This document shows positions 1-41,359 of a stretch of DNA of 41,359 nucleotides, in pieces; position 1 is the stretch's first letter; the number at the start of each line of letters is the position of its first letter. Under the pieces are notes generated by a model. It saw only the letters and a list, made by a program, of their open reading frames with translations, did not search any database and was not told where the DNA came from. This stretch comes from Eubacteriales bacterium. Its GTDB lineage: Bacteria > Bacillota > Clostridia > Oscillospirales > Oscillospiraceae. A program made the translations under genes and the position numbers. The stretch is taken from contig JAUNPV010000017.1 in NCBI GenBank assembly GCA_030536515.1, positions 1 through 41,359 of the forward strand. The letters are read 5' to 3'.

Positions 1-6
1 GCATTC

Positions 7-58
7 CTCATCCGTCTTGCCCTTCGGGCAATCCACCTTCCCCCCGGGGGAAGGTATT
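7..58. repeat. Modular palindromic repeat, copy 1 (inverted)
   Basis: One end reads CCTCATCCG and the other is the palindrome CCTTCCCCCCGGGGGAAGG. Between them sits a small hairpin, TTGCCC-TTCG-GGGCAA. The same two ends, with different central hairpins, recur near 6045, 6810, 12682, 14113 and 14249. The rest of 59-210 holds only short direct and inverted GC-rich repeats (for example AACGGATAAATCCGTT near 184) and no credible gene. Confidence 0.7.
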
Positions 59-211
59 TTCGGCTTCGCCGCTTATTTGAAATCATCGGCGAAGCCGATA
101 CCGCACTTCTTACTTCTTCACTATTCACTCTTCACGAAACCTTCCCCCCCTTGCGGGGAGAAGGCTTTGGGTCTGCCTCTCGGAACGGATAAATCCGTTC
201 CCTGCGGAATA

Positions 212-243
212 CAAAAACCGCCCGGATTGCTCCGGGCGGTTCT
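212..243 (-). terminator. Intrinsic terminator of the oad operon
   Basis: Read on the minus strand, ACCGCCCGGA pairs with TCCGGGCGGT across a 4-nt loop and is followed by a T-run (plus-strand A-run at 212-217). It lies about 12 nt beyond the oadB stop, as expected for the end of a leftward operon. Confidence 0.85.
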
Positions 244-254
244 TTTTTGTTGCA

Positions 255-1466
255 TCAGCCAAAGACACTCAGCAGGAAGCCTGCGGCGATGGCGGAGCCG
301 ATGACGCCGGCTACGTTGGGGCCCATGGCGTGCATCAGCAGGAAGTTGGAGGGGTTGGCCTTCTGGCCTTCCACGTTGGACACACGGGCGGCCATGGGCA
401 CGGCGGACACACCGGCGGAGCCGATGAGGGGGTTGACCTTGCCGCCGGTGAGCTTGCACATCACCAGGCCGCCCAGCAATCCGCCGGCGGTGGAGATGCC
501 GAAGGCAACCACGCCCAGCAGGACAATCTTCAGGGTGTTGGCCGTCAGGAAGGTGGAGCCCACCATGGTGGCGCCCACGCCGGTGGACAGCAGAATGGTG
601 ACAATGTTCATCAGGGCATTCTGAACGGTGTCAGACAGCCGGTCGGTGCAGCCGGTCTCCTTGAACAGGTTGCCCAGCATCAGGCAGCCAATCAGGGGAG
701 CGGTGTCGGGCAGCAGCAGGGCCACGAACAGGGTGACCACGATGGGGAAGATAATCTTCTCGGCCTTGGACACGTTCCGGGTCTGGACCATCTTGATCTT
801 TCTCTGCTCCTTGGTGGTCATCAGGTTCATAATGGGAGGCTGAATCAGGGGAATCAGCGCCATGTAGGAATAGGCGGCCACGGCGATGGCGCCCAGCAGA
901 TGGGGAGCCAGCTGGCTGGTCAGGAAAATGGCGGTGGGGCCGTCCGCGCCGCCGATGATGCCGATGGAGGCAGCCTCGGGGCCGGTGAAGCCCAGCAGGA
1001 TGCCGCCGAAGAAGGCAACAAACACGCCCAGCTGGGCAGCAGCGCCCAGCAGCAGGCTCTTGGGGTTAGACAGCAGGGGGCCAAAGTCGGTCATCGCGCC
1101 CACGCCCATGAAAATCAGGCAGGGGTACAGGCTGGTTTTGACACCGATGTAGAAGATGTCAAGCAGTCCGCCCTCCCGCATGATAGCGCCGTAGCTGTGA
1201 TACAGGGGGTTGCCCTCGGTCATGAAGGCATCCCACAGCTCCTGATGGTACAGCCCTGCGTTGGGCAGGTTGGTCAGCAGGCAGCCGAAGGCGATGCCCA
1301 CCAGCAGCAGGGGCTCGAACTTCTTGACAATGCCCAGGTACAGCAGAACACAGGCGATAATCAGCATGGCCAGCTGCTGCCAGCCGCCGTCGCCAAAGCC
1401 AGCAATGATTGCGGCGAAGCCGCTGTCGTTCCACAGCTTCAGAAGAGTCTCACCAATATTGATCAT
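255..1466 (-). CDS. oadB: Oxaloacetate decarboxylase Na+ pump, beta subunit
   Basis: Integral membrane subunit that releases CO2 from carboxybiotin and couples this to Na+ export (known for the OadB/GcdB/MmdB family). The 403-aa product is of family length and is almost wholly hydrophobic. It contains GGADGPTAIFLTSQLAPHLL, the conserved Asp-bearing segment of the Na+ channel, and near the C-terminus MGPNVAGVIGSAIAAG, matching the second conserved Asn/Ser segment. A GGAGGGA ribosome site precedes the ATG at 1466. It is the last gene of the operon oadA-oadG-biotin carrier-oadB and is followed by a terminator. The beta subunits of oxaloacetate, glutaconyl-CoA and methylmalonyl-CoA decarboxylases are near-identical in type; the neighbouring carboxyltransferase makes oxaloacetate the likely substrate. 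Confidence 0.95.
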   Translation of the reverse strand: MINIGETLLKLWNDSGFAAIIAGFGDGGWQQLAMLIIACVLLYLGIVKKFEPLLLVGIAFGCLLTNLPNAGLYHQELWDAFMTEGNPLYHSYGAIMREGGLLDIFYIGVKTSLYPCLIFMGVGAMTDFGPLLSNPKSLLLGAAAQLGVFVAFFGGILLGFTGPEAASIGIIGGADGPTAIFLTSQLAPHLLGAIAVAAYSYMALIPLIQPPIMNLMTTKEQRKIKMVQTRNVSKAEKIIFPIVVTLFVALLLPDTAPLIGCLMLGNLFKETGCTDRLSDTVQNALMNIVTILLSTGVGATMVGSTFLTANTLKIVLLGVVAFGISTAGGLLGGLVMCKLTGGKVNPLIGSAGVSAVPMAARVSNVEGQKANPSNFLLMHAMGPNVAGVIGSAIAAGFLLSVFG

Positions 1467-1478
1467 GGGAGTCCCTCC

Positions 1479-1871
1479 TTAACCGATGACGACCAGAGGT
1501 GCACCAGTATCGACGGTAGAGCCCTTGGAAACCAGAACCTGGGTGATGGTGCCGGCCTTGGGAGCCATAATCTCGTTCTCCATCTTCATAGCCTCCAGGA
1601 CCACCAGCACCTCGCCCTCCTTGACGGCCTGGCCGGCGGTCACGTTGACCCGCAGGATGTTGCCGGGCATGGGGGCGTTGATGGGCTCGCCTGCGCCGGT
1701 GACGGCGGGGGCGGCAGGAGCGGCAGCGGGGGCAGGTGCAGCAGCAGGGGCGGGGGCGGCAGCGGGAGCGGCGGAGGGGGCGATGGCCTCGTACTCGTCG
1801 ATCAGCATGGCCTTACCGGCTTCGACCTCCACCTCGTAGGTGCGGCCGTTCAGGGTCACTTTGTATTTCAT
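1479..1871 (-). CDS. Biotin carboxyl carrier subunit of the Na+-pumping decarboxylase
   Basis: Carries the biotin that shuttles CO2 from the alpha (carboxyltransferase) subunit to the membrane beta subunit. The 130-aa protein has an N-terminal ~30-residue strand domain, an Ala/Pro-rich flexible linker (residues ~31-57), and a C-terminal biotinyl domain with EAMKMENEI; the biotinylated lysine is K96. The Ala-Pro linker is typical of GcdC/MmdC-type carriers. A GGAGGTC ribosome site lies just upstream of the ATG at 1871, and the gene starts 2 nt after oadG. In this operon the carrier is a separate polypeptide, so the alpha subunit lacks its usual C-terminal biotin domain. Confidence 0.93.
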
Positions 1872-1873
1872 GA

Positions 1874-2221
1874 TTATTTGACCTCCTTGATGGAAATGAA
1901 GCGCAGCTCGTTCAGGGGCTTGCCCATCTTATTGGCAACGATGGCCATGAGCATGGCGGCAGTTTTGGGTTCAACGTCGTGCAGCTTCAGCTGACCGGCA
2001 GTGCCGGGAGCGGTGGGAAGCTGGACGGCGGCAGGGGCAGCGGCAGCAGCGGGGGCGGCAGCCGCAGGGGCCTTGCGGTCCTTGGCAGCAAAGGCCTTGC
2101 CCAGAAGGATGATGACAATCATCAGCAGAATCAGGCCGAAGAACACCACGGCATAGCCCAGAAGCGCCACCACGGCGGCGTCCAGGATGCCCAGGTTCTC
2201 CAGAGTGGAAGCTAACATCAT
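1874..2221 (-). CDS. oadG: Oxaloacetate decarboxylase gamma subunit
   Basis: Small membrane protein that holds the alpha and beta subunits together. The 115-aa product has one strong N-terminal transmembrane helix (residues ~18-42), an Ala/Pro-rich linker, and a charged C-terminal tail, which is the OadG layout. The C-terminal ~40 residues (after the linker) form an extra domain with a conserved look that is not typical of the short enterobacterial OadG. Two ATGs in tandem (2221 and 2218) follow a GGAGGTAAC ribosome site; the first is chosen. The gene is packed 12 nt after oadA and 2 nt before the biotin carrier. Confidence 0.8.
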
Positions 2222-2233
2222 AGTGTTACCTCC

Positions 2234-3619
2234 TTATGCTTCAACGATGGAGTAGGTCGCCACGTTCTCTTCCTTGGCCTTGCGCTCCTCGAAGAACTTC
2301 TCGGCCAGGTTGGGGAAGGCGATGTAGCTCAGCACATCCTCATCGGACCGGGCCAGGTCGCCCAGCTTCTCCCGGGTGGGCTCCACAACGGGGGCCAGGG
2401 TATCGGCGTAGCGGCCCTCCAGGGGCTTCTCACCGGCCAGAATCTTCTCACGGATTTCGGGGTTGATGGGGGCGGGGGTGGTACCGTACTCGCCCCGGCA
2501 GTAGGCCTTGATCTCCTTGGAAACGGTCTTGTAGCGCTGGCCGTCCAGGACGTTGCGGACAGCCTGAACGCCGACCATCTGGGAGGTGGGGGTCACCAGG
2601 GGAGGATAGCCCATGTCTTCCCGGACACGGGGAGTCTCCAGCAGCGCCTCGTCCAGCCGGTCCAGAGCGTTCATCTGCTTCAGCTGAGACAGCAGGTTGG
2701 AAAGCATACCGCCGGGAACCTGGTAGGTCAGGCACTGGGTATCGGTGGCCATGGACTTGGGCATCAGGGTGCCGTCCTTGATGAAATCGTCACGGACGGT
2801 CTTGAAGTAGTCGGCCATCTTCTTGCAGGCAGCGTCGTTCAGGTCCACCTCGTAGCCCAGCTGGCGCAGAGCGTAGGCCAGGGTCTCGGTAGCGGGCTGG
2901 CTGGTGCCGCCAGAGAAGGGGGAGATGGCGGTGTCGATGATGTCCACGCCGGCTTCCACAGCCTTCAGGTAGGTCATGAAGGCCAGGCCCGTGGTGGAGT
3001 GGGTGTGCAGGTCGATGGGCATACCGGGCACGGCGTCCTTGATGGCGGACACCAGGTCGTAGGCCTCCTTGGGGCCCATGATACCGGCCATATCCTTGAT
3101 GCAGATGGTGGAAGCGCCCATCTCCTTCAGCTCCTTGATCATCTGCACGTACTTGGCGTGGGTGTGAACAGGGGAGGTGGTGTAGGAGATGCAGCCGGAG
3201 GCGATGGCGCCGGCGTTGATGGTGGCCTCCATGGCGACCTTCAGGTTGTTGACGTCGTTCAGAGCGTCAAAGATACGGATGATGTCGATGCCGTTTTCCA
3301 CGGCCTTCTTCACGAACAGCTTGACGAAATCGTCGGGATAGTGGGCGTAGCCCAGGACGTTCTGGCCCCGCAGCAGCATCTGCAGCTTGGTGTTGGGCAC
3401 AGCGGCGCGGATTTTCCGCAGGCGCTCCCAGGGGTCCTCGTTCAGGTAGCGCAGGCAGACGTCAAAGGTGGCGCCGCCCCAGCACTCGATGGAGTAGTAG
3501 CCGGCCTCGTCGATGGTGGAGAGCATAGGCTCGAACTTCTCGAAGGGCAGGCGGGTTGCGATCAGAGACTGGTTTGCGTCACGCAGAACAGTCTCCACAA
3601 ACTGAACTTTTTGTGCCAT
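2234..3619 (-). CDS. oadA: Oxaloacetate decarboxylase alpha subunit (carboxyltransferase)
   Basis: Transfers the carboxyl group of oxaloacetate to biotin, giving pyruvate. The HMGL-like TIM barrel is at residues ~1-270: FVETVLRDANQSL near residue 7, the catalytic/carbamylated lysine in ICIKDMAG, and the metal-binding DLHTHST. The conserved PYC/OADA domain follows. At 461 aa it ends before a biotin domain, which is encoded separately two genes downstream. The ATG at 3619 (MAQKV) is preferred over an upstream in-frame ATG at 3667 because GGAGGT lies 10 nt before it and family members begin here; the upstream ATG sits inside a leader hairpin. First gene of the oad operon. A pyruvate carboxylase subunit B role is the main alternative, but the adjacent oadG/oadB genes argue for the decarboxylase. 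Confidence 0.93.
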   Translation of the reverse strand: MAQKVQFVETVLRDANQSLIATRLPFEKFEPMLSTIDEAGYYSIECWGGATFDVCLRYLNEDPWERLRKIRAAVPNTKLQMLLRGQNVLGYAHYPDDFVKLFVKKAVENGIDIIRIFDALNDVNNLKVAMEATINAGAIASGCISYTTSPVHTHAKYVQMIKELKEMGASTICIKDMAGIMGPKEAYDLVSAIKDAVPGMPIDLHTHSTTGLAFMTYLKAVEAGVDIIDTAISPFSGGTSQPATETLAYALRQLGYEVDLNDAACKKMADYFKTVRDDFIKDGTLMPKSMATDTQCLTYQVPGGMLSNLLSQLKQMNALDRLDEALLETPRVREDMGYPPLVTPTSQMVGVQAVRNVLDGQRYKTVSKEIKAYCRGEYGTTPAPINPEIREKILAGEKPLEGRYADTLAPVVEPTREKLGDLARSDEDVLSYIAFPNLAEKFFEERKAKEENVATYSIVEA

Positions 3620-3660
3620 GTGTATGGTACCTCCGTAGATAAGGATTTTTAGGTGGATGG

Positions 3661-3724
3661 GGTTCAAAAACCTTTATACAGCCACTTTTGCAGCCCAAAA
3701 GGCGCTGTATAAAAGTTTTTGAGC
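3661..3724 (-). promoter_or_regulatory. Long hairpin in the oad leader
   Basis: A 64-nt almost continuous stem-loop: arms 3661-3682 and 3703-3724 (22 nt each, about two mismatches), with an inner CTTTTG/CAAAAG stem. It lies between the oad promoter and the oadA start. No T-run follows on the minus strand, so it is not a simple terminator. It could be a regulatory leader structure, a transcript-stabilising hairpin or an inserted palindromic repeat. Confidence 0.6.
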
Positions 3725-3837
3725 CATCCGGATATTTTTAACCGGCGGCATTCCCGCCGGAGAAAAACCAGCACAACCGGGCTCATTTCCCTAAGCTCCG
3801 GGAAATATCTGAAAAAGCCCCAATCTTTACCGAATAC

Positions 3838-3866
3838 ATTCTAACATATAATAAATAAAATGTAAA
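3838..3866 (-). promoter_or_regulatory. Promoter of the oad operon
   Basis: On the minus strand TTTACA (3861-3866) is separated by 17 nt from TAGAAT (3838-3843), in a locally AT-rich stretch. It gives a leader of about 210 nt before oadA. Confidence 0.65.
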
Positions 3867-3936
3867 TAGATTTCTCAGTATTATTTTATCGGTTTTCCCG
3901 CCCCCGCCCCCATCTGTAGGGGCGGGTTACTTTGAA

Positions 3937-4047
3937 TTAAGGAGCGATTGCCACCGGCAATCGTTCTATTTTAATCTGCTGCGCAGAGCGCCACCCGCCC
4001 GTCGGCCCCCGGCGAGGGGGCCGCAGTCAGCCTCCAGGTAACCGGTC
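3937..4047. repeat. GC-rich intergenic repeats before pckA
   Basis: Contains GATTGCC-ACC-GGCAATC, the shared motif AATCTGCTGCGCAGAGC (also at 6208) and CGTCGGCCCCCGGCGAGGGG followed by GCCGCA (also near 5909, 6341 and 9591). The gene-free stretch 3620-4218 otherwise holds the oad leader and promoter and the pckA promoter; no gene is seen. Confidence 0.7.
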
Positions 4048-4104
4048 CGGCGGCGGTCTGCACACCCGTTTCACTTTCTTCATAAAAAATTCTTCACTTA
4101 ACTA

Positions 4105-4133
4105 TTGATTTTGTTATATCGATAGTGTAATAT
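4105..4133 (+). promoter_or_regulatory. Promoter of pckA
   Basis: TTGATT (4105-4110), 17-nt spacer, TAATAT (4128-4133), about 80 nt before the pckA start, in an AT-rich island. Confidence 0.65.
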
Positions 4134-4218
4134 AGAATTGCAGAATATGGGTGCCGGTTTTGCTGCGGAAGCAGCCGGAGCCTGGCATCAATTATCTTAA
4201 TGAAAGAGGTATACACAT

Positions 4219-5820
<1,602 letters not shown>

Positions 5821-5842
5821 TTTAGGGATTCTACCGCATTCC

Positions 5843-5875
5843 AAAGCCTCCCGGCAAAACCCGGGAGGCTTTTTG
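5843..5875 (+). terminator. Intrinsic terminator of pckA
   Basis: GCCTCCCGG (5846-5854) pairs with CCGGGAGGC (5861-5869) over a 6-nt loop and is followed by TTTTT, starting 25 nt after the pckA stop. Confidence 0.9.
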
Positions 5876-5884
5876 CGTCCATTC

Positions 5885-6400
5885 CGTAGGGGCGGGATAT
5901 TATCCCGCCCGTCGGCCCCCGACGAGGGGGCCGCAGCTGTCAGAACGGCACGTCCGGGAGGCCGTGCCCTACGGGGTTTCATCCCCCACGGACAGCCGCA
6001 AGGGCTGTCCCTACGCATAGGGGAAGGTCGCCGCACCCCACAATACCTTCCCCCGGGGGGAAGGTGCCCCAGTGTCGCAACACTGGGGCGGATGAGGAAT
6101 GCGGGAGGAAACCTCATGTGCGGAACAGGTACGAGCTTCCACCATGCACCCGTAGGGCGGCCAATGTATTATGGTATGATTGCCCCCGGCAATCATAGAT
6201 ATTTCTAATCTGCTGCGCAGAGCACCACCCCCACGCCGCCGCTATGTCCGGTGTTTGGGCACTCCCGGCGAAGCACCAAATACCTTCCCCCGGGGGGGAA
6301 GGTTTTGTCGGGCACACCGTAGGGGAGGGTCACTGACCCTCCCGTCGGCCCCCGGCGAGGGGGCCGCAGATTGCTCCCCACAGGGAACGGGGAATGGTTT
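5885..6400. repeat. Cluster of intergenic palindromic repeats
   Basis: Three kinds of unit alternate here. GTAGGGGCGGGATATTATCC-type palindromes are followed by the GTCGGCCCCCGACGAGGGGG block (5909; second block at 6341). A modular repeat at 6045-6103 has the palindrome CTTCCCCCGGGGGGAAG, a central hairpin CCCCAGTGT/ACACTGGGG, then GGATGAGG. An ATTGCC-CCC-GGCAAT hairpin near 6180 precedes AATCTGCTGCGCAGAGC. Predicted frames across it are low-complexity and lack ribosome sites. I see no gene from 5821 to 6976. Confidence 0.75.
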
Positions 6401-6615
6401 TTCAGGCAACCCCAGATTTTGAACAAATTGTAACGACATATAATTTTTATAAAACTTAATACGAGCTTAATATTTACCCCCTTTTTTTCTTCACATTTTC
6501 CATGTAGAATAAAGGCATAGAGAACGAAACACCCCCAGGGCTCCACAAACACAGCCCGGTTTCTAAATATACTTACTCCATCTTTTTCATTTTTCCTCTC
6601 CTCTTTTCCTGTTAC

Positions 6616-6643
6616 AAAAGCCGCAGCAGACGCTGCGGCTTTT
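6616..6643. terminator. Orphan terminator-like hairpin
   Basis: AAAAGCCGCAG and CTGCGGCTTTT form an 11-bp perfect hairpin with a 6-nt loop, with T-tracts on both strands. No gene ends nearby; the AT-rich stretch 6415-6615 before it (with TAGAAT at 6505) could encode a small RNA, but this is speculative. Confidence 0.5.
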
Positions 6644-6703
6644 GTACGTTTCCGGGCCTATGGATGAGGTTTTGGCAGTTCTGATTTTCAGAAATGTGCT
6701 TAT

Positions 6704-6875
6704 CTGCAAAGCCTTCCCCTTGAGGGGAAGGTGGCACGGCGAAGCGGTGACGGATGAGGTGTGTACGCGTCACATATACCGCTGCACTTCTGTAGTATGT
6801 GGCGGGCAAACACCTCATCAGTCATAGCCCCCTGGCGGGGTCTATGACAGCTTCTCCTCAAGGAGAAGCCTTTGC
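6704..6875. repeat. Paired modular repeats with facing ends
   Basis: Begins AAGCCTTCCCCTTGAGGGGA and GGATGAGG, and ends with the inverse order: CCTCATC, a central hairpin GTCATAGCCCC/GGGGTCTATGAC, then TTCTCCTCAAGGAGAA and GCCTTTG. The two halves are mirror images, giving a ~170-bp element with inverted ends, consistent with a non-coding mobile repeat. Confidence 0.65.
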
Positions 6876-6916
6876 GTTGTGCTTTTGCTGAGCAAAGCCG
6901 ATAAGCACAAAAAGGA

Positions 6917-6945
6917 TTGTAAATCCGCCCAATCTGTGATAAACT
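6917..6945 (+). promoter_or_regulatory. Promoter of the GtrII-like gene
   Basis: TTGTAA (6917-6922), 17-nt spacer, TAAACT (6940-6945), ending 31 nt before the start codon. Confidence 0.6.
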
Positions 6946-6976
6946 GGGTTCAGATTAACTTTTAGGAGACATCGCT

Positions 6977-8566
6977 ATGGAAAACAAGCATCCGGGCCGG
7001 TCGGAGCTGGCTTTGGTTCGGGATTTTTTGCTGGGTGAGGTGGACGGCGAGGGGCGGCGGATGAAGCTCTGCGTGCTGGCCGCCCTGGTGTTCGGCCTGG
7101 CGGCCCACGGGCTTGGGCTGACCAACCTGCTCATCAGCCACGATTCCCTTCACGAATTCTACTGGACCGCCTCCCGGGACTGGAAATTCACCCTGGGGCG
7201 GTTTATGGAGCCGATTCTGCGGTTTTTGATGGGGGAGCTGATCACCCTGCCCTGGCTGGCGGGGCTGACGGGGCTGCTGGCCCTGGGGCTGACGGTCCAT
7301 CTGCTGAGCAAGCTGTTCCGGCTGGACCGGGTTTGGGAAAATCTGCTGCTGGCGGGGGTCTGCGTCACCAACACCACCGTCACCGCCCTCATCGCCACCT
7401 ACGTCCACGACTTTGCCGGAGACATGACAGCCCTGCTGCTCAGCACCGCCGCCGCCTGGGCCTGGTCCAACATGGCCGGGGGCTTCTCCTGGCGGTGGAC
7501 CCTGGCCGGGGCGGTGTGCCTGGCCATGGCCCTGGGCTTTTACCAGGCCTATCTGGCCGTGACCCTCACGGTGCTGTGCCTGTTCGCCCTGCATCGGCTG
7601 ATGAACGGGGACCGAGCGAAGGCGGTGAGCGCCCACCTGCTCCGGGCCCTGCCCATGGGGCTGCTGGCGGTGGCCGGCTATGCCCTGGGGGTGCTGGTAA
7701 CCCAGGCGGTTTTCGGGGTGGAGGCCTCCTCCGGGGACCCCACCAACGATTTAAGCCAGCTGGGCTTCAATCTGAGCCAGCTGGGGGCCAATTTTGTCAG
7801 GGGCTACGTCGCCGCCCTCCGGGACCTGTTCACCAACCACTGGGACAGCGTCAAGGGGGTCACCGGTCTTGCCTCCCTGGCGGTGGCCGCCGTCAATGTC
7901 GTGCTGCTGATCCTGGCCCTGGGAAGCCTGGGGGCGGATATGGTCCGGCACCGGCGGCCCTGGCCCGAGGCGGCCATGACGGCGGCCCTGCTGCTGCTTT
8001 TCCCGGTGGCCCTGCGGTGCGTCAGCATGGTCAGCACCTCCTTCCACTTCCTGGTCCGGTATGCCGACTGCCTGTTTTATCTGCTGGTGCTGCTGTGCCT
8101 CCGGGGCCGGAAGGCCCTTCTCCGGGCCGGGGCGGCGGTGCTGATGGTGTTCGTGCTGATGAACAACGTCCAGATGTCCAACACCGCCTACGAGCACAAG
8201 GAGCTGGAGGACCGGGCCACCCTGTCGCTGATGACCCGGGTGATGACCCGGCTGGACGGCACCCCGGATTTTGACCCCGAAACCACGGAGGTGGCCATCC
8301 TCGGCGACGTCGGGGCCCAGCTGAAGCCCCTGAAGCCCGGCGGCGTCCGGGGGATTTCGGGGCTGTTCTTCCTCAGCCCCATCACCGCCCCGGACACCAT
8401 GGCCGACTACTTCGAAATCGTCCTCCAATACCCCCTGAACCTGGCGGACCAAAGCCGTTGCCGGTCCCTGATGCAAACCGAAGCCTACCGCACCATGCCC
8501 GTCTTCCCCGCAGAGGGCTGCGTGGAAACCATCGACGGCGTGGTTGTGGTGAAGATGTCGGAATAA
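6977..8566 (+). CDS. GtrII-type membrane glucosyltransferase
   Basis: Polytopic membrane protein of 529 aa with ten or more hydrophobic segments. The N-terminal region has the pattern of the Glucos_trans_II family: ISHDSLHEFYW just after the first transmembrane helix, then DWKFTLGRF and further short loops. Family members use a polyprenyl-linked glucose donor to modify cell-envelope polysaccharides; the acceptor here is unknown. The C-terminal ~110 residues form a soluble domain, as in related proteins. Start at the ATG at 6977 after TTAGGAGAC. It is transcribed alone, with a promoter upstream and a bidirectional terminator at its stop codon. No flippase or bactoprenol glucosyltransferase gene is adjacent, unlike phage gtr clusters. 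Confidence 0.75.
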   Translation: MENKHPGRSELALVRDFLLGEVDGEGRRMKLCVLAALVFGLAAHGLGLTNLLISHDSLHEFYWTASRDWKFTLGRFMEPILRFLMGELITLPWLAGLTGLLALGLTVHLLSKLFRLDRVWENLLLAGVCVTNTTVTALIATYVHDFAGDMTALLLSTAAAWAWSNMAGGFSWRWTLAGAVCLAMALGFYQAYLAVTLTVLCLFALHRLMNGDRAKAVSAHLLRALPMGLLAVAGYALGVLVTQAVFGVEASSGDPTNDLSQLGFNLSQLGANFVRGYVAALRDLFTNHWDSVKGVTGLASLAVAAVNVVLLILALGSLGADMVRHRRPWPEAAMTAALLLLFPVALRCVSMVSTSFHFLVRYADCLFYLLVLLCLRGRKALLRAGAAVLMVFVLMNNVQMSNTAYEHKELEDRATLSLMTRVMTRLDGTPDFDPETTEVAILGDVGAQLKPLKPGGVRGISGLFFLSPITAPDTMADYFEIVLQYPLNLADQSRCRSLMQTEAYRTMPVFPAEGCVETIDGVVVVKMSE

Positions 8567-8623
8567 AAAAAGGAGCTGTCATCCTTTGCCCCCGCTGGGC
8601 TTTGGATGACAGCTTTTCTTTTG
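8566..8623. terminator. Bidirectional terminator between the GtrII-like gene and thiT
   Basis: AGCTGTCATCC (8574-8584) pairs perfectly with GGATGACAGCT (8604-8614). A-rich sequence on the left and TTTTCTTTT on the right give T-tracts for both converging transcripts. Confidence 0.9.
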
Positions 8624-8637
8624 AATCGGTTTGGAAA

Positions 8638-9291
8638 TCAGTCCACCTTGCAGACAATCTGGGGGACCCTTGCAATCAGCAAGGCGGCCAGGGCGGTGAG
8701 GATCATTTCGGGGACCATGTACAGCCCGTTGTAGACGATGGAGTACACCCAGCCCAGGGCGGCGGGGGACAGGGAGGCCACCAGGCCTGCGCCCCAGGCG
8801 GGGAAGCCCTCCTGGGTGAAGAACCACTCGGCCCAGCCGGAGAACAGGATGTAGCCGGAGAGGATGTGGGTCAGATACCGGCAGCCCATAGCCACCAGGC
8901 CGCCGCACATCAGGCTCACGCCGGGATTTTTCATCTTGTTCCGGAAGATGCCGCCCAGACCCAGCACGGTGTAGGCCAGCACATAGTCCAGAGCGCACAT
9001 GATAACGGCGTTGAGAATCAGGGTGCCGTCGCCGAAGTAGCCGGGCTGGAAGGCGGCGGTGACGGTGTCGGCACCCATGGCCATCTGGACCAGGCTGTAG
9101 CCCAGGCCGGTGACCAGGCCCCAGCGGACTCCGTGCCGGTAGGACACCAGAATGATGGGCAGCATACTGACAATGGTCAGCTGGCCGCCGAAGGGCATGG
9201 GGGGAATGACCGCCCGGCCCACAAACTCCAGCACAACGGCCAGGGCGATGAGCATGGCGCTCTCAGTCAGACGCTTGGTTTTGGTTTGCAT
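8638..9291 (-). CDS. thiT: ECF-type thiamine transporter substrate-binding subunit
   Basis: S-component that binds thiamine in the membrane and works with a shared energising ECF module encoded elsewhere. The 217-aa protein has about six hydrophobic helices. The N-terminal segment TESAMLIALAVVLEFVG and the loop RHGVRWGLVTGLGYSLVQM are characteristic of ThiT. The start at 9291 (MQTKTKR) follows AGGT/GGAGGT at 9298-9303; an upstream in-frame ATG at 9333 falls inside the leader terminator and is rejected. The TPP riboswitch upstream independently supports thiamine as the substrate. Confidence 0.93.
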   Translation of the reverse strand: MQTKTKRLTESAMLIALAVVLEFVGRAVIPPMPFGGQLTIVSMLPIILVSYRHGVRWGLVTGLGYSLVQMAMGADTVTAAFQPGYFGDGTLILNAVIMCALDYVLAYTVLGLGGIFRNKMKNPGVSLMCGGLVAMGCRYLTHILSGYILFSGWAEWFFTQEGFPAWGAGLVASLSPAALGWVYSIVYNGLYMVPEMILTALAALLIARVPQIVCKVD

Positions 9292-9330
9292 AGAAATACC
9301 TCCAAAGGCAGGCGCGCCGGAGCGGACCTG

Positions 9331-9372
9331 CAAAATAATAACCGCATTGCAATCCGTCCAGGTGCAATGCGG
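9331..9372 (-). terminator. Regulated intrinsic terminator between TPP riboswitch and thiT
   Basis: On the minus strand CCGCATTGCA (9372-9363) pairs perfectly with TGCAATGCGG (9351-9342) and is followed by TTATTATTTTG. It lies between the aptamer and the ribosome site, so thiT is probably shut off by premature termination when TPP is bound. Confidence 0.85.
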
Positions 9373-9387
9373 CGAGGCCCCATCTAT

Positions 9388-9480
9388 GCATCTTTCCCTC
9401 CGACGGTACTGACCGTATCAGGTTCACGGGTCAGGGCCCAAAAGCCCAATCTCAGCCGAATCCGTCCGGCCCCCCGAAGA
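9388..9480 (-). promoter_or_regulatory. TPP riboswitch (THI element)
   Basis: Read on the minus strand, the region carries the hallmark CTGAGAT (P2/P3 side), then CCCTGACCCGTGAACCTGAT and the closing GTCAGTACCGTCGGAGGGA, matching the conserved TPP aptamer. It sits directly upstream of thiT and a terminator hairpin. Confidence 0.95.
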
Positions 9481-9503
9481 CTATTGTTTTGCGGTACGGC
9501 CCT

Positions 9504-9531
9504 ATTATACCGCAGAAAATAAAAAAGTCAA
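9504..9531 (-). promoter_or_regulatory. Promoter of the TPP-controlled thiT transcript
   Basis: On the minus strand TTGACT (9531-9526), 16-nt spacer, TATAAT (9509-9504); transcription would start about 15-20 nt before the aptamer. Confidence 0.8.
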
Positions 9532-9561
9532 CAAAAAAGTCCGCCCCGCCGACTGGATTCG

Positions 9562-9616
9562 CCCTCCGTAGGGCGGGTTACCAACCCGCCCGTCGGCCCC
9601 CGGCGAGGGGGCCGCA
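9562..9616. repeat. GGCGGGTT/AACCCGCC repeat with GTCGGCCCCC block
   Basis: GGGCGGGTTA-CC-AACCCGCCC hairpin followed by the same GTCGGCCCCCGGCGAGGGGG and GCCGCA block seen near 4000, 5909 and 6341. About 15 nt on (from 9631), AACGCCTGTGATGTCATT resembles the left end of the inverted-repeat element at 17368 and may be a remnant. Confidence 0.65.
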
Positions 9617-9686
9617 CCCAGTGGGCTGTAACGCCTGTGATGTCATTACACACTACTATAGGGCCGGTTCGTTTTTTACCGGTCAT

Positions 9687-9718
9687 AAAAAAACCCGCCC
9701 CGGGTATTCCCAGGACGG
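9687..9718 (-). terminator. Intrinsic terminator of the HPr-like gene
   Basis: On the minus strand CCGTCCTGGG pairs (with two G-U pairs) to CCCGGGGCGG over an AATA loop, followed by seven T's; it begins 18 nt past the stop codon. Confidence 0.85.
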
Positions 9719-9735
9719 TGCTACTAGAGCCGTAT

Positions 9736-9975
9736 TTAGCTTCCCGCTGTGAACCGGGCCAGGGCCTGGCGGAATTCGTCCAGCTCCACATCGGAGCAGG
9801 CCACCCGGAGGATGAGGGGGCGGGAGAAGTTCAGGCAGAACATTTCCATAAAGCTCTTGCCGTTGACCTGGCGGCTGCCGTCGCTGACGGTGACCTGGAA
9901 GGGCCGGACGGTGGAGATGGCCACAAAGCTCTGGACATCCTGCACACTGGTGAGCCGGATCACAATTTCTCTCAT
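9736..9975 (-). CDS. HPr-like protein without the phospho-histidine
   Basis: A 79-aa protein whose length and order of strands and helices fit the HPr fold: N-terminal strand REIVIRLTSV, then VTVSDGSRQVNGKSFMEMFCL, matching the HPr segment where helix B (Ser46 region in B. subtilis) lies, then LILRV and a C-terminal helix. The His15 motif (GIHARPA) is missing; the corresponding stretch reads VQDVQSFVAI. So it is unlikely to pass phosphate in the PTS and may be a regulatory paralogue. Start at 9975 after GGGGG; an in-frame ATG at 9999 is less well placed. It is monocistronic with its own promoter and terminator. Confidence 0.7.
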   Translation of the reverse strand: MREIVIRLTSVQDVQSFVAISTVRPFQVTVSDGSRQVNGKSFMEMFCLNFSRPLILRVACSDVELDEFRQALARFTAGS

Positions 9976-10078
9976 AAATAACCCCCTGGAACTGTACAAA
10001 CATGGTTTTTTCGTGTATAATCAGGGAGAACAATCTGTGATCGACTCCAAATGGCTGCGATATGTGCAACTGTCACTT

Positions 10079-10106
10079 ATTATAGCATTTTTTTCGTAAA
10101 AGGCAA
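10079..10106 (-). promoter_or_regulatory. Promoter of the HPr-like gene
   Basis: On the minus strand TTGCCT (10106-10101), 16-nt spacer, TATAAT (10084-10079). This gives a ~95-nt leader before the start at 9975. Confidence 0.6.
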
Positions 10107-10163
10107 CTGTCGCTTTGGACGATTAACACAAAATTCTGATTGAAATATTGGTGGAATTCACAA

Positions 10164-11447
10164 ATGAAATTTGCTTTCTATACCCTCGGCTGCAAAACAA
10201 ACCAGTACGAAACCCAGGCCATGGAGCGGCTGCTGACGGACCTGGGCCATGAAATCGGCTCCTTTGAGGAAGCCTGCGACGCATACGTCATCAACACCTG
10301 CTCCGTCACCGCCGTGGCGGACAAGAAAAACCGGGCCGTCATCCGCCGGGTCCGCCGGGACAATCCCGGGGCCGTTATCGGCGTGTGCGGCTGCTACAGC
10401 CAGCACGCCCCGGAGGCCGCCCGGGACCTGGGGGCGGACGTCATCGGCGGCAGCGGCGGACGGCGGGAATTTGTGGAGCTGCTCCTGGCCGCCGTGGCCG
10501 ACCGGCAGCACCGGGAGGGGCTGGACAACGCCCTGGGCCGCCGGGACTTTGAGCCGCTGCCCGCCGGCGGGCTGGAGGAGCGGACCCGGGCCATGCTGAA
10601 GGTCCAGGACGGCTGCGTCAATTTCTGCTCCTACTGCATCATCCCCTACACCCGGGGCCCCATCCGGTCGGCCCCCCCGGAGCTGGCGGTGGAGCAGGCC
10701 AAGGACCTGGCCGCCCGGGGCTACCGGGAGATTGTGGTGACGGGCATCGAAATCGCCTCCTGGGGGGCGGACCTGCCGGGAAAGCCGGAGGTCACCGGCC
10801 TCATCGAGGCCATCTGCCGGGCGGTGCCGGAGCTGCGGGTGCGGCTGGGCAGCCTGGAGCCCCGGATTGTCACCGAGGACTTCTGCCGGCGGCTGAAAAG
10901 CTGCCCCAACCTGTGCCCCCAGTTCCATCTGTCCATGCAGTCCGGCTGCGATACCGTGCTGGCCCGGATGCGCCGGAAGTACGACACCGCCCGGTACTAC
11001 GAAAGTGTGCGCCTGTTGAATACCTATTTTCCGGGCTGTGCCCTCACCACGGACATGATTGTGGCCTTCCCCGGGGAGACTGAGGAAGAATTTGCCCAGA
11101 GCCTGGCTTTTATCCGCAAATGCGCCTTTGCGGATATGCACATCTTCCCCTACTCCCGCCGCCCGGGGACCCCGGCGGACAAAATGCCCGGCCAGCATGA
11201 CAACGCCACCAAGGAATCCCGCTCCCGGGCCGCCATCGCCGTGGCCGGAGAAATGAGCCGGGTTTACCGGGAGAAGCTGGTGGGAACAAAGCTGGAAGTC
11301 CTCTTTGAAGAGAAAGAGGGGGATTTCTATTCGGGCCACGCCATGAATTATGTAAAGGTCTATGCCAAGGGCGAGAACCTCCATAATGAGATTCGCACCG
11401 TGACGGTTCGGGAAGTTTATCAGGACGGCGTACTGGCAGATTTTTGA
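10164..11447 (+). CDS. mtaB: tRNA ct6A37/t6A37 C2-methylthiotransferase
   Basis: Radical-SAM enzyme that converts t6A to ms2t6A at position 37 of ANN-decoding tRNAs. The 427-aa product has the three MTTase domains: an N-terminal UPF0004 domain with cysteines in GCKTNQYE, NTCSV and CGCYSQ (second 4Fe-4S cluster); a radical-SAM core with C151-x3-C155-x2-C158 in CVNFCSYC; and a C-terminal TRAM-like region. FYTLGCKTNQYETQAME is diagnostic of MtaB rather than MiaB. The ATG at 10164 (MKFAFYTLG) is chosen because family members start here and a GGTGG site precedes it; an in-frame ATG at 10140 is less likely. Followed closely by the deaminase-like gene. Confidence 0.95.
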   Translation: MKFAFYTLGCKTNQYETQAMERLLTDLGHEIGSFEEACDAYVINTCSVTAVADKKNRAVIRRVRRDNPGAVIGVCGCYSQHAPEAARDLGADVIGGSGGRREFVELLLAAVADRQHREGLDNALGRRDFEPLPAGGLEERTRAMLKVQDGCVNFCSYCIIPYTRGPIRSAPPELAVEQAKDLAARGYREIVVTGIEIASWGADLPGKPEVTGLIEAICRAVPELRVRLGSLEPRIVTEDFCRRLKSCPNLCPQFHLSMQSGCDTVLARMRRKYDTARYYESVRLLNTYFPGCALTTDMIVAFPGETEEEFAQSLAFIRKCAFADMHIFPYSRRPGTPADKMPGQHDNATKESRSRAAIAVAGEMSRVYREKLVGTKLEVLFEEKEGDFYSGHAMNYVKVYAKGENLHNEIRTVTVREVYQDGVLADF

Positions 11448-11502
11448 GTCAGTCCGGGAACAGCGGCATTTCGGATACGGTATGCAGAAAAGGAAGCGGA
11501 AA

Positions 11503-11943
11503 ATGAGAAATTACGATATCGAAAAGAGAATGTTCCAGGAAGCGGTCGCCCTGATTGAAACCCGTTATCCCACCGATTGGGGCGGGGCGGCGGTGATTCG
11601 CACGGAAAAAGACAGCTATTTTACCAGTGTTCCCATTGAAACGGCCAACGGGTCCGCTGTCCTGTGCATTGAGGTGGGAGCCATGTGCGAGGCTCATAAA
11701 TTCAATGAAAAGGTCACCCACTGCCTGTGTGTGGTGCGGGATAACGAGCGGTCTCCCTTTAAGGTCCTGTCTCCCTGCGGCATCTGCCAGGAGCGGCTTC
11801 GCTTCTGGGGCGAGGATGTGCAGGTGGGCGTTACCACCGAGAGCGGGGAGCTGCTGTTTGTGGAATTGCGAGAACTTCAGCCCTACCACTGGACCAGAGC
11901 CTATGCTCCGGAGGCGTTGGAGCGGTTTGTGGAGGAGAATTGA
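11503..11943 (+). CDS. Cytidine-deaminase-superfamily protein
   Basis: Zinc-dependent deaminase fold of 146 aa. Visible active-site signature: C55-I-E57 in CIEVGAMCEAHKF (zinc ligand plus catalytic Glu) and C92-G-I-C95 in SPCGICQERL (two further zinc ligands). The spacing fits CDA and blasticidin-S-deaminase-like enzymes. The start at 11503 has AGGAAG 7 nt upstream; an in-frame ATG at 11482 would add KRKRK-rich residues and has a poorer site. It lies 55 nt after mtaB on the same strand and may be cotranscribed. The substrate cannot be told; C-terminal residues differ from housekeeping cdd, which is usually ~130 aa. Confidence 0.8.
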   Translation: MRNYDIEKRMFQEAVALIETRYPTDWGGAAVIRTEKDSYFTSVPIETANGSAVLCIEVGAMCEAHKFNEKVTHCLCVVRDNERSPFKVLSPCGICQERLRFWGEDVQVGVTTESGELLFVELRELQPYHWTRAYAPEALERFVEEN

Positions 11944-12004
11944 GCAATGCTGCGAGCTTGACAGCCCAAAGTCTGCGGCTTTCGCCGCCTGATTTGCCGT
12001 TGGC

Positions 12005-12038
12005 AAATCAGCGGGAGGGTCAGTGACCCTCCCCTACA
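12005..12038. repeat. GGGAGGGTCAGTGACCCTCCC palindrome
   Basis: Palindrome GGGAGGGTCA-G-TGACCCTCCC with no T-run. The same core occurs at 6322 and 15664, so it is an interspersed repeat that may also end transcription. Confidence 0.6.
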
Positions 12039-12050
12039 AATACTTTTTCC

Positions 12051-12080
12051 TTGACTTCTCCCCGAAATCCATGGTAAAAT
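12051..12080 (+). promoter_or_regulatory. Promoter of queH
   Basis: TTGACT (12051-12056), 18-nt spacer, TAAAAT (12075-12080), 33 nt before the start codon. Confidence 0.7.
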
Positions 12081-12112
12081 AACTTGTTACTTATCCGTTC
12101 GGAGGCAATTTT

Positions 12113-12658
12113 ATGAAAACCCTGCTCCATATCTGCTGCGCCCCCTGCGCCAACCGGCCCATTGATGTGCTGCGCCGTGACGGCGTGGAGGTCACCGGCT
12201 TCTGGTACAATCCCAACATCCACCCCTTCACCGAGTACCGCGCCCGGCGCAACTGCCTGCGGGACTATGCCGCCGAAATCGATTTGAAGCTCATCGAGCG
12301 CAACGACTACGGCCTGCGGCCCTTCGTCCGGGCGGTGGCCGACGATATCGCCCACCGGTGCGTCAAGTGCTACGAAATGCGCCTGTACGAAACCGCCCGG
12401 CAGGCGGCGGAGGGTGGCTTCGACAGCTTCACCTCCTCCCTGTTCATCAGCCCCTACCAGAACCACGAGCTCATGCGGGAGGTAGCCCAGCGGGCGGCTT
12501 TGGAGTACGGCGTTGCGTTCCTCTACCGGGACTTCCGCCCCTATTTCAAGGAGGGCCAGGCCTTCGCCCGGGAGCACGGGTTCTATATGCAGAAATACTG
12601 CGGCTGCGTATTCTCCGAGGAGGAGCGGTATCTGAAGGCAAATAAGATTATTCCCTAA
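12113..12658 (+). CDS. queH: Epoxyqueuosine reductase QueH
   Basis: Reduces epoxyqueuosine to queuosine in the wobble position of GUN tRNAs, the non-orthologous replacement of QueG (established for the DUF208 family). The 181-aa product shows the family cysteines: HICCAPC at residues 6-12, CVKCYEMRL at mid-protein and KYCGCVFS near the C-terminus, which bind the Fe-S cluster and an adjacent metal. FWYNPNIHPFTEY is also characteristic. CGGAGG lies 9 nt before the ATG. The gene has its own promoter; no other queuosine genes are in the window. Confidence 0.95.
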   Translation: MKTLLHICCAPCANRPIDVLRRDGVEVTGFWYNPNIHPFTEYRARRNCLRDYAAEIDLKLIERNDYGLRPFVRAVADDIAHRCVKCYEMRLYETARQAAEGGFDSFTSSLFISPYQNHELMREVAQRAALEYGVAFLYRDFRPYFKEGQAFAREHGFYMQKYCGCVFSEEERYLKANKIIP

Positions 12659-12681
12659 AGGCTTCCGCCGCTCCTCAATAC

Positions 12682-12738
12682 CTTCCCCCGGGGGGAAGGT
12701 GTCAAAGGCCCCATCGGGGGCTTTGACGGATGAGGGAT
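12682..12738. repeat. Modular palindromic repeat
   Basis: CCTTCCCCCGGGGGGAAGG, central hairpin GTCAAAGGCCCC/GGGGGCTTTGAC, then GGATGAGGGATGGCGA. The rest of 12739-12949 holds further fragments (ATTGCC-CCT-GGCAAT near 12833) and no gene. Confidence 0.7.
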
Positions 12739-12949
12739 GGCGACATCTCAACTCTGGTTTGCACCGCCGTTGGTGCAAGCAAACTCCGGCATATCGCCAC
12801 TTACGCTCGGCCATCGAATGAATTATGGTGTGATTGCCCCTGGCAATCCGTAGATTCTGATTCCCTGCGGGAGCACTACCCCGGGGGGGAAGGCTCTGTG
12901 CCACTTCTTCACTATTCACTCTTACTTTTTACTTCAAATTGGAGGTATT

Positions 12950-14083
12950 ATGAACAATTTTGAATTTTCCGTTCCCTGTTTGTTCGGCCTGGAGGGGCTG
13001 GCGGGGGAGGAACTGCGCCGTCTGGACATTGAAAATGTCCGGGTGGAAAACGGCCGGGTCCTCTTTTCCGGCGACCAGCGGGCCATGGCCAAGGCAAACG
13101 TGTGCCTTCGCACCGGCGAGCGGGTGCTGCTCGTGCTGGCGGACTTCCCGGCCCGGACCTTCGAGGAGCTGTTCCAGGGGGTGGTCCGCACCAATCTGGA
13201 GGACTTCATCCCCAGAGACGGGGCCTTCCCCGTGAAGGGCCACTGCCTGAACAGCCAGCTCATGTCCGTGCCGGACTGCCAGGCCATCATCAAAAAGGCC
13301 TCCTCCAAGCGGCTGGGTGAAAAATACGGCGTTTCCTGGCTGCCCGAAACCGGCGGCAAGTACCAGCTGCAATTTTCCATTATGAACGACCGGGTCCAGC
13401 TGTACCTGGACACCTCCGGGCCGGGCCTGCACAAGCGGGGCTACCGGGCCAACGCCAACGAGGCCCCCCTCCGGGAGACCCTGGCCGCCGCCATGGTCCA
13501 GCTCACCCGCTACCGGGGCCGGGATTTCATCTGGGACCCCTTCTGCGGCTCCGGCACCATCCCCATCGAGGCCGCCCTCATCGCCCGGAACAAGGCCCCG
13601 GGAATGTACCGGCGGTTCGCCGGTGAGGCCTTCGCCTGGTGTGACCCCGCCGTCTGGGGGGACGTGAGAGCCGAGGCCAAGGACCGGGAATTCAGCGGCC
13701 GGTATCAGCTTCTCGGCTCCGACAACGACCCCAAGTGCATCTCCCTGTCCATCGCCAACGCACGAAAAGCCGGCGTGGCCGACTGCATCAGCTTCCGGGA
13801 CGGCGACGCCACCAAAATGGACCTGCCCGCCCAGGAAGGCACCATCATCTGCAATCCCCCCTACGGCCAGCGGATGCTGGAGCAGAAGAGCGCCCAGCAG
13901 CTCTACGCCGCCCTGGGCCGCCACCTTAAGTACGCCGACGGCTGGAAGAAATTCATCATCACCTCCGAGCCGGAGTTCGAGCACTACTTTGGAAAGCGTG
14001 CCGATAAGAAGCGCAAGCTCTATAACGGCATGATTAAGTGCGATTATTATATGTACACCGGGGACCAGAGAAAGAAGAAGTAA
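12950..14083 (+). CDS. THUMP-domain 23S rRNA guanine-N2 methyltransferase (RlmL/YpsC type)
   Basis: SAM-dependent methyltransferase of 377 aa. An N-terminal ferredoxin-like/THUMP region (residues ~1-160) precedes a Rossmann methyltransferase domain with motif I DPFCGSGTIPIEAA (from residue 196) and the catalytic motif IV NPPYG (from residue 302), the signature of exocyclic-amine methylation. It matches the Firmicutes YpsC/class I RlmL-N type that modifies 23S rRNA guanine; the exact position is inferred from homology only. Start at the ATG at 12950 after GGAGG. It is flanked on both sides by repeat-rich spacers. Confidence 0.9.
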   Translation: MNNFEFSVPCLFGLEGLAGEELRRLDIENVRVENGRVLFSGDQRAMAKANVCLRTGERVLLVLADFPARTFEELFQGVVRTNLEDFIPRDGAFPVKGHCLNSQLMSVPDCQAIIKKASSKRLGEKYGVSWLPETGGKYQLQFSIMNDRVQLYLDTSGPGLHKRGYRANANEAPLRETLAAAMVQLTRYRGRDFIWDPFCGSGTIPIEAALIARNKAPGMYRRFAGEAFAWCDPAVWGDVRAEAKDREFSGRYQLLGSDNDPKCISLSIANARKAGVADCISFRDGDATKMDLPAQEGTIICNPPYGQRMLEQKSAQQLYAALGRHLKYADGWKKFIITSEPEFEHYFGKRADKKRKLYNGMIKCDYYMYTGDQRKKK

Positions 14084-14112
14084 CAAAGAACCGTCTTTCT
14101 GAGCACCAAAAG

Positions 14113-14190
14113 AGCTTCCCCCGGGGGGAAGCTGTCATCCATAACCAGTGCGCACACTGGTTATGGATGACTGATGAGGGATGGCGATAT
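14113..14190. repeat. Modular repeat with 17-bp central hairpin
   Basis: AGCTTCCCCCGGGGGGAAGCT, then a perfect stem: arms 14134-14150 and 14155-14171 (GTCATCCATAACCAGTG and complement), then TGATGAGGGATGGCGAT. Could end the methyltransferase transcript although no T-run follows. Confidence 0.7.
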
Positions 14191-14236
14191 GTTGGAAACG
14201 GTATGCACCACCATCAATGCGTACAGAAGTTAAGGT

Positions 14237-14296
14237 ATCGCCATCCCTCATCCGACCTCGCTACGCTCGGCCACCTTCCCCCCGGGGGAAGGTTTT
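14237..14296. repeat. Modular repeat, inverted copy
   Basis: Reads ATCGCCATCCCTCATCCG, a short variable centre, then CCTTCCCCCCGGGGGAAGG: the inverse of the copy at 14113. The two copies enclose the spacer in opposite orientation. Confidence 0.65.
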
Positions 14297-14327
14297 ATGT
14301 GGAGTTTTTGAAAACAGAGGACCATCT

Positions 14328-15242
14328 ATGAAACACCTATTCATCATCAACCCGGCGGCGGGGAGCCGGGACCGGACGAAAATGTACACCGCCGCCATTC
14401 AGGAGGCCTGCGGCGTTCGGAATCTGTCCTACCGCATCGAGGTCTCCTCCGCACCCGGGGAATGCACACGGCTGGCCCGGGAGGCGGCGGAAACCGGGGA
14501 GGACTACCGCATCTACGCCTGCGGCGGCGACGGCACCCTCAACGAGGTGGCCGCCGGGGCAGCGGGATATCCCAACGCCGCCGTCACCGTCTTTTCCGGC
14601 GGCAGCGGCAACGATTTCGTCAAGCTGTTCAGCGAGCCCCGGGCCTTTTTCGACATTGAGCGGCTGCTGGATGCCCGGGAGGCCCTCTTTGACATGATTG
14701 ACTGCAACGGGGACCTTGCGCTCAACATCTGCTCCGTGGGCCTGGATGCCCGCATCGGCACGGATGTGGCCAGCTACCGGCGGCTGCCGCTGCTCAGCGG
14801 CTTCCGGGCCTACCTGGTGTCCACCCTGGTCAACGTGTGCCGGGGCATCGGCGAGCACTATGTGGTGGAGCTGAACGGGGAAACCTTCGACGGGGAGAAC
14901 ACCATGATCTGCGTCTGCAACGGCCGGTACTACGGCGGTGGCTTCAACCCCATCCCCCAGGCGGACCCCGCCGACGGGTGGCTGGACGTGCTGCTGGTGA
15001 AGAAGGTGTCCCGGCTGCGGGTGCCGCTGGTCATCGGACAGTACAAGTCCGGCCAGTACGCCCGGCTGCCCCAGCTGGTGACCTACCGCCGGACCCGGGC
15101 CCTGACCATCCGCTGCGACCGCCCGTCCCCCATCAACCTGGACGGGGAGCTGCGGACGGCCCAGGTGATTACCATGAAGCTGTCGGACAAAAAGCTGCGG
15201 TTTTTCTATCCCGCGGACCTGCAATGGCAGAAGGAGGCATAA
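14328..15242 (+). CDS. Diacylglycerol kinase-like lipid kinase (YegS/BmrU family)
   Basis: Cytosolic/peripheral lipid kinase of 304 aa with the DAGK catalytic fold: LFIINPAAGSRD at the N-terminus, the nucleotide-binding GGDGTLNEVAAG from residue 66, SGGSGNDFVKLF, and a C-terminal domain with NGRYYGGGF and the substrate-side INLDGE. It likely phosphorylates diacylglycerol or a related lipid in envelope lipid turnover. The ATG at 14328 follows AGAGGA; upstream in-frame codons run through repeats and are rejected. It is followed after 1 nt by a small gene whose ribosome site lies inside its last codons. Confidence 0.9.
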   Translation: MKHLFIINPAAGSRDRTKMYTAAIQEACGVRNLSYRIEVSSAPGECTRLAREAAETGEDYRIYACGGDGTLNEVAAGAAGYPNAAVTVFSGGSGNDFVKLFSEPRAFFDIERLLDAREALFDMIDCNGDLALNICSVGLDARIGTDVASYRRLPLLSGFRAYLVSTLVNVCRGIGEHYVVELNGETFDGENTMICVCNGRYYGGGFNPIPQADPADGWLDVLLVKKVSRLRVPLVIGQYKSGQYARLPQLVTYRRTRALTIRCDRPSPINLDGELRTAQVITMKLSDKKLRFFYPADLQWQKEA

Positions 15243-15243
15243 A

Positions 15244-15477
15244 ATGCGTTTGAAAAAAATTCAGGACTTTCTGACCCAGCGCCAGATGGCCTACACCTAC
15301 TGGGAGGAAAACGACTGCGGCAGCATCACCTTCCTCCACCGGGGTCTGAGCTACCACGTCTGGGAATACCCCGCCCCGGACCGGGGAGCGGAAAGCAACG
15401 TCCGCACCACCGGAAGAAGCGAGGACTTCGACGGGGACTACGAGGAGAGGATTCTGGAAATCCTCAGAACTTGGTAA
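15244..15477 (+). CDS. Small conserved protein coupled to the lipid kinase
   Basis: A 77-aa soluble protein of unknown function. The sequence is ordered, with YWEENDCGSITF, YHVWEYPAPDRG and a C-terminal helix EERILEILRTW. The AAGGAGG ribosome site (15231-15237) overlaps the end of the lipid-kinase gene and only 1 nt separates stop and start, so the two are translationally coupled. I recall similar proteins in other Clostridia; nothing in it looks like a kinase itself. Confidence 0.75.
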   Translation: MRLKKIQDFLTQRQMAYTYWEENDCGSITFLHRGLSYHVWEYPAPDRGAESNVRTTGRSEDFDGDYEERILEILRTW

Positions 15478-15491
15478 TGCTATATCTAAAA

Positions 15492-15646
15492 AGAATGTCA
15501 TTGCGAGCCAGTGGGCACACTGGCGTGGCAATCCGCATTCCCTCTGGCTGGCCTAACGGCCAGCCAGTTCCTTTTCCCAGGAGGACAAGGAAAAAGAGAA
15601 CGGATTGCCACGCCAGTCTGAGGACTGGCTCGCAATGACATTCTGA
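15492..15646. mobile_element. Long inverted-repeat element A (MITE-like)
   Basis: About 155 bp with long imperfect inverted ends: GAATGTCATTGCGAGCCAGT at the left and its complement at the right, each followed inward by GGCAATCCG and small nested hairpins. Inside are a GGCTGGCC/GGCCAGCC hairpin and a CCTTTTCCC..GGAAAAAG stem. No coding capacity. Related copies lie at 17368 and 23855. Confidence 0.75.
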
Positions 15647-15663
15647 ATTTTTTACGGTATTCG

Positions 15664-15698
15664 CCCGTAGGGGAGGGTCAGTGACCCTCCCCTACGGG
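15664..15698. terminator. 35-bp perfect palindrome after the GH25 gene
   Basis: CCCGTAGGGGAGGGTCA and its exact complement flank a single G. It lies 7 nt past the stop of the leftward lysozyme gene and could end its transcript, but lacks a T-run and its core is an interspersed repeat. Confidence 0.5.
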
Positions 15699-15704
15699 AT
15701 GCCG

Positions 15705-16664
15705 TCAGTCCGGCATATAGACATTCACATCCACCGGCCCCTCGATGCCCGGGACCCGGCCGTTGTCGGTGTACTGCCACATCTCCACCTTCCAGGGGTA
15801 GGTCATCCGGTCCTGGTACAGGGCCAGCCAGAAGGGGTAGTCCTCCATTTCGCTGAGGAAATAGAGGTTTTCCGACTGGTGCCAGTTGAAATAGACCATG
15901 GGCTGGTAGCCCTTTTCCGTCATCACCTGGCAGAAGTGGAGCTGTAAATCCGTCAGGGTCCGGGGGTCCATCCCCACGGTCCGGGCGTTGTCGGCGGGAA
16001 TTTCCCAGTCCAGGATGATGGGCATATCCAGCCGGTGGTCCCCCAGGATTTCCAGCATATACTCGATCTCCTGGTCCACCTCGTGGATGGACAGGGCCTG
16101 GGAAAAGAAGTAGGCACCCACGTCCAGCCCCGCCGCCCGGGCGCCCTCCAGATTCTGCCGGGCCTTGTCGTCCTCCACCAGCTTGCCGGTGCCGTAGCCC
16201 CGGTAGCCCAGGCGGATGATGGCAAATTGAATGCCGGAATTTTTCACCCGAATCCAGTCGATGTCCCCCTGGTAGGAGGACACGTCCACCCCGGGGGTGC
16301 TGGGCAGGTCCTGCAGCAGCAGGTAATTATGGCGGGTGTACTGGAAGTCGAACCGGTCATAGGGGTTCCGGTCCGGGGGAATGGTGGGGTTTTCCGGCTC
16401 CGTTTCGGAGATGGTGGGCTCCAGAATGGTGGGCTCGGTGGTCACCTCCAGAGGGTGGCTCCGGTCCAGCACCGCCTGGGGGTCCTCGTCCGGGAACATC
16501 CGGGGCAGGCTGAACACCAGCGCCGCCCCCAGGGCCAGGGCGCTGAGCAGCGCAAGGATTCCCATGACCCACTCAGGCCGAAGCCCCCGGGGCCGGGCAG
16601 GCTGCTCCGGCTCCTCCGGAAAGACCGTATCCAGCTGCTCCTGCTTTTCCTCCAGAGTATCCAT
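15705..16664 (-). CDS. Membrane-anchored GH25 muramidase (lysozyme)
   Basis: Peptidoglycan hydrolase of 319 aa. Cytoplasmic N-terminus (1-31, acidic/Pro-rich), a signal-anchor helix WVMGILALLSALALGAALVF (32-51), a Pro/Thr/Glu-rich linker (~60-103), then the GH25 barrel. Catalytic residues are visible: D127 in GVDVSSYQGDIDW and D219/E221 in ILDWEIP. The C-terminal part contains YFNWHQ and MWQYTDNG, typical of the family. No extra cell-wall-binding repeats are present, so it likely acts near the membrane in wall remodelling rather than as a phage lysin. Start at the ATG at 16664 after GGAGGCGGG; its own promoter lies just upstream. Confidence 0.92.
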   Translation of the reverse strand: MDTLEEKQEQLDTVFPEEPEQPARPRGLRPEWVMGILALLSALALGAALVFSLPRMFPDEDPQAVLDRSHPLEVTTEPTILEPTISETEPENPTIPPDRNPYDRFDFQYTRHNYLLLQDLPSTPGVDVSSYQGDIDWIRVKNSGIQFAIIRLGYRGYGTGKLVEDDKARQNLEGARAAGLDVGAYFFSQALSIHEVDQEIEYMLEILGDHRLDMPIILDWEIPADNARTVGMDPRTLTDLQLHFCQVMTEKGYQPMVYFNWHQSENLYFLSEMEDYPFWLALYQDRMTYPWKVEMWQYTDNGRVPGIEGPVDVNVYMPD

Positions 16665-16697
16665 ACTCCCGCCTCCTTTTTCAAAAAAGATACAACA

Positions 16698-16726
16698 AGT
16701 ATATCACATTTTTCGCCGAACGCCAA
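16698..16726 (-). promoter_or_regulatory. Promoter of the GH25 gene
   Basis: On the minus strand TTGGCG (16726-16721), 17-nt spacer, TATACT (16703-16698), about 35 nt before the start codon. Confidence 0.75.
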
Positions 16727-16793
16727 GGGGTAACCGCTGGAAATTGCGCCTTAAACAAATCTTAAACAATCCGTTAATTTTCCCCGTATTGTG

Positions 16794-16821
16794 TTGCAAT
16801 CGGCGCATTTTGCAATATAAT
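16794..16821 (+). promoter_or_regulatory. Promoter of the zinc-ribbon gene
   Basis: TTGCAA (16794-16799), 16-nt spacer, perfect TATAAT (16816-16821), 25 nt before the start; divergent from the GH25 promoter. Confidence 0.8.
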
Positions 16822-16845
16822 AGAGGAAAACTCACATTAGGTGGT

Positions 16846-17265
16846 ATGCGCATGAATGGAATCGGTGGATGGTTTCGGCAGTTTTCCGCAAAACTGTCCC
16901 AGGCGGTGGGGCGCTTTATGGCGGGCCGCTACGGCACCGACCGGCTGAATATGGTGATTCTGGGGGCCGGACTGGTGGCGAGCCTGCTGTCGGTGTGGTG
17001 CCGGTCGGACCTGGCCAGCATGATTTTCTTCGTGCTCAGCTACGGGCTGATGATTTGGGCCATTTTCCGGAGCCTGTCCCGGCAGACCTACCGCCGCTAT
17101 CAGGAAAACCGCCGCTTTTTGCAGGTCATCGGCCGCTTCAAGGACCGCAGCCACCGCTACTACGACTGCCCCAAATGCCGCCAGCTGGTCCGCGTCCCCC
17201 GAGGCAAGGGAAAAATCTCCATCACCTGCCCCCGCTGCGGCGAGAAATTTGTCAGAAAGACATAA
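16846..17265 (+). CDS. Membrane protein with C-terminal zinc ribbon
   Basis: A 139-aa protein of unknown function. Two hydrophobic helices (about 34-50 and 58-75) are followed by a basic linker (RSLSRQTYRRYQENRR) and a C-terminal zinc ribbon with C108-x2-C111 and C128-x2-C131 (YDCPKCRQL and CPRCGEKF). The start is ATG 16846 or, two codons later, 16852, after AGGTGG. The layout suggests a small membrane scaffold or regulator with a cytosolic zinc-bound tail. It has a strong promoter of its own and is divergent from the lysozyme gene. Confidence 0.8.
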   Translation: MRMNGIGGWFRQFSAKLSQAVGRFMAGRYGTDRLNMVILGAGLVASLLSVWCRSDLASMIFFVLSYGLMIWAIFRSLSRQTYRRYQENRRFLQVIGRFKDRSHRYYDCPKCRQLVRVPRGKGKISITCPRCGEKFVRKT

Positions 17266-17312
17266 ACCAGCTTGCACCAAACCCGCCGGATTATGAAATT
17301 TCAAATCCCCAA

Positions 17313-17344
17313 CTCCCCGGCACGGCCTAAAGCGCGCCGGGGAG
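17313..17344. repeat. GC-rich inverted repeat after the zinc-ribbon gene
   Basis: CTCCCCGGC (17313-17321) pairs with GCCGGGGAG (17336-17344). There is no T-run, so termination is uncertain. The gene-free span 17266-17719 otherwise holds inverted-repeat element B and the next promoter. Confidence 0.5.
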
Positions 17345-17367
17345 CTGCATCATAACCCCCGCTGCAC

Positions 17368-17573
17368 CGTAGTAGTCTGCAACGCCTAAACTTTTGTGAT
17401 GTCATTGCGAGCCAGTCCTCAGACTGGTGTGGCAATCCGCATCCCCTCTGGCTGGCCCAACGGGCCAGCCAGTTCATTTTTCCAAAGGAAAAATGAAAAA
17501 GAGAACGGATTGCCACACCAGGAAAGAAAGCTGGTTTGCAATGACAATCTATAGTTTTAGCCGATACGAACCA
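17368..17573. mobile_element. Long inverted-repeat element B (MITE-like)
   Basis: About 200 bp. Left end runs into GATGTCATTGCGAGCCAGTC, right end into TGCAATGACAATCTATAGTT and GCCGATACGAACCA. The inner part has GTGGCAATCCGCATCCCCTC, a GGCTGGCCC/GGGCCAGCC hairpin, and TTTTTCC/GGAAAAA stems. Its right flank GCCGATACGAACCA is the inverse complement of the left flank of element C, so the two copies sit in opposite orientation. The right half is more diverged (GGAAAGAAAGCTGGTTTGC). Confidence 0.7.
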
Positions 17574-17653
17574 GTTGGGGCCCCGGCGGGTGCTCATCAT
17601 GAAGGACGGCCGTCGGCTTTCTGATTGTCTGTGGGTTTTTCCTGGAAAAGATA

Positions 17654-17682
17654 TTGGCAAACGGCGGAAGTTGTGGTATGAT
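17654..17682 (+). promoter_or_regulatory. Promoter of the BMP-like gene
   Basis: TTGGCA (17654-17659), 17-nt spacer, TATGAT (17677-17682), 37 nt before the start codon. Confidence 0.7.
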
Positions 17683-17719
17683 ACCATTACAAAAATTATC
17701 ATGCTTTGGGAGGCTGTCT

Positions 17720-19699
17720 ATGTCAATTCAAGCTGCAATGGACGAATACGCCCAGGCCCTGCGGCAGGGGCAGAAGGAGTATCGGGAGCTGGTGATGGCC
17801 GGCAAGGACCCCCATCCGGCTGTGCTGGATGACATTCTCCCCGAGGGCGGCACCGAAATGGTGGTGGATGTGGGGCTGGTGGAGATTCCCTCCCAGCGGA
17901 TTATCGGCGTGAAATCCGCCGGGCGGATTGCCGCCTTTACCCCCTCCTTCCGGCCGCTGCTGGAGGCCAAGTCGGAGTTCGGCGGCAAGTGGGTGAACCT
18001 GTGCAGCGCCCACCTGGGGGACACCGGCATCACCGACCCCATTTTGTGCTATGAGTATCTGGGCAATTTCTATGTCCAGGAGGGCAACAAGCGGGTCAGC
18101 GTCCTGCGGCACTTCGGCTCCCCCCGGATTCCCGGCAACGTCAAGCGGGTGCTGCCCGAGCGCAGTGAGGAGCCCCGGATTAAGGCCTACTATGAATTCA
18201 TCGATTTTTACAAGGCCTCCAAAATCTACGACATCCAGTTCCGCCGCCCCGGCGACTATGCCAAGCTCCTGTCCCACCTGGGCAAGGCCCCCGGCGAGAG
18301 CTGGACGGAGATGGAGCAGCGGACCTTCCGGTCTTATTTCTACTATTTCCTGGATGCCTTCCAGGAGCTGGGCCAGAATAGCCACGATATCCTGCCTGAG
18401 GAGGCGCTGCTGCTGTGGCTGGAGCTGTACCCCTTCCAGGACCTGGGGGCCTGGACCGCCGCCGACATCAAGCGCAGCGTGCTGGCCCTGCGGGAGGACT
18501 TTGTGGCCTCCCTGGCCCAGAAGGAGGTAACGGTCCAGACCAAGGCGGAGGATGCGGAAAAGCCCGGCATTCTGGGCCGCCTGATTTCCAGCTCCGCCAC
18601 GCTGAACGTGGCCTTCGTCCACCAGCTGGACCCCTCCCAGAGCGCCTGGGTCACCGGCCACGAGGCCGGCCGCAAGCACATCGAGGAGGTTTTCGGCGAG
18701 AAAATCAAGGTCCGCTGCTACTACGGCGCCAACACCCAGGAGCTGGCGGAGCAGCTCATCGGCCAGGCCGTTGACGAAGGGGCCGAGGTGGTGTTCACCA
18801 CCTCCCCGCCTCTGCGCCGGGCCACCCTGAAGGCCGCTGTGGAGCACCCCAAGGTGAATTTCTTCAACTGCTCCATCGCCCAGCCCTACTCCAGCGTCCG
18901 CAGCTACTACGGCCGGATTTACGAGGCCAAGTTCATCACCGGCGCCATTGCCGGGGCCATGGCCAACGACGACCGCATTGGCTACATCGCCTCCTACCCC
19001 ATTCTGGGCGTTCCCGCCTCCATCAACGCCTTCGCCCTGGGGGCCCAGATGACCAACCCCCGGGCCCAGATTGAGCTGCGGTGGAGCTGCATGGAGGGCA
19101 CCCCCCAGGCGGACTTCTTCGCCGACGGCATCCGGGTGATTTCCAACCGGGACGCCCCCACCCAGAGCAAGATGTACCTGGATTTTTGCAGCTACGGCAC
19201 CTACCTCATGGGCAACCGGGGGGACCTGATTCCTCTGGGCACCCCCATCTGGCTGTGGGGCAAGTTCTATGAATACGCCATCCGGAACATTCTGCTCACC
19301 GGCCGGAAGTGGGAAAAGGGGGACGCCGTGTCCCTGAACTACTGGCTGGGCATGGACAGCGGCGTCATCGGCGTGAACCTGTCCGACAAGCTCCCCGAGG
19401 GTGTCCGCCAGCTGGCGCGGCTGCTGCAAAGGAGCATCGCCAAGGGCCAGCTGGCCCCCTTCCGGCGGCGGATTGTGGCCCAGGACGGCACCGTGAAAAA
19501 CGACGGAAGCTGGGACTTCACCGCAGACAAGCTGCTGCGGATGGACTGGCTGTGCGACAATGTGGTCGGTGACATTCCTCCTTTCAATGAGATTCTGCCG
19601 GTGGCCCAGTCCATGGTCACGGAGCTTGGCATCTGCCGGGATGAGACAAAGACAGGCGAGGAGGAGATCACCCGTGAAAATTTTAACCGTTTCCGATGA
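17720..19699 (+). CDS. Cytosolic BMP-family binding protein with N-terminal ParB-like region
   Basis: A 659-aa protein. The C-terminal half (residues ~290-600) has the basic membrane protein/PnrA fold: LNVAFVHQLDPSQSAW, the hinge and ligand segments EVVFTTSPP, RIYEAKFITGAIAGAMA and IGYIASYPILGVPASINAFA. Classical members are lipoproteins that bind nucleosides for ABC import. Here there is no signal peptide or lipobox; instead residues ~1-280 include FYVQEGNKRVSVLRHFG, which resembles ParB/sulfiredoxin-type nucleotide-binding segments. It therefore looks like an intracellular sensor built from a binding-protein domain. Start at 17720 (MSIQAAMDEY) after GGGAGG; earlier in-frame ATGs precede or overlap the promoter. 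The end overlaps the next gene by 26 nt. Confidence 0.75.
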   Translation: MSIQAAMDEYAQALRQGQKEYRELVMAGKDPHPAVLDDILPEGGTEMVVDVGLVEIPSQRIIGVKSAGRIAAFTPSFRPLLEAKSEFGGKWVNLCSAHLGDTGITDPILCYEYLGNFYVQEGNKRVSVLRHFGSPRIPGNVKRVLPERSEEPRIKAYYEFIDFYKASKIYDIQFRRPGDYAKLLSHLGKAPGESWTEMEQRTFRSYFYYFLDAFQELGQNSHDILPEEALLLWLELYPFQDLGAWTAADIKRSVLALREDFVASLAQKEVTVQTKAEDAEKPGILGRLISSSATLNVAFVHQLDPSQSAWVTGHEAGRKHIEEVFGEKIKVRCYYGANTQELAEQLIGQAVDEGAEVVFTTSPPLRRATLKAAVEHPKVNFFNCSIAQPYSSVRSYYGRIYEAKFITGAIAGAMANDDRIGYIASYPILGVPASINAFALGAQMTNPRAQIELRWSCMEGTPQADFFADGIRVISNRDAPTQSKMYLDFCSYGTYLMGNRGDLIPLGTPIWLWGKFYEYAIRNILLTGRKWEKGDAVSLNYWLGMDSGVIGVNLSDKLPEGVRQLARLLQRSIAKGQLAPFRRRIVAQDGTVKNDGSWDFTADKLLRMDWLCDNVVGDIPPFNEILPVAQSMVTELGICRDETKTGEEEITRENFNRFR

Positions 19700-20339
19700 G
19701 ATATGCGCCGCCCTGTATGACTACTATGTGCCGGGACGGCTGAAGGAATACGACCTGATCATCTCCTGCGGCGATTTGAACCCCAAGTACCTGAGCTTTC
19801 TGGTGACCATGGCCCGGTGCCCCGTCATCTACATCCACGGCAACCACGACGGCCGCTACGAGAAAACGCCCCCCGAGGGCTGCGACTGCATCGACGAGGA
19901 GCTGGTGGTGTTCAACGGGGTCCGGATTCTGGGTCTGGGCGGCTGCCGGAAATACCGGCCCGGCCCCCACCAGTACACCGAGGAGGAGATGAAAAAGCGC
20001 ATCGCCCGGCTCCGCCGGAGCATCAGGCGGCTGGGCGGCGTGGACATCATCGTCACCCACGCTCCGCCGGCAGGCCTGGGGGATGCCGACGACCCGGCCC
20101 ACTGGGGCTTCCAGTGCCTGGTGGACCTGGTGGACGAGCTGAAGCCAAAATACCTGGTCCACGGTCATGTCCACATGGCCTACGGCCACAACATCCCCCG
20201 GGAGATTCCCTACAAGGATACCACCGTCGTCAACGCCTGCGAGCGCTACACCATCGAGGTCCCCGAGGGCAAGACCGACATGAAGCACTACGGCCAGGTG
20301 GTGTATAAAACCACCCTGAAGCAGTGGCTGAAAAAATAG
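19674..20339 (+). CDS. Calcineurin-like metallophosphoesterase
   Basis: A 221-aa cytosolic phosphoesterase with motifs SCGDLN, IHGNHDGR, VTHAPPAG and HGHVHMAYG in the expected order of the two-metal family. The first motif reads VSDEICAALYDYY, without the usual Asp-x-His, so metal binding at site 1 differs from canonical members. The start is GTG at 19674 (VKILTVSDE) with GAGGAG upstream, overlapping the end of the BMP-like gene in another frame, so the two are coupled. Its substrate is unknown; coupling suggests it acts with the BMP-like sensor. Confidence 0.85.
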   Translation: MKILTVSDEICAALYDYYVPGRLKEYDLIISCGDLNPKYLSFLVTMARCPVIYIHGNHDGRYEKTPPEGCDCIDEELVVFNGVRILGLGGCRKYRPGPHQYTEEEMKKRIARLRRSIRRLGGVDIIVTHAPPAGLGDADDPAHWGFQCLVDLVDELKPKYLVHGHVHMAYGHNIPREIPYKDTTVVNACERYTIEVPEGKTDMKHYGQVVYKTTLKQWLKK

Positions 20340-20344
20340 AAACC

Positions 20345-20640
20345 CTGTCATTGCGAAGCCGGTGCCGCAGCAAAGCCTCCCCTGTGCAAGGGGTAGTGCT
20401 GCCCGCAGGGAATTAGAATAAATTGATTGCCGGTGGCAATCACACCATAATTCATAGGTGGGCCAGCGACAGCTGGCTCGGAGGGGTTGTTCCTCCGCAC
20501 TTTCCCGTTATACCATGTTACCGGCTGCTCAATGGTGGGAAGATTGACAACCCCTCAGTCACCTGCGGTGACAGCTCCCCTTACTCAGGGGAGCCTTTGG
20601 CCTGTACCACGCTTGCTGCGTTAAGTCGATAAGCGTTCAG
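20345..20640. repeat. Remnant repeats between metallophosphoesterase and DUF2461 gene
   Basis: Contains TGTCATTGCGAAGCCGGTGC (an end of the inverted-repeat family), ATTGCC-GGT-GGCAAT with CACACCATAATTCAT (shared with 12820 in inverse), and a modular repeat CCTCAGTCACC/GGTGACAGC with CTCCCCTTACTCAGGGGAG. No gene is seen in 20340-20699. Confidence 0.6.
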
Positions 20641-20699
20641 CTTTTTAATTAAAAATAGTATCAGGATGACAATAATCCTTTCAAAAAGGAGGCACCTCT

Positions 20700-21347
20700 G
20701 TGTTTCAAGGCTTCACCCCGGAGACGGTGGATTTTCTCTGGGGCATTCGACTGAATAACGACCGGGACTGGTTCCTGGCCCACAAGGAGCAATACGTCGC
20801 CACCCTCTACGAGCCTACCAAGGCCCTGGGAAAGGCCCTGTTTGAGCCCTTCCGGGACAAGCCCGGCAACATCCTCAAGGTCAGCCGCATCTACCGGGAT
20901 GCCCGGATGCACCACGACACCCCCTACAAGGAGAGCCTGTTCCTGTGCATCCGCTCCGACACCGAAAGCTGGTCCGAGGCTCCCTGCCTGTTTTTCGAAA
21001 TCAGCCCCCAGGGGGCGGACTTCGGCTTTTCCTACTGGCAGCCAAAATCCGCCGCCATGGAGCGGTTCCGCAAATACATCGCCGCCTACCCCGATGAATT
21101 TCTGGCCCTGGTCCGTCAGGCTGAGGAAAAAACCGGCCTTCCCATCACGGCGGAAACCTACAAGCGGCCCAGGGAGGCCCCCGTGGCGGCCCTTTCGCCC
21201 TATTTCGCCTGGCGCTGGGGCATCGGCTGCATCCGCCACATAGACCCGGGCCCGGACCTGTTCGGCCCCGCCCTGGCCGATACCGTGGCCGATTTCTTCC
21301 AAAAGCTCACGCCCCTGTATGAATACTTCAAAAAATTCCCAGAATAA
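20700..21347 (+). CDS. DUF2461 domain protein
   Basis: A 215-aa soluble protein of the DUF2461 family, whose function is not known. Family hallmarks include FLWGIRLNNDRDWFLAHKEQY near the N-terminus, then SRIYRDARMHHDTPYKESLF and YWQPKSAAMERFRKYI. Start is GTG at 20700, with an excellent AAGGAGG (20686-20692) 7 nt upstream; no better ATG exists. It stands alone between repeat-rich spacers, upstream of dapA but separated by ~130 nt. Confidence 0.85.
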   Translation: MFQGFTPETVDFLWGIRLNNDRDWFLAHKEQYVATLYEPTKALGKALFEPFRDKPGNILKVSRIYRDARMHHDTPYKESLFLCIRSDTESWSEAPCLFFEISPQGADFGFSYWQPKSAAMERFRKYIAAYPDEFLALVRQAEEKTGLPITAETYKRPREAPVAALSPYFAWRWGIGCIRHIDPGPDLFGPALADTVADFFQKLTPLYEYFKKFPE

Positions 21348-21354
21348 TGCCACC

Positions 21355-21452
21355 CGTAGGGAACGGATTCATCCGTTCCGCTTCCCACCGGCCCCATCGT
21401 GCAGCGGTCCGCAGACGCATCCGGAACGGATAAATCCGTTCCCTACGGGGTT
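21355..21452. repeat. Paired GGAACGGAT inverted repeats before dapA
   Basis: GTAGGGAACGGATTCATCCG and CGGAACGGATAAATCCGTTC bracket ~50 nt; the same unit occurs near 181. It forms either two small hairpins or one large one. It could be the transcription stop of the DUF2461 gene. Confidence 0.55.
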
Positions 21453-21479
21453 TCCCATGATTGAACAAAGGAGAAATAT

Positions 21480-22367
21480 ATGAAAAAACCTATTTTTACC
21501 GGCATGGCCACGGCCATGGTCACACCCATGAACGAAAGAGGCGTGGACTACGAGGCCCTGGGCCGCTTTATCGACTTCCAGATTGACGGCGGCATCGACG
21601 CTCTGGTGGCCGTGGGCACCACCGGCGAGAACGCCACTATGGAGCCTGAGGAAATGAAGGAATTCATCCGCTTCACCGTGGAGCGGACCAACCACCGGGT
21701 GCCGGTCATTGCCGGCACCGGCACCAACAACACCGAGCACGTGCTCCGCAACACCCGCAACGCCTGCGAGGTGGGGGCCGATGCCGTGCTGGTGGTGACC
21801 CCCTACTACAACAAGGCCACCCAGGGCGGCCTCATTCAGCACTTCACCACCGTGGCCGATGCCTCTGCCGTGCCGCTGATTCTCTACAACGTCCCCAGCC
21901 GCACCGGCGTGAACATCCAGCCTAAGACCCTGGCCGTCCTGGCGGACCATCCCAATATCGCCGGCTGCAAGGAGGCCTCGGGCAACATGGCCCAGTTTAT
22001 GGAAATGATGCACCTGTGCGGGGATAAGATTGCCATTTACTCCGGCGAGGATGCCCTCACCGTGCCCATGATGGCCATGGGAGCCGCCGGGACCATCAGC
22101 GTGCTCAGCAACGTGGTCCCCCGGGAGGCCGTGGCCATGACCAACGCCTGCAAGGCCGGGGATTTTCAGGCCGCCGCCGCCATGCAGCTGAACTGCCTGC
22201 CCCTCATCGACGCGCTGTTCTGCGAGGTGAACCCCATCCCCGTCAAGGCCGCCGTCAGCGCCCTGGGCTATGGGAAAAATTACCTGCGGCTGCCCCTGAC
22301 CCCCATGGAGCCGGACCACGAGGCCGCCATGCTGGCCGAAATGCGGAAGCTGGGGGTCCGGGTATGA
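21480..22367 (+). CDS. dapA: 4-hydroxy-tetrahydrodipicolinate synthase
   Basis: Condenses pyruvate and aspartate semialdehyde, the first committed step of diaminopimelate/lysine synthesis. The 295-aa protein has the NAL/DHDPS barrel: GTTGENATM (pyruvate binding), LYNVPSRTG (catalytic Tyr) and the Schiff-base lysine K164 in IAGCKEASGN. AAAGGAG lies 8 nt before the ATG. It overlaps dapB by 4 nt (ATGA), forming the operon dapA-dapB-dapF. No leader resembling a lysine riboswitch is seen upstream. Confidence 0.97.
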   Translation: MKKPIFTGMATAMVTPMNERGVDYEALGRFIDFQIDGGIDALVAVGTTGENATMEPEEMKEFIRFTVERTNHRVPVIAGTGTNNTEHVLRNTRNACEVGADAVLVVTPYYNKATQGGLIQHFTTVADASAVPLILYNVPSRTGVNIQPKTLAVLADHPNIAGCKEASGNMAQFMEMMHLCGDKIAIYSGEDALTVPMMAMGAAGTISVLSNVVPREAVAMTNACKAGDFQAAAAMQLNCLPLIDALFCEVNPIPVKAAVSALGYGKNYLRLPLTPMEPDHEAAMLAEMRKLGVRV

Positions 22368-23083
22368 AGGCGGTCATCTGCGGCGCCAACGGCGCCATGG
22401 GCCAGCTCCTCTGCGGCCTGCTGGGCAGCGAGGTTGTGGGCAGGGTCAGCATCGACGGGGAAAACGGCGTGGCAAAAACCTTTGCGGAACTGGGGAATGT
22501 GGCAGCGGACGTGGTCATCGACTTTTCCCACCACACTGCCGTGGAGAGCGTCCTGGCCTATGCCAAAAGCATCTCCGCCGCCGCCGTCATCGGTACCACC
22601 GGCCACACCCAGGCGGAAAAGCAGCTGATTTTGGACGCTTCCCGGGAAATTCCCGTGTTTTTCACCGGCAACATGAGCCTGGGCATTGCGGTGCTGTGCC
22701 GCCTGGCCAGGCAGGCCGTGGCCGCCTTCCCCGATGCCGACGTGGAGATTGTGGAAATTCACCACAACCGGAAGGTGGACGCTCCCAGCGGCACGGCCCT
22801 GATGCTCTTTGATGCCGTGAAGCAGGTCCGCCCCCAGGCGGTGGCCCACTGCGGCCGGTCCGGGGAGTGTAAGCGCACCAAGGACGAGGTGGGCATTTCC
22901 TCCCTGCGGCTGGGCTCCACCGTGGGGGTCCACGAAATTCACATCCACACCGGCGCCCAGGTGCTGACCCTCCGCCACGAGGCGGTGAACCGGGGAATGT
23001 TTGCCGAGGGTGCCGTGGATGCCGCCCGGTTTCTGGCAGGCAGGGCCCCGGGGCTTTACGGCATCGACGATTTGCTGAGGTAG
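22364..23083 (+). CDS. dapB: 4-hydroxy-tetrahydrodipicolinate reductase
   Basis: NAD(P)H-dependent reductase of the DAP pathway, 239 aa. The N-terminal Rossmann motif is GANGAMGQLL, GTTGHT marks the cofactor/active-site loop, and EIHHNRKVDAPSGTA contains the catalytic His and Lys residues. The start ATG overlaps the dapA stop, and dapF follows after 4 nt. The protein is at the short end of the family. Confidence 0.96.
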   Translation: MKAVICGANGAMGQLLCGLLGSEVVGRVSIDGENGVAKTFAELGNVAADVVIDFSHHTAVESVLAYAKSISAAAVIGTTGHTQAEKQLILDASREIPVFFTGNMSLGIAVLCRLARQAVAAFPDADVEIVEIHHNRKVDAPSGTALMLFDAVKQVRPQAVAHCGRSGECKRTKDEVGISSLRLGSTVGVHEIHIHTGAQVLTLRHEAVNRGMFAEGAVDAARFLAGRAPGLYGIDDLLR

Positions 23084-23087
23084 CGCC

Positions 23088-23858
23088 ATGCAGGTGACCT
23101 ATATGAACGGGGCCGGCAACGATTTTATGGTGCTGGATGCCCGGGGAAAGCAGCTGGACCTCTCGGCCCTGGCCCGGACCCTCTGCGAAAAAACCGGAGC
23201 CGACGGCTTTATGGCGGTGGATGTGTCGAAAACCGCCGACTTCCGCCTCCATTTTTACAACGCCGACGGCTCCCGGGGGGAGATGTGCGGCAACGGCGCC
23301 CGGTGCATCTGCCGGTATGCCTACGACCACGGAATCGCCGGGCCGGAGATGACCGTCCAGACCGATGCCGGCCCGGTGCTGGGCTGGCGGCTCAGCGAGG
23401 ACACATACCGGGTCCGGCTGAATAACCCCAGCGTCCTGGACCTGCACCGGAAGGGGGACATCGCCTACGTGGAGCTGGGAAGCCCCGGGGTGCCCCACGC
23501 CGTGGCGGAGTACCCGGGGGACCTGTGGCGTGACCGGGAGAAGCTCCGGGAGCAGATGAAGGCCCTGCGGTTCGACCCGGCCTTCCCCAAGGGGGCCAAT
23601 GTGAATTTCTACCAGTGGCTGGGGGAAAACGAGGTGCGGCTGCTGACCTACGAGCGTGGGGTGGAGGACTTCACCCTGGCCTGCGGCACCGGCACCGGCT
23701 CCGTGGCCGCCGTCCTCCATGCCCAGGGCCGCCTCACCGCCCCCCTGAAAGCCCACAACCCCGGCGGCACCCTCACCATCACCCTCACCGCCGCCCCCCA
23801 GACCCTGGACCTGGAAGGCCCTACCCAGGTGGTGCGGGAGTATGATATGTGTATCTAG
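23088..23858 (+). CDS. dapF: Diaminopimelate epimerase
   Basis: Converts LL-DAP to meso-DAP for peptidoglycan and lysine. The 256-aa product has both catalytic cysteines: C67 in EMCGNGARC and C199 in LACGTGTGS, and starts with the typical MNGAGNDF. It begins 4 nt after dapB. The stop codon TAG (23856-23858) lies within the left end of inverted-repeat element C, whose first bases are CTAGTGGTT. The original C-terminus may therefore have been trimmed or altered by the insertion. The intermediate enzymes of the pathway (e.g. dapL) are not here. Confidence 0.96.
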   Translation: MQVTYMNGAGNDFMVLDARGKQLDLSALARTLCEKTGADGFMAVDVSKTADFRLHFYNADGSRGEMCGNGARCICRYAYDHGIAGPEMTVQTDAGPVLGWRLSEDTYRVRLNNPSVLDLHRKGDIAYVELGSPGVPHAVAEYPGDLWRDREKLREQMKALRFDPAFPKGANVNFYQWLGENEVRLLTYERGVEDFTLACGTGTGSVAAVLHAQGRLTAPLKAHNPGGTLTITLTAAPQTLDLEGPTQVVREYDMCI

Positions 23859-24064
23859 TGGTTCGTATCGGCTAAAACTACAGATTGTCATTGCGAACCA
23901 GTGCCGCAGCACTGGTGTGGCAATCCGTTCTCTTTTTCATTTTTCCTCTGGAAAAATGAACTGCTTGGTGCATAGCACCAAGCAGAGGGGATGCGGATTG
24001 CCACGCCAGTCTGAGGACTGGCTCGCAATGACAATACATAGTTTTTGGCATTACAAACCACTAG
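23855..24064. mobile_element. Long inverted-repeat element C (MITE-like), complete copy
   Basis: A 210-bp non-coding element whose outer ends match: CTAGTGGTTCGTATCGGCTA at the left, and at the right the complement of CTAGTGGTTTGTAATGCCAA. Both ends continue inward to TTGTCATTGCGA-CCAGT and GGCAATCCG. The core contains TTTTTCC/GGAAAAA and CTTGGTGC/GCACCAAG hairpins. It lies between dapF and its terminator. Orientation is opposite to copy B. Confidence 0.8.
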
Positions 24065-24074
24065 TCAAAAATGC

Positions 24075-24110
24075 AAGCGTGGGAAGACAAGTCTTCCCAC
24101 GCTTTTCCTT
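24075..24110. terminator. Bidirectional terminator between dapF and spoVT
   Basis: AAGCGTGGGAAGAC (24075-24088) pairs perfectly with GTCTTCCCACGCTT (24091-24104), followed by TTTTCCTT. It serves the rightward dap operon and, in reverse, the leftward spoVT remnant. Confidence 0.85.
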
Positions 24111-24119
24111 ATAAACAGC

Positions 24120-24632
24120 CTAGCTCTCCATTTGCAGGCCCAGGAAGCCTGCGGCGGTTTTGGCCAGGCCCTGGTCGGATTCCTGGAGGGGGGCGTCGCC
24201 CTCCTTCATCAGCAGCATCACGCAGCCCATCAAATCTCCCTGGGAGACAATGGGGGCGGCGGCGCCCAGGGGGTACTTGTCGGCCCCGTCGGCGGCGAAA
24301 ATGGGGGTGTCCCCCGGGTGGAACAGGTAGTTTTTTCGCTGCTCCATCAGCTTTTCCAGGGCCTGGGAGTTGGGCTTGTCCATCAGCTCCCGCTTGGGCA
24401 GGCCGCTGAGGGCGATGATGCTGTCCCGGTCAGCCACCGCCGCAATATGCCCGGTGGCCCACCCGATGGACTCGCACATCTGGGAGGCAAACTCCTGCAA
24501 ATCCCCCATAGGCGAATACTTCCGAAAAATCACCCCGCCGTCCTTTTCGGTATAGATTTCCAAAGGGTCCCCCTCGCGGATGCGCAGGGTGCGGCGGATT
24601 TCCTTTGGGATGACGATTCGGCCCAGGTCATC
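24120..24632 (-). pseudogene. spoVT: spoVT, 5' end removed by the integrated element
   Basis: SpoVT is an AbrB-type DNA-binding regulator of the forespore with a C-terminal GAF-like domain. From 24632 leftward the frame encodes DDLGRIVIPKEIRRTLRIRE, continues through GDPLEIYTEKDGGVIFRKYS and the GAF-like domain, and ends TAAGFLGLQMES; this aligns along its whole length with SpoVT. Only the first ~10 residues (MKATGIVRRI in the B. subtilis protein) are missing. Immediately upstream in the same frame is TCA and a stop, TAA (24636-24638), and the sequence there belongs to the integrated element. No ATG with a ribosome site remains; a TTG at 24563 is the first alternative start and would remove the AbrB domain. 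The rest of the gene should lie beyond the far end of the element. Confidence 0.88.
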
Positions 24633-24640
24633 TGATTATG
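24626..24640. other. Left attachment junction (chromosome-element)
   Basis: SpoVT coding similarity ends at the Asp-Asp codons (GGTCATC, 24626-24632) and the frame closes two codons later. GC content and codon use change here too. The exact crossover bases cannot be fixed without the right end. Confidence 0.75.
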
Positions 24641-24644
24641 TCAA

Positions 24645-24731
24645 GTAGGTGCAAAAAAATTTTTCAGATTCTTCAAAAAGCCAGCAGTATCAAAGGTTTT
24701 GGCTTCTTGAAGACTGTGCAGATGCACCTAC
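24645..24731. repeat. Nested inverted repeats at the element end
   Basis: Outer arms GTAGGTGCA (24645-24653) and TGCACCTAC (24723-24731); inner arms CTTCAAAAAGCCA (24671-24683) and TGGCTTCTTGAAG (24701-24713, one mismatch). On the minus strand the inner hairpin is followed by GAAAAATTTTTTT, so it may end the recombinase transcript; its place at the element edge also suits a recombinase-binding site. Confidence 0.65.
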
Positions 24732-24799
24732 GAATGGTCTAACTTATTATGTTATTTTAGGACAAAATTCGACACTTCACGCTGAGATGATTGCCGGAG

Positions 24800-26371
24800 T
24801 CATGCACCGACCCCGGCTTCATTCTCGGTGTCTGATTCGATGTCGTTGAACTTCCAAACGATCTCAATGCTTTCTGCATCGTAGACCAAGACGCGCTCAA
24901 TGGCGTCATACATATGAGCCTTGAGCTGTTCGTTAGATAAGCCAGTCATGCGACTGACTGTGTGCTGCTGTTCGTTGGCAGCGTCGCTCATTTTCTGAGC
25001 TTCTTCAATACGGGCTTCGCATTCATTATGCTGCTCTTTCAGGGCAGCTTCTTTTGTTGTAAGGGCTTCTTTCTGCTCAAGGTATTCCTGAGCGGTAATG
25101 CCGCCCTCACGGTACTTCTCATAGTAGCTGAACTTATCGCGGCTAATCGAGTCGATTTGAGCCGAGAGTATGACAAGCTGCTGTTGCAGATCATCGCCTT
25201 TTTTCTTGACCACCTTTTGAGTGGTTGTGGTTTCAAGAGAGACAATCTCTATTTGTCGCTTGAGAGCTTCAAACACCACTTCTTCGAGAGATGTTTTGCG
25301 CCAGTGTACCTTACTGCAAGGGCTGTCTTCCTGATACCGGTGGAACGGACAGGCAAAGACTGTACCATTTGCTTTCTCAAGTTTTCCGCCGCAGTGACCG
25401 CAGTAGTAAACTCTGTCAGCCTGATCGTGGGCTTGACGCTTATAGCCTCTTCGACGCTGGATGGCGTCCTGTGCAGCATCGTACTCTTCCTGAGTGACAA
25501 TAGCTTCGTGAGCATTCGACCGGATGTACCACTCTTCCTTCGGGACACGACGCTGGCTCTTGTCACGGATAAACCGACTTTCTCTCATGTGGTTGACCAT
25601 CGTGCCGGTATACTTGATGTTCTCTATCAGAGTCAGGACTGCTCGGTGTGTCCACTGAGGCGTCCTTTCAGGGTTGCGTCGTTTTACGCCCTTATACTCA
25701 GAAGTTGTTTGGATTCCTTCCATATTAAGCAGCTTGGCAATCGCAGTGCAGGACTTCCCTGAAATGACATCCATGAAGATCCTCCGTACAACCGCAGCCG
25801 GTTCGGGATCAATCACCATTTGGTGCTTCGCATCAGGATTGACCTTGTACCCGTAAGGGACGCAAGTCACAAAGGCACACTCGCGCTGCTTCATTCCCAT
25901 AGCAGACTTGACCTTCTTGGAGAGGTCTTTGCTGTAATAGTCGTAAATCAGGTTCTTGAAGGCAATGTCCATGCCGATAGTCTTGCCCTTGTGCTTCTCG
26001 CTGTCATAGTGGTCATTGATGGACTTGAAACGAATACCAAGGAACGGGAAGATATGCTCAAGGTAGTCACCAACCTCAAGGTAATCACGCCCGAAACGGG
26101 AGAGGTCTTTGACCACGATACAGCTTATCTGTCCATGCTTGGTCATCTCAATCATTCGCTGGAAATCGGGACGATCAAAGTTCGTGCCGGAGAAACCGTC
26201 ATCACAGAACTCAATGCGTGGAAGGTCACGGAGCATAGGGTTCTGATCCAGATGGCGATTGATCAGCAGCCGTTGGGCAGCAATACTGTTGCTCTCATCC
26301 TTCACAGAGTTTGTACGCTTGTCCACATCTTCCAGTGACAAACGGAGATAAATGGCGATTTGCTGTTTCAT
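24800..26371 (-). CDS. Large serine recombinase 1
   Basis: Site-specific DNA recombinase of 523 aa. Resolvase-type catalytic domain with the nucleophile S12 in IYLRLSLED and catalytic arginines in VVKDLSRFGRDY; then the Recombinase domain (PYGYKVNP onward), a zinc ribbon with YYCGHCGGKL and further Cys/His residues, and a C-terminal coiled coil. Start ATG at 26371 overlaps the stop of recombinase 2 by 1 nt (TAATG), so it is translated by coupling. It is the recombinase closest to the attachment junction. The three proteins are related but clearly distinct; which ones catalyse integration and excision cannot be told. Confidence 0.95.
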   Translation of the reverse strand: MKQQIAIYLRLSLEDVDKRTNSVKDESNSIAAQRLLINRHLDQNPMLRDLPRIEFCDDGFSGTNFDRPDFQRMIEMTKHGQISCIVVKDLSRFGRDYLEVGDYLEHIFPFLGIRFKSINDHYDSEKHKGKTIGMDIAFKNLIYDYYSKDLSKKVKSAMGMKQRECAFVTCVPYGYKVNPDAKHQMVIDPEPAAVVRRIFMDVISGKSCTAIAKLLNMEGIQTTSEYKGVKRRNPERTPQWTHRAVLTLIENIKYTGTMVNHMRESRFIRDKSQRRVPKEEWYIRSNAHEAIVTQEEYDAAQDAIQRRRGYKRQAHDQADRVYYCGHCGGKLEKANGTVFACPFHRYQEDSPCSKVHWRKTSLEEVVFEALKRQIEIVSLETTTTQKVVKKKGDDLQQQLVILSAQIDSISRDKFSYYEKYREGGITAQEYLEQKEALTTKEAALKEQHNECEARIEEAQKMSDAANEQQHTVSRMTGLSNEQLKAHMYDAIERVLVYDAESIEIVWKFNDIESDTENEAGVGA

Positions 26372-28077
26372 TATGCGACCTCCTTTCTGAGTCGTTCAAC
26401 GGTAGAAATAAGTGCTGCAAACTCATCCATGTAGCTGAGTTTGATGTCGAGGGTCTGGTCTTCATGGATGGACATAGACTCGATGAAAGCCTCTGCCATA
26501 TCTGCTGTCATTTCAGTGGCATCATAGAAACGCCTGATCATGAACTTCCACTTCATCTCACCGGTGAGCTGTTCTTCGGTTTCGTCCTTCGCAGCTTCAA
26601 GCTCAGATAAGTGGACAGAGATAGCTTCGATGTCCTCTGTGATGATGGTGCGATGGCTTACATATTCCTCCTGAGAGAGAATGCCTTCTTTCAGATCGAC
26701 ATAGAGATTACTCAAGAGGGATTGCTTATTTGCCAACTTTTGCCGGAGGGCTTTGATTTCCTGTTGGGTGTTGTCCTGCTTGAGCTTGGATTTCTTCATA
26801 GCCAGAAGGCGTCGAAGATCCTGCTCTATATCGAGGAACACATCCATCTGAGCCTTGATAAAAGCGAAGACTGCATCATCCAAGTCACCCTGACGCATCT
26901 TCACATCCTTGCAGCCCATATCCCCATGCTCGGCATGAGTAGGACATTTGAAGGTGAAATAAGCTCGGTCTTTCTTTGTGCTGATGGAACGGGTCAGCTT
27001 CATGGCTGCACCACACTCAGCGCAAACGAACTTCTTACCGTAGATGTTGTTTACTTTGGGAAGATGGTCATATTTTCCGTGATTTGCTTTGGTTTTCTCC
27101 ACTGCCTCACGGTTGAGCTGTTGAACTTTCTCAAACAGCTCTTCACTGATCAGCGGTTCATGGGTGTTCTTAACGATAACCCACTCTTCCTTGTCGGTGA
27201 TGTGGTACGGGATGCCACCATACAAACACTGACTGCCTTTTTTCTGAGCCAGATGACCGATGTAAACAATGTTGTTCAAAATCTCAGTCACCATATGCTT
27301 ATTCCAGAGGATTGTCCGTGTCTTCTGATTGTTGTTGGTTTTGACACCATGTTCCCGTTTATACTGGCTGGGAGAAAGAATGCCAGCCTCATTGAGCTTC
27401 TTATTGATGCCCATATAGCTCATGCCTTCTGCTCTCCACTGGAAAATCTGCCGGATCACCGGAGCGGTTTCAGGACAGACAATCAGGTGATTTTTGTTCT
27501 CTGGGTCTTTCTGATAGCCGTGCGGAGCATAGTTACCGATGTAATCTCCGCGCTCCATCTTTGCTTGCAGCGCAGAAGTGACCTTTCGAGAAATATCCTT
27601 TGCGTAGTAGTCGTTGACAATATTGGATAGGGAAGCGGATAGCTGCCCTTCGCTGGTAACGGTAGCTGTATCGTAATTGTCGTTCACGGCAATGAACCGA
27701 AGCCCATAGAACGGGCAAATCTTTTCGATGAACTGTGATGTCTCAATGTAGTTTCGACCGAGACGGGAGAGGTCTTTGACCACTACACAGTCTACGATGC
27801 CGCTTTGCACTGCCTCCATCATCCGAGTGAACTCAGGACGGAGGAAGTCCGTGCCGGTATATCCGTTATCTACAAACAGGGCTACCTTGTGGAGATGAGG
27901 CTGAGAGGCTACATATTCCTCAAGGAGAGCCGTCTGATTTTCAATGGAGTCGGAGTCTTTAATCTTGCCGTTATCCTCAACGGACAGCCTGACATACAGG
28001 GCGGTTTTCCAGATACGCACAGCCGTATCAACTTGCTTTGGGGTGATGTTTTGCTTTTTTCGTGATACTCGCGCCAT
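26371..28077 (-). CDS. Large serine recombinase 2
   Basis: 568-aa serine recombinase. It has an N-terminal extension of ~25 residues, then the nucleophile S32 in LYVRLSVED, DNGYTGTDFLRPEF, and the arginine motif VVKDLSRLGRNY. The Recombinase domain includes PHGYQKDPENKN; the zinc ribbon has FVCAECGAAM and later Cys/His residues, followed by a long coiled coil (~430-510). The start follows directly on the stop of recombinase 3 (TAAATG). Tandem recombinases acting together are known from some Clostridial elements. Confidence 0.95.
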   Translation of the reverse strand: MARVSRKKQNITPKQVDTAVRIWKTALYVRLSVEDNGKIKDSDSIENQTALLEEYVASQPHLHKVALFVDNGYTGTDFLRPEFTRMMEAVQSGIVDCVVVKDLSRLGRNYIETSQFIEKICPFYGLRFIAVNDNYDTATVTSEGQLSASLSNIVNDYYAKDISRKVTSALQAKMERGDYIGNYAPHGYQKDPENKNHLIVCPETAPVIRQIFQWRAEGMSYMGINKKLNEAGILSPSQYKREHGVKTNNNQKTRTILWNKHMVTEILNNIVYIGHLAQKKGSQCLYGGIPYHITDKEEWVIVKNTHEPLISEELFEKVQQLNREAVEKTKANHGKYDHLPKVNNIYGKKFVCAECGAAMKLTRSISTKKDRAYFTFKCPTHAEHGDMGCKDVKMRQGDLDDAVFAFIKAQMDVFLDIEQDLRRLLAMKKSKLKQDNTQQEIKALRQKLANKQSLLSNLYVDLKEGILSQEEYVSHRTIITEDIEAISVHLSELEAAKDETEEQLTGEMKWKFMIRRFYDATEMTADMAEAFIESMSIHEDQTLDIKLSYMDEFAALISTVERLRKEVA

Positions 28078-29769
28078 TTATACCGCCTCCTTTGCCAGAT
28101 GAATAATTTTCTTGGCTGCCTCCTTCTTCTTGTAATCTTCCATGAACTCAACAATCGCGGCAAACTTATCGCCGTGCATGAGGCAGACTTCAATTTCTTT
28201 GTCCTCGTGGATGATAATACGGTCAATTAAGGAAACAACCACACTTCGGGTGATTTCTTGGATGTTGGCGTACTCACGGAACTGAGACAGCCAACCTTGC
28301 TGCTGAGATAAGCCGCCCATGATACTATTTCTGTCACTATGCAGCTTCATGATAGCATCCTGAGCTTCGCGGATCTTCTTGTCGAACTCCGCTTTGAAAG
28401 TTTCGTACTCGTCTCGTGTAAGCATCTGAGTACGGAAGTCCTCATACGCGCCGGTTTTCAGGCGTCGATTTTTGTCGATAATCTCTTCTTGAAAAGAGAT
28501 CTTCGCTGCGATTTTCTCAAGCTCTCTGTTTTCCCACGCCAGACTGTCAATCTGCTTCATCGCGTCTGCCATGTTCAGAGCAACCGCAATGTGAGCTTGG
28601 ATGACCGCAAGGACGGTATCGAAGACAAGTGATTCCTTGATACTATGGGAGGAACAAAAGCGCCGGTCATTCTTATTGCCACCACAGATAAAGTAGGCAT
28701 ACTCGTTGTCACCGCTGCGGGACACCTTTCTGACCATTGCACTCTCGCAGTCAGCACAGAAGATTTTGCCTGAGAAGGGATGAACGCCTTTCGCACCGAC
28801 TGGGCTTCTGGTATCATCCAACATCAACCGCTGTACAAGATCGAACTGAGCAGGAGCGATAATCGCCTCATGCGCATTCTCTGTTCTTGCCCATTCGCTT
28901 TCGTTCTTCACAACGGTTTTCTTAACCTTATGGTTTGGGGTAGTTGTTTTACCCTGAACCAGCGTTCCGGTATAAACCTCGTTTTTCAGAATCCGGTAGA
29001 TAGCAACTGCGCTCCACAGGGCTTGTTTCTTGGTTTGGAACGCTGTACGCTGCTTCGAGCCGTTGGCTCTTTTGTATTCAATCGGGGACAGCACACCACT
29101 GTCATTGAGCCGATCTGCGATCTGTGCCGGTGAAAGTCCTTCAATTTTCCATTTGAAGATGTCCTGGACAACCTGAGCTGCTTCTGGATCAACGACCAAC
29201 TGGTTCTTGTTGTCAGGAGAACGGAGGTAGCCAAAGACTACGCGGCTTCCCACAAACTGACCGTTGCGACGCTTCACATCAAGGTTTGTCCTGACCTTGA
29301 TAGAAATGTCGCGGCAGTAGGAGTCGTTCATCAGGTTCTTAAAGGGCAGCACCAGCTCATTGTCTGCTGCACCCGGCTGTGCGTTGTCATAGTGATCATT
29401 GATTGCTATGAAGCGGACGCCGAGCATCGGGAATATCTTTTGCAGATAGTTACCCGAATCAATGTACTCACGACCGAAACGCGAAAGGTCTTTTACGACT
29501 ATGCAGTCGATTTCACCGGCTCTTACTGCATCCATCATTTTCTGAAACTCAGGACGCTCAAAGGTTGCGCCGGAATATCCATCGTCGCAGTATTCACTCA
29601 CCACAACGATCTCCGGGTGTTTCTTGAGATAATCAAGAATGAGCAATCTCTGATTGGAGATACTATCGCTCTCAAGTTTGTCCCCGGAAAATGAAAAATC
29701 GCCATCTTCCTTCGATAATCTCAGGTAGATGGCGGCTTTATATTCTCTGTCCAATGTTAGTTTAAGCAT
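28078..29769 (-). CDS. Large serine recombinase 3
   Basis: 563-aa serine recombinase and first gene of the three-gene operon. Nucleophile S19 in IYLRLSKED, DDGYSGATFERPEFQ, arginine motif VVKDLSRFGREY, and a Recombinase domain. A zinc ribbon with FCADCESAM and CGG..CSSHSI is followed by a coiled coil. Start ATG at 29769. The gene-free stretch 29770-29933 upstream is AT-rich (TATATATAATACC near 29850) and probably contains the operon promoter, although no clear -35 box is seen. Confidence 0.95.
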   Translation of the reverse strand: MLKLTLDREYKAAIYLRLSKEDGDFSFSGDKLESDSISNQRLLILDYLKKHPEIVVVSEYCDDGYSGATFERPEFQKMMDAVRAGEIDCIVVKDLSRFGREYIDSGNYLQKIFPMLGVRFIAINDHYDNAQPGAADNELVLPFKNLMNDSYCRDISIKVRTNLDVKRRNGQFVGSRVVFGYLRSPDNKNQLVVDPEAAQVVQDIFKWKIEGLSPAQIADRLNDSGVLSPIEYKRANGSKQRTAFQTKKQALWSAVAIYRILKNEVYTGTLVQGKTTTPNHKVKKTVVKNESEWARTENAHEAIIAPAQFDLVQRLMLDDTRSPVGAKGVHPFSGKIFCADCESAMVRKVSRSGDNEYAYFICGGNKNDRRFCSSHSIKESLVFDTVLAVIQAHIAVALNMADAMKQIDSLAWENRELEKIAAKISFQEEIIDKNRRLKTGAYEDFRTQMLTRDEYETFKAEFDKKIREAQDAIMKLHSDRNSIMGGLSQQQGWLSQFREYANIQEITRSVVVSLIDRIIIHEDKEIEVCLMHGDKFAAIVEFMEDYKKKEAAKKIIHLAKEAV

Positions 29770-29933
29770 AACACGCCACTCCCGCTATTTTATTCAGGCA
29801 GATGCCCGAAAACAGCCGGAGTTTCGCTTGATTTTGTCCGTATATATAATACCACATTCGTAGGCGAAAATCCAGCCGATTCTCGTTTGTTCACAAAAAA
29901 GATTCATCTTCCTGCATTTCTGCCCGTGGTTCT

Positions 29934-30158
29934 TTACATACTTGCAATCAGATTGACGAAGTTGTCATTGATGGTTGCCTGAGTGTTCGCATAGGAAACT
30001 CTAACGACGGTTTTACCAACCTTGAACAGATAAGGATTCTTAATCTGCTCGACATAGGATTTCATACGCTCTTCCACAGGCTGTGACCGATCAATCTTTA
30101 CATCTCGAATATCAACGAGGGACGCAAGAAGCTCACTTCTGTTCTGACAATTAGCCAT
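29934..30158 (-). CDS. Small conserved element protein (possibly DUF6870-like)
   Basis: A 74-aa protein of unknown function: LVDIRDVKIDRSQPVEERM, then YVEQIKNPYLFKVGKTVVRV and a C-terminal segment. The pattern LVDIRDVKID..PVEERM..QIKNPY recalls small proteins often found beside recombinases in Clostridial elements (I recall DUF6870, not certain). Start at 30158 after AAGGCGGTGAG. Its place just before the recombinase operon would suit a directionality factor or accessory DNA-binding protein, but no HTH is evident. Confidence 0.6.
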   Translation of the reverse strand: MANCQNRSELLASLVDIRDVKIDRSQPVEERMKSYVEQIKNPYLFKVGKTVVRVSYANTQATINDNFVNLIASM

Positions 30159-30204
30159 ACACTCACCGCCTTTACCTCAACTATTGTTGACCAAAATTTT
30201 CCTT

Positions 30205-30660
30205 CTTATGCGTTCAGCCGCGAGAACACCTTATCAGCAAAAGGATAGGCAGCGGGTTTTGAAGTCCGCTGCCCATAGTTTTCACTGATAAACTCTTTCG
30301 AGTGCTTTCACAGTGTTCAGTATCAGCATATTTGCAGCTCGCGTCCCTGCTGAAAGAACCGGATGGTTCGGGAATGCTGCGGACTACCAGATGGTCAGTC
30401 GGTATCATGGGACTCTCACCCCTCCGAGGATCGCTCCGAGCCGCCCTCTAAATTGAAGACGGAAGTATCATTGTACCCAACTTGGGCTTTGTCGCAAGCA
30501 GCCGCACCACACGACTGTTTAGTCTCTCTGTTGATCGCTCGCCCTCGATGGGGTCATGGCGGCAGAAGACAGGTTGCTACACCCAAGCGGAAAGATCCGC
30601 AGCACTGGGTATTCAGTTTTCAAGGTACGAGTGAAGAGGTGTTGTATGTCCTCTTCACAA
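30205..30660 (-). ncRNA. Candidate large structured RNA
   Basis: A ~450-nt stretch with no credible gene and many strong hairpins (plus-strand positions). 30245-30255/30266-30276: 11-bp stem with 10-nt loop, enclosed by TTATCAG/CTGATAA (30231-30237/30285-30291). 30292-30303: ACTC-GAAA-GAGT on the minus strand, a GNRA tetraloop. 30356-30369: GAACC/GGTTC inside GCAGC/GCTGC (30334/30376). 30513-30524: GACT/AGTC. 30587-30600: GCGGA/TCCGC. 30631-30658: GTGAAGAGG/CCTCTTCAC. The GAAA loop reads on the minus strand, matching the flanking genes. I do not recognise the class; an origin or transfer site is an alternative. Confidence 0.55.
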
Positions 30661-30704
30661 TACAACGGACATTTCAATCGTAAAAATCAAGGTGCCTTTC
30701 AAAA

Positions 30705-31184
30705 TTATTTGAAAAATTTTTTTGCCTGCTTTCTGATAAGGCAAATTGTTTGGTGGACACCTTGAGGGCTGTTACCATGTTGCTCTGCAAATGCTTTGCA
30801 AGTTACACCAGACTTCATGCAAGTTTCGTATACCTCTCTCTGATAAGGAGATAGAATTGATAAAAACTGTTTCTCGACCATAGCGGTCATAATTTCTTCT
30901 TCCATGTTATAGGAGTCCTCAAGCCACGCAGGGTCCATATCCTCGCCACCTTCATAGGAAACATAATCCAAAGAGAGTAGAGTAGTTGTTTCCTGAACAC
31001 ACTCCGAAGCCGGGACGCCTGTCATAGAGCGGCGAACTTTCTTTTCTTCGGCTCTCAGCAGCCGGAATGCCTCACGGCTGACCTCGCATTCCTCCTTGGT
31101 GGCTTTGACGCGAACCATGCACTTGCCGTCCTCCGTAGTCCAGAGGTCGTAATCGAACTCGATAGGGGTTTTAGGGATTTTCAT
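30705..31184 (-). CDS. Sigma-70 region 4-like protein
   Basis: A 159-aa protein. The N-terminal part (residues 1-110) is charged, with IEFDYDLWTTEDGKCMVRVK. The C-terminal ~55 residues match sigma region 4/HTH: FLSILSPYQREVYETCMKSG, then GVTCKAFAEQHGNSPQGVHQT and IRKQAKKFF, with the typical two helices of the -35-binding HTH. No region 2 is seen, so it is either an anti-sigma-like/transcription activator or a sigma-like regulator of the element. Start at 31184 (MKIPKTPIEF) after AAAGGAAAAG; a longer frame from 31313 runs through the terminator hairpin and is rejected. Confidence 0.75.
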   Translation of the reverse strand: MKIPKTPIEFDYDLWTTEDGKCMVRVKATKEECEVSREAFRLLRAEEKKVRRSMTGVPASECVQETTTLLSLDYVSYEGGEDMDPAWLEDSYNMEEEIMTAMVEKQFLSILSPYQREVYETCMKSGVTCKAFAEQHGNSPQGVHQTICLIRKQAKKFFK

Positions 31185-31228
31185 TGTCTTTTCCTTTCCG
31201 CTGGCACGGAGCAGCGGATGGAAAAGGC

Positions 31229-31311
31229 AAAAAAGAGCCGCATGACGGTGAGTTGCATTCCCATACCGAAGGAACAGAGACTTCAATGAAGAAGTTCTGT
31301 TCTCATGCGGC
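31229..31311 (-). terminator. Hairpin terminator/attenuator before the sigma-like gene
   Basis: On the minus strand GCCGCATGA (31311-31303) pairs with TCATGCGGC (31245-31237), followed by TCTTTTTTG. Inside is a second stem, GAACAGAACTTC with GAAGTCTCTGTTC. It ends the dinB-side operon (last stop at 31360). Since the sigma-like gene lies 45 nt further, it could also act as an attenuator. Confidence 0.7.
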
Positions 31312-31359
31312 ATTAGGAAGACTCACCATCAGCGGCTCCACAGCACAGCTATAAAATAT

Positions 31360-31641
31360 TTATTTGTTATTATCTCCGAACTTAGCGGAAGAGATTGCCT
31401 CTCTGCGCATTCGGAGTCGTAACCTTCTCATGCTGAGAACATCAAAGACGGTTTCGCGTCCACAAGCCTTGCATTTGGCTTGGACATGACCTCTCGTGTC
31501 CTCGAAAACAACGATAGAGTTGTGATTACAGTACGGGCATTTGACATATCGCGGTTTCTGGCTTGCGATAGCCTTTCTTGCCCGGACGATTTTTACTTGC
31601 ATCTCAGAGGAAGGCTCAGAGACGCGGATTGATTTACTCAT
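31360..31641 (-). CDS. Small zinc-ribbon protein
   Basis: A 93-aa protein: a basic N-terminal stretch, then a zinc ribbon with CPYCNHNSIVVF and CKACGRETVF, and an Arg-rich C-terminal helix (MRRLRLRMRRE). This is likely a nucleic-acid-binding protein. ATG at 31641, with GGAGGTG (31647-31653), overlaps the stop of the ImmA-like gene by 4 nt (ATGA). It is the last gene of the leftward operon from the switch region. Confidence 0.75.
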   Translation of the reverse strand: MSKSIRVSEPSSEMQVKIVRARKAIASQKPRYVKCPYCNHNSIVVFEDTRGHVQAKCKACGRETVFDVLSMRRLRLRMRREAISSAKFGDNNK

Positions 31642-32372
31642 GCCCACACCTCCACAGGATCATAAAATTCTGCATAGGAGTAGTCATTGATATAGCCCAG
31701 CTCCCGCAACCGGATAACGGCAGCGGACTTGGAGACGCCGAGCGTCTGGCAAAGTAAGGTCAGTGCCAGCCGATCTGAATAGCCAAAGTAGCCCTCAAAG
31801 TTGGAGAGTTTCCTGTTTCCGGCAAAATACCACATGGCACGATCAATCTCTTTCTGGGGCATTAGGAGGGCAGCACCAAGCACATTTGCTTGCCACTCAT
31901 TCCAATCCTCACGGCTTTTCAAATCTCGGAGGGAGTAAGCTCTGCGTTCTGCATAACGCTTCCGGCAGGACGCTTGCTCTTCATCCGATTCGAGCTGGAA
32001 AAGAATTTGATGGGCGCATTCATGGGCAAGCGTAAATCTTCGCTTACCGCAGAGTTTCCGAACCTCTCCCGGACGGATAAAACTCTCGTCCAGAAGAACT
32101 TGATTTCTTTTGAGGGGGATGGAGCGCACCCGACCCAGTTCCTCAATCTGATATTCTGTATCTGTATATGCGGTCAAACCGCAAAGGCTTCCATCCGTGG
32201 ACAGTCTGGCGAAAGTGACACTCAATCCGAGGTAGTCACTCGCAAGCTGGTCAATCGGAGTAGCCTGAACAAAGCGTTTGTTGTCATCACCGCTTTCTCC
32301 AAAAAAGAACTGGTTAAAGTCCTTTGTGACTGCGGCTGCTATTTCTTCAATTTTTGCGCGGGATAAAATCAT
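31638..32372 (-). CDS. ImmA/IrrE-type metallopeptidase (left arm)
   Basis: A 244-aa protein with the zinc-protease motif HECAHQ (HExxH) in FTLAHECAHQILF, a downstream EWQANVLGAALLMP segment with the third zinc ligand Glu, and a C-terminal HTH-like part (LCQTLGVSKSAAVIRLREL). ImmA/IrrE peptidases cleave XRE-type repressors. The start at 32372 (MILSRAKIEE) follows AGGTAC/GGAGGT at 32379-32384 and overlaps the previous stop (ATGA). It is a second, diverged peptidase besides that at 34873, in the opposite arm of the same regulatory system. Confidence 0.85.
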   Translation of the reverse strand: MILSRAKIEEIAAAVTKDFNQFFFGESGDDNKRFVQATPIDQLASDYLGLSVTFARLSTDGSLCGLTAYTDTEYQIEELGRVRSIPLKRNQVLLDESFIRPGEVRKLCGKRRFTLAHECAHQILFQLESDEEQASCRKRYAERRAYSLRDLKSREDWNEWQANVLGAALLMPQKEIDRAMWYFAGNRKLSNFEGYFGYSDRLALTLLCQTLGVSKSAAVIRLRELGYINDYSYAEFYDPVEVWA

Positions 32373-32626
32373 CAGCGTACCTCCTTGGCTTCTACAAACC
32401 ATTTATCGTCTTCATTGAACAAGTAAGTCTCCTTTCCACAAATCATGACAGTATACCGAATACCACACCCGCCAACCTTGGTGGATGCAGCACGGCATCT
32501 GTGCTTGAGTCGATCAATCTCAAAGACATGACCGTCCTCCCATAAAATAGAACGCGGGCGTATATTTCCGTCTGTATCGACATCTAAATTGACCGCAACA
32601 TATACTTTTCTGCATCTCTGTTCCAT
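32372..32626 (-). CDS. Small conserved protein associated with Y-family polymerase
   Basis: An 84-aa protein with VYVAVNLDVDTDGNIRPRSI, WEDGHVFEIDRLKHRCRAAS and GGCGIRYTVMICGKETYLF. From memory such proteins sit beside UmuC/DinB genes in Clostridial genomes and mobile elements; the function is unknown. It overlaps the ImmA-like gene by 3 nt and starts 9 nt after the 32636 gene. Confidence 0.7.
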   Translation of the reverse strand: MEQRCRKVYVAVNLDVDTDGNIRPRSILWEDGHVFEIDRLKHRCRAASTKVGGCGIRYTVMICGKETYLFNEDDKWFVEAKEVR

Positions 32627-32635
32627 ATCTCTCCC

Positions 32636-32947
32636 TCAACTGAATTGACTGACCGACATAATGACTCTACCCATGAAGGGACATCCATCAAGCCGTGTCA
32701 GAGACAATTTGAGCTGCTTTTCACCGTTGATGATCGTGTCTGTCTCAAAGACATTTAGCTCGTTCTTTCGGAAGGGCTTCTTCGGATCAACGATGAGCAG
32801 CGAGTTCTCAGCTATCCCATAAAGAAGAAAGTTGTTATCTCCGTTAGCATGAACACAGAACAAATCCTTCAAATTATGGTAGCCTTCAAAACCAAGCAAG
32901 CCACCACTCATGATAAGTGAGTGCTGCTTTTCTGCGGGTAAAATCAT
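32636..32947 (-). CDS. Small polymerase-associated protein with S24/LexA-like C-terminal pattern
   Basis: A 103-aa protein. The segment LFCVHANGDNNFLLYGIAEN, followed by SLLIVDPKKPFRKNELNVF, resembles the S24/LexA/UmuD fold (GDSM..I..GDLLLVD), but the catalytic Ser position reads Asn (GDNN) and no proper Lys is seen, so it would be inactive as a protease. It begins 10 nt downstream of the dinB-like gene with GGAGG before the ATG. It could be a degenerate UmuD-like partner of the polymerase; this is inference. Confidence 0.6.
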   Translation of the reverse strand: MILPAEKQHSLIMSGGLLGFEGYHNLKDLFCVHANGDNNFLLYGIAENSLLIVDPKKPFRKNELNVFETDTIINGEKQLKLSLTRLDGCPFMGRVIMSVSQFS

Positions 32948-32957
32948 AGTTCGCCTC

Positions 32958-34229
32958 CTATCCCAGCATACCGGATGGCATGATCAGTTCAACTTCTCGT
33001 TCTGACGTCATCTTGCTGTTGGCAAGGAGAATGCCATTCCTGACTGCGTTCTTTCCAAACCGGGCGCGGATAGACTCAATCGCCTGATCCAGACGCTCCC
33101 TTTTTTCAAGCGTTCTGACATCCGTGAAGAAGTCATACTGGTAAGGGCTGTCCTCGTCAACAAGGTAGATTGCCCGAACAGTCACAGAGCGGATCGGGTG
33201 CTGCCAGTTGTAGCTCTTTTGAAAAAGCTCAAAGGCTGTTTTCGCAAGGTGAGTGGGGCTTTGCGTGGGCATCCCAAATTTCTGCTGCCACTCCTTTGAG
33301 TAAAGCTCATTGTTTCGTATGCTGATCGCAATACCCTGCGCCTTCTTTTTATGCGTCCTCAGCTTAGTGCCAATGTCCTGCACCAACTCAAGCATGACTG
33401 CCCACACCTCGGCATCATTCTCAAGATCCTGCAAGGTAGTAGTACCATGACCGATGCTTTTCACCGGAGACACATAATCGGAGCGCATAACCGGAGAACG
33501 GTCTTCTCCGTTGGCATAACGCTTGAGTGCAAGCCCGTTCTTCCCGAACCGCGACTGCATCAGGCAATCAGGGGCAGCGGCAAGCTGTCCGATGGTACGA
33601 ATGCCATAGCTGGAAAGTGCCTTTTCAGTCGCTCTCCCGACGCCGAGCATATCTGACGCCGGTAAGTCCCAAATACGCTCCCGGAAAGTTTCCTTCTCAA
33701 TGCAAGTGATGGCATCCGGCTTTTTCAGATCAGAACCGAGCTTTGCAAATATCTTATTGAAGCTGACTCCGGCTGAGATGGTCAGTCCCAGCTCAAACTT
33801 GATTGTCCTTCGGATTTCATCAGCAATCTCAAAGCCTGTTCCCATCATGCTGCTGCCGGTGACATCCAGCCAACACTCATCCATGCCATACGGTTCAATC
33901 TGATCTGTGTACCGACTGTAAATCTCACGAGCCAGCTTAGAGAACTTCATGTACTGTTCGTAGTGTGGCTCAACAATGGTGAGGTTGGGGCATTTCATTT
34001 TAGCTTGCCATATTGCTTCACCGGTAGAAACGCCAAACGCCTTTGCCTTGTAGTTCTTTGCCAGAACAATTCCATGTCGCTCTTCGACTGAGCCACAAAC
34101 GGCAACCGCTTTGTCCCTTAAATCGGGATTCAGCATACACTCAACCGAAGCATAGAAGTTATTCATGTCACAATGGAGGATTACACGCTCCTTTGGGACA
34201 GAAAAAGTATCTTTTTCTGACACTTTCAA
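32958..34229 (-). CDS. Y-family DNA polymerase, DinB/Pol IV-like
   Basis: Translesion DNA polymerase of 423 aa. Catalytic acidic residues: D20 in ILHCDMNNFYASVEC and D-E in EPYGMDECWLDVTG. The HhH region LGVGRATEKALSSYGIRTIG and a little-finger domain follow. The start is uncertain: TTG at 34229 lies 4 nt after AGGGGGTG, and GTG at 34223 lies 11 nt after it. It is the first gene of the leftward operon, driven by the promoter at 34297-34325 with operator boxes. It differs clearly from the UmuC-type polymerase at 38576. Confidence 0.93.
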   Translation of the reverse strand: MKVSEKDTFSVPKERVILHCDMNNFYASVECMLNPDLRDKAVAVCGSVEERHGIVLAKNYKAKAFGVSTGEAIWQAKMKCPNLTIVEPHYEQYMKFSKLAREIYSRYTDQIEPYGMDECWLDVTGSSMMGTGFEIADEIRRTIKFELGLTISAGVSFNKIFAKLGSDLKKPDAITCIEKETFRERIWDLPASDMLGVGRATEKALSSYGIRTIGQLAAAPDCLMQSRFGKNGLALKRYANGEDRSPVMRSDYVSPVKSIGHGTTTLQDLENDAEVWAVMLELVQDIGTKLRTHKKKAQGIAISIRNNELYSKEWQQKFGMPTQSPTHLAKTAFELFQKSYNWQHPIRSVTVRAIYLVDEDSPYQYDFFTDVRTLEKRERLDQAIESIRARFGKNAVRNGILLANSKMTSEREVELIMPSGMLG

Positions 34230-34240
34230 TTCACCCCCTC

Positions 34241-34269
34241 TTGACTATATGAGAAGTTCGGTGTATACT
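34241..34269 (+). promoter_or_regulatory. Rightward promoter of the XRE operon
   Basis: TTGACT (34241-34246), 17-nt spacer, TATACT (34264-34269). Operator box 1 (34251-34265) fills the spacer. Transcription would start near 34276, giving a ~100-nt leader. Confidence 0.85.
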
Positions 34270-34350
34270 ATGAGTAGTTGAACTTCTCTATTTCCTATTA
34301 TAAGCAGTTGAACTTCCCTTGTCAATAGCTTTTGAGAAGTTGGACTTCTT
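34251..34350. promoter_or_regulatory. Four operator boxes of the two-armed switch
   Basis: Box 1 34251-34265 (GAGAAGTTCGGTGTA, weakest), box 2 34274-34288 (GTAGTTGAACTTCTC), box 3 34304-34318 (GCAGTTGAACTTCCC), box 4 34334-34350 (GAGAAGTTGGACTTCTT). Consensus AGTTGRACTTCT with imperfect dyad symmetry around TGR. Boxes 2, 3 and 4 are spaced ~30 bp, three helical turns, so bound dimers would lie on one face. The XRE protein encoded next to them is the natural binder. Confidence 0.8.
34297..34325 (-). promoter_or_regulatory. Leftward promoter of the dinB-side operon
   Basis: On the minus strand TTGACA (34325-34320), 17-nt spacer, TATAAT (34302-34297): a perfect consensus. Operator box 3 fills the spacer. 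It points toward the rightward promoter, so the two start sites (about 34290 and 34276) face each other and the first bases of the transcripts overlap. Confidence 0.88.
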
Positions 34351-34377
34351 AAATTTTGCAAAGGAGTGAACGGACAA

Positions 34378-34806
34378 ATGACATTTGGTGAAAAAGTGAA
34401 GGCGCAGCGCAAGAATTTGGAACTGACTCAGGACGCTCTCGCTGAACGAGTTGGTGTTACCCGTCGAGTTATTACTTCCTATGAGAATGATCGATCCCGT
34501 CCCAGAGGAACTGCCGCATACCAGCGTCTCGCGGACGCATTGGAGGTCAATATCAATTATCTACTCTCTGAGGATGAGGCTTTTATTGCCGATGCGGAGG
34601 AACAGTTTGGCTATCGCGGCAAGAAGGGTGCAGAAAAGCTCCTTGGTGAAGTAACCGGTTTGTTTGCCGGTGGTGAAATGGCTGAGGAAGACATGGATGA
34701 GCTGATGCTTGCCATTCAGGAGGCGTACATCGACGCGAAGAAGCGGAACAAGAAGTACACACCAAAAAAATACCGAAAGACTGAAACTGACGACACTGAG
34801 CAGTAA
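34378..34806 (+). CDS. XRE-family repressor (ImmR-like)
   Basis: A 142-aa regulator. The Cro/C1 HTH is at residues ~5-60: FGEKVKAQRKNLELTQDALA, ERVGVTRRVITSYENDRSRP and LADALEVNINYLL. The C-terminal part is acidic then Lys-rich (KKRNKKYTPKKYRK). Start at ATG 34378 after AAGGAG (34361-34366); a GTG at 34366 overlaps the ribosome site and is rejected. It lies next to the four operators and directly before an ImmA/IrrE peptidase, the ICEBs1 ImmR-ImmA arrangement in which the peptidase inactivates the repressor on induction. The gene is probably autoregulated through box 1. Confidence 0.92.
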   Translation: MTFGEKVKAQRKNLELTQDALAERVGVTRRVITSYENDRSRPRGTAAYQRLADALEVNINYLLSEDEAFIADAEEQFGYRGKKGAEKLLGEVTGLFAGGEMAEEDMDELMLAIQEAYIDAKKRNKKYTPKKYRKTETDDTEQ

Positions 34807-34872
34807 TCAGTCCGACTTATTGGACAGATTGTTTGATAGAATTATCTGATAAAACCCGAAAGGGGTGATACC

Positions 34873-35388
34873 GTGTTAATACGAGCGGAAGACGCCGTAA
34901 GGAAAGCGGAAAGCATAGTCCGCAGATGTGAAACGAGAAATGCTGACCAGATTGCAAGAGAACTGGGTTTGATTGTCGTTCCACGCAATTTCACAAAGCA
35001 AAAGGGCGTCTACAAAGTTATTGAGCGCAACCGATACATTTTCATAAAAGCGGACTTACACCCTGTCATGCACTCCATTGTGCTGCTGCATGAGATCGGT
35101 CATGATGTCTTGCACCGCGCGGAGGCAATAAGAGTCGGTGGTTTTCAGGAGTTCAATATCTTCGATATGCGAGATCACCGTATGGAGTATGAAGCCAATA
35201 TGTTTGCGGCGCAGATTGCCTTGCCGGATGAAGACATACTTGAGCTGATTTACAATGGTTATGATGTGGGACAAATTGCACGGGCAATGGAGTCTGACAT
35301 AAACCTTGTTGCACTGAAAGTTGCGGAGTTGAACAGCCGGGGATATTCTTTCCGGGAGCAGGAACATCGAAACGACTTCCTGAAATAA
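34873..35388 (+). CDS. ImmA/IrrE-family metallopeptidase (right arm)
   Basis: A 171-aa protein with HEIGH in IVLLHEIGHDVLHR and the third zinc ligand region MEYEANMFAAQIALPDED; both are diagnostic of ImmA. By family knowledge it cleaves the neighbouring XRE repressor upon DNA damage or another signal. The start is GTG at 34873 after AAAGGGGTG. It sits 66 nt after the XRE gene on the same strand. It shares little beyond the motif with the peptidase at 31638. Confidence 0.92.
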   Translation: MLIRAEDAVRKAESIVRRCETRNADQIARELGLIVVPRNFTKQKGVYKVIERNRYIFIKADLHPVMHSIVLLHEIGHDVLHRAEAIRVGGFQEFNIFDMRDHRMEYEANMFAAQIALPDEDILELIYNGYDVGQIARAMESDINLVALKVAELNSRGYSFREQEHRNDFLK

Positions 35389-35399
35389 GGAGAACTGCT

Positions 35400-35726
35400 A
35401 TGGCGAAAAAGGATGTACTGAAAGACTTTCTCAAGAAAACAGTGCTGCCGGTACTTGCAGCACTTCTACTCTTCACCATGTTCAGCCGGATCTTCACAGA
35501 GAACGGAGCGATTGACTGGTTCCTTGTCTGGCTCGCTTGCGGAGTGCCGTTTGGCATTGGGAAGATGTTCACACTGATACCGATTGGCTATGGGATTTCC
35601 GGGACGGTTGGTGTGGTTGCCTTGAACATCGTTCTAGGTGGTCTGATCGGTGGCGTGATTTTGATTTGGAAACTTGCAGTGGCACTCTGGTATGTGCCGC
35701 TGAGTATATACAGGCTGTTTGCCTGA
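35400..35726 (+). CDS. Small membrane protein
   Basis: A 108-aa protein with three hydrophobic helices: VLPVLAALLLFTMF (about 16-30), IDWFLVWLACGVPFGIG (38-54) and a long one from VGVVALNIVLGGLIGGVIL onward (70-100). A Lys-rich N-terminus faces the cytosol. Similar proteins in Clostridia are, from memory, annotated DUF6050; the function is unknown. ATG at 35400 after AAGGAG, 11 nt after the ImmA stop. Confidence 0.7.
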   Translation: MAKKDVLKDFLKKTVLPVLAALLLFTMFSRIFTENGAIDWFLVWLACGVPFGIGKMFTLIPIGYGISGTVGVVALNIVLGGLIGGVILIWKLAVALWYVPLSIYRLFA

Positions 35727-35741
35727 ATGGAGGATTTAGAT

Positions 35742-36230
35742 ATGAGCAGAAAATTAGTAGCATATTTCTCAGCAACCGGTGTGACCGCGAAGGTTGCAGA
35801 AAACCTCGCAGAAGCAATCGGAGCTGATGTTTTTGAAATTGAACCCGCTGTTGCTTACACGACACCTGATCTCGATTGGAGAAACAAGCAGTCCAGAAGC
35901 AGCATTGAGATGAGCGACGCGGCATCCCGTCCTGCTATCTCTGTGAAGCGAGATAACATGGATGAGTACGACACTGTGTTTGTCGGCTTCCCGATCTGGT
36001 GGTATGTAGCTCCCACCATCATCAACACTTTCCTTGAGAGCTATGACCTGACCGGCAAGACGATCATTCCCTTTGCAACTTCCGGTGGCAGCAGTATGGG
36101 AATAACCAACGAAAAGCTCCTGCCGAGCTGTCAGGACGCCAAGCTGCTTGAGGGTAAGGTCTTCAAGGCTGCTTCGACCAAAGCAGAGCTGGCAGCATGG
36201 GAAGAGAGCTTAAAACTCTCTGATATGTAA
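35742..36230 (+). CDS. Flavodoxin
   Basis: A 162-aa FMN-binding redox protein. Phosphate loop YFSATGVTAKVAENLAEAI at the N-terminus (SATG in place of the more common S/T-x-TGNT), FVGFPIWWYVAPTIINTFLE (FMN-stacking aromatic Trp-Trp-Tyr), and PFATSGGSSMG near the second loop. This is the flavodoxin_4 type that is common in gut Clostridia. Start at ATG 35742 (MSRKL) after GGAGG; an ATG at 35727 lies upstream of the ribosome site. What it reduces here is unknown; its presence among damage-tolerance genes is unusual. Confidence 0.88.
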   Translation: MSRKLVAYFSATGVTAKVAENLAEAIGADVFEIEPAVAYTTPDLDWRNKQSRSSIEMSDAASRPAISVKRDNMDEYDTVFVGFPIWWYVAPTIINTFLESYDLTGKTIIPFATSGGSSMGITNEKLLPSCQDAKLLEGKVFKAASTKAELAAWEESLKLSDM

Positions 36231-36255
36231 GCTCAATCGCAAAGAGGGCATTACT

Positions 36256-36966
36256 ATGGAAGACATTATTTTTGAGCGTGATTATCACGAGGAACACGAA
36301 CGGCAGAACAAGAACAATCCTGCGTTCCAGATTTTTGACCGTGCGGTAAACGGTACTTTCTTCAAAGATTTCAATGACGCAATGGACACGATCCCAAAGG
36401 TCATTGTCCCGGAGGATAAAGCGAATTACGAATACCTTCTGAACCGCTGCGATGAGCTGGCACATCGGCTGGGCGGCAAGGTCAGAGGAATTGTTGACTT
36501 CCATCATTGGTCAGCGAATATTGATGTGACCTTGCCTTTCTTTGAGTTTGGATCGCCGGATGAACTTGAGTTCATGAAAGAGGTCTCCGAGAAAGCAGAT
36601 TATCTGCTATTTGAGCCTGAGAAAGACGGCAAGATGCGTATGCACATCATGGTCAACTACTTTGAAGAGCTGATGACGGAGGAACATAAAGGTTATCTCC
36701 GCTACGACGCCATTATGAACGATCCTGTCCTTGCCTCCATGCTTCAAATGCCTGAGCTGCCGCCCGATGTGTTGGAAATAGCACAGCGGATGAATACAAC
36801 CCTTGACCGGTTCGAGGCTGAGACAGATGCAGACCGAACCACAGTGTTCAAGGCGGTTCTGGAAAATATGATGAAGCAGGACGAGGAAAACCAAACGCTT
36901 GAATTTATGGCAGACCGCATGGAGCAACTGCTGGAAATGTATCTGAACGGCGAGCCGGAAGAATAA
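36256..36966 (+). CDS. Protein of unknown function, acidic, 236 aa
   Basis: Soluble and strongly acidic; no family recognised. The middle contains ELAHRLGGKVRGIVDFHHWS and ANIDVTLPFFEFGSPDELEF, predicted alpha/beta. The C-terminal half is helical (EIAQRMNTTLDRFEAETDAD) and ends in acidic residues. AAAGAGGGC precedes the ATG at 36256. It lies 25 nt after the flavodoxin and 16 nt before the macro-domain gene, clearly within the operon. Confidence 0.75.
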   Translation: MEDIIFERDYHEEHERQNKNNPAFQIFDRAVNGTFFKDFNDAMDTIPKVIVPEDKANYEYLLNRCDELAHRLGGKVRGIVDFHHWSANIDVTLPFFEFGSPDELEFMKEVSEKADYLLFEPEKDGKMRMHIMVNYFEELMTEEHKGYLRYDAIMNDPVLASMLQMPELPPDVLEIAQRMNTTLDRFEAETDADRTTVFKAVLENMMKQDEENQTLEFMADRMEQLLEMYLNGEPEE

Positions 36967-36982
36967 GACAAGGAGAACGATT

Positions 36983-38020
36983 ATGCCACTACATATCGTC
37001 AGAAATGACATTACAAAAATGAAAGTGGACGCAATCGTCAATGCTGCTAACAGCTCATTACTGGGAGGCGGCGGGGTTGACGGCTGCATCCATCGTGCTG
37101 CAGGACCGGAGCTACTTGCCGAGTGCGAGAAGCTGGGCGGCTGTGAAACCGGAAACGCAAAGATCACCGGCGCAGGAAAGCTGCCGTGTAAGTATGTAAT
37201 TCATGCAGTGGGACCGCGCTGGCGGGATGGCAAGCACGGAGAGCGGGACAAGCTCATCTCCTGCTACCGAACATCCCTCAAGCTGTCGAAGGACAACAAC
37301 TGCGAGTCCCTTGCCTTCCCGTTGATTTCCTCTGGCATCTATGGCTATCCGAAAGACCAGGCACTCAAGGTTGCCATTGATACCATCAGTGACTTTCTTC
37401 TTGAAAATGAGATGACTGTCTACATCGTCATCTTTGACCGTAAGGCATATCAGATCAGCAGCAAGCTCTTTGCGGATATTGCCGAGTACATTGACGAAAA
37501 CTATGTGGACGAGCATACCGATGACCGGTCTGACCGCATTCGCCGGTTGAACGCAATTCAGGAGATAGACTTCTCCTGCGACGCTGCCATATGCGAAGAA
37601 GACGAGGCAGATGAGCTTCTTGCCTTCCCGATGATGGCAGAATCCAAAATGCTCACGCTGGATGATGCACTTGAACAGATCGACGAGAGCTTTTCGGAAA
37701 TGCTGCTTCGGAAGATCGACGAGAAAGGTATGACCGATGCACAGTGCTATAAGAAGGCAAACATCGACCGGAAGCTCTTCTCAAAGATCCGCAGCGACAA
37801 GCTCTACAAGCCCAGCAAACCGACTGTGATTGCCTTTGCGATTGCACTTGAGCTGCCGCTGGAAGAAACAAAGGATATGCTGATGAAGGCTGGCTTTGCC
37901 CTGTCCCACTCCAACAAGTTTGACATTATTGTGGAGTTCTTCATTTCTCAGGGCAAGTACAATGTGTTTGAGATCAATGAAGCTCTGTTCGCTTTTGACC
38001 AGAGTTTGCTCGGAGCGTAA
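36983..38020 (+). CDS. Macro-domain protein with C-terminal XRE-like HTH
   Basis: A 345-aa fusion. Residues 1-170 form a macro domain: ADP-ribose-binding VNAANSSLLGGGGVDG (residues ~19-34), IHAVGPRW, and FPLISSGIYGYP. Macro domains bind or hydrolyse ADP-ribose derivatives, including protein ADP-ribosylation and O-acetyl-ADP-ribose. Residues ~225-330 carry MTDAQCYKKANIDRKLFSKI and YKPSKPTVIAFAIALELPLE, an HTH pattern like Cro/C1 proteins. AAGGAG lies just before the ATG. So the protein may link NAD/ADP-ribose signals to DNA or to the element's operators. No ADP-ribosyltransferase is visible in the window. Confidence 0.9.
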   Translation: MPLHIVRNDITKMKVDAIVNAANSSLLGGGGVDGCIHRAAGPELLAECEKLGGCETGNAKITGAGKLPCKYVIHAVGPRWRDGKHGERDKLISCYRTSLKLSKDNNCESLAFPLISSGIYGYPKDQALKVAIDTISDFLLENEMTVYIVIFDRKAYQISSKLFADIAEYIDENYVDEHTDDRSDRIRRLNAIQEIDFSCDAAICEEDEADELLAFPMMAESKMLTLDDALEQIDESFSEMLLRKIDEKGMTDAQCYKKANIDRKLFSKIRSDKLYKPSKPTVIAFAIALELPLEETKDMLMKAGFALSHSNKFDIIVEFFISQGKYNVFEINEALFAFDQSLLGA

Positions 38021-38032
38021 GGAGGCAATGCT

Positions 38033-38554
38033 ATGTGGCTCAAAATGGATTTGGACGGCATCATTGTAAGCCTACAAGTCAGAGGGTATAAGAAGGTTGC
38101 TGACGATGACTGGGACTCAACATGGTGCAAAACTGATTTCTCTTTCATTTCAGAACCGTGGCTGAACTATCAAAAAAGAAATGATGAGGTCTTCCTTGCG
38201 AGAGAGATTGATGGACTATCTGATGTTCTTAAAGCGTTGCTGGAAAATCGTCTCGCTGAAAAAACTGAGTTCAACTGTATCGAACCGGATTTCAACTTTA
38301 CACTGAATCCGGTTAAGGACTTACGCCTCGATCCTAATGTTACCTATGTCAGCCCGGGGCATGAGTTCGTTGACATAGATATGGAGTGGCAAGTGTCTTT
38401 CTGGCATGATGGACTGACCGCAAATTATCTTTCAGTTACACTGAGTCGCGAGGAAATTGAATATCTGCTAACATACTTGCGGCTTGTGACCGGTGAGATC
38501 TGCGAGGATGATCCTGCAATTAAAAGACTTATCCAGATGAATATAATCTACTGA
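38033..38554 (+). CDS. Unknown protein, possibly WapI-like immunity fold
   Basis: A 173-aa soluble acidic protein, no firm family. Beta-rich N-terminus (MDLDGIIVSLQVRGY), Trp-rich middle (WQVSFWHDGLTANYLSVTLS) and a C-terminal helix EEIEYLLTYLRLVTG. This layout loosely recalls WapI-type immunity proteins, but that is a guess. AAGGAGGC precedes the ATG at 38033; it sits 12 nt after the macro gene and 21 nt before umuC, so it is operonic. Confidence 0.6.
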   Translation: MWLKMDLDGIIVSLQVRGYKKVADDDWDSTWCKTDFSFISEPWLNYQKRNDEVFLAREIDGLSDVLKALLENRLAEKTEFNCIEPDFNFTLNPVKDLRLDPNVTYVSPGHEFVDIDMEWQVSFWHDGLTANYLSVTLSREEIEYLLTYLRLVTGEICEDDPAIKRLIQMNIIY

Positions 38555-38575
38555 TTAAGGAGGTGTAGCCGGAGC

Positions 38576-40099
38576 ATGAAACAGAGAACTTATATTGCAA
38601 TCGACCTCAAGAGCTTTTATGCTTCGGTTGAGTGTATCTCAAGGGGACTTGACCCCATGACCACAAACCTTGTTGTCGCTGATGAAAGCAGAACCGAGAA
38701 AACCATCTGCCTTGCGGTAACGCCTTCCCTCAAGTCCTACGGCATACCGGGACGGGCGCGGCTGTTTGAAGTTGTTCAAAAAGTCAAGGAAGCAAATGCG
38801 CGGCGAAAAGAAAAAGCACCGGGACGAGCCTTCACCGGAGCGTCCTCAAACGCCACAGAGTTGAACGCCCACCCGGAGCTGTCTCTGGACTATATTGTCG
38901 CGCCGCCGCGTATGGCACACTACATGGAATGCAGCACCCGAATTTATCAGGTATACCTCAAATACATCGCACCGGAGGACATCCATGTCTATTCGATTGA
39001 CGAGGTATTCATCGACGCAACGGATTATCTGAACACCTATCAGCTCTCCGCTCGTGAGCTTGCGATGAAGATGATCCTTGATGTTCTTGGCACGACCGGC
39101 ATCACTGCTACTGCGGGAATTGGCACAAACCTCTTTCTCTGCAAAGTGGCAATGGACATTCAAGCGAAGCACATTCCTGCCGATAAAAACGGGGTCCGAA
39201 TTGCCGAACTGGACGAGATGACTTACCGCCGTCTCTTCTGGTCACATCGCCCTCTGACCGACTTCTGGCGGGTAGGTGTTGGCTATGCAAAGAAGCTGGA
39301 AAAAGTCGGACTTTACACGATGGGCGATGTCGCAAGATGCTCCATCGGCAAGCCCACGGATTACTACAACGAAGAACTTCTCTACAAGCTCTTTGGCGTA
39401 AATGCGGAGCTGCTGATCGACCACGCATGGGGCTGGGAACCATGCACCATTGCCGACATCAAAGCCTACAAGCCAAGCTCAAACAGTGTCGGCTCAGGAC
39501 AGGTTTTACAGTATCCTTATCCCTTCGATAAGGCAAAGCTCGTTGTCCGTGAAATGACCGACCTACTGGTTCTGGACTTGGTTGATAAGGGACTTGTGAC
39601 TGACCAGCTTGTTCTCACAGTTGGCTATGACATAGAGAACCTTTCAAACCCCGACATCCGAAAAAACTATCACGGAGCTGTGACCGCCGACCGGTACGGA
39701 AGGCAGATTCCCAAACACGCCCACGGCACTGCCAATCTCGGCAAGCACACTTCATCTACAAAGCAAATCCTTCAAGCCGTTGCAGAACTCTTCGACCGGA
39801 TCGTAGACAAAAACCTTCTGGTTCGTAGACTGAACATCGTCGCAAACCATGTGCTTGATGAAGCCTCTGCGCCACAGCAGGATGACTGCCAACAGCTTGA
39901 CTTCTTTACCGATTATGCAGCGCAGGAAAAAAAGAAAAAAGCCGAAGCTGCCGACCTTGCCCGTGAGCGAAAGATGCAGGAAGCCATGCTGTCTATCAAG
40001 AAAAAGTTCGGCAAGAATGCAATCCTCAAGGGGATGAACTTGGAGGACGGAGCGACTGCAAAGGATAGGAACAGTCAGATCGGAGGACACAAGGCATGA
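38576..40099 (+). CDS. Y-family DNA polymerase, UmuC/UvrX-like
   Basis: Translesion polymerase of 507 aa. Catalytic residues: IAIDLKSFYASVECIS at the N-terminus and YSIDEVFIDATDYL for the Asp-Glu pair. FTGASSNATELNAHP-type inserts and a long little finger with HGTANLGKHTSSTKQILQAV are typical of the UmuC/UvrX type. The C-terminal tail is Lys-rich, with a QLDFF segment (CQQLDFFTDY) that looks like a beta-clamp-binding motif. AAGGAGGTG lies 11 nt before the ATG. It overlaps yolD by 4 nt. It is the second Y-family polymerase of the element, in the opposite arm from the DinB-like enzyme. Confidence 0.95.
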   Translation: MKQRTYIAIDLKSFYASVECISRGLDPMTTNLVVADESRTEKTICLAVTPSLKSYGIPGRARLFEVVQKVKEANARRKEKAPGRAFTGASSNATELNAHPELSLDYIVAPPRMAHYMECSTRIYQVYLKYIAPEDIHVYSIDEVFIDATDYLNTYQLSARELAMKMILDVLGTTGITATAGIGTNLFLCKVAMDIQAKHIPADKNGVRIAELDEMTYRRLFWSHRPLTDFWRVGVGYAKKLEKVGLYTMGDVARCSIGKPTDYYNEELLYKLFGVNAELLIDHAWGWEPCTIADIKAYKPSSNSVGSGQVLQYPYPFDKAKLVVREMTDLLVLDLVDKGLVTDQLVLTVGYDIENLSNPDIRKNYHGAVTADRYGRQIPKHAHGTANLGKHTSSTKQILQAVAELFDRIVDKNLLVRRLNIVANHVLDEASAPQQDDCQQLDFFTDYAAQEKKKKAEAADLARERKMQEAMLSIKKKFGKNAILKGMNLEDGATAKDRNSQIGGHKA

Positions 40100-40518
40100 A
40101 CAAGAATTATGATGATATTATCAATCTGCCCCATCATGTCTCTTCTGCCCGTCCTCATATGTCTGCCATTGACCGGGCGGCTCAGTTCTCTCCCTTCGCT
40201 GCCCTGACCGGTTATGATGCAGCGGTCAAGGAAACCGCTCGACTGACTGGTGAACGAATTGAACTGGATGAGTACGAGAAGGACGCACTCAACGACAAAC
40301 TCCAACTCATTGTCGATACCTTGGGACAAGGGTATCAGATAGCAGTTACCTACTTCCTGCCGGACAAAAGGAAGGCTGGTGGCGAGTATATTACTGTCAC
40401 CGGAGAGGTCAAAAAGATTGATGAGTACGAACACCTTATCATCCTGAGAAATGGGCAGAAGATCCCCGTGGAGGAAGTCATAGATCTTGATGGTAAGCTG
40501 TTCAAGTCTCTACAATAA
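40096..40518 (+). CDS. YolD-like protein
   Basis: A 140-aa protein of the YolD family, which is found next to UmuC/UvrX-type polymerases in Bacillus and Clostridia and is thought to replace UmuD. Core: RAAQFSPFAALTGYDAAVKE, then YFLPDKRKAGGEYITVTGEV and KIDEYEHLIIL. Start overlaps the polymerase stop (ATGA), which implies coupled translation and a working pair. The C-terminus is followed by a hairpin that separates it from the vWA gene. Confidence 0.93.
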   Translation: MNKNYDDIINLPHHVSSARPHMSAIDRAAQFSPFAALTGYDAAVKETARLTGERIELDEYEKDALNDKLQLIVDTLGQGYQIAVTYFLPDKRKAGGEYITVTGEVKKIDEYEHLIILRNGQKIPVEEVIDLDGKLFKSLQ

Positions 40519-40557
40519 TGTCGCTTGCCATGCGACCAGAACAACAGAATATTTCCG

Positions 40558-40600
40558 TATAATATGACTGTAAGGTAAAAAACCAAGCAGTCATATTTTT
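40558..40600 (+). terminator. Hairpin between yolD and the vWA gene
   Basis: ATATGACTG (40562-40570) pairs with CAGTCATAT (40588-40596), followed by TTTTATATA. It fits an intrinsic terminator of the rightward operon. TATAAT at 40558-40563 overlaps it and could be the -10 of a separate vWA promoter, but no good -35 lies 16-18 nt upstream. Confidence 0.7.
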
Positions 40601-40619
40601 ATATACGGAGGTACTGAAC

Positions 40620-41285
40620 ATGAAGAAGAACTTGACTGAGATCGTATTTATTCTTGACCGTAGCGGCTCTATGTCCGGGCTGGAAGCAGACACCATCGGA
40701 GGCTTCAACTCTATGATCCAGAAGCAGAAAAAGCAGGAAGGCGAAGCTCTGATTTCCACTGTCCTCTTCGACAATGTGAGTGAGGTTATTCACGACCGTG
40801 TGGATGTCCAGAGGATTGCTCCCATGACCGACAAGGACTACTCTGTCCGGGGCTGTACTGCTCTGCTGGATGCCATTGGCGGTGCAATCCACCACATCGG
40901 CAATGTCCATAAGTATGCCAGGGCTGAGGATGTGCCGGAGCATACACTGTTCGTCATCACAACCGATGGAATGGAGAACGCGAGCCACCGATATTCCAGC
41001 GACAAGGTGAAGCAGATGATCGAGCGTCAGAAGTCCAAGTACGGCTGGGAGTTTCTTTTCCTCGGTGCAAACATTGACGCGGTTGAAACCGCAAGGAACT
41101 TCGGGATCAGTGAAGACCGTGCTGTCAACTACCACTGTGACAGTGAAGGAACTCAGCTCAACTACGAAGTTCTCAGCGAGGCGATCAGTGCTGTCCGGTG
41201 CAGCGCACCTCTGAGCGCGGACTGGAAGGCGCGGATTGATGAAGACTATGAAAAGCGTGAAAAAGGGGTGCGAAAAGCAAAATAA
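40620..41285 (+). CDS. von Willebrand factor A-domain protein (TerY-like)
   Basis: A 221-aa cytosolic vWA protein with a complete metal-ion-dependent adhesion site: D13-R-S15-G-S17, T80 in RGCTALLDAIG, and D116 in ITTDGMEN. FLGANIDAVETARNFGI also fits the bacterial vWA group that includes TerY. Start at ATG 40620 after ACGGAGGTAC. No signal peptide. vWA proteins act as ligand-binding adaptors, often with MoxR ATPases or Ter proteins; none is seen in the window. It may be read through from the umuC-yolD operon or have its own promoter. Confidence 0.88.
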   Translation: MKKNLTEIVFILDRSGSMSGLEADTIGGFNSMIQKQKKQEGEALISTVLFDNVSEVIHDRVDVQRIAPMTDKDYSVRGCTALLDAIGGAIHHIGNVHKYARAEDVPEHTLFVITTDGMENASHRYSSDKVKQMIERQKSKYGWEFLFLGANIDAVETARNFGISEDRAVNYHCDSEGTQLNYEVLSEAISAVRCSAPLSADWKARIDEDYEKREKGVRKAK

Positions 41286-41306
41286 CCGGGGTAAGCCAAC
41301 TGTTCA

Positions 41307-41327
41307 ATGTCACTAAGTTAGCGACAT
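41307..41327. repeat. Short inverted repeat after the vWA gene
   Basis: ATGTC..GACAT surrounding CTAAGTTAG, with no T-run. Beyond it, up to 41359, no gene is recognised. Confidence 0.35.
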
Positions 41328-41359
41328 GATTCCAAAAGACAGTCCCATAACGAACGAGT

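What the first reader, a model, noticed from the sequence alone, without database searches (positions are those of the whole stretch)
31360..41285. Mobile inducible mutasome: two Y-family polymerases under one ImmR/ImmA-like switch
The left arm has a DinB-like polymerase with two small accessory proteins; the right arm has a UmuC/UvrX-like polymerase with YolD. Both arms share the operators and are flanked by XRE and ImmA genes instead of LexA. This predicts LexA-independent induction of error-prone repair by repressor cleavage, carried by the element. Flavodoxin, macro-domain and unknown proteins are in the same transcript, hinting at a wider stress module that I do not know as a described system.
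Basis: partly seen in the sequence, partly recalled or inferred. Interest (0 to 1): 0.85.

Follow-up and report, generated by a model that had tools for sequence, protein, structure and literature searches.

The report
Mobile repressor-protease switch for mutagenic polymerases
A mobile DNA element in a bacterium carries two error-prone DNA-copying enzymes on opposite sides of one repressor-and-protease switch, and the same kind of switch recurs beside such enzymes in related bacteria, suggesting a way to turn on mutagenic repair without the usual SOS master regulator.

Summary
The anatomy is confirmed. One 136-bp gap (34230-34365) separates a leftward DinB operon from a rightward XRE-ImmA-...-UmuC-YolD run. 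It holds two near-consensus promoters facing each other and three or four operator copies.

The layout is conserved: a facing pair of similar quality occurs in 54 of 66 XRE loci against 0 of 1320 shuffles. Operators are alike within a locus but differ between loci. A Y-family polymerase lies within 8 kb of XRE in 29 of 40 loci, against 0 of 17 other M78-protease loci.

The surroundings are a mobile element (three serine recombinases; a relaxase in two relatives). Relatives reach 98% DNA identity between genera. In the loci examined only the window has both polymerases; 0 of 16 relatives holding the core genes have DinB beside the switch.

The host has LexA; no canonical LexA-like box lies in the gap. 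Damage-induced cleavage is inferred from ImmR/ImmA and DdrO/IrrE, not shown. Facing promoters make equal co-induction doubtful. DUF955 peptidase, ImuB-C and DinB were already linked in 2013 (PMC3765255), so this is a new variant.

The parts
34230..34365 (.). switch region between the two divergent gene runs: two promoters facing each other, with O1 (centre about 34259, half-site), O2 (34280), O3 (34310), O4 (34342)
34297..34325 (-). left-arm promoter P-: TTGACA-17-TATAAT, 12 of 12
34241..34269 (+). right-arm promoter P+: TTGACT-17-TATACT, 10 of 12
34274..34286 (.). operator O2 GTAGTTGAACTTC
34304..34316 (.). operator O3 GCAGTTGAACTTC, in the P- spacer
34336..34348 (.). operator O4 GAAGTTGGACTTC
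34366..34806 (+). XRE repressor (146 aa): HTH, conserved C-terminal LFAGGE...KYTPKKY stretch
34873..35388 (+). ImmA-type M78 metalloprotease, HEIGH motif
35400..35726 (+). DUF6050 protein
35727..36230 (+). flavodoxin (Flavodoxin_4)
36256..36966 (+). 236-aa protein of unknown family, recurs in relatives
36983..38020 (+). macro-domain protein (ADP-ribose hydrolase type), unassigned C-terminal half
38033..38554 (+). WapI-like immunity-family protein
38576..40099 (+). UmuC/UvrX-type Y-family polymerase; DLKSFY, SIDE and QLDFF motifs
40096..40518 (+). YolD-like partner, overlaps the polymerase gene by 4 bp
40620..41285 (+). VWA-like protein (weak Pfam match)
32958..34229 (-). DinB/Pol IV-type Y-family polymerase; DMNNFY, GMDE, QYDFF motifs
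32636..32947 (-). 103-aa protein, no family; 29% relative at the same place in a Monoglobus record
32372..32626 (-). 84-aa protein of a small DinB-neighbour family; probably a standalone ImuB-C-like subunit (sequence test inconclusive)
31638..32402 (-). second M78 metalloprotease, HECAH motif
31360..31647 (-). zinc-ribbon-like protein (weak matches)
30705..31313 (-). 202-aa protein conserved in the element family, no family assigned
24800..29769 (-). three large serine recombinases in tandem (Pfam run on the leftmost; the other two cluster with it)

Best explanation
This is the master switch of an integrative mobile element, turned into a control point for translesion synthesis. An XRE repressor made from P+ binds operators placed in and between two promoters that face each other, holding down both its own run of genes (XRE, ImmA, cargo, UmuC-YolD) and the leftward run (DinB, two small proteins, a second M78 protease, reading towards the recombinases). 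On DNA damage ImmA cleaves XRE and both promoters open. P-, the better promoter, should dominate because the transcribing enzymes collide; the second protease may reinforce the switch. The element thus supplies DinB with an ImuB-C-like subunit and UmuC-YolD outside the host's LexA control, together with its own excision. Shown by sequence: genes, catalytic motifs, promoter and operator sequences and their conservation. Inferred: repressor binding, cleavage, damage sensing, interference, feedback, transcript extents and polymerase output.
For: Facing promoters in 54 of 66 XRE loci, 0 of 1320 shuffles (33 loci after removing near-copies); in the 13 closest viral-contig relatives 12 of 13, in 31 more distant ones 1 of 31. 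O2, O3 and O4 are alike within loci and diverge between loci, as expected if each repressor has its own operator. Polymerase within 8 kb in 29 of 40 XRE-family loci against 0 of 17 control M78 loci. The polymerase type and side vary: DinB on the P- side (many), UmuC-YolD on the P- side (L057, L058), UmuC on the P+ side (L062, L068, L077 and the element family), and XRE-ImmA-Y-family polymerase on a Campylobacter plasmid. HExxH in 102 of 103 ImmA-family and 32 of 32 second-protease proteins; both window polymerases keep catalytic and clamp-like motifs, and the DinB family keeps xDE in 82 of 82 and the D...FY motif in 74 of 82. In three genomes of one genus the perfect operator occurs once per genome, at the dinB/XRE gap. 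A Monoglobus record has the same left arm in order, the same operator type and a facing pair.
Against: No expression, binding or cleavage data. O1 is weak and not palindromic, and one of three decoy offsets also gave z 4. Twelve of 66 loci lack the facing pair, among them L062, L068 and L077, three loci outside the element family with UmuC on the P+ side. Facing promoters argue against equal co-induction. The two-polymerase arrangement is seen once. 11 of 40 XRE-family loci have no polymerase within 8 kb. UmuC is the eighth gene of the rightward run, about 4.3 kb from P+, and could have its own promoter. YolD scores below Pfam's cut-off.
Confidence: 0.7

Rival explanations
1. It is simply the element's immunity/excision switch of the ICEBs1 ImmR/ImmA kind, and the polymerases are passengers that help DNA synthesis during or after transfer, not a mutagenesis programme.
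For: Serine recombinases lie on the left strand and a relaxase lies right of VWA in relatives L088 and L092. Sixteen relatives keep the switch and the core genes without DinB. Umu genes are common near oriT in conjugative elements (PMC11541004, passages read).
Against: The same switch sits beside DinB alone in settings that look resident: shared neighbours in L054/L056/L059 and in L071/L075. Control M78 loci lack polymerases.
Confidence: 0.35
2. The switch keeps the two arms mutually exclusive, as in phages with facing early promoters (recalled): one arm for the quiet state, one for the active state. The two polymerases would then serve different states.
For: In the 54 loci scoring 20 or more the -10 boxes face each other 24-40 bp apart; P- has the better consensus in the window.
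Against: Repressor sites overlap both promoters, so loss of repressor should open both; interference depends on strengths not measured here.
Confidence: 0.3
3. The XRE/M78 pair is a toxin-antitoxin-like stabilisation module and its place beside polymerases is incidental.
For: COG2856-XRE pairs were listed among TA-like systems (PMC2701414, passages read).
Against: 29 of 40 against 0 of 17 and conserved promoter and operator layout.
Confidence: 0.05

Closest known systems
ImmR/ImmA of ICEBs1 and TnSmu1 (PMC10233336, passages)
   Same: XRE repressor followed by an M78-type protease in an integrative element; TnSmu1 circularisation is induced by mitomycin C there
   Different: here the gene runs at the switch contain Y-family polymerases, the promoters face each other, and a second M78 protease lies in the other arm
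DdrO/IrrE of Deinococcus (PMC8072749, passages)
   Same: XRE repressor and M78 protease controlling repair genes without LexA
   Different: here a local, element-borne switch; the Deinococcus mutagenesis cassette is under RecA/LexA instead; no GAF-like domain found here
DinB with standalone ImuB-C and a DUF955 metallopeptidase (PMC3765255, passages; PMC6511836, section 17 and passages)
   Same: DinB, an ImuB-C protein and a zincin-like DUF955 peptidase linked by gene neighbourhood; ImuB-C with YqjH-type polymerases mostly from Clostridia
   Different: the term 'XRE' is counted 0 times in either paper; no shared operators, facing promoters or UmuC arm in the passages read
DdiA of Myxococcus xanthus (PMC12288472, abstract)
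   Same: XRE-family regulator of an error-prone polymerase (dnaE2) in a LexA-independent damage response
   Different: dnaE2 rather than a Y-family gene, and activation rather than repression; no M78 partner in the abstract
UmuC/UvrX-YolD operons and the Tn5252 UV-resistance operon
   Same: UmuC-type polymerase with a small partner, often mobile
   Different: the B. subtilis operons are predicted to be LexA-controlled (PMC6511836 passages); Tn5252 known only from a citation and recall
CapH/CapP of CBASS (mentioned in PMC10233336)
   Same: repressor cleaved by a metallopeptidase stimulated by ssDNA
   Different: output is defence, not polymerases

Membership tests
ImmR/ImmA-type switch | XRE repressor next to an M78 protease with HExxH | tested here: met
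ImmR/ImmA-type switch | operators overlapping the promoters of the two divergent gene runs | tested here: met
   (by sequence only)
ImmR/ImmA-type switch | damage-induced, protease-dependent repressor cleavage | not testable with these tools
   inferred from PMC10233336
DdrO/IrrE | IrrE carries a GAF-like domain | tested here: not met
   ImmA is 171 aa and Pfam finds only M78; the passage says such IrrE-like proteins generally lack it
LexA/SOS operon | LexA box at the promoter | tested here: not met
   no GAACNNNNGTTC with up to 1 mismatch in 34230-34365; two perfect matches elsewhere in the window, 28956 and 36562, lie inside genes. Caveat: the box is the recalled Bacillus one, and the host's own lexA promoter showed no clear copy, though its other umuC has GAACATATGTTG
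UmuC-YolD mutasome | Y-family domain with catalytic and clamp motifs | tested here: met
UmuC-YolD mutasome | YolD-family partner | tested here: inconclusive
   PF08863 E 4.2e-4, 20.8 bits against a cut-off of 27.5; position and 4-bp overlap fit
standalone ImuB-C (84-aa protein) | sequence match to DUF6504 (its equation with ImuB-C is recalled) | tested here: inconclusive
   1 of 23 members hits PF20114, E 0.064; PF20114 has no match over its cut-off in 197 genomes
standalone ImuB-C (84-aa protein) | about 80 residues, conserved C-terminal Trp and at least two conserved basic residues, next to DinB | tested here: met
   W76 nearly invariant, K7 and R57 invariant in 23 sequences; neighbour of DinB; criteria
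integrative mobilizable/conjugative element | site-specific recombinases | tested here: met
integrative mobilizable/conjugative element | relaxase and transfer genes | tested here: inconclusive
   contig ends after VWA; relaxase in L088 and L092; the one gene scanned in L096 was a DNA methylase; no transfer apparatus examined

The most novel reading that the evidence does not exclude
This XRE/M78 subfamily is a dedicated, LexA-free control system for mutagenic polymerases in Clostridia: resident and chromosomal in several LexA-lacking lineages, and carried by mobile elements into LexA-bearing hosts, where it gives an element its own mutation programme.
Probability: 0.35. Interest if true: 0.8.

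Novelty: new variant of a known kind. Interest (0 to 1): 0.6.

Why it matters
If the cleavage step holds, mobile elements of these bacteria can raise error-prone repair under their own control, independently of host LexA, and some bacteria without LexA may use the same switch for a resident DinB. The interchangeable operators and fixed promoter layout give a simple, testable model of how such switches diversify. A relative of the left arm sits next to predicted tetracycline-resistance genes in a Monoglobus record, so inducible mutagenesis may travel with resistance.

Tried and rejected
Exact repeated-word counts in upstream regions were uneven and were replaced by the within- versus between-locus operator comparison. 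A fixed-lag self-similarity test gave only weak peaks (best z 2.7) because spacing varies. LexA absence: I examined the neighbourhoods of the first 68 rows (188 of 295 genomes match there). The switch occurs in 19 of 27 loci of genomes with no or only weak LexA match against 7 of 41 with LexA (p 1.3e-5), and in 9 of 16 against 7 of 36 genera (p 0.02); independent pairs on the polymerase tree were inconclusive (9 and 4 pairs, median p 1). Several LexA-less genomes are incomplete. I therefore do not claim a replacement of LexA. A PF20114 search for ImuB-C relatives gave no match over cut-off. Comparing the 84-aa family with YolD gave no similarity. A profile search against PDB for the 84-aa family gave no convincing hit (best E 0.2); ImmA and the 103-aa protein had none. 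A viral scan with the 84-aa protein found no relative. Plasmid UmuC hits H1, H2 and H8 lack the XRE-ImmA pair as annotated. The Campylobacter p16192 locus lacks the facing pair by my scan, and its polymerase is only about 25% identical to either window polymerase. No structure model could be obtained.
Full report
OBSERVATION. The window is a whole contig of 41359 bases in a genome of 2.63 Mb. The left arm has a Pol IV-type polymerase, two small proteins, an M78 protease and a zinc-ribbon-like protein; further left on the same strand come a 202-aa protein, a DUF6870 protein and three serine recombinases. The right arm starts with XRE and ImmA and runs through cargo genes to UmuC, YolD-like and VWA-like genes; gaps from XRE to YolD are 66 bp or less. 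The genome has two more Y-family genes elsewhere, one LexA match and two further M78 hits outside the window.

THE SWITCH. The 136-bp gap holds a 12-of-12 promoter to the left and a 10-of-12 promoter to the right. Their -10 boxes lie inside, so each transcript should run across the other promoter: they face each other. Operator copies lie in the P- spacer (O3), between the promoters (O2) and beyond the P- -35 box (O4); a half-site lies in the P+ spacer (O1).

CONSERVATION. XRE was sought in 295 genomes of the order: 49 match at E 1e-15 or better, in 52 places. I fetched 40 of the 52 around XRE; the window is one of the other 12. Upstream regions often show the same layout with different operator words. 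Over 66 XRE genes in the loci held, 54 have a facing pair scoring 20 or more of 24; 0 of 1320 shuffles do. The 12 that do not include L062, L068 and L077, which have UmuC on the P+ side, and L046, L052 and L074, which have DinB. In a non-redundant 33, O2, O3 and O4 match each other within a locus far above other loci (z 7.2 to 8.8; 0 of 20000 each); pairs with O1 less so (z 1.9 to 3.2). Decoy offsets gave z 0.9, 4.0 and 3.0, so some similarity extends beyond the exact sites. O2, O3 and O4 are more palindromic than shuffles (z 4.7, 2.4, 2.5), O1 is not (z -1.5). Among viral contigs the 13 closest XRE relatives keep the pair in 12; the other 31 in 1. XRE ends in a conserved LFAGGE...KYTPKKY stretch, a candidate for recognition by the protease (inference).

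LINK TO POLYMERASES. A Y-family polymerase lies within 8 kb of XRE in 29 of 40 loci and within 2.5 kb in 24 of 40, against 0 of 17 for other M78 loci. The controls are 17 of 28 places listed; I left out nine places of the XRE family itself and two with very long frames, and some control contigs are short. Polymerase and side vary: DinB on the P- side, UmuC-YolD on the P- side (L057, L058), UmuC on the P+ side. On a polymerase tree of 82 rows (quick method; the careful search did not finish) the window's DinB groups with two other switch-linked DinBs (support 99), and the switch label needs 10 changes against 23.5 in shuffles, 0 of 500 as low.

RESIDENT FORMS. DinB-XRE-ImmA loci L054, L056 and L059 share neighbours, as do L071 and L075, which suggests a settled chromosomal place. 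In three genomes (G003, G028, G047) the perfect operator occurs once per genome, at the switch; three or four further sites per genome have one mismatch, against 0 or 1 control sites, and I did not examine them. The switch is commoner in genomes without LexA (19 of 27 loci against 7 of 41), but the test with independent pairs is inconclusive.

MOBILITY. A scan of titled genome records with the macro protein gave 526 relatives, of which the best 80 were kept. Sixteen of these 80 hold L84, XRE, ImmA, macro and UmuC, 15 in the window's order and one (L138) with UmuC before macro; 14 also have the second protease and zinc-ribbon genes; none has DinB between the 84-aa gene and XRE. They come from Oscillibacter, Faecalibacterium, Anaerotignum, Fournierella, Eisenbergiella and others, some from uncultured bins. 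Copies from different genera reach 98% DNA identity over 16-20 kb; other pairs are near 79%, and the window's best listed match is 74% over 3.1 kb. Right of VWA a MobA/VirD2 relaxase was found in L088 and L092; the single gene scanned in L096 was a DNA methylase. Terminator-like hairpins at 24075-24104 and 23961-23985 lie just left of the recombinases.

PARTNERS. The 84-aa protein belongs to a family lying beside DinB with or without the switch. Its size, near-invariant C-terminal Trp, invariant Lys and Arg and context fit the standalone ImuB-C proteins of PMC3765255 (passages) and PMC6511836 (section 17), but sequence matching is inconclusive. A Monoglobus record shows the same left arm in order: Pol IV 62%, 99-aa protein 29%, 83-aa protein 61%, protease 32%, then XRE 72% and ImmA 61%, with the same operator type and a facing pair. 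A Campylobacter plasmid carries XRE-ImmA-Y-family polymerase-small protein, without the facing pair by my scan.

MECHANISM. By analogy with ImmR/ImmA (PMC10233336, passages) and DdrO/IrrE (PMC8072749, passages), damage activates the protease, XRE is cut and both promoters open. The second protease could give positive feedback (inference). Facing promoters make strict co-induction unlikely (inference).

LITERATURE. Searches: ImmA with umuC, metalloprotease, DNA damage and repressor; IrrE, DdrO, COG2856 and others (20 of 3059 listed); ImmR, ImmA, UmuC; conjugative elements with umuC (15 of 19 listed); ICEBs1 ImmR/ImmA cleavage (12 of 16 listed); Y-family with YolD, XRE and others (15 of 17 listed); metallopeptidase, XRE, translesion, repressor; ImuB-C, YqjH, Clostridia; serine recombinase with macro domain and UmuC (none). 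No title or abstract start that I saw in these listings describes an XRE/M78 switch over Y-family polymerases; the library holds only open-licence papers and no preprints. PMC3765255 already links DUF955 peptidases with ImuB-C and DinB; that DUF955 is the older name of Peptidase_M78 is recalled. Passages of PMC12926913, PMC11541004 and PMC2701414 and the abstract of PMC12288472 were also read.

VERDICT. Anatomy confirmed; conserved switch well supported by sequence; function inferred; two-polymerase form unique to this window in what I examined.

Noticed in passing
L330 (NZ_OY725736.1) 3332-8057: Monoglobus pectinilyticus record with the same left arm and operator type, beside predicted tet(40) and tet(O/32/O) genes and a site-specific integrase gene.
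   Followed up: partly
L329 (NZ_CP012553.1) 6004-8775: XRE-ImmA-Y-family polymerase-small protein gene run on a Campylobacter plasmid, outside Bacillota.
   Followed up: partly
plasmid hits H1-H6 and H8-H15: UmuC-type polymerases are annotated as 'DNA methylase' in these plasmid records.
   Followed up: no
window 36983-38020 and 40620-41285; L087-L166: A VWA gene lies in the same fetched locus as the macro gene in 67 of 80 loci, most of them without the rest of the element.
   Followed up: no
L057, L058: UmuC-YolD takes the place of DinB on the P- side of the same switch, with facing promoters kept.
   Followed up: partly
L307, L308 (viral contigs): Viral contigs carrying DinB next to the 84-aa family, one also with the second M78 protease; only weak XRE matches there.
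   Followed up: no
L038 about 9997: The host's second umuC-yolD has a LexA-box-like GAACATATGTTG upstream, unlike the window's switch.
   Followed up: partly
window 23961-24104: Two strong terminator-like hairpins near the left end of the element.
   Followed up: no
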